Of a DNA stretch of 64,000 bases, positions 1 through 64,000 are shown one piece after another. This DNA comes from Owenia fusiformis (lineage: Eukaryota; Annelida; Polychaeta; Sabellida; Oweniidae): positions 7,306,989 through 7,370,988 of the forward strand of contig CAIIXF020000006.1 of the NCBI GenBank assembly GCA_903813345.2, read 5' to 3'. Positions within the stretch are counted from its first letter, which is position 1; each line of letters opens with the position of its first letter. The position numbers and the translations under genes are program-made. Under the pieces are notes generated by a model, which was not told the DNA's origin, searched no databases, and worked only from the letters and a program-made list of their open reading frames with translations.

Positions 1-136
1 GATACACAACACCATGCACATAATCTTGGAACAATTTCACAAGAGACTTATATTACAGTCAATTGGACAGCGCCTCAGGATGATAACTTTACCAGCTTTC
101 AGTTAGAAATATATCAACCAATACATCAACAAAACG
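1..136 (+). CDS. MEGF9-like exon a (window-truncated): FN3 N-terminal half
   Basis: Open in frame 1 from the window edge. It contains the FN3-type stretch YITVNWTAP followed by FTSFQLEIYQP. It ends at a GTGAGA donor at 137, leaving one base of the next codon. Confidence 0.75.
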
Positions 137-3100
137 GTGAGATAAAACTTCAGTGTTTGCATTATAGTGTAGAGAACACGTGTCTCTGTGTTCTCCTGTC
201 TTATCTAATTCGAGTTTGTATTGTTGATGAACATTTTTTGCAGTATTTCCTCCTGTTTACATACATTTCTTCAATAGTTCCCGTTGTTTCTATCAATTTA
301 AACAGCTCGGCAATCTTGGTAGATCTTTCTTATAACCGGAAATGCACCAAACGAAGAACTTGTCAAATTCCAGGGGATTTTGGCAATTTTTTTAATTTGC
401 CAAAATTCGCAAATTTAAAACACTCGCCAAATTAAAGACAAATAAAGCATATAGAATATTATCCCAAAGACTTTTTGATAGTTGATTTTTATCACTACAA
501 AACAAAATCCATCCACCTATCTTAGCTATTCATGTTGTAATAACATGTACTTCATTTTTGGATGAAGACTTATTTTGGACCAAAGTCACTTTAAAAGTGT
601 TCAAAATGGTGAAAACTGCATGTTTTTAAAAGAATTTCTGGTTCAGTAATGCTTGGCGTTACCTCAGAGCTGATTTGAATTAAGAAGGCTCGTTTTTATT
701 TTGCAGATACCAAACATATGTTTGTGGATGTACCCCACAATGAAACAACAGTTAATGTCACAGACCTACAACCTGGAACTAATTATATCATCAAACTTTG
801 GGTGAATGTCACCACAGAAATAGGCAACACAACAGTGTCAAACCTAACAGATTCTGGAAATGTTGTGGTGAAGACTTTGGGATATGGTCCAGATATGCGT
901 AAGTGAAAACACATTCTTAAGTTCTTAAAGGACATTTTTAAATTAATGAATTGATAAATTGTTAATTTGAAAATTCTGGGTTGGATTCTTGTCAAGTGGA
1001 AGTCTACATAATTTGTATCACAACATTTATTTATATGTAAGGCTTTTACAAAGAATACAGTACTCCTCTTCAAGCGTTGATATGTTAAAGTATGTACCAA
1101 AAAAGGTATTTCTGGCCAAACATGGTTGTTGTCAATTACAATCCAATCACTGACTCATGTTTTATTTTAGCATGTGGGTGTGACCCAATCGGTTCTGTGG
1201 ATCAACAGTGTGACAACCACACTGGGCAATGTACCTGTAAACCAAACTTTGGAGGAAAGAACATGTATGACACTGGTGAGGAACACAGAACATGTCGCGG
1301 ATGTTACCATGGCTACTATTTAGATAAGGATGCATGTAAGAAGTGCCATTACAGATGTAACAATGTGACATCATATGGGTTGTGTCGTCTTAAAGGTAAA
1401 GGTTTTTGCTTGTATTTATTTAAGTGTAGTTCATATGCATATTATGAATTTATATGATTACAAGCTAAGAAATAGGTTTATGTCATTTTTATGTCCTTCT
1501 TTTGTTGTTTCCTGACATAAGGAATACATTAAAGATTATGAGTAAATTATGCTAATCAGTCATCCTTGATTGGGAATGTGATCCCCAGCTAAGAGGCTGT
1601 TCTGTTTTGTGGAAATCTCTTGTGTTTTCAATTCAATTAAAATCATTTATTTTTATGAATTACAATTTTCAGGTAAAACTTGATGTTCACTGCGACCCTT
1701 GCATTGCAATTCAAATCATTTATTTACAATTTTCAGAGGGAACTGGTGAAGTTCATTGTGACCCCTGTAAAGAGGGGTCAATGGGGCAGTTTTGTCAGAA
1801 GTGCGCTGACAACTATTATCCAAGACCATCCTACGGAAACCACTATGGCGAACAAGGGTGCCGACCATGTAATTGCAACGGGAATGAGGACAAGACGGAA
1901 CATTTATATTGTGATAAAGCAGGTCTGAGATTTTAACACTTGCCACAGTGTTGCCACTGATGATATATTATTTATACTCACAGTTTTCTTGTGAATAAAA
2001 ATCTTTAAAAAGAAAGTTATATGTTTATGAGAGTACTTTAAATTGACTTTGTTCTTCAATATTCAACAATTGCGAATTTCATGTTTTTCATGTTCGATAA
2101 TGTGGCAAGGCACTTCGATTTTACACTCAACTCTAGATATTTACATCCGCCTGTGGCTACTGTCAAGTGGATATGACCCACACTGAATGTTTTACCACTA
2201 ATTGTAAATCTAATTAGATGAACACTCCACAATTCCATTAAAATAAAGGTCAATGAGAAAAATAAAAATGGGACCTGTTAAGTGTTCACCTTTCAGAGAA
2301 CTTGATACATTTTACTTTATTGTATTTTACATTTTTTTTCCACACAGGGAGATGCACACACTGTGCGTTTAATACAACAGGAGACAACTGTGAAAAATGC
2401 CTGCCAGGATTTCTTGGAGATCCTATCGTTGCCAAGAACTGTACCCATCCTGGTAAGCTTTAATCAACAGTTTGAAGTCGTATTTATTTATTTATATCAA
2501 TATAATGTATTACAAAAGAAGCTCCTCAAAAAATGTCAAATTTAGCATGAAAATGTAAAGGGTAGAGTAAGAAATAAGTAATTTAATAAAGGGAGAAAGA
2601 TAGCATTTAGAGAAAACAGGAGTATATTACCTTAAATATTGCCCTAGCCTAACCTGCAAGACTTTAGACTGCAAGACTGATAAAATATTACTTTACCAGC
2701 ATCGTCACATTTAACAGTATGGGTCCTATTTCTTAGAGCTCTATGATAATATTGTGTATAGATGATTAATCTTAAGTAAATTTTTGTTTTGTTGTTAAAC
2801 TTCAGACCCTCGACACATGATCCCGCATCCACCACACCAGAATGTTGTCCTTATTGGTGCAGCTATTGTAGCGGGAATTGCGCTAGTAATAATTCTTGCT
2901 GTAGTTGGTTACAAAAAATGCCGTCACTGTCGTGGACAGAACAATCAATTCTGGTCAATCAAGCTCCGCGAAGACCAAGAAGCAGTGAGTTTCACCACAT
3001 ATATGGATATGGATTATCGTAGCGTGGATGGACCCCCAGGTAGGGGTTCTGCGGATGCATCAGGATTGTACGACATCAATCGACCAGATGTGCAATTTTC

Positions 3101-3158
3101 CTCTGGGAAAAACCGATTGATTTTAGATCATGATACACACCCAACAGGCCCCATATAA
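1..3158 (+). CDS. MEGF9-like laminin-EGF/FN3 type I membrane protein, 3' part of gene (6 coding exons)
   Basis: The exons are 1-136, 707-898, 1171-1395, 1737-1922, 2348-2452 and 2806-3158. All internal boundaries are GT-AG and phase 1, and together they encode the last 398 residues; the 5' end lies outside the window. In order the fragment has a fibronectin-III domain (about residues 15-108, split by one intron), cysteine-rich laminin-type EGF modules (about 111-281), one transmembrane helix (about 295-317) and a cytoplasmic tail of about 80 residues. The tail motif FWSIKLRED followed by SFTTY resembles, from memory, the membrane-proximal tail of vertebrate MEGF9, a receptor-like protein of poorly known function. 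Several N-glycosylation sequons (NET, NVT, NTT) fit an extracellular region. FN3 domains are not what I expect in vertebrate MEGF9, so this may be an invertebrate variant or another laminin-EGF receptor. Membrane-receptor architecture is certain; the MEGF9 name is moderate. Confidence 0.75.
707..898 (+). CDS. MEGF9-like exon b: FN3 C-terminal half
   Basis: Follows a TTTTGCAG acceptor and ends at a GTAAGTG donor. It encodes the classic FN3 F/G-strand signature VTDLQPGTNYIIKLWVNVTT and carries several N-glycosylation sequons. Confidence 0.8.
1171..1395 (+). CDS. MEGF9-like exon c: laminin-EGF modules
   Basis: Follows a TTTATTTTAG acceptor and ends at a GTAAAG donor. Dense cysteines are spaced as in laminin EGF-like domains (CGCDP...C...TGQCTCKPNFGG...CRGCYHGYY). 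Phase 1 at both ends, so this is a symmetric module exon. Confidence 0.85.
1640..1768 (+). repeat. Tandem duplication of a splice acceptor and exon start
   Basis: The block around 1640-1700 (AATCATTTATTT, then ACAATTTTCAG, then a GATGTTCACTGCGACCC-like stretch) is repeated at 1712-1768 as AATCATTTATTT, ACAATTTTCAG, then GAAGTTCATTGTGACCCC. The intron end and the first codons of exon d are therefore duplicated at a period of roughly 65-70 bases. The upstream copy is diverged. Confidence 0.7.
1737..1922 (+). CDS. MEGF9-like exon d: laminin-EGF modules
   Basis: Follows an AATTTTCAG acceptor and ends at a GTCTGAG donor. It encodes CDPCKEGSMGQFCQKCADNY and a second cysteine cluster (CRPCNCNGN). 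A second, near-identical acceptor lies 65 bases upstream (see the duplication at 1640-1768). The downstream acceptor keeps phase 1 and is preferred. Confidence 0.8.
2348..2452 (+). CDS. MEGF9-like exon e: last laminin-EGF module
   Basis: Follows a CCACACAG acceptor and ends at a GTAAGC donor. Encodes GRCTHCAFNTTGDNCEKC followed by LPGFLGDP, the typical end of a laminin-EGF domain. Phase 1 on both sides. Confidence 0.85.
2806..3158 (+). CDS. MEGF9-like last coding exon: transmembrane helix and cytoplasmic tail
   Basis: Follows an AACTTCAG acceptor. It encodes a short juxtamembrane stretch, a hydrophobic helix (VVLIGAAIVAGIALVIILAV), basic stop-transfer residues (YKKCRHCR) and a tail containing FWSIKLRED. 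It ends at a TAA stop at 3156-3158. Confidence 0.85.
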
Positions 3159-4345
3159 GGTGCTGAGGGGGGAGAGGGGTAAGGTTCCATACATCCCAGG
3201 GTACTGTTATGTAATCCTCAGTCATGGGATTAATCTTGACTCCAAGATGGTGAGATATTTATTCAAACTTCTATATTCATTTGCCATTAGAGGCCTGTTT
3301 CTGAAAAATACAGTGATTTTTGTAATTCAACGACCTCATATACAATATAACCATGGTTCATTTTTTATTAGAAATATTTTATTAAGAGAGCTTGCCCAGA
3401 AGAAATAATGCATATATTATGGAGGAAGGGAAATATCTAGTATTTTTAAGAAATGGGTCGCAAAATAAGGTGGCTAAATTGGTAATGCACATGAACACCA
3501 TATATTGGTGACAAGTTGAAATGTATAATATTTGCAAGTATTTTAAAGGAATGTGTTTCATTTAAATCTGCCAAGTGAATGGCATACTGCAAAATCTGTA
3601 TAGTGTAATAGCTCTGTTATTTACCTAGACACCAGTAGTTATATACATTCAGAGTTTTTGAAACCACATTTTGAAAATTTTCATGTAGCATTCAAATATG
3701 TCAAGATTGTTTCTACTGTCATCTAATGAGTCTTATTGAACAGGTTGTACCAGTATATAACACATCTACATCCTGGCCTGTAAAATCATTTTACCATATT
3801 TTACGAAAGACCAAAAGTCTATATATATAATTAATGCATTGTTTGTGATACTGTGAAACAAAGTTATTTTGCGACCATGCTGTTCTGCTAATTATCACTT
3901 GTGAATTTAAAATTTCTTGAATAAGTCATCATTTTCCATGTAGGTACTGTGGCCTATAATCAGTCCAGGGATTAAGCATTGTATATCCAAATGAATTGAA
4001 TTTTTATATGAAAATAGAATGCTGAATTCTCCACATGCAGGCTTCTTTGCAATGCATGCTAAATCAAATTTGAGAAATTGAAAACTGAAGATCAGACTGG
4101 TGTGAGAGGACAGGCCAAAACATCAATCTCTGCCAGAAGCTTTAAGCAATGAATGTATACAATCAGGAAGATTAATGGGTCAAGTTTGACTTGCTTAATG
4201 TTTTTTGACAGGTGTTGATTTATTGATCCAAACCATAAGAAGTAATTTATGTATGCATTTATACTTGTGGGAAATCCTATTGATAGGAGGATATTTATTG
4301 TGAAACCTGTGAACCCTGATATTATGAAGTCTTGCCATTGGCTTA

Positions 4346-4495
4346 TTATGTCACCACCACAAATGGTGACTTACTGTCATAGTCTCCAACTATTTTTCAG
4401 ACAGTTTCAGTGTTTGGCATCGGGGAGGGGCTCTTTGTTAGGCGTTTGGTGGTCATTGTTTGACATTTGTAACAAATGGCAGGTGGTGACATTTT
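4346..4495. mobile_element. Short MITE-like copy with ATGTCACCACC termini
   Basis: Starts ATGTCACCACC and ends GGTGGTGACAT, about 150 bp apart. The left 95 bases align by eye with the reverse complement of the right end of the element at 47829-49112: a terminal hairpin, then a stretch like TCTCC followed by T-rich and G/C-rich blocks. It is a degenerate member of that family. Confidence 0.5.
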
Positions 4496-6299
4496 GCATG
4501 TTGTTGCCTTGTATATATAATGCAATAGTTGAAGGTTTTAATTTCTCTGAAACATTATCAAGGCATATTAAAATTGATCAATTAGTTCAAAAAATAATTC
4601 CGCAAAATCTAGTACTAGACTTTTCCTAAGGGGTTGAGATACAAATGTATTTTCATGAAAGTATTTTGGTATTCCAACCAAATAGTACAATAGTACCCCA
4701 TCCCCTTTATACAAAGTAACATTTCGGAAGATTGTGTTAAGGAGAACTACATTCCAAAGACAACCTATATTGTATATTTTTAACTTAAGGTTGGTTTATC
4801 AGAATGAGTAATCTGGTTAATTAGATAGAAGAATGATAGATTTACCAATTTGGTACATACAAATCTGATGTCATATGCAATCAGGTCCAAAAAGTGTCCC
4901 ACCTTAATGTTTGATGGTATTATGTTGACATTAAGGTAGGTACAGTAGAATGATATAAGAACCCGTTTGTGCATGATATCACTCTGTAAGCCTGTAGCTA
5001 TAACTAGCCAGAATACTCATTGGTCATGACCAACCTGAAGGATGTTTGATATGTATTTATTATATGGATATTCAAATATTTAGATGCCAATGTGTGCTTT
5101 ATATAAATGTGATATTTAAAACGCTTTTTGATGCAACACAAGGAGTATATTTGCTATGTAAGCGCTTTCAAAGTTAATCCCTCCATATCATTGGAGAAAG
5201 CACTAGATGATATTTGATCTGATTATTGTAGTATGTATTACAAATCTAGTGCCTCACCCTGTAGAATCTGTTGCTTTAATGAGCTACCCTGATTCTGTAG
5301 AATCTGCTACTTTAGTGGCCCACTCTGAGTCATCTGTTGAAAAAGGTACTCTGTGGAGAATCTGCTTATATAACTGAGGAGCTACTTTTTGTTAAAGTAA
5401 AAAAAAATTTGTGAAATCATAAATATTGCTTGATGTACAAAGTGAGTTTTGTACTACTTCTCAAAGTTTAAGGTCTGAATACGAAAGCTTTGTATGCTTG
5501 AAACCTTAGGTCCCCAAACTGAAGTGTATTTGAGAAGTAAACAGGGAAATGAGGGACAAAAGGATACTAATATTGCTTTGTGTGTATAAATTGTATAACA
5601 TTATATATTATGTAAAACTATACTATTCTCTGTACATATCCACAGTATTTATTCTTTTGGGGTTAAACAAAAGGGCATGGAATGTAAAGCCCAAGTGGTA
5701 AATATCGTCGAAATGCTTCAAGATAGTACTATCGGTCTATAAATGCTTTAGAATATTTAAATATATGTATATGTGAATAATGTTGAGAGAAGTAAAAACA
5801 TGGGCCTACTTTGGGGGTAAAACAAAAATCAGAGATAAGGGAGGGACTAATCTGTAAGACTAGTTACATTAAAAATCAACCAATCAATCTGTTGTAGTAG
5901 TCTTCACTATCCTAAATATTGCTACCTCAAAAGTGATTCATCAAATGTTTAGTCGAGGTTTAGATAGTTGTTCTGTTGGAAATTCTTCAAAATAATATGT
6001 ATGGATAATTATATTTATAGAAAATTTACATGTAGAAATTTGAATTTTGAATTTCTTCAATGAGGTATGACTTTATAGGATTTTGATGCTATCTCTGATT
6101 CTCTCTTTTAGTGCCCCTGTATGTCTGTATGTTAAAGGTCTATTAATTATGTGATTTCGCCTTTCTGAGACGTAAAATGACCTTAAAAGGTAAATTTTGA
6201 TATTTGTATTATATATACTATATTGATTAAAACATTCCATATTTCTGTGTTGCTAAAATGTTACTGAATGCTAGTTTACGAAGTATTTCCTTATTTATA

Positions 6300-6336
6300 C
6301 ACTCCCTCCAAAACTTTTGCAACAGGAAGTCCCTTC
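6300..6336 (+). mobile_element. Isolated mariner/Tc1-like terminal sequence
   Basis: TA followed by CACTCCCTCCAAAACTTTTG resembles the termini of the elements at 22540-23403 and 36701-36928. I do not see a matching right end nearby, so it may be a solo or decayed end. Confidence 0.35.
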
Positions 6337-7825
6337 TTATTTTGAACCTCATGTGAAGCCTGTGTATATGCTACACAACTTCCAGCCAAATTTTTGGAGA
6401 AGGTGTACGTTAACCCTGTTATATAATACCCTTTTAAGGTATAATCTTTATTCAATCAATCTTTGTTGTAATCTTACATTTTCTTTATGCGAGTTGACCC
6501 CTCTATTCATTACCACAAGAAATGCATTTTTAAATCTGTATTTATTTGTAAAAGATTTTTAACTTAACTAAGGAGTAAACTGTGTTCTAGAGAGGCTGTA
6601 TATCATCACAATTGGGTTCAAATTGCAGACCTCTATTTCAATCCCTCTTCATTCTAGATTTACCCAAGTCCCAATTCCCTATTTGCTGAGTCATTGACTC
6701 CTATGTCCTTTTTTATTCGTCTTTTTCAGGAAAGCAACAAACTTGGCACAATTGTAGAAACACATTATATATTATCCATTCAATTGATGTATTTGGCATT
6801 TAAAGGTAGTATCAGATCGCATTGAGTACTCTTTACAAATTTTTTTTTAATTTTGGGCTCATATCATTCCTCATCATGTCTGTTTTCTAAAAGTCCCCAA
6901 AGTGCATACTTTATTTAAGGAAAACTAAAGATTTTTGCAATAATGTATTAATAATTTTCTATAAATGTGGTTACCATATTTATTATTTGGGAGAATTAAA
7001 ACATTTTCCCCTATTTGGCACTTTGAAACTTAAACAACTTTATCAACTGATTACATATTGTGGATCTTTTGGGAGAAATTATATTTGAGATTGTACTGTT
7101 GTAAGGAATATATTAGTAGGTAAAATGTTCATGTTTCTTGCAATTTTATCACTCCTATAGATCTGATTCTGCCTTTAATGTTTATTTTTGATAAGATATT
7201 GCATTATTCAAAAATTTTAAAATCAGATTGTTTCTGTGTGTCTTAATTTAATTGAATTAATTCATTTTTCATCATGAGTTATTCGAAGTAGTTTCAAAAT
7301 ATTGTAACCTTGGCACAAATTAAGTTGGAACAACAATTTGGAAAGATATCATCAGTATTATTATTATTTTGATTGAAGATCTACATGTATTATATATTCA
7401 AATTCCATATCCCAAAAGCCCAGTCTCTAAATAATCCCCTCCACCCCAAAACAAAATCATAGAATTTGAATTAAATTAAATTTCAAATTAGACTATTATG
7501 GGCCAGGATAGGAACATACTTTCTGAAAATATTAGAGCTTGAAAAGATACAAACCTAGTCAACAATATTATGAGAAGTTCCAAGTTTATGTAACTCATAG
7601 AAATTGTGTTAACCATGGGTTAGCTGTTGACAATCAATGGCATTTACTGAAAAGAAGGTTGAAAATCGGGGTATTTTAGAATCAGATTAAGACGGTATGC
7701 AACTCTAAATAGAACAAGATCTGATATTCAGTTAAACTTGTCTATAGTCATTGAGTTTTTAGTTTTATATTTAGTTTTTATTATAAATATCGATGTACTG
7801 CATAATATAGATGTAGTTAGTCTCA

Positions 7826-7831
7826 AATAAA
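7826..7831 (+). terminator. Candidate polyadenylation signal AATAAA
   Basis: Canonical hexamer followed within about 20-30 bases by T-rich and GT-containing sequence. It is the signal I would choose for the long 3' UTR of the upstream + strand gene. No direct evidence of use. Confidence 0.35.
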
Positions 7832-7974
7832 ATTTGGTCTTCACATATAAAATGTTTGTTATTTTATTAAGTTAAACATTATAATGAGTTGAATGGGAGC
7901 CCACAAAGTTTTCACTTTGTGACAAGTGTGTTAAGTTCAGGTGTTTAATGGTACTTTGCAAAACAAAGTCCAAC

Positions 7975-8275
7975 ACTGACCTCCAGGTATCCCAGACGTT
8001 CAAATAAAAGTACTGCCCCTAATTAAAATTACTGAAAATGCTTTTTGGTGTTTGACCTTGACCTTTCATGTAGCCTTTTAAATGTGACATTGACCCTTAA
8101 AGAGTGACAGTGCTTCAGGGTGCCTCACATTGCAAATCCCTTGTATTGACCTTCCAGGTAACCCAATAAATGTGACCTTGACCCCAAATGAGTGACAATA
8201 CTGACAGAGTTAGTTACAATACAAAACCCATGTATTGAATTGACCTTTCTGATAGCCCTAGAAATGTGACCCTAC
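7975..8275. repeat. Degenerate tandem repeat, about 85-90 bp period
   Basis: Blocks of the form GACCT-T-CCAGGTA-CCC...AAATGTGACC-TTGACCC...GAGTGAC recur near 7979, 8062, 8149 and 8243. About four diverged units; no coding potential. Confidence 0.55.
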
Positions 8276-8676
8276 TTCTGTTACGATTAGTAACTTTTCT
8301 GTGAACACTTATTCAAGGGACTCCTTATTTGTAATCCCAAATAAAACAAAATCGAAAAATCATAGTTACCCACTATTCACAATATCAATTGTGAACATCA
8401 ATACAAACCATATTTTATGTAAACATTGAGCTTCAAAAAATTTGCTCATGAATGCCTTTTAAATATCATTGCATATATCAGGTGCATGCATAAATGTGAA
8501 GTAATTGAAGACAATGTCCTTTAATCTTATATATAAACAGACATACATCTAATACGCCATCTTTGTGTCTATAATTCAACCCAAATGTCTTTTAGTTGCC
8601 TCTTAATGTATGAAAATGTCCCTTTAGAAACATAACTTACAATTTATTCTAGCTATTATATTTAGGTTATCGTTTT

Positions 8677-8754
8677 TATGACACCGCTAGAAGTGTTGAC
8701 ATCTCTAACTTTTCTGTAGACGGTGGTCGGTGGTTGGCTTTCGGCGTCTGTAAC
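8677..8754 (-). mobile_element. Degenerate terminal fragment of the ATGTCACCACC repeat family
   Basis: The order of a GACACCGC...GTTGACAT hairpin-like start, a GGTGGTCGGTGGTTGG block, then GGCGTCTGTAAC matches the reverse complement of the right end at about 49010-49112 (GTTACAGACGCCGG, then CCAACCACC blocks, then the hairpin). Confidence 0.5.
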
Positions 8755-8950
8755 TAAAATGGCGGGTGATGAGATTTTACATGCATGTGTTTGCATATAT
8801 CTGATTCTGCCTTAAAACGCGTAAATCCTCGAATGCATTGAATGCACATTTAATATTATCAATGTTATTCTTTTTCGCCCTTTCCTTGACGTAATGACAG
8901 CTTTGAATTTGTGTGTCCTCGCATTTTATTTGGGTAATTCATTGTGAGTT

Positions 8951-8966
8951 GGGGGGGGGGGGGGGG
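8951..8966 (+). repeat. Poly-G tract
   Basis: A run of 16 consecutive G residues in otherwise AT-rich sequence. Length may be unreliable in any assembly. Confidence 0.8.
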
Positions 8967-10860
8967 TATATAGAAGACTTAAGATTGACATACATTGTTT
9001 CTGTATATAGAAATTCATGTTAAGATGTAGACTATTTGTGATGCATTTGAAAATCTGGAACAATCGCATACCATAATTTCGCTGAACTATTTTCCATAAC
9101 AAAAAACAACATATTCCTCAAACTAATCTTAAAAAGATTTATAGTAAAGGCGATGATAAGAGGTTATAAGTGGATGATGATGAAATTACAGTTGCAGCCA
9201 TTGCTTGCCAAGGTCCAAATCATCAACATCAGTCACAAACTATTATCATTATATTGTCATTTAGAGTTGACTCTTCAGTTTTTTATCAGCTAATAAGGAA
9301 GTGGACAACGACCTGAGATTCTACCTTAGGGTGTCTATGGTAACCAGAGTGGAAGTAATGACACATAAAGTAATATTTCACGCCTCGTATAAAGGTGAGA
9401 TGATAATCGAACAGATATTAGAGATATATCATAACATTTAATTATTAATCATGAATTAGCTCCCACGGGCATAAAGGCCCTATATAACATTTTAAATTGC
9501 ACAAAGTGATTTATGGAGGATTTTTTGTTCGAAAATCATCAAATTATTTATTTTTTGTCGAAAGAAAATTGGTTGATAAATAAGCGAAAAATGAACTCAC
9601 CCATGTGTGAAAGTAATTCAAAATTTTAGTTCTCATATAGAAACAATTGGTGCAGTAATATATTCTTCTTTTCAACATATTTAGACAATCAACATTGGTT
9701 TATTTTGAATTTCAGTTATTTTAAATGAGGCAGGTTTTAGTATGATAATGAATAAACAAAACATCAATCTTTGCAATTGCGTTAAAAAGATAATGTGTTT
9801 TACATTGTTTATTGAAATATTTGATGATTAAAAATTTCAACTTTTATTTGAAAATGGCGGGAAATTTGAACATTTGAAAAATAAAAAGCCGACAAGTCTT
9901 TTTTATTTTAATAATCATAATAATCTTTTTTAGTTTTTTAACCAGATCACATCCGGACTTACAATCAGGTTTTTTATAATAGTAATTATATTTGATTTTT
10001 GAACACTCGACACACATCTTCACCATTGATTGCTTTTGTTGTGGTGGCCGATAGCTGCTACTCGTTTGAGTAAATAGAAGCTATTCACAAGAAGGGGTTG
10101 CATGGTTTATTACGAGAAGATCTGACCGAAGTTACAGAGGAGATAATGTAAATGATATCATCCTAATGGATATATATTTTTTCACAGAACATGATCCAAA
10201 TTATGAAATAAAGCTTGCAAGCGATTCAGTTGTGTCCCATGAGGATAGTTTGGAGTGACATGTACATTATATAAACCATATATGCATATACGATATACGA
10301 TATGGTAATGCCATAATAACTATAAGGGAATTGTTGTATTACGTAACATGGAAATGGCTCATAGTTATTCATTTGTGAATAACGTTTCCTAGCCGTTTGC
10401 TTTTTAGAGTAATTATGTTTTAAAATGGATTATAAATTGTCTTATTGTTATCTTTTTATTGTTTTCATGCATCAAAGCTAAATTAATTTATATAGGATAT
10501 AAAGGCAAAAATCACATCAAGCCAAAAGAACATGTCTTTTTGCTATTACAGAAGAGCAATATATTTGATAAACGCGGCACTCTAAAATCATTGGGGTATT
10601 CTACTTGGAACTAAATGATGCGGAAAAGTCAACAACTTTTCAAAGCATGTACAAGCAAATTTCCCGCAGATTCTTTCTTCTTTTAGGATATACTTCATTA
10701 TCTAATACAGGTTTGGTTAAAACCCTCGGACAAAATGTTGTTTTAAAAGATAGATTACCATTTGGAAACAGATTAATTTCATATTGTTTTCGCATTTTAA
10801 TACTCATTCAAAATAGATGAATTCGGAAGAGGGAGGGGGGAAGAGCTAGGTTATCAGTTA
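8967..10860. other. Intergenic, nothing recognised
   Basis: AT-rich sequence with only short, uninformative reading frames. I see no exon, RNA gene or structured repeat here. Confidence 0.5.
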
Positions 10861-11179
10861 TCACACGTTTCAGCATGTGATACAGGAAATATTCTACAAA
10901 AGGTAACACTGTATCATACACGAAAGCGAAGCTTGAGTACTAGTGAGACATTGATACCCGAGTGGAATATTTCCTGTATCACATAAGCTCACCCCAGAAT
11001 AGCCTGACAACGGTAAAGTCAGATACCGTTGTCATAAATGGCGGACATAACCGTCGCTTCAACTGTTTAATCACTTGGTCCTCATTTCATGGTATTTTAT
11101 CGTCGCTAATTCTGTGCATGACAACGGTATTTGACTTTACCGTAGTCAGGCTATTCCGGCGTGAAGCTGAAACGTGTGA
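10861..11179. repeat. Inverted-repeat element interrupted by a MITE in its right arm
   Basis: The left arm (10861-10894, TCACACGTTTCAGC then a GTGATACAGGAAATATTC block) is matched in reverse by GAATATTTCCTGTATCAC at 10966-10983 and GCTGAAACGTGTGA at 11166-11179. The right arm is split exactly by the element at 10990-11163. The outer element is therefore the older one. Confidence 0.75.
10990..11163. mobile_element. MITE with CACCCC...GGCGTG termini, 5-bp target duplication AAGCT
   Basis: 174 bp. It begins CACCCCAGAATAGCCTGACA and ends with the near complement (TGTCAGGCTATTCCGG-type end). It is flanked by AAGCT at 10985-10989 and 11164-11168. Same family as 17907-18573 and the copy ending at 62485. 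No coding capacity, so non-autonomous. A 5-bp duplication is compatible with several superfamilies and I do not assign one. Confidence 0.8.
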
Positions 11180-12044
11180 CGTGAACTTTACGATTTTATC
11201 ACATGTATAAGAATTTTGAAGCATTTTGATTTGGTCATTATGATTGCGTTTAGTACTCTGTAGTCCCGGTAACTGTTATAATTTTTGGGTAAGGTCATCA
11301 AATTAGAGGTCTCATTATATAAATCATCTTCTAGGTTCCTTAAAATTCAGGACAAGTAAACATTAATAATTTCATATTCAATCAAATTTTTCATTATTCG
11401 CAGAAGCTGGTAAAAAGGTCAGTATTTCTAGGTCAATTTCAACCTACTTGAACTACTCATCGCAATTCTCTGTGGAAAATGTTGAATGTTACACGATGAC
11501 ACTATTACACATATTATTCAGGAGTGCGCTCACCACAACTCACAGTGAGAGAAAGTCATCAGAGCCCTCAATCTCAACCAATATGAAGAATTCAGCCGTT
11601 TGCCAAACATCAGTGCTATGATCTGCGGACCACCAGACTCGTACTTTTAAAATTGCAACATTATTGTAAATGATGCTAGCAGATTACTCGTGTCAACGCA
11701 CCTGTAATATAAGTTCATATGAAATCCACACATATATGTGGTCCCCATAATCCGAGTTTCGCGAGATATTTAGTATGGCTACCATGACGTGTTGCACATT
11801 TCCAGATCTAAGTAAGAGTGGTCCAATGGCCCTCTTTTGCAATGTTCCCTAGCCGAATGTTTAGGGCTAAATAGTCATGTATACATAAGAATATAATACG
11901 CAAAAGTATTCAAAACACATCATCCGACTTAGCCTGATATTACAATATCGAAATTATTGGAAATTGGAATGTATATTTTAAAAAACATTGGGGACGCCAA
12001 GGGCGCCCAAGTTTTGAATTCCCAACTTATCCTGTGAAATAAGA

Positions 12045-12600
12045 TATTTCAGTTCTTTGAAACATGAAATATCCTTATTTATCCCATGGTTGCAAGGATA
12101 TAGATCGAATATCACATGAAGATATATTTGATATATGGATCAAGATATCATATTTTAGCAAAAAATTCACAAACCATCGAATATCACTTTTAAACTATCG
12201 AATATCACGTCTTAAAAAGTGATATTCGATGGTTTGAAAAGTGATATTCGATGGTTTGAAAAGTGATATTCGATGGTTTTGAATTTTTTCAAAAAAAAAT
12301 TCTTTTTTCATTCTTTAATTATTTTCAAAAATTTTTTTTTTTTAAATCAAAATTAAAAATTCAACATTTTTTCACAATTTTTTCAATTATTTTTTCAAAT
12401 TTTTTCTCAAATTATATTTTTCAAATTTTTTCGCTGATGATGATTTCCCATGGGATAAACGGACAATCCTATGGTTTCTCAAAAATATCCAATATATCCA
12501 CTCATGGATACAAATATCTTCACTCATTCGCTGCGCTCACTCATGAAGATATCAATATCCACTCATGGATATAAATGATATTTTTTCAAAACCATAGGAT
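12045..12600. repeat. Cluster of short direct and inverted repeats
   Basis: Contains three consecutive copies of a unit like GTGATATTCGATGGTTTGAA (about 12217-12280) with inverted copies (CCATCGAATATCAC) just upstream. Inverted CCCATGGGATAAA and TTTATCCCATGG pairs flank it, and there is a motif TTCGCTGCGCTCAC. Probably a decayed fold-back element; no gene. Confidence 0.6.
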
Positions 12601-14345
12601 ATTCCTATAATATGTTCTGAAATTGCCCAAAATGCACCAAATAATGTTCAATTTTCGACACACTCCAACTCGTTCGTTGCGCGCACTAGTCACAATTCGC
12701 TTCGCTCACAACCATTATCAAGCACCCCCCTAACACAAAATCTTGGATCAGCGGCTGTCACTACTGCTAAAACGAAAAAGAAACGGATATCCCTAACATG
12801 TGCATACAAGCAATTGACTTCTAGTCAAGCTATCACAGTAAATAGCTGCAATAGATCAGGACACATCAGCAATCTTCCCAGTTTAGCTCCAAGGTTTTCA
12901 GTTTCATTATATCATTCTTTATATCATTGCTAGCTGATTGGGCAATTAAATGATGTGCGGTGGTCATTTTCAATTACATAGATCGCTTAGATACCGGAAA
13001 GGTTTATGTAACTTTCTTTCCTTTTCCAACTGTGTTCGCAGCCTGCAGCCTCTTCATCTCGCATATCAATATTGTACTCATTCTACGAAGTCATGCTATG
13101 ATTTGTCGTACATGCTTGGGAAGAGTGTAAGACAAAGTTACGCAAATGCAAAGTATATTTCAAATTGATATTTGAAATACAGCTTATCGAGACGTGACTA
13201 TGAAAGTCCGGGGTTCGATTACACTTGTACACAGTATCAAGCGAAGGTGACGGCCGTAACCAGTGAAGTAGCTGATATAATTTTTCGAGTGGCTCCATTT
13301 TCTTATTTCCACATCTTAGTTTCTGATTGCCTACATTTACATCCATTGGGCATTTCCCACATTGACTTTTATATTCTTCCTTTTCGTTTTGCGTCCCTGT
13401 GTAATTGGCTAGAGAAGTGAGAGCTGGGGGCTGAGATTTTTATGCAAGACTATCGTGTATTACTATAAAAAACAAATGGATTATCTATGGTGTTGAACCC
13501 TGGATAATTATCAATTTAAATAGCAATATAAATTTTGGACTCCTTGACTCACAATCCAAAGCGTCATCTTAACTTCCTGACTGACTTCCTGACCTGAAGG
13601 AATCGAAAAACTAAATAGCAGAACCGTACTACGCTCTGAATTTGTATTTAATGATGCTGACAATATCATAATAATAACCTCAAAAGTGCGGACACTAAAT
13701 TTCATTGGAAGAGCTAGGTGTAAGAATTTTATCTGTTAGAATGTTATAAAATGTAGACGAATTACTCATTTAGAGGTGCAAATTAAAACACTCCATAGGC
13801 TGCGATTACAAAGAGATGTATTCCATTAACCACCCATTTCTTTCTGTGTGTTAAAACGTATTCCAAACCTAGCTAATGAGGAGGTTATATAACCAAAATG
13901 CCTAGGTGCCAAAACATGACTTCTTCAAGAATATATTTTCTCCTTAAGCTTTTTGGACATTCTTGATATCAGGATTGAAAGTTCTTTTTAACTTGTCAAC
14001 ACAAAGTCCAAATACGGTGTCCAAAGTGATGTTCCACCATTCCTGATATCATCTTATTTGCTCAACAATATTTCAATCCCGTGGACATCCAAGTTGAAAT
14101 ATATACGCCTTGTATCAGCTTCATCAGACGTCCAATTCCAAAGAAATGCTTGTCGCAAACTGTTAAACAACATACAGAAATGTGTCTTTAGAATCAGAGA
14201 TAGAAAAAACAACATACTACTTTTACTGTGACCCACATTTATTTTGGCATAATGGTTAGATACAATAACCGATTAGATCTCTTAACTCCGTAGACATAAA
14301 TCTTATAAGGTAACTGGTTTTGGTTGGTAAAACGTAGATTTTAGC
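12601..14345. other. Intergenic, nothing recognised
   Basis: Only short reading frames with no domain signature. A GGGGTTCGATTAC at about 13211 resembles a tRNA B box but no tRNA fold surrounds it. Confidence 0.45.
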
Positions 14346-14346
14346 T

Positions 14347-14352
14347 TTTATT
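14347..14352 (-). terminator. Candidate polyadenylation signal of the elevenin gene
   Basis: TTTATT on the + strand reads AATAAA on the - strand, about 200 bases past the stop codon at 14550. Plausible but unproven. Confidence 0.35.
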
Positions 14353-14549
14353 CTATGTATTAAAGGCTATTTCTTATCATATATATATTTCTATGCACTT
14401 AATTAATTTTGATATCGGAAGAAATAGGAAGGGCAATTTTTGGGAAATAGTCCTGTATATGATCCATTATTAAGTTAATAAAATCGAAATTACCGATTTA
14501 CATATCAAAGTCACTCGGATTCATTCGTGACGTTTGTATTTCTTATTGT

Positions 14550-14772
14550 TCAGTGTAAAATTCTATTAGCATATGCCACCAATTGAATGAATCGTTTCAG
14601 TGTATTTCTTGCTTGTGTAGCAGTTATCTTGGCATATGGAGATTGAGATTCCCCCTCTCCCCCGAGCTGTGTTTCAGTGTCGCCCTCAGGAACATCCTCG
14701 TATTCGTTCTGTTGTCGTGGTTCATCGTTTGTTAGGTATCCGACGCCATTGATATCCTCCTCTTCACTCCCA
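14550..14772 (-). CDS. Elevenin coding exon 3: C-terminal region and stop
   Basis: Follows a TTTTTCTAG acceptor. Encodes an acidic stretch (SGSEEEDINGVG...NEYEDVPEGD) then a basic C-terminal segment ending RILH and TGA. Function of this region is unknown. Confidence 0.8.
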
Positions 14773-17700
14773 CTAGAAAAACATAACAGATAAAATATGA
14801 AGACCATCTTCGAGGAAGTCATGATCAATTCATGGATTCTGGGTATCTTTAATTAAACAAATCGACCACAAATCACCAAAAGCTATAGTCCGACATGCAC
14901 ATGATGCATGCAACGGGCAAAAGGGAATGCTCAAGATAACACACACGGGGAACATATTTACACTCGGTTCGCAGGGCAGTGCAATTATGTTCTGTGCCTC
15001 AAATTACAACGTACCTTATTCTTTTATAGCTGTTTTCAAACTTTATGTGGAAGTGTTTTGGATCGAATCTCTTGGCAGTGATGCCTCGACATGCAGGAGC
15101 AAATAGATAGCGTCTGAAAGACAAAAAGAAAAACTACTACTAAATTACGATTGTGATACAGAGCTGTCCATCAATGAAGATTTAACTTATCAATTTAATT
15201 TAAATTATCAATTTTATCCCACAATTTAAGAGATAAAATATATGTGGATATGTATCGTTGCAATGCTAAGGGAACAGTTATTCGCATTTCATTTCTTCTT
15301 ATTTATCTTTCCGCTCAAACAGCAAACAGTACAAGTGATAGAATTTCTAATTGTAATCTTGATTTACAACCGGATTACATGAAAAGGTATTCTAATAACG
15401 GTAAAGAGGCTAAAGTATCATTTAGATTTATGTTTTGAAATGTTTCTGTGTTATCGAATTCCTCTTCAATTCTGGGCACGAAAACTGGGTAACCATAATT
15501 CTTTTCTCGATCATAGTGCTCCCAATCAGTCTGGGGCATACACATTTCCACAAATCGGTCAAGTCAAGTAACTTAGTCAACATTCGATATTCGTATGTTC
15601 ATTAGTAGTTACTAAGAATGGTGCCACAATTGAAGTAAACCTCTGGTTAATTATTTTCAATAAACCTCTCAGCAAACGTGTAAATGATAAGTTTGATGTT
15701 CTGTTACATATTGATGAAGCAATCTTTGGGATATGACCTAAATTTCTGACTTTCCACTGTGTCCCTGTATACCCCTACTTCAAAAGATGTATGTTATTTG
15801 TCATTTTTCATTATGAACCAACCATAAATGTATTTTTTCTTGTTTACATACAGAATGAACTTTCTGTTTTTAAATATTGCAAGATGGTACTGCATTTATT
15901 TGTTCATGATATGGAGCAAACAAATGCGTGTCAATTTACACTGTTTATCCTACATACTTATATTTCAAGGGTAGTATTGAAGAATAATCAAGAAAATCCA
16001 TGTTTTCAAATGGATTCATCCTTGTCAAAGAAGGTAAATATGGATATGTGGTTTGAAAAACTAACAACATGTTTCAATTTCTTACAATTCGAGGTTAAAA
16101 CAAATAATTTGAAAGTTGTGATTTCGAATGTAATATCCTACGCAAAGAAATTTGTTGATATTTGTGAATTTTTGTTTTCGGGATGCACATTGCTGGATCA
16201 CAGAACCTTGCCTTGTTCGAGATGCACGAAAAGTGTATTGTTAATACTTGACGTCGTTCGGATATTTGGATGTGATTGACGTTTTCGTTAATCTCCTACC
16301 ACTGTAACTTCCAACTTAATTTTTGGAAGCCAAATGTGATAGTCACGAATTGACATTTAAGTCACGCGTTTATGCATACATCATGTGTGTACATTAACTG
16401 TCGAATACATGCCGACTTACATTTTTATAAATATCCACAGTTAACTCAAATCATCAATTCTAGAAACGGTTTATCATATAACCTGGCGAGTTTAATGTTT
16501 CATTTTAATATATAATTATGGTATCAGATTTGAGTATGATATAAGTCAAAGCTTAAACAAAGCAATAAAATTACGTGAAACCTTTTGAGAAAATTCGAAC
16601 GATTTTTCAAGAATCTTCCTTCAAAGTGTTACCAAAGTGCTCCCCGGGAGTGGAAGTTTCGTCTTGTGTAATCAAAAAAATAGCGGATGGTTTGAATTTT
16701 TGTTTGAGTTTATTGCTTACATCTATAAATTAAAAAAAATATCGCCCAATTGAGACCTACATGCAGATTTTGGTGATCTATCATTATAAAAGGCTAAATA
16801 TTGTGCAAAAACAGGAGTTGACACGCTTTCATTCGGAAATGAAATTTCCTACATAATCGTCGACTCATGTTTAAAAGTCATGAAAACAAGGTTGAACACA
16901 AAACATTGACCCAGTTACTGTCTATTTAGCATGGGATCACTAAGGGAAATATTATTAATGACTTAAATCGTTTACGGTTAAGTTGTATTCCAAGAAACTT
17001 ATCAATTTAGAAGTGCAAAATGTTCAATTTTGCTTTTCAATTATAAAAAATGGCACATGTAGAGAACAACGTTTTCAAAATTATTTAAAACAGAGATATT
17101 TAACAAATGTAACATTGATTGGCATGTGTCAGGGAGTGAATAAGAAGAATATGCATTTGATTCTATATCTTGTTCCCCAGGGAGTTTGTTAAGGAGCGGT
17201 ACAGTGTATATCTTAACGTACTTTTATCATCCCGAACTCAAACATTTCGAATACTTATTTCGAGAACGCTTTGTTGAGAATGGGTTTGAGAAGTACTCAA
17301 AATTAATAAGTTAAAATGTGTATTATCATCTTAATAACCACCTCACAAATTATTTTGGAAATCAAAGATGTACGATTTTTGAGATTTTCATTTTCGAATG
17401 TTGACTTAATTACTTGACTTGACTGAAATAATTACTGGTATAAAATTAATATTTCCCCCAACTATATAAATGAGCCTTTTCAATGTTTTGTTTCTTCTAC
17501 ATTTTTATCTCGAGCATTTTATAAATAGTAAGAATTACAAAAAAACATTAATATTTTCGATTTTAACGTGCTCTTAAATTCTAATGAATGACGATTTACA
17601 AATATTGTTTTCACAATCTGGTTGTTTTATTCATGTTCTACATTATCCCATTCCAAAGGCAGGTGATCGATTGACAATTCTTAGTAGAATAAATGTTTTC

Positions 17701-19492
17701 CAACGTTAATCTCTACACCCTAGGCAACGCTCAAATTGTTTGTGTAATTTTAAGAAAATTAATCAATTAACAAAATGGCAGAGATCCTGGTTGACGACAG
17801 AACTTCAGCTGCATATATATTTTCCCGAGAGTTTTAATTATCCGAGAGAGCATTGAAATTGTAAATGTTACAATAAATGCCATCGTGGATTGATTCTGGG
17901 CCTTTTCACCCCGGAATAGCCTGACAACGGTAAAGTCAGATACCGTTGTCACAAATGGCGGACATAACCGTCGCTTCAACTCTTTAATCACTTGTTCCTC
18001 GTTTCATGGGACTTTATCGTCGTTAATGCTGTGCATGTGTTAAGCTCGTGTGATGATGTATTATATGAAATCCCAATTTCTATCAAATGAGGTCGTGAAT
18101 TGCCACAATATAGCGTCTTCGATATTGTCAATGACAACGGAATCTGAATTTGAAATAATTCACAAAGACAACGGCATATGCTAAGAAGTTAGAACGGACT
18201 ATGGTGGATATATTGCATTGATACATAGGAAAATGACAATGGTAAATAGACACTTTACCGTTGTCTTTACATATACTGTTTTCAAATATTACCGTTGTCA
18301 CCTCAATTTGACATCACATTTGACCCACACCTATCGTTTTATACAGTATCCGCTGTGTCATATTTCGATCGGTAAAATTAAAGCCTTTTTTTCGATGGTA
18401 GAACATATTTAACTATATAATCAGTAGAAAACACTTTGAGTGATTGCAGTACCAAACAAATTTAATCTAGTCGCTCTATTAAACATACAGTTCATGAAAA
18501 TCTAATTGAAGCGACGGTTATGTCCGCCATTTGTGACAACGGTATCTGACTTTACCGCTGTCGGGCTATTCCAGAAATTTTTTTGAAACAAGTTTCAGAA
18601 ATACGTCATACACTGGCTTGGTTGCTCAGGCGTTATACCTTGGGCGTTATATGTGTTTCGTATACATGAAACGGATTCAGATTCATAAAATGCCTCATGT
18701 AGATTTTGTTCGCAGAACAATGCCAAAATCAGCCGAATGATTAGATGATTGGAATTTAAATGGACAACTAAATATGTAACCCAACCTAACTCATGTGTAA
18801 CCTTAGCCGTAACTAAAATAAATAATCAAATAGTGATAAGTAATTAAAAAAACATCAGTACGTAAGTACAAATTGATAAACAATGCTGTTTTTTGCAAGA
18901 AATTTAATCAAAATGGACATTTTATTTAGCTTAAAACCTACATGTGCAATCGATTTTGCTTGGCAAACGAGAGTGAAAAATAAATGACGCAACTTATCCT
19001 AAAGTTTCGATATACCATTTGAAAGGTGAGTTTAACCTTTAAGGATAATGTTATGTTAAATATTTTCCAATTTAATATTATAATTTTAATAATTTTGAGG
19101 GATATCAAAAATACAAGATTTCAACCTTTGTCAAGAGTTATTTTAGTTCAATGAAGGAGATTTATAAAAAATAAGTGCCAAATTAAGTGTGAAAAGTAAA
19201 TATAGTACCCTTTCTCCATGTTATATTGGAAAATATTTTATATTACATTATCTTTAGGTTTAAACTCACTGTGCCTTGACACGGCACATCGTTCTCAGCA
19301 ACGTTCAAATGTTGTCCATGGAAGTTTCAGTTAATCTTTATTACTTTTAAAAAGTGGAATAACAAAATCTCACCTGCAGTCTACGCGCCTTCTCACTGGC
19401 CGACTATCATCTCCTTCCGCGTAACTAAATAAAACCAAAACAGTCAACACCATTATCATTCGCTGCACCAATTCCATCACTCTTTCACCCAT
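14550..19492 (-). CDS. Elevenin (L11)-type neuropeptide precursor, 3 coding exons, 146 aa
   Basis: The coding exons are 19492-19374, 15113-15015 and 14772-14550, with GT-AG boundaries and consistent phase. The protein starts with a short basic N-terminus, then a hydrophobic signal peptide (about residues 12-27). A peptide VDCRRYLFAPACRGITA (37-53) follows, bounded by RRR before and KR after, with two cysteines eight residues apart. This DCRR-F-P-CRG pattern is the hallmark of elevenin, a secreted disulfide peptide that acts through a G-protein-coupled receptor in protostomes. A second candidate peptide, FDPKHFHIKFENSY, lies between KR and KR. The C-terminal part is acidic and ends in a basic amphipathic segment. 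The order signal peptide, mature peptide, long C-terminal region matches known elevenin precursors as I remember them. One intron splits the mature peptide just after the first cysteine. Confidence 0.85.
15015..15113 (-). CDS. Elevenin coding exon 2: rest of mature peptide
   Basis: Follows a CTTTCAG acceptor and ends at a GTACGT donor. Encodes RRYLFAPACRGITAKR and FDPKHFHIKFENSYKRI. Both dibasic cleavage sites after the peptides are in this exon. Confidence 0.85.
15114..19373 (-). other. Large intron of the elevenin gene
   Basis: A 4.26-kb intron. It carries the DNA element at 17907-18573. The longest open frame inside (15791-16279 on +, 162 codons) has no signature I recognise and is probably chance. 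Confidence 0.7.
17907..18573. mobile_element. Non-autonomous DNA transposon, long member of the CACCCCGGAATAGCC family
   Basis: About 667 bp with inverted ends of about 70 bp. The left end has CCGGAATAGCCTGACAACGG then GGCGGACATAACCGTCGCTT; the right end from about 18505 has GCGACGGTTATGTCCGCC then TATCTGACTTTACCG. The inside holds several repeats of GACAACGGTA in both orientations. The right tip is eroded. Same family as 10990-11163 and the copy ending at 62485. Confidence 0.75.
19374..19492 (-). CDS. Elevenin coding exon 1: signal peptide to first cysteine
   Basis: The ATG lies directly after a polypyrimidine-TTTTAG acceptor, so translation starts at the first base of this exon. Codons 1-39 end with RRRVDC plus two bases, then a GTGAGA donor. 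If the exon were unspliced, an in-frame TAG would sit immediately before the ATG, so this start is well supported. Confidence 0.85.
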
Positions 19493-20222
19493 CTAAAACG
19501 GAAATGAATTGAGAATACATTAGTGCAGATTTCAAAATTAGGCAAGGATTTCTGGTCCCCAATTTCAACAAATCTCTCTGCTGACAGAATAAATATCATT
19601 GAAAATGAGATTATTTTGACTTTTCACATCCCATCCTCCTTCCTGTGTCGGATTGTGATATTACCTTATTAGAACTACATTTGAACCTACTTTATCGGAT
19701 TATCTCTAAGCATAGCTTCAAAAGTAAATGCAAAATTTTCCATATCTTGGCTGCCCACGTGGACATCCGCAACAAACAAATACACATACTCCCTAACTCC
19801 CCTATATCAACCGGACGAAGAGAACGTTACACCCTGCCCCCGTGACCTAACTACATGTAGTTCCTAGAAACGTTGTCAATTCAAGCAAAGGAAATAGGCT
19901 CCAAATATCATATTCTTTAGCCGATTCTGAATTTTCAGATAAATAAATAAAAATAGTAACCTAGTTGCAACTTTTATCGACACAGTAATTTAATTCTTAT
20001 CTCAAGCCTTAATCCTAATAATTTTCATGTCGCCACGTTTGAAGGAAACAAAATAAGAACATATAGAGCCGCCCCTATTATTGGCATTTTTATACATTGG
20101 AAATAAAAACTTAAACCTTATCTTAAAGAAATAAATTCAGATTAAAAAATATTTTAAAAAATTTTTTCGCATCTATTTGGTATGTAATATGTATTGTGCA
20201 GAATTAAGTTATTATTACTTAC

Positions 20223-20292
20223 AGACATTCTCTCCTCGTCGTGTCGTATTGTATACTCCTGCCCAGTCGGCACAGTGTTCCTTACTTAAGTG
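20223..20292 (-). other. Predicted non-coding 5' UTR exon of the elevenin gene
   Basis: Ends in GAATGTCT followed by a consensus GTAAGT donor, and lies about 30 bases downstream of a TATA box. The matching acceptor is the TTTTAG immediately before the start codon at 19492. The transcription start near 20290 is an estimate from TATA spacing. Confidence 0.5.
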
Positions 20293-20315
20293 TCCTCTAC
20301 TTACACAATTCAAAG

Positions 20316-20322
20316 TTTTATA
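20316..20322 (-). promoter_or_regulatory. TATA box of the elevenin gene
   Basis: TATAAAA on the - strand, in CTATAAAACTTTG, spaced correctly for a start near 20290 and the donor at 20223. Confidence 0.5.
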
Positions 20323-22537
20323 GAAAATGATTTTATGTTTCTATCATTGCTCACTCTTTCTTTCTATCTCAGTGTTTCACCGATAAAATAAATCTTAATA
20401 GCTGATATATTTAAATATAAATATTATTTGTAGGCGTTTAATTGGCGCTAAATTCCGATGTGTTCTATAGTTGCTTGGACGTTATTGCTATAGAATTTGT
20501 CGCTGTTGTACTGTAAATGTATAGTCTGTTCGTTCGTTTAAGGACGTTTCCCGTCACACGCTGGCTTTACGTCAAACCCAATGCTGTTAGAGACGTAATG
20601 ATATAATTGTGGCATATTAATGCGAAATAAGGAGTCAAATTGGTTTTAAAGCGCTTTTACCATTGCTATCATCAATGACTTCGAGTATACAGGTTGTGCC
20701 AATATCGCCTTCATATTTCGTATTGCTGAGTGGTTTGTGTTGATTACCGCGCCAAAATAGAGTGCAAGACCTTGGTGCCCCGGCTTTTTAATGATGCAGC
20801 CGTTTGTTTTAATGGCAAGAAAACAAAAGTTTAAATAAAACTCTGTGCATAAAAACGGAGAGAAATACCAACAAGAAATTTCATTTCAATATCACTGTCA
20901 AACACTGTCAAATTACAATGCCCTTTAAGAGGGGGGGGGCAGTCCATCTTAAATGTATTGGATAGAGTATAGTTAAAAAGAAAAAAATAAAGAAGCAGAA
21001 AAGAGATCCATTTGGATGAAATGAAGCCATACTCACCAAGATGGAGGACAGCAGTGTTGTATATTGTGCTGAATGTGACTGGGTGTCAGATAAAGCACAT
21101 GGGTTTGTTTAATTTGTGGGGTGTTATAACAAGACATGCTTTTGGCCCACTCTGTGATCATTGAACAACGAGAGTATTCTTTGAACATAGCATGATTACG
21201 ACTATTAAAGGATCCCCGTAGATATTTAAAAATGGAGGGACCCCAACCGAGTGGGTGGAATTCTTTGAATATGTGATTTGAATCACAAGGTACAGACGTG
21301 ATACAAGTCTCATCTCACATGTGCAAAATACTCTATTTTGGAGTGAAAAGAAAGTAAGCATAATCTCAAATTATGGACATTCACTACAAAATAAAAACAG
21401 GAAAGGGAATTTTCTAAAATAATATTAAAATGAGTTTGTTAGGAAGGATTGACATGCAAATGATAAACAACGCATCATAAGTTTGACAACCCCAAATTCC
21501 CTTTTGGAAAATCTAGATGTCATCAACAAAAACACGCGGACTGAATTTGCAAACAATCTGTTTTTATGAGTGAACATGGGAGTTATTTAAATTCACTTTT
21601 CTTTTCAATTTTTGAGAGAGACATTTTTAGCGTTCCGAGAACTCACAAACACTCATCACTCTGTCACTTGACCTAGTATGATATTTGCGAAAGTTCGTAA
21701 TAAAGCCTAAGATACTGCACTGCCTTTTACATATTATACACAGCATGAACATGCTAAACGATAATTATACACAAGTGCACTTAGAAAAAAGCATTTATGG
21801 TCTAATCAATCCTAACCCGAGGCTCTACGGATTGGTCATTATAAGGAAATCAGCGAAGGAAATACTTTCAGGTAAAATGTGGTAATTGTTCCGTCAGTTC
21901 GTTCCCGGATTCACACAAATTATTAGGAAAATATGTTTGTTTCTCTGACATACTCACAGGTAATTTCTCATTTCCTGACATACCTTAGCTGCAGCTGCCT
22001 ATTGTAAGTCAGGCAAAGGTTACTAAAGAATGAATAAATTATCAAATATGTTAAACGGTGGTAAAGTCAACCTGTGCCCAACGGTGAACTTTTTGATTCA
22101 TAAGTTCAAAACACAGGTGCCCAATATTAATAAAAAATTGTCCCATCCAATGATCCAACATTCTTGTGAAAATTTTTTTTTTGCTTGTCAACTTTGAAAA
22201 TGTCGACCCTTCGCGCAATTTTTCGCCATGGTTAAAACATTACGTGACAATCACGTAATGAAATTGGTCGGACGACTTTGAACTCGAAGCAGTTCAATGA
22301 ATTAAAGTTGCATAACAACAGTTCTTTTGACCCATTTCTCCTTAATTTGAGTTCTAAAATCACCGTGTACATAAATTCACATACTTCGAATGTGTTTTAG
22401 GTCATTTTAAGTCACAATTGTAAAATAAAATACCGGTATAGTAGTAGTTAATTTTTAATTTTTAATTTCATTTGGAACTTTCGTGAATCAGTTGACAACT
22501 ATAAAGATACAATGTAGGTCTGTCTTTGATCTGTATG
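20323..22537. other. Intergenic, nothing recognised
   Basis: AT-rich with a short G run near 20931. No exon, RNA gene or clear transposon end seen. Confidence 0.45.
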
Positions 22538-22539
22538 TA

Positions 22540-23403
22540 CACTCCCCTACATAAGTTTGGCAAACTTAGCTCCCCCATTGAACTACGTGTTAAAGCCTCT
22601 TTACCTTTGAATTTTTATTTATTTAACCGGCGATGAAATAACTTATAATATTGATGGAAACGTAACTTGACTTTATTTCTAATACCTCCAAATTTTCTAA
22701 TTTTTTTCCTCAATTACAATAGGTCAAAAATTGATGATAAATTTGATGAAAATCGTAATTCCCATGTAATCCAATGGGAAATGGAGGGTTCGGGGCAAAT
22801 CAGAAATCGGGATATCCTTTCAGTAAAAAATTCAGCCAAAAATATTTTTATATAGAAAATTGAATTGTCTAACTTTTTGTACACTAAGTGTTTAGTTTAT
22901 TTGATGAATACTAAAGTTACAGCGCTTCAAAGTCATTTTTGAAAATAATTTTTTGACTCCTGTGTTATTTCAATGGGAGAGGTTTTTTGAAAAACAATTT
23001 TGACTTTAAAGCTCTATAACTTTGTTAAACCTGAAAAAACATATCAATTTTTTGTTAAATAAAGTTAGCAAATTCAATTGCCTGCCTAACTCGTATTTTT
23101 TGCAAGGACTCGGATGGATGGTTATACTGTCATATAAATTGCGACAAACCTACCATTTCCCATTCGTTAACATGGGAATGTCGATTTTCAAAAATTCATC
23201 AAATTTATCAAAAATTTTCGACTTATTGTAATTGAGAAAAAAATTGAGAAAATTCGGAGGTATTAGAAATAAGGTCAAATTATGTTTCCATCAATAGTAT
23301 AAGTATTTTCATCGCAGGTTAGGTAAATAAAAATTCAAAGGTAAAGACTTTATCACGTAGTTCAATGGGGGATCAAAGGTTGCCAAACTTATGTAGGGGA
23401 GTG
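22540..23403. mobile_element. Fold-back DNA transposon, mariner/Tc1-type ends, TA target duplication
   Basis: 864 bp flanked by TA. It begins CACTCCCCTACATAAGTTTG and ends with the exact complement. The inverted arms continue for roughly 300 bp with mismatches (poly-pyrimidine and AATACCTCC blocks recur in reverse). TIR sequence and TA duplication fit Tc1/mariner. No transposase is readable. Confidence 0.8.
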
Positions 23404-24030
23404 TATATTGTATTTGTGACATTGGTACCTGTTACACTGCTGGGTTGAGTCTAACGAAGCATTTTTGTAACGAAGGTTAGCGAAAAAATTGTGTCCACAC
23501 TGGCTTTATCCAACCCTAACGAAGCAATTATTTGGTGTTACACTGCACTTAAAATGCTTCGTTGCGCGTGCGCATTACTCATCTGCACCACCCACTTATT
23601 ATGATTAATATTTTATTCTTTTGATATAAACCATTGATCAAACTCAAAAATCTAATTTTTAATCTTTATTTTAACAAATCAGCACAGAAAAAGACTAGTT
23701 CAAAATTCTCGGGAAAATAAAACAAGATGAATGTGATCATTCCGTACACATGTCCATACATTTTTCCTATCATTTCGATTTTTATATATTTCAGCTGTCA
23801 ATACGATTACAAGTATTGTTTTCATTTTCTATCATTTCATTTGAAAAACATATGGAATAAAAATAGGCCTATGTTAATTACTAGGAGGAATTGGATTTAG
23901 GGTTTATACAGACGACTAGTATGTAAAATCGTATAAAAACGTTCAATTTCCAAATTGACTTCTCAGTTATATTTCAAATAGTGTAGCCATTACTAAAATA
24001 TCTCGGTGTTCGGCTGGTGGTTAAACTCAC

Positions 24031-24431
24031 GCGGTCCTAACTTCGATCGTTAATTTGAATTTTCGACCTACCAGATGCTTGAAAATCAAGGATTGCGAGT
24101 CTCATACTGCACTGTTTTCTTCAAACCTATACCATTAAAAGCAAAACAAAATTGCCTTTCTGTCGGTGCATTACTTTATTGTAAAGAGTCCCTCGTTCTA
24201 GCAGCGTTTTGGTCCCCAGGTGTTAGAAGGCCTTCTTACAGCTAGGGACCAAAATGCCGCTGGAAGTAGGGACTCTGTTTAAGAGAATAATGTACCATCA
24301 GAAAGGGATTTTTGTTATGCTTTGAATGGAACAAGTTTGAAGAAAAACGGTGCAGTATGAGACTCGTAATCCTTGATTTTCAAACAACCGGTAGGTCAAA
24401 AATTCAAATTAACGGACGAAGTTAGGACCGC
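24031..24431. mobile_element. Long hairpin (fold-back MITE), about 400 bp
   Basis: Begins GCGGTCCTAACTTCG and ends CGAAGTTAGGACCGC. The arms pair over about 190 bp each around a centre near 24230 (AGCGTTTTGGTCCC against GGGACCAAAATGCCGC). Nested inside 23427-25657. Confidence 0.8.
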
Positions 24432-24708
24432 CTGTAACTACTATTTCATGACCAATTCATTTTAATATGAATATTACCCGTCTCGCCAATACTCCATGCA
24501 TATTTGAGTGAGTTTGACATAAATTAGTATGTTAATCCATCAGCCGTCCGTTGAATTCGAAAATGGCGCAAATAGGAAGAAACTTGAATACCAGTTGTAA
24601 GCATCGTCTTACGACACCTCAATAGTGTTTGGGGCTGGCCTAAAACATGCAGCCTCTCTGTGGCAAATATCTGTCGACAAGAAACAATTTTGGCCACCGT
24701 TCCTTGTC

Positions 24709-25177
24709 CGCAGGTTTTACCGTATTTGTATACGGAAGTTTTGAAACGTAATTAATTCAATATACTTGATAAACATGAAGTTTAAATTCAATTACAATTT
24801 AAAATCGTCGAAGAATAAAATAATGGAACGACTAGTACATGTATTGCAATGGGGCGATAGCCAGTTGAATACGATTTCTGAAGAGACATTTTCGAATCAA
24901 TCAAATCGGCTATATTCCCTGATGTGATTCACCCGGGAAGCAATTGTATCAGTATCATGGTATTAACACATTTAGAATTACATTCAAGGTATAATTATTC
25001 GAGGCGCGAGAAAACTTTCTATTTAGTAAGCATATCTTATGTAATTTCAAAAGTTTACCCTTCCACACTTGAGACGGAGTTTTCCGAAAGAGGGACATTT
25101 AAATATTCTAGGTTTATTCTCTAATAGATCAGATAAACGTTTCAAAACTACCGTATACATATACGGTAAAACCTGCG
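24709..25177. mobile_element. MITE with 40-bp inverted ends (CGCAGGTTTTACCGTAT)
   Basis: Left end CGCAGGTTTTACCGTAT followed by TGTATACGG and GTTTTGAAACGT. The right end is its near-perfect complement. About 470 bp, no coding content, nested inside 23427-25657. Confidence 0.75.
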
Positions 25178-25709
25178 TTTTTTAGATTTAATACTTTTTG
25201 TCATATCAATGCGAGGAAAGGCAGGGAATCGAATGAAATGCTACGAAAGACGGTAAATCACATTTGTACGTGGCGTTTAGGGCTTGAGTTAGCGTCAATC
25301 AGTGACGCAAATAGGTAATTATTTTAATCAAAACGTAGCATTATAATAATACGTACTTAAAACATGTACTTTCCTCGCGATTCCTCTCATTTAATACAAA
25401 ATGATGAATGTGCTCTTTATTACGCGCATGCGCAAACCGCCAACTAAGCATTTTCTAACGAAGCTACCTGTTACACAGGCCAAAAAAGCTTCGTTGGGAG
25501 CTAACCTTCGTTGAATTTTCTACTCAATTGCTTCGTTATCAACTAAGCTTTTCCAACGAAGGCGGAGGTGTTACACTGGCCCAAAATTGCTTCGTTACGA
25601 AGCTTTTTGTCAAATTGCTTCGTAACGAAGCATTTCAACTGGCCTGTGTAACAGGGGTCATAATCAGATTAGTCCAGCCTTTGCAAAATTGAAACATTAT
25701 ACACGAACA

Positions 25710-27228
25710 AGTCTTAGACCTAATCAAAAAGTCAGCGGCAAACCATATCAAGCAGCTATTTCAAAACATACGCAAAACAAACACTACAGTATCCTCAGTA
25801 ACCAAGTACCATCTAGCGATGTGGCGTCATAGCCAATGCATCATGTGTGTAAAAACGTCACAAGGAAGTTGTGTTTCAATATACCAATCACGCGCTTGGC
25901 AACACCCGTTTCCATAATAAACACTACACACTTCCAGAATAAAAAGGGTAAAACAAAAGCAATGGCGATAATCTCTTTTGTTGCATGACTTGGTATGATA
26001 AATATACTTAAAAAAGGTAAGCTAAGCAACCAAACAATGGAAACTCTAAAACTATAAACGGTTATGTGATCTCCTACTTGCTGATCGGACTCATCATAAA
26101 AAGCTTGGACTAACCAGTAAAAAGGAGGTAAGACATTTCTATATTTAATTTTGGAATAAAATGGTTTAGTATTTCCTGCGTTAACTTAATTTTTAGGTAA
26201 TTTTAATGATTTGACTCTTTGCTGAGATTTTTAATCATCGTGAAAAAAGGCATTTAAAATAGCATCTTCAATAAAAAACTTTCTTCTGATTTATTTGTTT
26301 TTAATGCGCCCGAATAATTGTAGTACATGTAATTATATATTTTGCCATGTTTCTCTAAACAACCTGGGTTTGTTCTGGATAGGAGACATTCCAAAAACCC
26401 TGCAAGTACACACTTCTTCTCGTTGCTTGTAATAAGCTTAAACCGAATCGGTTGACAACTATAGGTCATGGTTCTTTTCGTTAGGGAATAGATCAAAACA
26501 TTGTAGATGAACAAATGTTAGTCCTAAACAGAAAGTCGATCAGCGGCAAAGTACAAGCAGTTACTCAGTATTTCAAAACATAAGCAAAACAAACATTGCA
26601 GTATCCTCAGTGACCAACTATTTACATCTATCGATGTGACGTCATAGCGAATGCATCATGTGTGTAAAAACGTCATAGGAAAGTTATGTTTCAATATACC
26701 AATCATGCGCTTGGCAACACCCGTTTCCATAATAAACAATGTTCTTCAAGAAGAAATGGCTAAAAGGGATGATGATGATGTCTTATTATGGTGAATATGA
26801 CAAATGGATTTATTTAACATGATATATAAACTTACGGATAATAACAAAAAATAAGCTAAGCAATCAAACAATGGAATCTATAAAATTTATAAACATTTAT
26901 CTAATCTCCAAACTGCTGCTTGGACTTATAAAAAGATTGGACTAAAATCAAAGGTAAGATATCTCTACCTTTAACTTAATTTTGGTAATTTTAACAATTT
27001 GCTGAAATTGTTAATCATCGTGAACAAAAGCATTTACCATTACATCTTAATAAAAATCTTCTGATATATTTGTTTTTAATGTGCCCCGAATGAATGAGGT
27101 AAATGTAACTTTACATTCTGCAATGTTTCCCTAAACATCTGTTGTTGTTCTAGATATAGGTGACATTCCCAAAACCCTGAAAATACACGTCTTCTTGTTC
27201 TAGTTGTTTGTAATAAGCTTAATCCGAA
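25710..27228. repeat. Imperfect tandem duplication, two copies of about 0.7-0.75 kb
   Basis: Copies at about 25710-26460 and 26518-27228 share the same block order: CAGTATCCTCAGT, GATGTG(G)CGTCATAGC, GCATCATGTGTGTAAAAACG, CGCTTGGCAACACCCG, a ...AATCAAACAATGG stretch, TTAATCATCGTGAA, TTTGTTTTTAATG, and a TAATAAGCTTAA tail. Diverged, non-coding. Confidence 0.75.
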
Positions 27229-27649
27229 TGACACTCAACATTTTATTAGATTACATTTAACAGTCGCAGTCGGCCATTCCGTAGTTGCAAATAGGTTCTT
27301 GGGACCTCCTATTTAATGGGGTATGTGTATAATCCATGAAAGGCCATATACACATTCGGGCCAACGAGCTTGGAAACAAGTCCTTCGAAATAGGCTCCGC
27401 AGTCCGTAACCATGTATTGCACTAACATCAGTATAAAGGGACCATGTATTAAATTAATGCTAAGTGTCCGATTCAAGGGTAACAAATTCAGACGCAGCCC
27501 AAGTGACGTTGATTTTGCTAAGGCGTGTTTATTGTTTATTGTTTATTGAAATCTTGGGGTTTTAAAACGTTGCAAGTAGTTGGCTCAAAGCTGAATTTTA
27601 TCTAAATGACCATTAATTCAGCTTATTTTCAACCCCAATTCTTTTTTAG

Positions 27650-30600
27650 CTCAGACCAGGTTCTCATGAAAATGGATTCATTTAATTTATTTAGTTAAGT
27701 CCCAAGAAAAGCACTGGGCCTCACCAGGAAAAGAAGTAAGTAAGAAACTAGACTGGCAAGACAGGCCACGTAACTGGTACTCCAATGCACATCTACTCTA
27801 TTCAGACGTGAATAAGAAGCCTAAGCATTGTTCTTACGCGAAGGGATTCGCCTAAGGTAAAGAGCTTGTAAAAAGAAGTAAGAAAGAAACTGGAATAAGA
27901 AGCATTTGCCAGGTTTTCTTACGCAAATGGATTTATTTTAAGTTAGTAATTAAGTTCCCTGAAAAGCACTGGGGCTCACGATGAAAAGAAGATGTAAGTA
28001 AGAAACAGGTCACGTAACCGGTACTCTAATTTTGTATCAGACGTGAATTAGAAGCCTATGCAAGGTTCTTATGCAGATGGATTTATTTAAAGTTAGTAAG
28101 TCCCTTGAAAAGAACAAGGCCTCACCAAGAAAAGAAGAAGTAAGTAAGAATTTAGCAAAACAGGCCACGTAACTGATACTCTTATTTTGAATCAGGTTCT
28201 TTCGCAAATTGATTCCTCTAAGCTATCTGAGTCTTAAAAGAAGTCAGAAACTTGCAAAACAGACCACGTAACCGATACTCTTACTTGGTATCAGACCTTT
28301 CCATTACAGAATAAATAAATGTCATGTTTTGCTATCACGCCATCATACCCCAGTACATACAAAGTACTTGGCCACACCATGAAAAGATAAAGTAAATAAG
28401 AAACTGGCAAAACAGGCCACGTAACTGGTACCTTAATTTTGTATCAAACGTGAATAAGAAGCCTATGCCACGTTATTCCGCAAATGGATTTATTTAATTA
28501 AGATAAGTCCCCAGAAAAGTACTGGGCCTCAAGATGAAAGGAAGAAGTATGTAAGAAACCTTGAAAACAGGCCACGTAACTGGTACTTTAATTTTGTATT
28601 AGACATGAATAAGAAGCCTATGCTAGGTTATTTCGCAAATGGATCTATTTCAAATTAGTTAAGTAACTTAAGTCCCCAGAAAAGTACTCGGCATCACCAT
28701 TAAAAGAAGAAGTAAGTAAGAAACTGGCAAAACAGGCCACGTAACTGGTACTCTGATTTTGTATCAGACGTGAATAAGAAGCCTATGCTAGGTTCTTACG
28801 CAAATGGATTTATTTAAAATTAATTTAGTCCAAGAAAGTACCGAGCCCCCACCGTGAATAGAAGAAGTAAGTAAGAAACTTGCAAAGCAGACCTCGTGAT
28901 TGGATTTTATTTAAATGAGTGGAATCGAATTAAAACAAGAAATAGTTAGAGACTGGCAAAACAGGCCACGTAACTGGCAGTCTTATTTTGTATCAGACGT
29001 GAATAAAAAGCCTATACGAGGGTCCTACTCAAATGGATTCATTTCAAGTTAATCAAGTCCCAAGAAAAGTACTGGGCCTCATCATGAAAAGAAGAAGTTA
29101 GAAATTTGCAAAACAGACCTCGTAATTGGATTTTATTTAAAGGAGGGGAATCGAATTGAATCAAGAAATTGTAAGAAACTGGCAAAACAGGCCACGTAAC
29201 TGGTACTCTAATTTTGTATCAGACGTGAATAAGGTTCTTACGCAAATGGATTTATTTAAAAGTAGTTAAGGCCCAAGTAAAGTACTGGGCCTCACCTTGA
29301 GAAGAAAAAGTAAGTAAGAAACTGGCAAAATAGGCCGCGTAACTGATACTCTAATTTTGTATCAGACGTGAATAAGAAGCCTATGCTAGGTTCTTACGCA
29401 AATGGATTTATATAAAAGTAGTTAAGTCACCAGAAAAGTACTCGGCATCACCATTAAAAGAAGAAGTAAGTAAGAAACTGGCAAAACAGGCCACGTAACT
29501 GGTACTCTAATTTTGTATCAGACGTGAATAAGAAGCCTATGCTAGGTTCTTACGCAAATGGATTTATTTAAAAGAAGTTAAGGCCTCAGTAAAGTACTGG
29601 GCCTCACCTTGAGAAGAAGAAGTAAGTAAGAAACTGGCAAAACAGGCCACGTAATTGATTCTCTAATTTTGTATCAGACGTGAATAAGAAGCCTATGCTA
29701 GGTTCTTACGCAAATGGATTTATTTAAAGTTAGTTAAGTCCCCAGTGAAGTACTGGGCCCCACCTTGAGAAGAAAAAGTAAGTAAGAAACTGGCAAAACA
29801 GGCCACGTAATTGATACTCTAATTTTGTATCAGACGTGAATAAGAAGCCTATGCTAGGTTCTTACGCAAATTAATTCATTTAATGACAGTTAAGTCCCCA
29901 GGAAGTAACGAGCCCCACTATGAATAGAAGAAGTAAGTGAGAAATTTGCAAAACAAACCTCGTAATTGGATTTTATTTAAAGGAGTGGAATCGAATTAAA
30001 ACAAGAAATAGTAAGACACTGGCAAAACAGGCCACGTAACTGGTTCTCTTATTTTGTATCAGACGTGAATAAGAAGCCTATGCTAGGTTCTTACACAAAT
30101 GGATTTATTTAAAGTTAGTTAAGTCCCCAGTGAAGTACTGGGCCTCACCTTGAGAAGAAAAAGTAAGTAAGAAACTAGCAAAACAGGCCACGTAACTGGT
30201 ACTCTAATTTTGTATCAGACGAGAATAAGAAGCCTATGCTAGGTTCTTACGCAAATGGATTTATTTAAAGTAGTTAAGGCCCCAGTAAGGTACTGGGCCT
30301 CACCTTGAGAAGAAAAAGTAAGTAAGAAACTGGCAAAACAGGCCACGTAACTGATACTCTAATTTTGTATCAGACGTGAATAAGAAGCCTATGCTAGGTT
30401 CTTACGCAAATGGATTTATTTAAAAGTAGTTAAGTTCCCAGTAAAGTACTGGGCCTCACCTTGAGAAGAAGAAGTAAGTAAGAAACTGGCAAAACAGGCC
30501 ACGTAATTGATACTCTAATTTTGTATCAGACGTGAATAAGAAGCCTATGCTAGGTTCTTACGCAAATGGATTTATTTAAAAGTAGTTAAGGCCCAAGTAA

Positions 30601-33600
30601 AGTACTGGGCCTCACCTTGAGAAGAAAAAGTAAGTAAGAAACTGGCAAAACAGGCCACGTAACTGGTACTCTAATTTTGTATCAGACGTGAAAAAGAAGC
30701 CTATACTAGGTTCTTACGCAAATGGATTTATTTAAAAGTAGTTAAGTCCCCAGTAAAGTACTGGGCCTCACATTGAGAAGAAGCAAGTAAAAAACGGGAA
30801 AAACAGGCCACGTAACTGGTAGTCTAATTTTGTATCAGACGTGAATAGGAAGCCTCTGCCAGGTTCTTATGCCAATGGAATTATTTAAAGTTAGTTAAAA
30901 TAACCAAAAAAGTACTGGGGCTCAACATGAAAAGAAGAAGTTAGAGACTGGCAAAACAGACCACGTAACTGGTAGTCTAATTTTGTATCAGACGTGAATA
31001 AGAAGCCTATGCCAGGTTCTTACGGTATGAGTACCGTAATCCAACGCCAAATTCGAAAATTCAGAACAATACTTTGCACATATGGCGTTCGTGATCAACT
31101 ATAAAACGTTTACCCCCCATAGTGTAATATATCAAAATGTACCTGTTCATATAGGGGTTCGATTGATCTACATCAAATCATACGGAGTCAGGTTACTTTT
31201 TGAGATATCAGCGTCCATTTATTGTAACTCGCGTTTGATACCAATTCCTCAAATCCTCGCCCAAATCCCAAACGCGTAGTAAACATGCTCACGTCGGAAC
31301 TATCGCTATTTTCGTAATTCAAATGAAAGTTGAACTCCTCCTCTTTATTTTTATACCAAATAGTGGCATACTAGGTACCCTAGAAGCCAACTATGGCGTT
31401 ATTTAGAACAAAACTAAAGGTTTTAAATGGGCTATATAGGGGTCATACCTTTTGGCGGATGAATATTGAACCTCATACCTTTATGTTTTGTGACATCACA
31501 CTGATTTTTGTCTCTGCAACTTTTTTTGGCAGAAAATATCATTTTAATTCAAAAATGCATAAAAACGTCGGAACTGGCTGAATATGTGAAAATTTTATCC
31601 ATTCAGGCTAGAAATTGTTAATTTGCCCTACCCCAAATTAAATACGTCTAAATATGCTAGTTTAACTTTGCCACTGTGACGTTACAAATCTAACCTTACT
31701 ATCTCTGAGTTTATTGAAGAAAATGATACGTCTGACAAACAGCTTTCATTCCCTATATGGCACATCTTCTACTAAAAGTTGCATCATTGACTAAATCTAC
31801 GACAAAGGCCCGTGGATTTTGACTGAAATTTGGCCATTTTCGCCCAAATAAAAGTAAATAGCAGTTTCCCCCACAGTTGTATTTTGAAATAAATATTGCT
31901 ACAATGTAGCAATTTAAAAATCACACATGCTTACTGTTTCTGTTGACCTGACACGTGTATCTAGCCTGTAAAAGAGAAAAATCGCTACATTGTAGCAATT
32001 TCTGTGAGATATGGGTCCTCAAAATCATGTAATTTTAGCAAAAAAATGAAGAAATAACCTGCAATTTTATGACAGTTAAGTCCCCAGAAAGTACCGAGCC
32101 CCAACCATGAATAGAAGAAGTAAGTAAGAAACTTGCAAAACAGATCTCGTAATTGGATTTTATTTAAATCAGTCGAATCGAATTAAAACAAGAAATAGTA
32201 AGAAACTGGCAAAACAGGCCACGTAACTGGTACTCTAATTTGTATCAGACTTGAATAAGAAGCCTATGCTAGGTTTTTACGCAAATGGATTTATTTTAAA
32301 GTATTCAAGTCCCCAGAAAAGTACTTGCCCAAAATGAGAAGAAGTAAGTGAGAAACTGGCAAAACAGGCCACGTAACTGGTACTCTAATTTGTATCAGAC
32401 TTGAATAAGAAGCCTATGCTAGGTTTTTACGCAAATGGATTTATTTTAAAGTATTCAAGTCCCCAGGAAAGTACTTGTCCAAAATGAGAAGAAGTAAGTA
32501 AGAAACTGGCAAAACACGTCGCGTAACTGGTACTCTAATTTTGTATCAGACGTGAATAAGAAGTCTATTCCAGGTTTTCACGCAATGGATTTATTTTAAA
32601 GTAGTCAAGTCTCCAGAAAAGTGCTTCGCCTCAAAATGAGAAGAAGTAAGTAAAAAACTGGCAAAACAGGCCACGCAACCGGTACTCTAATTAAATATTG
32701 TATCAGACGTGAATAAGAAGCCTTTGCCAGGTTCTTACACACGTAACTGGTACTCTAATTTTGTATCAAACGTGAATAAGAAACCTACGTCAGGTTCTTA
32801 CGCAAATGGATTTATCTAAAGTAAGTTTAGTCCCCAGAGAAGTACTGGGCCTCGCCATGAAAAGGAAGAAGCAAGTAAGAAACTTGCAAAACAGGCCACG
32901 TAATTGAATTTTATCTAAATCAGTGGAATCTAATGAAAACAAGAAAAAGTAAGAAACTGGCAAAACAGGCCACGTAACTGGTACTCTAATTTTGCCTATG
33001 CCAGGTTCTTACGCAAAAAGATTTATTTAAAAGTAGTTAAGTCCCCCAAAAAGTACTGGGGCTTAACATGAAAAGAAGAAGTAAGTCAGAGACTGGCAAA
33101 ACAGGCCACGTAACTGGTAGTCTAATTTTGTACCAGACGTGAATAAGAAGCCTATGCTAGGTTCTTACGGAAATGGATTTATTTAAAAAAAGTAAAGTTC
33201 CCAGAAAAGAACTTGGCCTCAAAATGAGAAGAAGTAAGAAACTGGCAAATCAGGCCACGTAACTGGTACTCTAATTTTGTATCAGACGTGAATAAGAAGC
33301 CTATGTCAGGTTCTTACGGAAATGGATTTATTTAAAAAAAGTAAAGTTCCCAGAAAAGAACTTGGCCTCAAAATGAGAAGAAGTAAGAAACTGGCAAATC
33401 AGGCCACGTAACTGGTACTCTAATTTTGTTTCAGACGTGAATAAGAAGCCCATGCGAGTTTCTTATACAAATGGATTTATCTAATTAAGTCCTGAAAAAA
33501 TACCGGGCCTCACCAAGAAAAGAAGAAGTTAGTCAGAAACTGGCAAAACAGGCCACGTAACTGGCCACTCTCATTGTGTATCAGGCGTGAATAAGAAGCC

Positions 33601-33605
33601 TATGC
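27650..33605 (+). repeat. Satellite array, unit about 156 bp, roughly 30 units
   Basis: The unit carries AAACTGGCAAAACAGGCCAC, then GTATCAGACGTGAATAAGAA, GGTTCTTACGCAAATGG, a CCCAGTAAAGTACTGGG hairpin and AAGTAAGTAAG. Start-to-start distances such as 29475, 29630 and 29787 give 155-157 bp. Some units carry an extra segment of about 65 bp (CTCGTAATTGGATTTTATTT...GAATCGAATTAAAACAAG), giving units of about 220 bp. Units near the middle are the most alike and those at the left edge the most diverged, as expected for unequal exchange. Not a CRISPR: no short repeats with unique spacers, and the host is eukaryotic. Confidence 0.95.
31024..32062. mobile_element. 1.04-kb non-satellite insertion inside the array
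   Basis: Satellite sequence stops within TTCTTACG and resumes at TGACAGTTAAGTCCCC. The insert starts GGTATGAGTACCGTAATCC. It holds two short open frames (31082-31279, 31393-31581) with no recognised domain and an imperfect repeat of GCTACA(A/T)TGTAGCAATTT near 31900 and 31985. No inverted ends or target duplication seen; type of mobile element unknown. Confidence 0.5.
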
Positions 33606-36201
33606 CGGTTTTTCTCTTACTTTATGATGGTGAACGTGATCAAATTGATTAAAATTTTATAAGGGTCAATGTCATCAAAAAAGGTCAAACGTTCAAAAGC
33701 AAATATTGTTGAGACCCTGTAAACTTTTTATATAGCAAACACAGAAGACATATGTCGGTTTTGTATCTCAGTGTCTTCTTTAGTTCATTGAATGCATCAC
33801 GCTTGCCTTTCTGAAAAGGTGAGAAACACATTCATTCAGTTTTTTTGTTATATTGGTCACGTATAGTATGTTTTTGGGAAATTGCATTTACGATTTTTTA
33901 GAATTATTTCGAAGAAAATATATATGAAAATATATTTCATATAGATAGGATAGGCATTACAAAAGAAAAATGATTGAAATAACATTAGTTTTACTTGATC
34001 TTAATCAATGTAAATATTATGTAAGTAACCATGACAAATAATATTTGAGATTACTCGGAATATTTGCTAATTAAAAGATGTTCGTTGCAATTTAATATCT
34101 TATTCCAAGACCTTAGTAGTCTGGCCTTGCCCAGTAGGTCAGTTTTATGTTCTTGCTTTTTTGCTGGGAAAGACATAAATTATATTAGCATGATAGTTAA
34201 ATCTTAAATTTTTACCCACCAACCACCCACCCAATTATCATTATTGTTTATAACCCTCGATTATAACGTTACTTAGCAATCTTATATCTAAATCATCATG
34301 GTACTCAATGGGTCATTAGTCATGCCATAATCTGTTGCCTTTGGGGAGGGGGATCAAGTTCCATTGAAAACAACGCATTCGACTCTTAAGATAGCTATGC
34401 TCATCTAAGAATATAAAGTGAAATACTAAGGGTAGAGGACTTTGATAAAATTGCCAAAAATTATAACTTTTAACACGTTGTCCAAAAGGGGGCAACGATT
34501 GTTAAACTTTCGGTAGGGAGTGTAACATTGAATAGGTTTTTAGCAATGCATTGACATTGACCTCATTACGAAATATAAAGTTTCTGTGATTTAAAAGAGG
34601 TCGCCTTTCATTCTTGGAAAATAATATATGAGTTGCACTTTGATGTTTTGGTATATGTTGAAATGCCAACTCTTTTTTTTATTCATATTTTCAAGGGTAT
34701 GGGTCAAATGATGAAACTGGCGCAATAAAGCATGAGTAGCAGATGCATTTTCTAAAGCATATTAACGATTTTAAAGATATCATAACATAGTATATTCATT
34801 ATCGTATCATAGGCCAAATGATCGACTTCATTTCATGATAATGCGCAAAATCATAATTTTGGTGCATTAGATGTTTTCTTTTCCATTTTATTTGTTATAA
34901 CTAAACACAATATAACATTAAATCAGCGTTTCTCAGACAACAACCTCCTTTATTATAAAGATACATATCGGATGAGAATCGCAGTATATAACAACTATAA
35001 ATATCTCTATACTATCAACAAAAATCTACATATAATAGCCAGTTACAGGTTACACCGTATTAGATTACAAAGTAATATATACATACTTGATATACATCTA
35101 ATAATAGTCTAATTTCTATAAAGAAATATTCAATTTGTGCGCATTTCTCTAATAAGTATAGTATTCCTCTGAATATGTCTATAGCTGAGGCAAGGAATCT
35201 GACAACTGAGGAAATTTAAACTGAATTGGAAAGTTTGTCTTGTAGCACGTATTTTCATACCAGTATATCAAAAAGAATTATTTTATGCATGCTAATCAGT
35301 AATAATCCACTTAAAAGAAGGGACCTTCATACAGCCCCAAGAGTGAAGAGACGTGATTTTATTTTATTTGTTATAGAATTCCCCCGGAATTCCCGAGCCT
35401 CAGCTTTACGAAGTGGAGGGCATTAATTGTATTTCACTTAAATAAGTCGTACATAATCAATGCTATATAAGGTTTCCATTGATTGGAGGACCATTGGAGG
35501 TCGTTGTAAATTTGACCCTGTCCAAACCAATCTCATAATAATATCGAAGTATTAGTCTTGCACCAAGCCCTTGTGATACAAACATATACCATGTCTTGTT
35601 AGCACTGACATCGTTGAACTGGTTATGGGCAAGGGAATAGATAATAAGGGGACAGTGACACTTGATAAGGTTTGCTTCAGGAAATAACTAATGAGAAGGG
35701 AAGAGACCAGAGGCTTGATACAAGACTGCTTAATAAATGACATGTTTCTCTATGTACCCAGCATAGTGTGTGATTCATTACATGGTATAAGCAATTACAG
35801 CTCAGAGGAATTTCTATAGCTTAAAATGTCGCAAAACAAATTCTGCAAAAATGAACACCGCACTCTATTAAACTTTTTCGATTAAATCAGAAATATTTTA
35901 CTTTCTAAATCAAGATGAAACTAACATAAAAATATATAATACAAAAATCTCTTCAAGATCTATCTTAGGCAATTCAAAAGCTATACTAATACGCCCCCTT
36001 GAAGACGTATTTAATCACGCCTTCTATAAAATGTGAACAATGTCAATATTTCACCCGGGTTATATTCGGGAACAATTTCCCTTGTAATACTATACTAATC
36101 TAGTAATGTGTGACGTTATAACGGCGGGTCGTAATGGACCATAATGGATATTCGATACATTTTGGTGAGTTTTCATGTTCGAATCGTAATATAAACCTCT
36201 G
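33606..36201. other. Intergenic, nothing recognised
   Basis: AT-rich, only short reading frames, no exon or RNA gene identified. Confidence 0.45.
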
Positions 36202-36342
36202 AGCAGGAGGTGTTAAATCGACGGGTACAGACCTTAGGGCTAGGCACAAAAGGCTTCGACCCTCACTCCCTTCAGTCTTTCGAGGTACAATAAACGTTTG
36301 TGCCTAGCCCTGCGGCCTGTATTCGTCGATAGAACACCTGCT
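36202..36342. repeat. Hairpin (MITE-like), about 140 bp
   Basis: AGCAGGAGGTGTTAAATCGAC and CTTAGGGCTAGGCACAAA on the left pair with TTTGTGCCTAGCCCTGCGG and GTCGATAGAACACCTGCT on the right. Confidence 0.75.
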
Positions 36343-36700
36343 ATTCGGTCTAAATTTCTTAATTAAGAGCATTGTGTGTTTACTCGACGATTTTTCAACA
36401 TAGGTTCAACTTTAATTCAAGTCAGTAACACCATCTATATTTAAGAATAGTGTGCATGTTTTTCATTCTTTCGGATTATGGTAACATGATTTCTGTTAGA
36501 CAATATGGCAAGAACTGATTGAGCAAATGGCCAGCTGCTTGAATCTGAGATTCGTCTTTCTATTAATTAAACCGGTAAGTGTCCTTGATGGAACACTAAC
36601 AGCTGCTCACAAATTAAACCTTTGTTTTATTAAACATCTCGCTCGGGTACATCATCGACAAAGGAACCAAAATATGGTTACTCTGTTTTTAAGCCATGTA

Positions 36701-36928
36701 CACTTCCCTCCATAAGTTTTGCAATCGGAACTCCCTTTTTGGACCACTTACTCAAACCCGTTTATCTAGTCGATTACTAGAAGGTCAAAGAATTTGTCGT
36801 AAATTTCTGAAGTAGGCTAATGCAATTATTAGCAAAATTAAGTTTCAAACATTGACGTACTTTGTCATGCTATACAATGAAAACGTCCGGACCGAACTTC
36901 CGGTAGTCAGACTTATGGAGGGAAAATA
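36701..36928. mobile_element. Short mariner/Tc1-type MITE
   Basis: Flanked on the left by TA. It starts CACTTCCCTCCATAAGTTTT and ends with ACTTATGGAGGGAA near 36925; CGGAACTCCC on the left is echoed in reverse by GAACTTCCG on the right. Related to the termini at 6300 and 22540. Confidence 0.65.
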
Positions 36929-37720
36929 TATCAGTATTTGCGCTAACTGTCTCTGTAAAAAGTGTAAACTGGTTTCATAGCTAGAGGTAAATTAAAGTGC
37001 AAATTTTACACGCGGGTTTTAATATTGAATGCAAACGTATACGTGTCTACAATTCGAGTTGGGCAAAGGTCCCAACTCTACCCACGATGTCGTCAAAAGA
37101 TGGCAGTAGTGGTCAAATAGAAGATTTAAATAGACGGACGACTACTACCATCTTTCTTTCTACCTTGACCTTGTGACTAATATTACCTGTTGATTTTGAA
37201 TTCCCTCCAATCGCATCATGACAATGTCAACGTTGGTTCACTACCAATTTCAAAATTCATACAAGACAGATAATAGGATGTAATGTATGAGAGGTTTATA
37301 GATCGCTCTAGCTCTATCTTCTACTAAGCACATTAAATTCATTATATTACATAATCTCTCTCTGGAGGTCTCCCCTACCATTCACCCTGGCATAAGCTAG
37401 TTTTCAAATGCCCATGCTGCCAGACTTATTCCTGTGGCTAATGAACCAAAATGCTTAGATATTTTCGGTAGGAATAAAATATTTAGGTTAATTTTGAAGA
37501 ATATAAGTTGTAAGTCATGAAATTCAAGAAGAAATCTTAAATCAAGAATTTTTGTGTCCGCCAAAAGTTTACGATAAATAAGCAATATATCAATACACCA
37601 TGATAGTGCAGATGATCTGGCATCCAAAGAGGTGAATGGAGAGTATTATTTCGATGCATTTGGGGACTTCTCTCCTACTGCACCTGGTCTAGTTAGGCCG
37701 ATAAAACGCATTGTTTCTTA

Positions 37721-37905
37721 TTAAACCGCAGGATCCTTTTCTGTTGCTCCTTTCAAGTGTAGTAACTGATCTTTCTCTGGTTCACCTGCACCTCCATTTT
37801 CTGCGCCAACATCTTTCCCCTTGGCTGCTACATCATTTAGTTCTTGGCCTTCTTCGTCTTTGCTATGCTCGCCGTGATCGTGTTTTGCCCAATCTTGGAG
37901 TTCAC
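37721..37905 (-). CDS. SLC17 exon 11: cytoplasmic C-terminal tail and stop
   Basis: Follows a TAAATTGCAG acceptor. Starts GELQDWAKHDHGEHSKDE, the family's GE-Q-WA start of the tail, then a hydrophilic Glu/Lys/Gly-rich tail ending KDPAV and TAA. Confidence 0.92.
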
Positions 37906-40900
37906 CTGCAATTTAAACGTTATTTAAAATATATTTTGAATAGTATCATGATACTGTCAGGGGAATATGGGGACTTGGCTCTCGGTCTCTGGGGACTCGG
38001 TCCGGAGTGAGGTTTACAGACAAGCCTAAGAGATTCATCTTTGATTACCATCTCATCAGTTTGTGTATTAACATTGATCTAACAAATAAAGTAAACCATT
38101 CGCAACAAATCCCACTTTCTATTAAAGAAGTCCGATTTAGAGAATTTAGTCCACCGCATTTTACGCTTGCTATTTACAGCGCTAGTGATAAAATTTGCCA
38201 CTTACCAGATCCAAATGCCAAATAGGCTATGGTTCCGACGAGAAGGATTGCTCCTTTGATATAGAACACAACCTGCCATTGTTCTTGAGTATTCTGAAAT
38301 GAAAAATGTGCAAATATTATACGTATAAATACACCCTCTGATAATATCCCCTAGCATTTTCACCACAGCATCATTTCTCTTTTGAAAGGCAAGAAAGGAG
38401 GGATTTCTTGTAAGATAAGGGGATTGCAATTTTGATTGGGTAGTTGGCATGGGTTATGATCGACATATTCTGATTGGATAGGGAAAGGATTATCTCTTAA
38501 TCCGATTATTTAAGAAGCTATCAAACTAAATAGATGTTCTTAGTTTGGCCTATAATGCCACTAGCCGATTGGGGAGCCATTCGATGTAAATTTAAATATC
38601 ATGAAATAAATAGTTTAACAAATAAAAAAGTGTTTTTATTTCTGGAATTGTGCCAAGAAATACGTTCACAGAAGTTGCCATGGCTTTATGGGTGATAAAG
38701 TTACGAATGATGTATTGAAACAGGAAGACAAACTAATTGGACTTATATAATATTTCTTGGTATGAAATGTTGACGTGTAAAAACAGGATAGTCAGATATT
38801 TAATCATGGTTATTGTGTTTCTTGTCGCGTATGCCCATCATGGTGTGTCTACCGCCAGAGGGACTCGTGAATCATTAAGTCGGTAACGTCGTTTTCGTTC
38901 TGTCACAATGATACACTAAATCAAAACTTGATTCCACATTTCGACGATCAGAACAATGGATAAAGACAAAATGTCATCACCTGGCTACAACTACAAAAAT
39001 GTGACAATTTGTTACAAAACGCCGACACCGAACACACACTGCCTTCGGTGGCTACAGCATTATGATACCATTTCTTTGTGATACCATAATAACTTGCTGT
39101 TATTCGGATACATAATTTAGGGTTTAGGTACATGTAGTTGGTAAAGCTGTGATCATCTTAAATGTGAAATACCCTTGTAAGATGTTCTGTTCAAACTTTA
39201 AAATGTCTCTCTGTGTCCACAGTCAAAGTATAAAATGTCATTCTTTTCAATTGCTTCATTTCGCTTCTTTGAAATAGAGCTCGTCACTTCACATACAGTT
39301 ATTACAATATACAACCAGCCTCTTACCACCCACAGTCGATACAAGTCCGTGCTCAAATGTCATAAAACAATGGCTATCTCTTTACACATGATATAAACGT
39401 AAGTAAACTGACACTAGTTTTTAATTAATAGCGGGAATGAAAGCATATGTTTATGTTGATAATATATGCTAATTTTATATTATAAAGAATAAAAGCTAAG
39501 TTACAGATAGATAACAATCATGTTTCCCCATATGTGTCCTGGATACGTTGTTGGCATTGTTATTATTCATCAACGTTTACGCGTTACACAGCTTAGAAAA
39601 GTAATCCAAGGATTACAATGGAGGTACAGTATACGATGCATTGAATAATAAACTCAAATGGAACATTAAGAAGAAACGTTTATCAACAAGTCATACGTAT
39701 GTTACTTACATCGGGGGTGAGAATTCCTATAAGGTACGGGCACACAAAGCCTGGTATGCAACCGACGCCATTACCAATACCGAACAACAGAGGGGCATAT
39801 TTAGGCGCAAAATCAATATAATTCACTACGAATCCGGCGCCATATTGGCAACCCATAGTGCTGACACCTAGCGTCAACATAACAATCGCTAAAATAGGGT
39901 GATGGCAGTCGATGTGTCCTAAGATTACGATACAAATGGCAGGTACCAATTCACCTGAAAAACAAGCATCTCTTTGTCTACATAATTCCAAAAGAGGATG
40001 GTCAATTGAGCATTTGCCCAATAACAATTTCTTAATTGGTTTATAAATCAGATTAAATAGACGTTCTAGACAGTTCTAAACGTTTTCATCGAATCATTAT
40101 ATTATATTCTGTGTTCAATGTCCATCAATTATTTTAGTTTATTGAGACCCTGCGCTGCCTTACCGATAGTATTGAACAATTTCCTAGCACCAGTTGTTGT
40201 CAATATCTTCTTGGCTCTCAGTAGATCGCTTAGCTGGCCAGACGTGACAACAAACGCCCAAAACAGTAAATATGGGATGGCAGAGAGAAGACCATTCTGA
40301 AAGTAATGTCAAGATAACGCATATTGTTAAGAATTCTTTTTGGTCTAAGCTAACAACGTGAATGATCTGATACCTCTTACTAATACTGTGTTCCAAAATT
40401 GACACATTTTCTCTTCTAAGTTGTAAAAGATATATTAAGAATCTTAATGTATTTCACATTTGAAACTGCTCCTCCAAAGCAGATAAATAAAAAAATCAGA
40501 CAAAAATGTTGTCCCTTTGTAATTGATATCTATTCTTATAATGCCTTTGATTTGCGGAAAAGGAAACAGTATTGTAATTCATATCAGAACCACGAAACAC
40601 GTTTCATATTTCTTTCTTATTGACTTGGCAAAACAACACAATATCAGGAGTTATAGAAACTAGATGAGTCGAGTTCAATGAGAGAGAAAGCATTATTACA
40701 AACATTATTCTAGAATAAATAGCTGGTTTCAGGTGAAATATAAGTGTATATGATCATAACTCTTGGCTCAAGACACTAAAAGCAATTGCAATATCAATAA
40801 ATACACGTACTGTTACATGTAGACTTATCCATGATGGAACATAACATAATGAAACATTTGATCGAGGCTATATTACCGATTTCACATCTAGTTTCAGAAC

Positions 40901-43900
40901 ATCTTTCATATAGGTGGGCATATTGGTAAGAAAGGCAAATGCTCCCCAGTTTCCAGCAAATTGCGCAATGAATGCTCCCCAGCATGGCTTTGACGTAGCG
41001 ATAGCCTTCCATGGTGTAGGGGTGTGCTGTAAAATAAAAAATCTACATTCTGAATTGTCACGTTTTTGGTCTTAGAACTAGTATGCAAAATTGCATCGCC
41101 GAAATTAGAATGAAGTAATATAAACATTTTGTGTCAAGATGAATTAATCTATTCTAAAGTTGAATATTTCGAAATAACAAATATTGAAACATGAACTAAT
41201 AGACGGGTACCCTTCTGGTTAATTAAATCTTAAAATGCCACAACTACATGTATATGGCTAAATGACATGCAAATAATTCTATTCTAAATCATATTTTTAC
41301 AACAATCAATATCAATTCCAATGTAGTTAAAAAACAGAGACCATTGTACCTCGTGATGTTTTCCAAATGTTACTTGATCACATAGTGAGTTCATGATGTA
41401 ACGTTTCTCTAACTTATTGATGCGGGGATGCTGATCGGGGGCATCAAATACAAAGATATTCCAGAATATGAACCAGACAAATGTAAGTATACCTGTAAAG
41501 TAAGTAAACATATACACAAACTGAGGAAAAGTGGTGCAATATGAGGACATATAATGAATGAATTCATACATGGATAGGGCTTGAATTACACCAACACTGG
41601 TGAACACAATACAAGAAAACATCAATTTCTTATACTGTTTTTAAATCGTTTGTCAAATTAAAACATACTCTATTTATTACCACTTTTATGAATACGTTGT
41701 ATATGACAAAGAAGGTGGCTGACAGAAATACATTTTTGACTTTGAGCAAGAACTTTATGTACTGTACAAAGGCTACTTACTAAAGAAGTAGAAGACCGAT
41801 GGCCAACCTCCATCAAAACCGTATTCGCACAGGACTCCAGACAATGGGAACGCTACTACATTTCCAAGGAACGCGCCTGAAACAAAAAAAAAGTTTTACT
41901 TTATTAATTATATGCAAGAGATTACAGCCTTCTATTCTTTTTGAGAAGTTGTAAAAAGCTATATTTTCTGGAAGGAGTCTAGGTTTATGCGATACATCGT
42001 TTAGGTTGAAAACAGATCTAGAAAGAAGTGATGAGTACGAATTAGAATCACTGCAAACATACCTAAGAAAGCAATTAAGACTGAAGCAAAGATCCCACCA
42101 TGATCAACACCATGCTCTTCATGACATTGTGTCATCGACATTAAATTCAAACATAACAAGTGGGACTCAGCTAATATGTGGTTTGACCTTTGTTTTTGCT
42201 TAAAACATATTTTATTTTAGCCTAAAGAACGAAATTAATTTACAACATCCATTTTTAAAGATGATTCTTGTTGATTTCTGGTGGTTCCTCGGCATAAAAA
42301 CATAATGCATGAATCAAATATATGTTTATGTTTATTTTCCATTTGACTTCTAAGTTAAAATGATCCTCAAGTTATGTTTTTTTGTTTCAATTTGTTTCTA
42401 ACAATGGTGGGAAACTTGTCAAGTTTGTCAACATATCAAATATCTTGAAAAAGTGCCATTATATAGAGACAACAATTATTACTGGAACATTAAAGCATCA
42501 AAGTCAAATAATCTTAATGAGAACTCATTATTTTGATTACATCCATTAACCCATAAACAAAGTCGTGTTATATCTAACGTTTTTTGAAGGGGAGACATAC
42601 CGCCCTATGCAGACAGATCGCCTAAAATTACATTCGCATGATACGAGACTCGACATTCACCAGGAAACTTGAAATAATTAGTCATCCATGGAGCTAATTA
42701 ACTTCTACTGCTTAATAAATGGTGAATGACTGTCAAATTAAGTTCGATAAACGTCTTGATATTTCAAGGTAACTCGTTTGAAAAGTGATGGCGATGGTTG
42801 AAATTACGATGTAAAGATAACACCGCAACGAAATATTTATAGATTTCTTTGAAAAACTAAGAAATATACATGACATATCAAATTTTACGAAACAGAAAAA
42901 ACATGTATAAATAGTAAGGCCTGCAGGTCCGATTCCCTCTGATAGCATTACATTGGTCTCTTATGTGCCATACAATTAAAATTTGAAACACAACTATTAT
43001 TCGAACTTATGATCGGACTTTAGTATGATATAACTTTATTTATTGAAGTACACATCATACTTAAGTCCGATCATAAGTTCGAATAATAGTTGTGTTTCAA
43101 ATATCAATTGTATGACATACACGAGACCAATGTTAGTGCGACCAGGGAGAATAAGACCTGCAAGCTTTACTATCTACACATATTTTTTCTGAAATATTTC
43201 GTTGTGGTTTTATCTTTACATCGTAATTTCAATGCAATCACTTTTCAAACGGTTTACATTGAAATATCAAGGCGTCATGCTATTCTCATACGCGTCCAGT
43301 ATTCGTCTGGTATAAGCCGAGATACTGGACGTAGACCTCCATATTTGATCCAGAGAGAGGTATGTGTGATTTTACTCGGTAGCCTGTGAGCGTTTTTACA
43401 GTATTTCCTTATCTAGAAACTGGCTCATCAGATTCAGTATCTTGAGGAACAAACAATTCTTATAAAATTACAGTCATTCATCTAGAATTTTTGTAATGTG
43501 GGGTTAAACACGGAAATTCTTTGATTTTTTCCCAGGAAATTCACGAATCGAGTCAGATTTCTTTTTATTTACCATTTCATTGACAAGATATGCACTTTTC
43601 TTGGGTATGGAATAAGAATACAGCTTACAGTCGGCAAATTTTAGCTTTGAAATGATCGAAAATAGAAAAAATGACGAAATTTAAAGAAAAACCGGACGAA
43701 ATGAAAATGTACTGTATTGTATTGTATTGTATTGTATAACTGGAGGCTGTATCGTTAGTTCATACACAAGAAAATTGCAGAAATGGTAAATAAAAAGAAA
43801 TATAACTCGAATCGTGTATTTTCTGAAAAATCAAAATATTTCTGTGCTTAACCCCACATTACAGAAAAACTAGATGGAAAACTGTCATTTTAGAAGGACT

Positions 43901-46900
43901 GGATGTTCCCAATGCACTGGGAATCCGATGAGCCTGTTTTCAGATAAAATTACACCTAACTCTCTCTGGATCAAAAATGGAGGTCTTTGTCCAGTATTTC
44001 CAGTTGTACCAGCAGAATAAAATACCGGACGCGTTTCTATTACCTGATACTTATAGAACTCAATGTGACTGCCATTCGCCATTTATTAAGCAATAAAAAT
44101 TAATTTACTTCATGGGTGGCAAAATGTTTCTAGTTTCCTGGTGAATGTCGAGTCTCGCATCATACGAATGTAATTTTAGGCGATCTGTCCGCATGGGTTG
44201 CTTACTCTTTGATTTTGTACATACCCATTTGATTTCACTGTTATTTTAGTTCAGAATTTATTTTAAAGAGTCTATGTGTTTGGTTGGTTAATTCAAGTTC
44301 ATTACCTGCGTAACAAAATCCAGTCAATTTTCCACGCTCCAATGGCGGTGCCCAATGAGCCCATAAACAATGCATCGATGGCCACACCACTCCCTAGAAA
44401 ATATAAGAGCTGGAAAGTCACCGGAAAACAATGAGACAGTCGTGTCTATATTTCTATTTCATTTTTATCACACATCCGAGGCCATAAGGCATGTACTACA
44501 AAGGCATAATAGGAGCGGAGCCAGAATCTAGAAGTTGGTGAGTCACAAATGCGAGAGATCATTTCGACTTGCTTTTCACGGTTTCTATTGAAAATATATT
44601 TGCACTAATATTTTTTTTGTAATTTTTTTCTGAGACAGTTGCCTCACTTGCCTCGTGTCAGGCTACGCCCATGCCCAATGGAAGTTTTATTTTCTCAGTG
44701 ATAAAATGTTTAATTATCCGATAAAATATAGGCTATGTGATCAAACATTCTTATTTATCAGTCTTTTATCTAACGCTTTGGACAAGTTCACCTCAATTCA
44801 AGAATCAGTCAAGGCCAAACGATCAACATGCAGGTATTTAGCTAACATTTTATGGGGACTGCTGTCATGTGGGGGCTATTGTGACCCTTGGTGATCCTAT
44901 CAAACGGGTAGATTGTAGTCTAATTAAAAACGAGACATTAACGGTATTGTTTTAATTTGTGAGGTATCAATACGATACAATTTTTCATCATAGCTTCAAA
45001 ATGTTGTCCACATTCATAACAGGGGGTGAAAATCAATTATTTGCCGTGTTCCCTTACATTCTCTCATTTTATAAACCATGAAAAATAGTATAAATGTCAG
45101 AGATTCCTTCTCCTGGTAGTTTCGTCCAGTGTGTTACTTTTTCCTTGAAGAAAGGAAGCACGATCGTACTAAACGAAATGCTGGGAGACTGTCAAAGAGC
45201 CCAGACCATTGTAATGGGCAATGAATGCTCAAGAACCTCTACACCCACTGTCGTTTTGCTCAAAGCCATATCTTTTAGAGAAAAAAGTATTTTACTCTTT
45301 ATGATGAAACTAATTGAAAGCATATCATGTATACGACACCGAATACGATTAATCATGATGAAATATTAATGTATGGAATTTCAAATTTTCTCTTGATCTT
45401 ATAAAATGGTATGGTATACAATGTGAGTGGATTACGCCTGAAATTGGAGAATCGACTCCGTGTTGATTAAATGCACTTATACTAAAACTTTGCCAATTCT
45501 GATGTCGCTAGATGGTGCTATGGTGCTTGACCAGATTTATGTGGATCGATATATTGAAGGTTGGTATTTTTAATTTTTAGGGGGAGGGGATGAGAGTTTA
45601 ATGGTCAAAACAGATGAACATTTATCAGTCCTATGCCTACAGATGTTTATACACTCTCAAACGATCCAGTAGGAGAAGAGGCTGTAAAATGAAGTAGTAT
45701 AGTTTTGAGTAGGGATACTAGCGGTTATTGGTATATTGTTGGTAATTTGGTTTCCTGTATGAATTTTTTCTCCCTTTCTGGCCCAACAAAGCGCCATCTA
45801 ATGTTTGATAAATGAATCGAGGTTTATTCCCAATAGGGAAGGTACCAATCTATCAGTATCGTGAAACATTTCCAAGTTTGGTTAGAACTGATAGGATTTT
45901 TATGTAGAACAGAAATCTTTTAAAACAGGTAGTTTTTTGGTGATAGCTCTCTCCAGGTTCATTTATCTCAAAATTCATGTGATCACTCACTGGGTACTTT
46001 TTCGCCGAGCTAGAGCTTTGCCCCTTATCAAGTTATGATATCGGACGTTATAAAGGTCATGGATGGGATTTTTAACTACAATATTGACATTGAGGAAATG
46101 AAACGACCAAACTAATTTTGGTTTAATCTCATAAATCTATAGGAATAGTTGCATGCGTATTGACTCAGTCAATGACACGGTCAAGAGAAAATAGGGCGAT
46201 CTTTCATTCACATGGTCACTAGTGATCCACTCGATTACGCTGGTTACCGAAACGGTAACACAATGTCGGAACACCGAATGTACGATTTTTCTCTTTTCCT
46301 TATTTCTCACGTTGTAGACAGAATTCCCACGACATTTTTATCACAAAAGTATTTGCGAACACATAGTTCACAAGACAACAGAATCGTTGATTTAATTCCT
46401 CACTTAACTTACATAAACGGTTTTCGAAAAACAGTTAAGATCTGCAATTTTAACCCATGTCGTTTATGTAACTTAAGTGAGGAATTAAATCGACGATTCT
46501 GTTGTCTTCTGAGCTATTTTTTCGCAAACATGTGCATTTTATAAAGCAATCGATACTGATACACGTTTGTGAGAATAGATGTTGGGATTCTACCTACAGA
46601 GCGTGAAATAAAGAAAAAAGAAAAATCGTACCTTCGATGTTTCGACATTTTTTTACCGAAACGAACCGTTTCGGTAACCAGCTTAATCGAGCGGATCACC
46701 AGTGATAGACACAACAGATTGGCATGTGCGTGACATAACGTGTAAGGGTAACCTTTTCAAGTTAATTTTTAACAAGCGGGGTATGCCTACCTGGCCAAGT
46801 CCAATGATAACCCTCAGTACAATGAGGAAGATGTAGCTAGTCCGGGCCGCTATCGGGGAGAGCAGAGTGGCGCACATACAAATAAACATCGCCCAGCCAA

Positions 46901-49900
46901 GAACTCGCTTACCCCCATATCGCTGAGCTAAAAAACCACCGGGGACATGGGACACCATGTAACCCCAGAAAAATGCTCCTAAAATTAGGCCTTGTATATC
47001 TTTCGTCCACACAAACTCTCCCTCGCGCTACAATAAAAAAGCAAGGCTATGTGAAGTAGCGGTCACACTAGCCGTGTAGGCTCACCGTTCGCCACCGTGT
47101 GGCTAATTATGGCCAGGCGGCGGTGCACGGTATGGCCACACGGTGGGTCGTTTCCCGCCCGTTGAGAAACGTTCAGGGAACGTTGCCGTCCATCCACACC
47201 CGGCGAATTTTTTGAGCATGCTCAAAACTTTTCCCGTTTGAGTAACGTTCGGTTGCGAACGGTGATAGCGGTACGGGAATGGTATAAGGACGGTGCGGCC
47301 GTTAAGGACATGTTCGCAGAGCGGTAATGGGACGATGGTGGACGTTGACTCTATCAGTGACGGGCTGCGAACGAGAGTGTACCGCTTGGGTACCGTCCGA
47401 TAAACGAGGTTCAAACGGGGGTTTGAAAGGTCACATAAAAAGGATTTTCACGGTACCAGCCGCTTAACGCTTAGGTAACAGTCCATTAACGTGTTAACGG
47501 CCTTATAACTGCTCCATAACATCCTCTAAACATCCTATTACCGTGAACTCGCAATTGTACCGCCTCGTGACGCAGTGTTGTCACCGTGTTCTGCCGTTTC
47601 AACAATTTTGCCTCCAGATTATTTAAATATTCAGGTATTGTCCAAGGTTTTGTCCCGTAAATCGAGACATCAATTCTTCGACTTTCTCATTTGTACTTTG
47701 AAGCCACAAATCCACTCAAACCACTTTGACAGAGATTCTTTTGAAGACACTGAGAAAAACAAGTTACAAATATATTTCTTTTATCATACACGAAGAAAAA
47801 AAACAAGGCATTAACATGACAAAATGTCACCACCTAGTTAGGTCATTGAAGGTCAAATGTCAAATCTTAAGTCAAATGTTGTCAGATTTGAATTTCTGAG
47901 AACACGTAGATGATTTTGAAATTTTTTTTTAGTCAATTTGAAGCAAGTTGAAAAAAGACCTTTTTGACCTTGAGAAGGTCATTGAAGGTCAAAGGTCAAA
48001 TCTAAAGTCAGATTTGAACTTCTGAGAATATGTAAAGTCAAATTTGAACTTCTGAAAAGATGTAGATGATTTTGAAAAAAAAATTTGGTCAATTTGAAGC
48101 AAGCTGAAAACAGACCTTTTTGACCTTTTTGACCTTGAATAGGTCATTAAAGGTCAAATGTCAAATCTAAAGTCAGATTTGAATTTCTGAGAACATGTAG
48201 ATGATTTTGAAAAAAAAATTAGTCAATTTGAAGCAAGTTGAAAAAAGACCTTTTTGACCTTTTTTGACCTTGAGAAGGTCATTGAAGGTCAAATGTCAAA
48301 TCTAAAGTCAAATCTAAAGTCAGATTTGAATTTCTGAGAACATGTAGATGATTTTGAAAAAAAAATTTAGTCAATTTGAAGCAAGTTGAAAAAAGACCTT
48401 TTTGACCTTTTTTGACTTTGAGAAGGTCATTGAAGGTCAAATGTCAAATCTTAAGTCAAATCTAAAGTCAGATTTGAATTTCTGAGAACACGTAGATGAT
48501 TTTGAAAAAATTTTTTAGTCAATTTGAAGCAAGTTGAAAACAGACCTTTTTGACCTTTTTTGACCTTGAGAAGGTCATTGAAGGTCAAATGTCAAATCTT
48601 AAGTCAAATCTTAAGTCAGATTTGAATTTCTGAGAACATGTAGATGATTTTGAAAAAAAAATTTAAGTCAATTTGAAGCAAGTTGAAAACAGACCTTTTT
48701 GACCTTTTTTGACCTTGAGAAGGTCATTGAAGGTCAAATGTCAAATCTAAAGTCAGATTTGAAGGTCAAATGTCAAATCTAAAGTCAGATTTGAATTTCT
48801 GAGAACATGTAGATGATTTTGAAAAAAAATTTAGTCAATGTGAAGCAAGTTGAAAAAAGACCTTTTTGACCTTGAGAAGGTCATTGAAGGTCAAATGTCA
48901 AATCTAAAATCAGATTTGAACTTCTGAGAACATGTAGATGATTTAGAAAAAAATTGAAGTCAGTCTAAACAGTATTTGTTAAGTTATAGGAAGTTGTAAG
49001 AAATTGTTACAGACGCCGGACGCCGGACGCCAACCTCCAACCACCAACCACCAACCGCCGTCGCAAAAAACGGAGACCATAACAATATGTCACCACTTTT
49101 GGTGGTGACATAATAAATTGCAAAAATGATTAAAGCTCAAATAAAAGTGAAAATAAATGTCCAGTTAGCATTATAAGCCAAACTTCGAACTATCAACTGT
49201 TTTATGCAGTTTACGTGATCTTTCTGTTCACGTTACCGTCCATCAAAAAGTTGTGAAAGCTTTATTTCTCATTTACACGACCAATTATATAAGAAAAAAT
49301 TAATAGGGTGGCCGATTTCTGTCAGAAAATTCAATAAAACTGCAATATTCATGTTCATGACAACTTAACGTTCACCCATTAATCCCTTAATGATTAAGCT
49401 ACGGTATAACAAAGATGTGAAGTCTTCCGTGAATTTTCGAGTGATACCCTTCTGAGTTATTTGATTAATTTAAAAAGGCGCGACGTCACCAGCGTGCAAA
49501 AAGTCAATATTTTTTGGTATATAACTCAAACGACGCAGGTCTAAGACCTGTAATATATACGTTGACGCAATTATCACAAAATATATGTAGTTGCCGTTTT
49601 ACAAAACGTTATAAAAATAATATAAAACACCGCCGTCTTTTTTCGAAATCAAATAAGATTTGGCATATTTTTATTAGTGATTCAATAAACTGACTTCAAT
49701 TCCAATTCGAGTACAGTTCACTTCGAATCCCTCCATTTTAATGAGGAAAAATATTTCTAAACGTTGGAGGGGAGTAAAGGTTCAATCTGTACCTTCCAAT
49801 AACCACCCTATGCTTAGTGAGCGGACCTAATTTCAAGGGCGATGGTAAAGACGAGACAGGGCGCCCAAACCTAACTATGGCGGACCAGCAGTAAGTTTAT

Positions 49901-52900
49901 TTCTCTAAGTTCTACTCTTTATTGGCCTTGTGCTGGCCTGTAACTAGGTGCACCGATGCTTCAGATGCCCATAATTAGATTTGTAATGTAAGAAAGATTC
50001 ATACTTATATGTGAAATGGATACGAAGTGATGTGAAAAGAAAAATTAATTTTCTGCATATTTTTTTTCGATTATTTTCAAAATAATGATACTTCTCCTGC
50101 ATAGAATTCCTTGATATTGCATGTAATTATTGTTGATGAACGTATTTATATCGTAAACCCATCCATTTCCCAATTTGAGCCGTAATTGCAGTCAAATCAG
50201 GAGCTTTTGATTCCTCGAAAGGAAGAGCAATGGTTATGGTAATAAAAGCATGTTTGGACGAGCCGTGGAATAGGGATTACATTTATCCTGTTTATTTTCA
50301 GATATGTGGGATTCCAGTGTTACTACTGTCACGGAAAATCAAAAGACTTTGATGAAATAATACACCACCTGATCAATAAACAATTTACACAATGTGTTAA
50401 CAGTGATTATGTTGTCTCAGAAAAAATTAATCTGACAAAAGTTTATCCCACAGTGCAGAAACTTGTGACTACATCTGTCATGTTAACAACCTCTGACTAC
50501 ATCTGCCATGGTAACAACCTCTCACTACATCTGTCATGGTAACAACCTCTGACTACATCTGTTATGTTAACAACCTCTATCTACATCTGCCATGTTAAAA
50601 ACCTCTGACTACATCTGCCATGTTAACAACCTCTCACTACATCTGTCATGATAACAGCCTCTCACTACATCTGTCATGGTAACAACCTCTGACTACATCT
50701 GTTATGTTAACAACCTCTAACTACATCTGCCATGTTAAAAACCTCTCACTACATCTGTCATGGTAACAACCTCTCACTACATCTGTCATGGTTACAACCT
50801 CTGACTACATCTGCAGTGTTAACAACCTCTGATTACATCTGCCATGTTAACAACCTCTCACTTCATCTGTCATATTAACAACCTCTGACTTCATCTGTCA
50901 TGTTAACAATCTCTGACTACATCTGTCATATTAACAACCTCTGACTACATCTGTCATGTTAACAATCTCTGACTACATCTGTCATATTAACAACCTCTGA
51001 CTACATCTGTCATGTTAACAATCTCTGACTCTATCTGCCATGTTAACAGCCTCTGACTACACTTGTCATGTAAATAAAGTCTGACTTCATTTATTATGTT
51101 AACAATTTCTGAATACACCTGCCATGTTAACAACCTTTGACATCAACAATCTCTGACTACATCTGTCATGCGTCTGGTTTTTTATGACTTTGTCAACATT
51201 TGTTAAAAAGTGTGGGCCAGTTACCATTTATACAATTTTAAGTTTTTCTTTTAAGTTATTCTATTTATTCGTTCAACAACCAACACTTTTTGATAAATCA
51301 TAAAATCAAGTGACTACATGTTTTGCAAGTTTTTACCATTGATTGAAGCCTATGACAACCTTGCCCAAATTCATTAATTTATTAATCGACAGTGTACATT
51401 TTAGCTGAATTTAGCAGTACACGTAGCAGCTAAGTGCTTGCCCATAGCCACTCCTCTTCGCAAATTACATCGCCATTGCTCGTCATCAAAATTCTGATCG
51501 CCGAATAGTAAACATTCATTTTGTACTGGATGTACATAACTAGAGACCGCCTTATTTCGCATATATGAAAAAATAAAACATATCTAGGTACATGTATCTT
51601 TATATGTGACATTGATCAGGAATTATTGACATATTGACAATATTAGGTTGTAATTTCTTGCGGTAAATTCAAATTGTATCTTTAAACGACTGTTTCATCT
51701 TAACTATTCGTTTTATTGGATGTAAAACAAGCGGTATGCATAGTTTAACATCTTTCACTTCTAAAACAGCATAAAATATCACAATACCATCACCTAATGC
51801 TGCAATAATACGACTTAAAATGTTATGGTACTGATATTCTTTGGTTTTTGGGCGCCATGCCTCGTCTTTACCATCACCCTTGAAATTAGGCCCGCTCACT
51901 AAGCATAGGGTGAATAACGCTTTGCGTAAAATGTAATGTCAAAACAAATAGTTACCCCTCAGAGCAATTAGTTTCAAAACGTATAGTAAAAACGTAAAAC
52001 GTGATATGGTCGGATGAAATATAGATATTGCATGTTTGTCTACCAAAATTGGTCAAGTTCTCGAGACCTATTCATTTTCAACGTATTTTCATGGAATAAA
52101 CATACTAACTATTACAAGGAAAGACTTAACTCGGTTGACCCAACTAGCTGCTTACAGGATGGACAAGCTATGTGGCCACACTGTACAGTTAAATATAGAC
52201 AAACTTGTAATGTTATTGAACATAATTAAGATGTATAAGCAAATTAATTATATAAATCATTTAGCTTTGAACACGTGGATGGTCGAGCATACATACCAAA
52301 AAGTGAGTTAAATATTGTGAGCGTTTGCATGACGCCATCAAGGCGGTTCGGCCGATATCCAGGCGTTCCGGCCGGTGAAAACCTGGTGAGAGGATGGTAT
52401 GCGCCAGTTGAGAACACGGCGAGAACGGTAAGCAAGAATTCTGAAACACGGTAAGTCCGGTACAAGGCCGATGAGAAGCCGGTACAGACCCGGAATAGAA
52501 CGGTATAGTCCCGGTCAAAAATGTATAAAAACAATGCGGCCGTCGCCGTCTGGCCATAATTAGCCAAACGGTGGCGAACGGTGAGCCTACACGGCTAGTG
52601 TGACCGCTACTTAAAATACGTTATATCCTATGCATGTGTTTAGATGTTATCGCAATCTACAGGGTAGACCAAATAGACTGATCCAAAAATACATGTAATG
52701 TTTGTTATTTAGAAGTACTGCAATATATATTTAAAGTATGAATGCCTATTTAATGATCCAGATGTTGAATCAACTATTAGTAGTCCGATTGCGTATGACT
52801 CTGCCATCTACACAATTGCGTAGATGGAGAAGCGCTTAGTTACTTACATCAGACGACGATTTTTGTGTCAATTCCCCTGGACATGGAATCCTATCTCCAA

Positions 52901-55900
52901 ATGTACCGTTATCAAAGACACTTCCATTCCCTGCTACAGTATAGTTCGCGATACTATACTCGTTGCTCGAGTTGGATAACATGGACTTAATTCGGCCATT
53001 TTCGATATCCTGCTGGCGCAGTTCAGCTACTGCTGTGTGGTTCACCATGGCAACCATGGCAACACTAATCTCCACACGGAGAGCGTAAAGGTTGATGAAC
53101 CCGAAGAATCCAACAAACGACATGAGCAGACGGCATGATGACCACCAAGGAACTGAAATAATTAAATATCAGTACAAATGATGACAGCATGGATATGCAA
53201 ATTAGACACGTGGTTCCAAATTCAAGTTCGGCATTGGCTGAAAAAGTAACCTCGTGAAATACACAAGCACACCATATGACGTCCATTGGTGGACTGAACT
53301 CGAAAAATCTATTTAATGTCTCATGTTTTATCAAAACGTCATCGCCACGAACAATATCTAAAAGGTAATTTGACACAATGAGTCTAGGTTTATGTTACGT
53401 AAACTTCATTTGTTAAGTAAATCTTAATTAGCCAACAGTAGATTTTAGCATTACAAATCTTTTTACCTTATTTTAGAATTCTGGAAATAATTTATTCCCC
53501 CTTTATCACGCCCGGTGATCGTGAATATGGGACGGAGGGGGGGAGCAGGCAATTTCTGCTAGGAAATTCAACAAATCTGGAAGATTTATTTTTTCAAGAA
53601 AAAGTTTACCATTGAATTGCTAAATGGATAGGCGCACGGTATGGTAGAATATGTTAGGTTTTCTGGGATTTTTTTCTGAAACGATACGCATCTAAGGTAT
53701 GAGATCTATTAAAAAAGGCGCAAGGCCATCAACAGGCACAAATCAACGTTTTTGCTATAAATCAAGCAACAATGGACTACACGACCTGTAATAAATACTT
53801 GTAGGTGATGTTATCATAACTAAATTAATATCATTGCTGAATTTATAAAATAAGTTTCCATACGTAAAATAAAAAATAATCGAAAATAATTAAAATGGGA
53901 CGGAGGGGGGGGGAGGGGACGGAGGGGGGGGGGGAGTAATAGTTCTATAAAGTGAAACAACTTCACACGAATTCTTGTATTTGAAAAATGAACTCATTAA
54001 CTTAGTAAGAAACTGGATGATATACCCCTGGAGACTGAAAAATGGGGACATTTGGAGTAAAAGGACTTAAAGTCGCGAAACATCTCTAATCATGTCTTAT
54101 ATACATATTGCTCCCCCCCTCCGTCCCCTCCCCCCCTCCGTCCCAAATTCATTATTTTCGATTATTTTTTATTTCACGTATGGAAACTTATTTTATAAAT
54201 TCAGCAATGACATTAATTTAGTTATGATAACATCACTTACAAGTATTTATTACAGGTCGTCCAGACCATTGTTGTTTGATTTATAGCAAAAACGTTGATT
54301 TGTGCCGGTTGATGGCCTTGCGCCTTTTTTAATAGATCTCATACCTTGGATGCGTATCGTTTCAGAAAAAATCCCAGAAAACCTAACATATTCTACCATA
54401 CCGTGCGCCTATCCATTTAGTAATTCAATAGTAAACTTTTTCTTGAAAAAATAAATCTTCCAGATTTGTTGAATTTCCTAGCAGAAATTGCCTGCTCCCC
54501 CTCCGTCCCATATTCACGATCACCGGGCGTGTTGATATCGCGTTGATCCAAAACTTAACTATTATTTGAAAATATGATTTCTGACTTATACATATAATAA
54601 ATGCTTTCCTTCGCACGTTAAAACTATAATGGAGAAAATGTGACTCAAACTGATTATATCATGAATATAAACAACCAACCTACAAAAAATAAAAGAATCA
54701 TTGCTAATAAATCTCTGATGTGGGACCAAAACAAGCATCTACAATAACTTCAACTGGATCACCACTTGAGCATATAACAAGAAACCCATTTTCTTTATTT
54801 TTGGAACCTATAATTGAAGATGAAATCTTAACACTCATAAAAAGACTCAATAATAAAGCTCTAGGATTTGTGATATAAAACTAATAGTTATTATTAGACA
54901 TGCAAGGTACAACCTTGTGACACCATTTACTCATATAGCAAACAGCAAACATTTCCTTACAAACAGGTGTACTTCCAGAAAAGATGAAAATAACCAAATT
55001 AATAGCACTTTTCAAAAAGGGTGATGAATCAAAATTTGAAAATTATAGACCTATTTCCTTATTAGTGTATTTTCCAAACTTCTCGAAAAAGAAATGCACT
55101 TAAGGATTTCTAAATTTATCAAAAATAATAAGTTAATGAATGAAAAACAATTTGGATTCAAAGAACACAACTCAACATACATGGCTCCCCTAACGTTTCT
55201 GGAACAAATTCGGTTCTCAATGGATAATAATAAGCATATTCTAGGATTGTTTTTGGACCTCTTAAAAGCTTTTGATACGATTAAACATACAATATTATTA
55301 AATAAACTTGAACTGTTAGGTTTTCGTGGAGTAGTGTTGAATTGGTCGAAAAGTTACTTAAAAGATCGACCATTAAAAACTTTCATATCAGACTCATACT
55401 GATTTACAAAATGATTTACATTGCAGTATCCCTCAAGGGTCTGTTTTAGGACCAGTCCTTTTCACCTTGTATATTAATAATATATTTAATGTTTCCAATA
55501 TGATAAAATTAATCTTTTTTTGCAGATGACACAACTATTTCTCTGGAAGATGACAACTTAGAAATCTTTACTTAGGGCAAATACTGAAATAAAAAGTATA
55601 ATCAATTGGTTGAAAAATTACAAGCTTTCACTCAATATAGAGAAAACTAAATATATGCTATTTATTAAATCAAGACTTTATAATATAAATAGCCATCACT
55701 ACAAGGTATATATTGGTGATAACCAGTTTTAAAGAGTTAACTATATAAACTTTCTTGGTGTAATCATCGATGCAATTTGAAATGGAATGGGCATACTGAA
55801 TATATTGTTTCAAAAATCGTAGGTATTCTTTTCAAAGTAAGAAATAAACTATCAAGACATGCATTGGTAGACATTTACTATTCTTGTTTGTTCACATATT

Positions 55901-58900
55901 TCATATTGCAACATCATATGGGGTAATGCCAACAAATCAGTTTCTGTATTGCATCTAGACAATCTAGATAATGTATGTGTTATATTATATGTTTTTTGGT
56001 TGCTCTGCAATAATTCTTGATATAAGCACTGATACGCCCAAATACTAAGGGTGTCGAGTGCACATGCTTTGTACATTCCATTGTTATAATAAGTGTCAAA
56101 TAAGTCTGTTCTCCCCCCTTAAATTTTTAATCTTTAAATTAATCACACTTTCCCATATATCATTTTAAAGCTTATGGAAAATGCTTATCACCCTCAAAAA
56201 AACCAATCATAAACTCCTCCTAATAAAATTGCTACAATGTTTCTTGTAAGGTTGTAGTTGACCTTTGATTACGTCAAAACAAGTAAAATTACCAGGTATA
56301 GTGAACGAAAAGTGAAAAGTTGATACTGCAGTGACAATGCCAACATTGGGTGATTTCGATGTTTTTCAATATCGTTACAGAGTAAAATGTGTTACATTCA
56401 GGGGAGTTTTTGAAGCAGGGGCATCTTTCATCCCAAAATAGTTGATAACAGCCAAAATCAAATGCTCTGAATGATTTATACAGGATCATATCCTCGTAGA
56501 ATTGAGGCAATCCGGGCTGCTTGGAGAGACATACAGACTATTAAAAAAGTGAAATATAGACATCACTAAAAATACTCTAAAAATTTAGAAATTTAACCAA
56601 TTACTCTGAAATTTTGTGTGTGATCAGCAAATTAAATTCCCTTTAAGATGATATATACCAACCCTATATTATTCCTGAATTTAAAAAGTTAGGGGGAGAA
56701 CAGACTTATTTGACACCCTGTATTATAATGAAATAAATAAAAAACTATATAGAAACACAAGAATTAGGGAGTGACTTGCATTTATTAAATATATAGGCAA
56801 ACAACGACCTACAGGGAGTTGTGCACTTTTACGGAACAAAAATTGTTTTATAAAATTACATGTCATCAAATATACCCAGTCATGCTGATGACACAAGGGC
56901 AACAGAGGATGACTGATAAAATATTTAAAACAAGAAGTCATATATATCGAACTTGAAAGAACAAATCTAATCGAAAACAACGAAAATTTGACATTAAATG
57001 CATTTCTAAACAGCTTTCTGAGACTCAAAATAACATAAAAGTCTCGCCTGAAGTGAACCTGATCACAAATTCGAGACAGGTTACTTTTAAAATTTCAAGA
57101 TCGGCGCGAAATACTTGATAAGTTACTGATTTGACAAAAGAGAATTGGCTCCCAGAGTGCAACATCGATATTCTGTCCCATATGTGGACATGTTGTGATA
57201 CAAAATTCGAATTCAAACAGCCGCCATTTTGTTCACTTCAACGTTTGAATTGTGAATTTTGGTCTTATTTGCAAACGAAAAAATCCAAAACTCACAAGAA
57301 ATGATCGAGATATTGGTTCGAATCGGTTTTGAATTATTTATTTTGAATTTACAGTCGGTTATAATTTCAAAAAATAACGACGTTTCGACGTTTTCATTGT
57401 TGGAAAATATCGAGTTTCGATCCTGGGAGCCAATCCTTCTTGGATTTTGACCATATCAAACATGGATGCAAACTTATATAAATGAATCCGATAAGTTGTT
57501 GTCATGACAAGAAGATGTTCAAAAGATTCAAAATGGCCGCTTTGCAATTTACCCAGGATGTATTCGTAGATATTTTAAGTTTATGGGATCATGGACTTCA
57601 AAGAGCTTGAAAGCCCATGATTTGATGAACTATCCCGATGACAAGTTTTTATCACCAACCAGTCGCCCACTCGACAACACGATGCCAGTTGCAAGATGAT
57701 TACAAAATTGCACTTTTCAAGTGATATAGAGACGAACATGAGGTGCGGTGAAAAACGTGCAAAACGTAAGAATCTACAAGAATACACGGCGACAAGTATT
57801 TTTAATATTGGGGACAGTTATGCTTTCTTTCCAATGTCTAGAAAGCTTCCTCCAATAAGGCAATAATACGATCATGAGATGACAGAGTTCATCACAAGCC
57901 CATGGGCTTTTGGAATGAATGCTCAGAGAAAATAATATTATTGTCATATATAATAGTTTTCTATCAGTAATTCATAATAAGCATACGGACATAAGCACAA
58001 CTATTTATAAATAAAAAATGATCTCACCAAGTGATTCATCGATAGGTCCTACGAGGCATGAAGAATGACATAAAAAATGTAAATCACATCAATAGAATAA
58101 AATTACATAAAAGTGAATCAACTATTGCAAAATAAACGAGGGATAGAAAGCATCAATGCGAACTTGTCAATGCAAAAATTAAAAAATTAAACTCGTTAAA
58201 ACAGAATAGTAGATTCGTGGCATGCATTACTTGGACGCATTTTTATATAAGTTTTAGACATATGCTCGAGTAAAATATGGGCTAGTTTATCAGGTGTATG
58301 CTACATATATCATACTTACGCATCAATTTTTATGATCTTACGAAATTACCTATTACTTTATTCATGTTTATCGATTAGAAGTTGCGGATGCCAAACAATG
58401 GATATATCCGTTGCAATATACTTACACGTGTAAGTCTTAAATGAATATAATTACAGTATTACATACTCATTACTTATCATTATCTAACGACTTAAACTGA
58501 AAACTACGTAGATAAACAATACGACATATATTCAACAATATTCAACAAGTCCAGTTTTGAAGCATAAATTATATTCCTTGATCGATCACAAAGGCTGGTT
58601 GTTTTGAATTTGATTTATTTAGAACACATCGAGCTGGTGAAACCTGCTTCTTTTATCCCTCTACCTGTTTCGATAACATAAACAGTTATACAATATGTAT
58701 AATTTATCTAGCAACTTCAGGTTTATGAACACTGATTATCAATAAGACACAACCCGGTAAATATTGAAATTGTGCATTGTGGTTTATAAAATAAATAGAT
58801 TGACAATTGACGTCCTATCGTTTCGAGCCTTTAAAGGACGTTATACACCTGCCATTGGGATCTCCCCATGGGAAAAAAATAATTCATCTGATTTTTCAAA

Positions 58901-59784
58901 ATGAGTATTCTGCTTCAATTATTACATTTATATGCACACTAGTATCTTGTTGACCTATATTCAGCACTGTATTGATGTATAGGCCACTTATTAGGGTCAT
59001 AATTCAATCATGAAGTGTAGAGGTATAGATTCCAAACCAGGAAGTATTTTTGTGTCTGTCAAAATCCATTTACATCCTACGCATCCCTGCATCTTATCCA
59101 AATATGTTACTACATAATTAAATATAATAGTATAATCTTTGGTTTTACAAACTTGTAAGATATTTGATAAGTGTAAAAGTTGTTTTTGGAGCATTTTTCT
59201 ATAGCCATTTTGTAGGGAAAAAAATGATGAAAAAATGTACAATCTTTTAATTTTAAGTATGACCTGAATCGATTGCAAACTTCATATTTGCACATTTGAT
59301 GAGATAAACCATTTGTGTCGTATTGTGAAATTATTAAGTTTGCAATCGATTCAGGTCATAGTGTATTTTTGGCATTTCTGTGATAATCAATTGAAACCAA
59401 TGGCCTCTATTGGGATCTGCTGATATCCTCATGTTAAGTCAATGGTGCACATCCCCATGTAAGTCAATACAACCTTACTGAACGAAGTGATCCATATCTC
59501 AGCTTATGTGTGTCCGAGCACTTTAATATTTTCCAAAGTATTATATGACATTTTATTCTTCATGTTACACCTACGAATGATTCATTTTGACCATAGGGAT
59601 ATTTGTCAATAATTGCACATCGTCCTTTGTTAGAAGGATCTAAATGTGTCCCAACATCCCATAGGAACCAGAGTAACGACTTCATTTAGAGGCAACGGTA
59701 TGTAATGATATACCTTCCCAGAGCCGAAGGCACCAAAATCATTAATTGTATCTTACCGGATTCTGACGGCGGACGCTTGTCCAT
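37721..59784 (-). CDS. SLC17-family anion transporter, sialin-like, 11 coding exons, about 565 aa
   Basis: The exons in order are 59784-59757, 53152-52848, 47027-46791, 44393-44306, 41876-41781, 41492-41350, 41026-40877, 40296-40164, 39954-39710, 38293-38206 and 37905-37721 (TAA). Every junction is GT-AG and phases match throughout. SLC17 hallmarks are YALRVEISVAMVAMVN, WGYMVSHVPGGFLAQRYGGK, PSMHCLWAHWAPPLERGKL, GNVVAFPLSG and APLLFGIGNGVGCIPG. About 12 membrane helices are expected. Relatives move sialic acid, glutamate, nucleotides or phosphate across vesicle, lysosomal or plasma membranes. The first luminal loop is long (about residues 47-115) with five N-glycosylation sequons. The conserved arginine (R35) and histidine (H198) are present. 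The two acidic residues I recall as important in mammalian sialin (E171, E175) are replaced by I186 and Q190. The substrate cannot be told from sequence. Confidence 0.92.
38206..38293 (-). CDS. SLC17 exon 10: last helix
   Basis: Follows a TTTTTCATTTCAG acceptor and ends at GTAAGT. Encodes NTQEQWQVVFYIKGAILLVG then TIAYLAFGS; the EQWQVVFYI motif is diagnostic of SLC17 transporters. Confidence 0.95.
39710..39954 (-). CDS. SLC17 exon 9: helices 9-11
   Basis: Follows a TGTTTTTCAG acceptor and ends at GTAAGT. Encodes VMLTLGVSTMGCQYGAGF, VNYIDFAPKYAPLLFGIGNG and VGCIPGFVCPYLIGILTPD. Confidence 0.95.
40164..40296 (-). CDS. SLC17 exon 8: helix 8
   Basis: Follows an ACTTTCAG acceptor and ends at GTAAGG. 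Encodes NGLLSAIPYLLFWAFVVTSG and QLSDLLRAKKILTTTGARKL. Confidence 0.95.
40877..41026 (-). CDS. SLC17 exon 7: central loop to helix 7
   Basis: Follows a TTTTACAG acceptor and ends at GTAATA. 50 codons with HTPTPWKAIATSKPCWGAFI and LTNMPTYMKDVLKLDV, the conserved LP.YM...L...V segment. Confidence 0.95.
41350..41492 (-). CDS. SLC17 exon 6: helix 6 and start of central loop
   Basis: Follows a TTACTTTACAG acceptor and ends at GTACAA. Encodes ILTFVWFIFWNIFVFDAPDQ then HPRINKLEKRYIMNSL, matching the family's SDTP...I...EK.YI pattern. Confidence 0.95.
41781..41876 (-). CDS. SLC17 exon 5: helix 5
   Basis: Follows a TTTGTTTCAG acceptor and ends at GTAAGT. Encodes AFLGNVVAFPLSGVLCEYG followed by FDGGWPSVFYFF. 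Confidence 0.95.
42603..44196. mobile_element. 1.6-kb compound fold-back element in SLC17 intron 4
   Basis: The outer inverted ends pair over about 150 bp (left GCAGACAGATCGCCTAAAAT, right ATTTTAGGCGATCTGTCCGC). Inside are two further inverted repeats: one centred near 43045 (arms about 42770-43010 and 43080-43285, with a near-perfect core GATCGGACTTTAGTATGAT/ATCATACTTAAGTCCGATC) and one centred near 43690 (arms about 43285-43550 and 43800-44045). The order is A-B-B'-C-C'-A'. Confidence 0.8.
44306..44393 (-). CDS. SLC17 exon 4: GVVWPSMH...WAPPLER motif
   Basis: Follows a TTTCTAG acceptor and ends at GTAATG. Encodes GVVWPSMHCLWAHWAPPLER and GKLTGFCYA, the most conserved segment of the family. 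Confidence 0.95.
44394..46790 (-). other. SLC17 intron 3
   Basis: 2.4 kb; contains the hairpin element at 46216-46705. A 91-codon open frame at 45094-45369 has no recognisable domain. Confidence 0.8.
46216..46705. mobile_element. 490-bp hairpin MITE next to a splice donor
   Basis: Left end TCACTAGTGATCCACTCGAT then GCTGGTTACCGAAACGGT; right end is its near complement. The arms pair along their length around a centre near 46450 (GTCGATTTAATTCCTCACTT in both orientations). The right end is 85 bases from the exon 3 donor at 46790. Confidence 0.8.
46791..47027 (-). CDS. SLC17 exon 3: helices 2-4
   Basis: Follows a TTTTTTATTGTAG acceptor and ends at GTAGGC. 79 codons containing WTKDIQGLILGAFFWGYMV, PGGFLAQRYGGKRVLG and RVIIGLGQ. 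Phase 0 at both ends. Confidence 0.95.
47829..49112. repeat. Minisatellite-bearing element, about 140-bp units with AGGTCA/TGACCT motifs
   Basis: Bounded by ATGTCACCACC on the left and a GTCACCAC...GGTGGTGAC hairpin on the right. About eight units, spaced 135-150 bp, run from 47840 to about 48960. Each has CTGAGAACATGTAGATGATT, GTCAATTTGAAGCAAGTTGA and clustered AGGTCA/TGACCT. A GC-rich tail (GACGCCGGACGCC then CCAACCACC repeats) precedes the right terminus. Related fragments lie at 4346-4495, 8677-8754 and 63830-63930. Confidence 0.85.
49877..50542 (+). pseudogene. Remnant of a transposon gene: N-terminal zinc-finger-like exons
   Basis: ATG GCG GAC CAG CA at 49877-49890 meets a GTAAGT donor. 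A TTTTCAG acceptor at 50301 continues in phase as QYVGFQCYYCHGKSKDFDE then IIHHLINKQF. The C-Y-Y-C and H-H residues suggest a C2HH zinc finger, as found at the N-terminus of some transposon proteins. The frame then runs into the tandem repeat and stops at 50542, so the rest is lost. Confidence 0.5.
50468..51175 (+). repeat. Minisatellite, about 26-bp unit
   Basis: Roughly 25 or more units of the form CTGACTACATCTGTCATGTT followed by AACAAC. The variants (CTCACTACATC, TGCCATG, ATATTAAC) are shared by neighbouring units, as expected from local expansion. Confidence 0.9.
52848..53152 (-). CDS. SLC17 exon 2: first helix and luminal loop
   Basis: Follows an AATTATTTCAG acceptor and ends at GTAAGT. 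Encodes the first helix (FVGFFGFINLYALRVEISVA) and a loop with sequons NHT, NSS, NYT, NGS and NGT (residues 47-93). Confidence 0.9.
53507..54531. mobile_element. 1.0-kb fold-back element with G-tract borders
   Basis: Starts CACGCCCGGTGATCGTGAAT and ends with its complement. Arms of about 430 bp (53507-53938, 54105-54531) pair almost perfectly around a 165-bp loop. Each arm is bordered at both ends by GGGACGGAGGGGG-type G-rich blocks (C-rich in the right arm). No coding content. Confidence 0.85.
54950..56085 (+). pseudogene. Degenerate non-LTR retrotransposon reverse transcriptase (Jockey/CR1-like)
   Basis: Frame fragments show the reverse transcriptase order: LPEKMKITKLIALFKKGD and NYRPISLL, then EKQFGFKEHNST, LGLFLDLLKAFDTIKHTILL, a PQGSVLGPVLFTLYINNI block near 55432, ADDTTISLED near 55527 (the catalytic ADD), and LGVIID near 55756. 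Several frameshifts and stops; endonuclease and tail are not recognised. A dead LINE fragment in sense opposite to the host gene. Confidence 0.85.
56089..56720. mobile_element. Mariner/Tc1-type MITE, 632 bp, TA target duplication
   Basis: TGTCAAATAAGTCTGTTCTC on the left matches GAGAACAGACTTATTTGACA on the right. The right tip is GACACCCTG followed by TA; the left tip is eroded but also preceded by TA. Inserted directly after the LINE fragment. Confidence 0.65.
57136..57442 (-). mobile_element. Short MITE, reverse-orientation copy of the element at 62967-63271
   Basis: Ends AATTGGCTCCCAG and CTGGGAGCCAATCCTTCTTG. Internal blocks (GATATTCTGTCCCATAT, AGCCGCCATTTTGTTCACTT, GAAACTCGATATT in reverse) match 62967-63271 inverted. 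The flanks GATTTGA/GATTTTGA may be a decayed target duplication. Confidence 0.75.
59258..59360. repeat. Perfect 25-bp inverted repeat, 53-bp loop
   Basis: 59258-59282 and 59336-59360 are exact reverse complements (core GACCTGAATCGATTGCAAAC). Confidence 0.9.
59757..59784 (-). CDS. SLC17 exon 1 (predicted start, MDKRPPSES)
   Basis: A short exon ending in a GTAAGA donor whose phase (one leftover G) exactly completes exon 2 to give ...SESVPWWSS. The reading frame is open upstream, so ATGs at 59838 or 59946 could be the true start and would add 18 or 54 residues. This exon rests on phase and position only. Confidence 0.5.
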
Positions 59785-59946
59785 AGTGTGACACGGTCGA
59801 TTGGCGTTCGTGTAACTGAGAAAATGCTCATTGCCCATAATGCTCGAACCTGATCGTAGAGATTGTCCAATACAGTATACATACAATATACGGGAGTCAG
59901 CCACAAAACATTGTAATTTTCTCTCGATATTTCGCAATATCGACAT

Positions 59947-60793
59947 TGGGCAATAAAAGCCTACAGTACGTACGTGGAATACATGCTATACTCACGAGTG
60001 TTGCATCGAATGTAAGGAATCATGTCCCTGGGTTACCATGATGGTTCAAATTTCGCATCGAGCCGGGGTTCGAAGGTAAGGAGAATATGTGAACGAACAA
60101 TCGGTCATGTAATTATCAGAATCGCAATTTCTTGCCCTTTCAAAAATTCGTATTTAAACTTCTTGAGTTTCTCGGGTATCATTCACGGAGTATCACACAT
60201 TGAGGCAATACTATTATTACTCTCTAGCTTTTTACATCAAAGTGCCCAGAAGTTGAACTAATTGTATGGACTATTGCACTTCCCTTCTGAATTAATTTGG
60301 AATGGACGAGGCTAGGTTGTCCAAGTTTTTTGTTTGATTTTCAACTGTTACCATCTGTGATTAGTGTGCAGATAAACCTTACCATTTCAAGATATGGATG
60401 GGCCAAATGACCATTTTTGCTTCAAAATTACTGTTTTTACAGGGGCATAGCCAGACTCTAGAAGGGCAAACTAGTATGCGTGGGCTAAAAGCAGGTATAT
60501 CTGTATATACAATTCGACTTCATTTCAACAGTTTTAGGAGTTGAAAAAACGTCAGAATAAATACAATGCCTCCTGTCTGGGTACACCCATCACATGAGTA
60601 TACGATATGTAATTGTGAGTAATTCAATGATTTGAGTGAATCTTCGCTAAACAGTCCTGTGGCGATGTCAACGGTTGTTGTTGTTTTGAATTCGGATTAC
60701 CCGTTTATTGCTTCAAGTCGACTTTTCAAGGCTAATTTGAAATCCATTATGCCTTGGAGTGAATCGCCGAATTGTTTTACAGACAAAAGTCTC
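59947..60793. other. Intergenic, upstream of the SLC17 gene; nothing recognised
   Basis: No TATA box or CpG-rich block stands out, so the promoter of the transporter gene is not located. Confidence 0.4.
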
Positions 60794-60950
60794 GGTCACA
60801 TTTGCTCTACGGCGGGCGCACGGCGGTTGTAGATTCCCCAGATCGAAAGAAAATTCAGCGTAAAATGATAAGCAGTACGATTTAGATTTTCTATGGATCG
60901 ATTTGGTGAAGCTACGGCCGCCGTACACCCGCCGAAGTACAAATGTGACT
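60794..60950. repeat. GC-rich hairpin MITE, 157 bp
   Basis: GGTCACATTTGCTCTACGGC and GGGCGCACGGCGGTTGTAG on the left pair with CTACGGCCGCCGTACACCC and GCCGAAGTACAAATGTGAC on the right. Confidence 0.75.
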
Positions 60951-61365
60951 GACGCTTTAAGAAGTTAGTAAAACGCTTTATATAATTATTATTACGCATT
61001 AAGGCATTTCCTTCAAAAAGGAAAATAGGACACAGGACAACGTATACTGTATAAATGACAACGGTATGTGTAGGTCGAATGTGATGTAAAATTGGAATTT
61101 TTTTATAAGTTATTGTTATTTATTTCCATATTATTCAACATAATTATTTACATAGATTGTGAAGGGCCGAGGCTATATAGCATTATTGGAATGACAACGG
61201 AAATATTTGCCAAAGGTATATATAAAGACAACGGTAAAGTGTATATTTACCGTTGTCATTTTCCTATGTTCCAATGCATATCGAAGACACTATATTGTGG
61301 CGATTTACAACCCCTTTTGATAGAAATTGGAATTTCACATAATACATCATCACAAGAGCTTAATA

Positions 61366-62358
61366 CAGGGTGACCGGAAAAAAAGGAGACCATTGAAGTA
61401 ATCAATTTCTCCTAAACTAGACAAGTGCCATCAATGAAATTTTGCATACACTGGAACAGTTATATGGAAATTTGTTACTGAAGGTTTCAATACAAGCATT
61501 CAACTGGTTCAGGAGCTATGATCATTTACATAACATGCTCCAAATAGGCACAATTGAGACCAACGCAGAGTTGGATTCATATGGCAAACTACCCTTACAT
61601 GTTCTGCCCTCTATGGCATTATTATGGCATTACATATAGCAGTGATTGCCTTCTTTAGGTCAACAATAGTCTGAGGATTGTTTTGGTATAGATTGTCTTT
61701 CAAATATCCATACAAAAAGAAATCAGCAGGATTCAAGTCTAGGCTGTAATGGCAATGAAGGGTTATCTGACATGTGGTTCATCATCCTGTTGCCAAAGTG
61801 CTGATTTACCCAATCTTAAGAGTCACTTTAGGTATTGGGCATAGTGCCATGTTACTAAAACCACTATATGGCACAATTAAATCCCATATGGAAACCAAGG
61901 GCTGCCAAAAACCTCCTTAGGATGATACTGTAACTGAGTGGGACCACTGAGTCAGAAGCCATAGGTCAGATAAGCTTCGTCTCCATACACCTCAAATTTG
62001 AATCCACTTGATTTCTTTTTGTGGGGCAATTTGAAAGACAATGTGTACCAAAACAATCCTGAGACAATTGCTGACCTAAAGGTGGCAATAAATGCTAAAT
62101 GTAATGCCATAACAAGGTCGGAATATGTAAGGGTATTTGCCAAATGTATCCAGCTCTGCGTTGGTCTCAATTGCGCCTATTTGGAGCATGTTATGTAAAT
62201 GATCATAGCTCCTGAACCAGTTGACTGCTTGTATTGACACTCTCAGGAACAAATTTCCATAGGACTGTCCTGATGTATGCAAAATTTCATTGATGTCACT
62301 AGTCTATTTTAGGAGATATTGCCTATTTCAATGGTCTCCTTTTTTTCCGGTCACCCTG
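61366..62358. mobile_element. 993-bp mariner-derived fold-back, TA target duplication
   Basis: Ends CAGGGTGACCGGAAAAAAAG and the perfect complement (32 bases or more), flanked by TA on both sides. Each arm carries the 3' part of a mariner/IS630-type transposase reading inward-to-outward: LNPLDFFLWGNLKDNVYQNN on + near 61998, and a diverged sister copy (NPADFFLYGYLKDNLYQNNP) on - near 61720. It looks like two transposase 3' ends joined head to head, with no N-terminal half. Confidence 0.85.
61998..62198 (+). pseudogene. Mariner transposase C-terminal fragment
   Basis: The frame reads NPLDFFLWGNLKDNVYQNNP, then a helix-rich C-terminus to a stop at 62198. The PLDFFLWG segment is the signature around the third catalytic residue of mariner transposases. 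The N-terminal DNA-binding half is missing. Confidence 0.75.
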
Positions 62359-62966
62359 TACATGCACAGAATTAGCCACGATAAAGTCCGATGAACGAGG
62401 ACCAAAAAAGAGTTGAAGCGACGGTTATGTCAGCCATTTGTGCCAACGGTATCTGACTTTTCTGTTGTCAGGGTATTCCGGTGTGCATATAATTAAAATC
62501 GAATTGGGACCGTTACGCAATTATGTCGTTATGAATGCACATGGTCCATTGAACAAAATGTGAAAAATTAGTGGGATTCTGATTATTGTTTCAAAATTTC
62601 AACGAACCGTATAAAAGTGTTACGTCTCACAACGTTTTTGACGATGTCGGGGTATGTTCAACTTTAAAGATATGGTTGGTCACATCAAACTTTTCAAGAA
62701 AAAATAGTATCACTGAAATGCGTATAAGAAAAACTTCAAAATGATGTATGAAACACATGGTTAGCTTTTTTAATAAGGCGGAGATTAAAGCTGGACTACG
62801 CTCCGAAACGCAATCTTGGGTTGTTTCGGGGGTGAACTTTATCATTTTGAGCTTAATGAAAGATTATAGAATGATGAACAAATGGGGCAAATCTTGTGTA
62901 GAAATACTTACGATAAATGTGTCATATCAAAGATTTTTCATTGAATTTGCTTCGATCGGTGCCGGC

Positions 62967-63271
62967 CAAGGAGGATTGGCTCCCAGGATCGAAACTCGAT
63001 ATTTTCCAACAATGAAAACGTCGAAATGTCGTTATTTTCTGAAATTAAAACCGACTATAAATTCAAAATAAACAGTTCAAAAGATTCGAACCAATATCTC
63101 GATCGTTTCTTGTGAGTTTTGGAATTTTTCGTTTGGAAATAAGACCAAAATTCACGATTTAAATGTTGAAGTGAACAAAATGGCGGCTGTTTGAATTCGA
63201 ATTTTGTATTACGACATACCCATATATGGGACAGAATATCGGTGGTGCACTCTGGGAGCCAATCCTCCTTG
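62967..63271 (+). mobile_element. 305-bp MITE with 9-bp target duplication GGTGCCGGC
   Basis: Ends CAAGGAGGATTGGCTCCCAG and CTGGGAGCCAATCCTCCTTG are perfect complements. GGTGCCGGC occurs at 62958-62966 and 63272-63280. A 9-bp duplication fits Mutator-like elements. A second copy is at 57136-57442. Confidence 0.85.
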
Positions 63272-63384
63272 GGTGCCGGCGATATGATTTTGGAAAGGTT
63301 TCTAAATGAAGAACGTGACGTCACTTCCGAATCATAGCATTCAAAATAAGTAGCGTTTAATTACTCCCTCCTTTCATAATAATA

Positions 63385-63451
63385 CGTTGGTGTAGCGGGT
63401 AGAATCCTCGCTGAGCACGCGGGAGGCCCGGGTTCGAATCCCGCACTAGCC
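63385..63451 (+). tRNA. tRNA-Gly-like sequence (pseudo-tRNA or SINE head)
   Basis: Shows an A-box-like GTGTAGCGGGTAGAATCC, an anticodon arm CTCGC-TGAGCAC-GCGGG and B box GGTTCGAATCC, then a T run (63452-63456) like a Pol III terminator. The order and sequence resemble tRNA-Gly. The acceptor stem does not pair, the T stem has one mismatch and the position before the anticodon is G rather than T, so it is unlikely to be a working tRNA. Confidence 0.5.
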
Positions 63452-63829
63452 TTTTTATTTTTTTAACTAAATGATTGTTCTTTGATATTACGCAGAAAAA
63501 AACAATTTTTATTTACAAAAACTTTATATTAGAGCTTGAAAATGTAAAAACAATATATGTCAACATATTGCGTTTCGGAGCGTAGTCCAGCTTTAACGGT
63601 TAAAGGTCACATTAGCCCATATTTGATATTTCTCAAATTGTCCCCAGGTCCGTGCAAGTCAAAAGATCGATCTAGCTAAGTGTCAGTCCTCGAAAAAATC
63701 GGGGATATGCTATTAATCTGGTTATGTTTTAAAACTTACGTTCACCTGCCCATTTACTTGGTTATTGACCAGTCCGCATTTCCTCCGATTCATCGGCTGG
63801 CGCCCAGCCGTTTGAGTATTTTGTGCAAA

Positions 63830-63930
63830 ATTGAAGGTCAAATCTCAGATTTTAGGTCAGATGGGAACTCCTGAGAACTTGTCTATGATTTAAAAAAAAG
63901 TTTGGTCAATTTGAAGCAAGTTGAAATCAG
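63830..63930 (+). repeat. Single unit related to the 47.8-49.1 kb minisatellite
   Basis: GAAGGTCAAATCTCAGATTT, then CTGAGAACTTGTCTATGATT and GGTCAATTTGAAGCAAGTTG match the unit of 47829-49112 in order and orientation. Confidence 0.75.
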
Positions 63931-64000
63931 TTTTGAAAAAAATGCTGCACAGGGTAGAATCACATGTTTGTCACCGAATGGACGGATTAAACAAGAAAAC

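What the first reader, a model, noticed from the sequence alone, without database searches (positions are those of the whole stretch)
14550..20322. Complete elevenin (L11) neuropeptide gene with an intron inside the mature peptide
Seen: signal peptide, RRR and KR cleavage sites, a two-cysteine 17-residue peptide, three coding exons in phase, a spliced leader exon and a TATA box. The intron falls directly after the first cysteine, so half of the disulfide ring lies on each exon. Known: elevenin is a single-peptide precursor family with its own receptor. Inference: the start codon at the first base of a coding exon means the leader can vary without touching the peptide.
Basis: partly seen in the sequence, partly recalled or inferred. 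Interest (0 to 1): 0.7.

Follow-up and report, generated by a model that had tools for sequence, protein, structure and literature searches.

The report
Ordinary elevenin (L11) neuropeptide gene

Summary
On the minus strand three coding exons (19492-19374, 15113-15015, 14772-14550) join through GT-AG introns into a complete precursor with a hydrophobic leader, a basic site, a two-cysteine elevenin peptide (VDCRRYLFAPACRGITA) and a KR site. The peptide matches published elevenins at 12 of 17 (crayfish) and 11 of 17 (Aplysia) positions. The intron lies in the Arg codon after the first Cys (phase 2). An intron inside the peptide, and two phase-2 introns in the gene, are published elevenin traits (passages in PMC4237046, PMC6585902, PMC9963005), so the title feature is not new. 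Two corrections. First, the predicted leader exon ends in an in-frame ATG (20228, A at -3), so translation would most likely start there (148 aa, not 146), and the inference that the leader can vary freely is not supported. Second, the 17-residue mature form is only one option; forms of 18-23 residues remain possible. The leader exon itself is weakly supported. Verdict: an ordinary orthologue of a known family in an unidentified animal; low interest.

The parts
20317..20322 (-). TATAAA, possible core promoter
   Evidence: one of 58 TATAAA on this strand of the window, so weak alone
20223..20291 (-). predicted exon 1 (start about 30 nt below the TATA box is a guess); ends ATGTCT, in frame with exon 2
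   Evidence: GTAAGT donor at 20222; no transcript evidence
19374..19492 (-). coding exon 2: second in-frame ATG, signal-like hydrophobic leader, propeptide, RRR site, first half of elevenin to Cys and two bases of the Arg codon
15114..19373 (-). phase-2 intron (4260 nt) inside the mature peptide, in the Arg codon after the first Cys
   Evidence: agrees with published descriptions of elevenin genes
17913..18572 (.). 660-nt element with 67-nt terminal inverted repeats (97%), inserted in that intron; related pieces elsewhere in the window
15015..15113 (-). coding exon 3 (99 nt, phase 2 on both sides): second half of the ring, CRGITA, KR site, start of C-terminal propeptide
14773..15014 (-). phase-2 intron (242 nt)
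14550..14772 (-). coding exon 4: acidic C-terminal propeptide and TGA stop
14347..14352 (-). AATAAA, candidate polyadenylation signal

Best explanation
An intact-looking orthologue of the protostome neuropeptide gene elevenin (L11). [quoted passage not shown] The intron inside the peptide is an inherited family trait with no sign of a special role here. Shown: sequence, open frame, splice signals, match to the family. Inferred: expression, splicing, processing, disulfide, receptor.
For: Complete spliced frame. The seven conserved positions listed in a PMC9963005 passage (Vc1 numbering Cys5, Cys14, Gly16, Arg15, Ala11, Ala19, Pro12) are met 7 of 7 when the 19-residue form is laid on that numbering. 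Identity is 12 of 17 to crayfish elevenin (sequence) and 11 of 17 to Aplysia elevenin (sequence), counted. Long pattern 1 in the window, 0 in 100 random windows. [quoted passage not shown] an intron 'similar' to the phase-2 intron of NPF and a characteristic splice site inside the peptide, often needed for identification (PMC6585902); three exons and two phase-2 introns in the Lautoconus elevenin gene (PMC9963005). The residues whose change to Ala hurt Aplysia receptor activation most (Gly17, Arg16, Pro13, Asp5, Phe11; PMC10175484) all have their counterparts here.
Against: No Pfam, NCBIfam or PDB sequence match to elevenin (0 relevant hits), though I did not establish that any of these libraries holds an elevenin model and the peptide is short. 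Of the nine residues that PMC10175484 calls highly conserved, 7 of 9 are identical here; the other two are conservative changes (Ile4 to Val, Val18 to Ile), both also found in the crayfish peptide. The precursor outside the peptide was not compared with any known precursor (no such sequences were at hand); print says it is not conserved. No transcript, peptide or receptor data. Species unknown, and no whole genome held.
Confidence: 0.96

Rival explanations
1. The gene is as described but translation starts at the exon 2 ATG, with a wholly noncoding first exon that differs from the one predicted (another promoter, or a trans-spliced leader joined at 19493).
For: Exon 1 has only hexamer-level support; the acceptor lies immediately before the exon 2 ATG.
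Against: A TATA box, a perfect GTAAGT donor and an in-frame upstream ATG with A at -3 lie in suitable order, the donor 730 nt upstream of exon 2.
Confidence: 0.3
2. A decayed or unexpressed copy (pseudogene) of elevenin.
For: A transposon-like element sits in the large intron.
Against: Frame, splice-site ends, peptide, both basic sites and a candidate poly(A) signal are intact; inserts in a 4.3-kb intron are ordinary.
Confidence: 0.03
3. A venom or salivary peptide derived from elevenin, as in cone snails, rather than the endogenous neuropeptide.
For: Cone snails have elevenins in venom, and a raphitomid snail expresses two in salivary glands (passages).
Against: Only one copy of the distal-exon pattern in the window; the peptide is about as close to a crayfish neuropeptide as to that of Aplysia; nothing in the sequence points to venom; species unknown.
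Confidence: 0.02

Closest known systems
Elevenin / L11 of Aplysia californica (P06518; PMC10175484)
   Same: One two-cysteine peptide near the signal peptide, 8 residues between the cysteines, D-C and FAPACRG, precursor of similar length (151 against 148 aa); 11 of 17 peptide positions identical
   Different: IDCTRFV against VDCRRYL and CRGVSA against CRGITA; N-terminal RPR against RRR
Elevenin of the crayfish Cherax quadricarinatus (PMC5141488)
   Different: Shorter precursor (129 aa); gene structure not seen
Elevenin gene of Lautoconus ventricosus as described in PMC9963005
   Different: Here a possible additional 5' exon contributes Met-Ser through a phase-0 junction. Caution: the genome paper cited there, PMC8152183, has no occurrence of 'elevenin' in its main text

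Membership tests
Elevenin (L11) neuropeptide precursors | Two cysteines with 8 residues between them, Gly two residues after the second Cys | tested here: met
   C RRYLFAPA C R G; definition from PMC9963005 passages and PMC10175484 section 5
Elevenin (L11) neuropeptide precursors | Highly conserved Arg15, Ala11, Pro12, Ala19 (Vc1 numbering) | tested here: met
   4 of 4 present when laid on the cysteines (sequence; list)
Elevenin (L11) neuropeptide precursors | Nine highly conserved residues of the Aplysia comparison (C6, C15, G17, R16, P13, D5, F11, V18, I4) | tested here: inconclusive
   7 of 9 identical; V18 is Ile and I4 is Val here, as in the crayfish peptide
Elevenin (L11) neuropeptide precursors | Signal peptide followed by one peptide and basic cleavage sites | tested here: met
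   Hydrophobic stretch MIMVLTVLVLF, RRR, and KR after GITA; judged by hydropathy only, no signal-peptide program was available
Elevenin (L11) neuropeptide precursors | Phase-2 intron inside the peptide-coding sequence | tested here: met
   TGC AG|A by GT-AG junctions; published trait; the exact codon in other species was not seen, as figures and supplements were not available
Elevenin (L11) neuropeptide precursors | Disulfide-bridged peptide activates an elevenin receptor | not testable with these tools
Elevenin (L11) neuropeptide precursors | Transcribed and spliced as modelled | not testable with these tools
   No RNA data for an unnamed animal; no genome held

The most novel reading that the evidence does not exclude
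Exon 3 (99 nt, phase 2 on both sides) is a symmetric exon that carries the distal half of the disulfide ring, so skipping it keeps the frame and would yield a secreted precursor with one cysteine and no elevenin. Alternative splicing at this conserved junction could therefore switch the peptide off, or swap its second half, without touching the rest of the gene.
Probability: 0.03. Interest if true: 0.45.

Novelty: new member of a known kind. Interest (0 to 1): 0.12.

Why it matters
It adds one cleanly resolved elevenin gene with its conserved intron, useful for annotating the species and as another example for searches, since the split peptide makes elevenin hard to find in genomes (PMC4237046 and PMC6585902 passages). 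It opens no long-standing question.

Tried and rejected
Family libraries and PDB sequences gave nothing for the precursor or the peptide (PDB); the one PDB row (an esterase, E 1.6) is noise. No whole genome is held, so paralogues outside the window, the receptor and the species could not be sought. A second copy of the distal exon, as an alternative half-ring, was looked for in the window: FAP.CRG occurs only once, and by eye none of the 6 places where C-x8-C-x-G occurs within one frame resembles elevenin (4 of the 6 have a stop inside the motif). Idea of a gene nested in intron 2: the longest open frame of the window (180 codons, 15737-16276 plus) lies there, but 4 of 200 random windows have one as long or longer and its only Pfam row is below cut-off (15.9 against 27 bits); rejected. 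Trans-spliced leader: considered, cannot be tested here. A literature search for six short fragments of elevenin-like sequence found 4 papers, none holding YLFAPACRG. Elevenin with alternative splicing: 22 papers hold both terms, 10 were listed, and I opened none of them for that question.

Limits of the reading: figures are not held and supplements could not be looked up, so the intron position in other species' elevenin genes was taken from sentences, not from alignments. The exon map of the Aplysia gene is in a figure that I could not see. Two oyster peptides are printed in PMC4200219; I compared only that of Pinctada, not that of Crassostrea gigas, which is printed there without the first Cys.

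Full report
What is there. On the minus strand between 20228 and 14550 four segments join through GT-AG introns into one frame. The first, at 20228-20223, is only predicted. Exon 2 (19492-19374) holds a hydrophobic leader, a short propeptide, RRR and VDC plus two bases of an Arg codon. Exon 3 (15113-15015) completes the Arg codon and gives RYLFAPACRGITA, KR and a spacer. Exon 4 (14772-14550) gives an acidic C-terminal propeptide and TGA. Introns measure 730, 4260 and 242 nt. An AATAAA lies at 14352.

Beyond chance. The pattern [FYW].FAP.CRG..A[KR]R occurs once in six frames of the window and in none of 100 first-order Markov windows; FAP.CRG occurs once in the window and once in all 100 windows. 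That these residues are followed by a dibasic site, and join in frame to a VDC half preceded by a signal-like segment (best 11-residue hydropathy 3.13), makes coincidence untenable, although the VDC half was not tested separately.

What it is. The peptide agrees with published elevenins: 12 of 17 positions with the crayfish peptide and 11 of 17 with the Aplysia peptide (sequences read). The 19-residue form agrees at 12 of 19 positions with Aplysia and 8 of 19 with the divergent Pinctada peptide; the C. gigas peptide of the same paper, printed without the first Cys, was not compared. The seven conserved positions named in PMC9963005 (passages) are all met; of the nine named in PMC10175484 (passages) 7 are identical, and the other two are Val for Ile4 and Ile for Val18, as in the crayfish peptide. 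Pfam, NCBIfam and PDB sequence searches found no relative, not surprising for so short a conserved stretch but recorded as a negative.

The intron. It falls between the second and third base of the Arg codon after the first cysteine (TGC AG|A, phase 2). This is not a novelty. [quoted passage not shown] PMC9963005 (passages) gives three exons and two phase-2 introns for a cone snail elevenin gene, as in coding exons 2 to 4 here; the genome paper it cites has no occurrence of 'elevenin' in its main text. I did not see figures or supplements, so identity of the exact codon across species is inferred.

Correction on the start codon. ATG TCT is in frame with exon 2, with no stop between, and has A at -3, while the exon 2 ATG would have T at -3 after splicing. 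It is the only ATG between 20347 and 20172. If exon 1 is real, the first AUG gives 148 residues (MSMGERV...), and leader changes can alter the N terminus. If exon 1 is not real, nothing is known of the leader. In both cases the hydrophobic leader and elevenin are unchanged. Exon 1 support is modest: 3 of the 135 TATAAA on both strands of the window, this one included, have GTAAGT within 60-180 nt downstream.

Correction on the mature peptide. Cleavage after RRR gives 17 residues, as predicted for crayfish (PMC5141488 passage). But the Aplysia peptide predicted and used in receptor assays keeps RPR before IDC (20 residues; section 5 of PMC10175484), elevenin-Vc1 starts with Arg1, two residues before Ile3 (passages), and trimming residues outside the ring reduced Aplysia receptor activity. 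Forms of 18, 19, 22 or 23 residues are therefore open; masses are.

How it works (inferred from the family). Secretory entry, one disulfide, convertase cleavage, release, activation of a G-protein coupled elevenin receptor. In Aplysia the disulfide is required and Gly17, Arg16, Pro13, Asp5 and Phe11 matter (PMC10175484 passages); the equivalents of all five are present here. Its role in this animal is unknown; reported roles elsewhere include body colour in a planthopper and, as a suggestion from expression, digestion in decapods (passages).

Surroundings. Plus strand 1089-1933 holds laminin-type or attractin-type EGF segments; the nearest PDB sequence of 1089-1454 is laminin beta-2 (3.8e-10), so the gene is not named with certainty. 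Minus strand 46686-47027 is an MFS segment nearest in the PDB to sialin and vesicular glutamate transporters. 55049-55399 plus is a reverse-transcriptase fragment. No tRNA or Rfam family at gathering score is found. No whole genome is held; the peptide suggests only a protostome, and the crayfish and Aplysia peptides are about equally close, so I do not name a phylum.

Verdict. An ordinary elevenin orthologue; the striking feature is a known family trait. The most novel reading not excluded is regulated use of the symmetric exon 3 (99 nt, phase 2 on both sides), whose skipping keeps the frame but removes half of the ring; there is no evidence for it, and its core pattern FAP.CRG has no second copy in the window.

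Noticed in passing
17913-18572; related pieces at 10997-11157 and about 61037-62485: A 660-nt element with 67-nt terminal inverted repeats (97% complementary) sits in the elevenin intron; pieces 79-95% alike recur elsewhere in the window, so it looks like a nonautonomous inverted-repeat transposon family.
   Followed up: partly
1089-1933 +: Laminin-type or attractin-type EGF exons (Pfam EGF_laminin 9.2e-7; EGF_LMN_ATRN 8.2e-5, below its cut-off; nearest PDB sequence laminin beta-2) of a plus-strand gene; an open frame at 2799-3155 with a hydrophobic stretch may be its membrane end.
   Followed up: partly
46686-47027 - (perhaps also 52839-53168 - and 39686-40075 -, without Pfam match): Exon of an MFS transporter closest in the PDB to sialin and vesicular glutamate transporters.
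   Followed up: partly
28361-33610: Large tandem arrays, mostly of units of about 149-156 nt, with gaps between them.
   Followed up: no
47840-48912 and 50466-51141: Further tandem arrays: units of about 148 nt, and 24 copies of a 28-nt unit.
   Followed up: no
55049-55399 +: Reverse transcriptase fragment (Pfam RVT_1, 1.5e-11), likely a retrotransposon remnant.
   Followed up: no
15737-16276 +: Longest open frame of the window (180 codons), inside the elevenin intron on the other strand; 4 of 200 random windows reach that length and Pfam gives no match above cut-off.
   Followed up: yes
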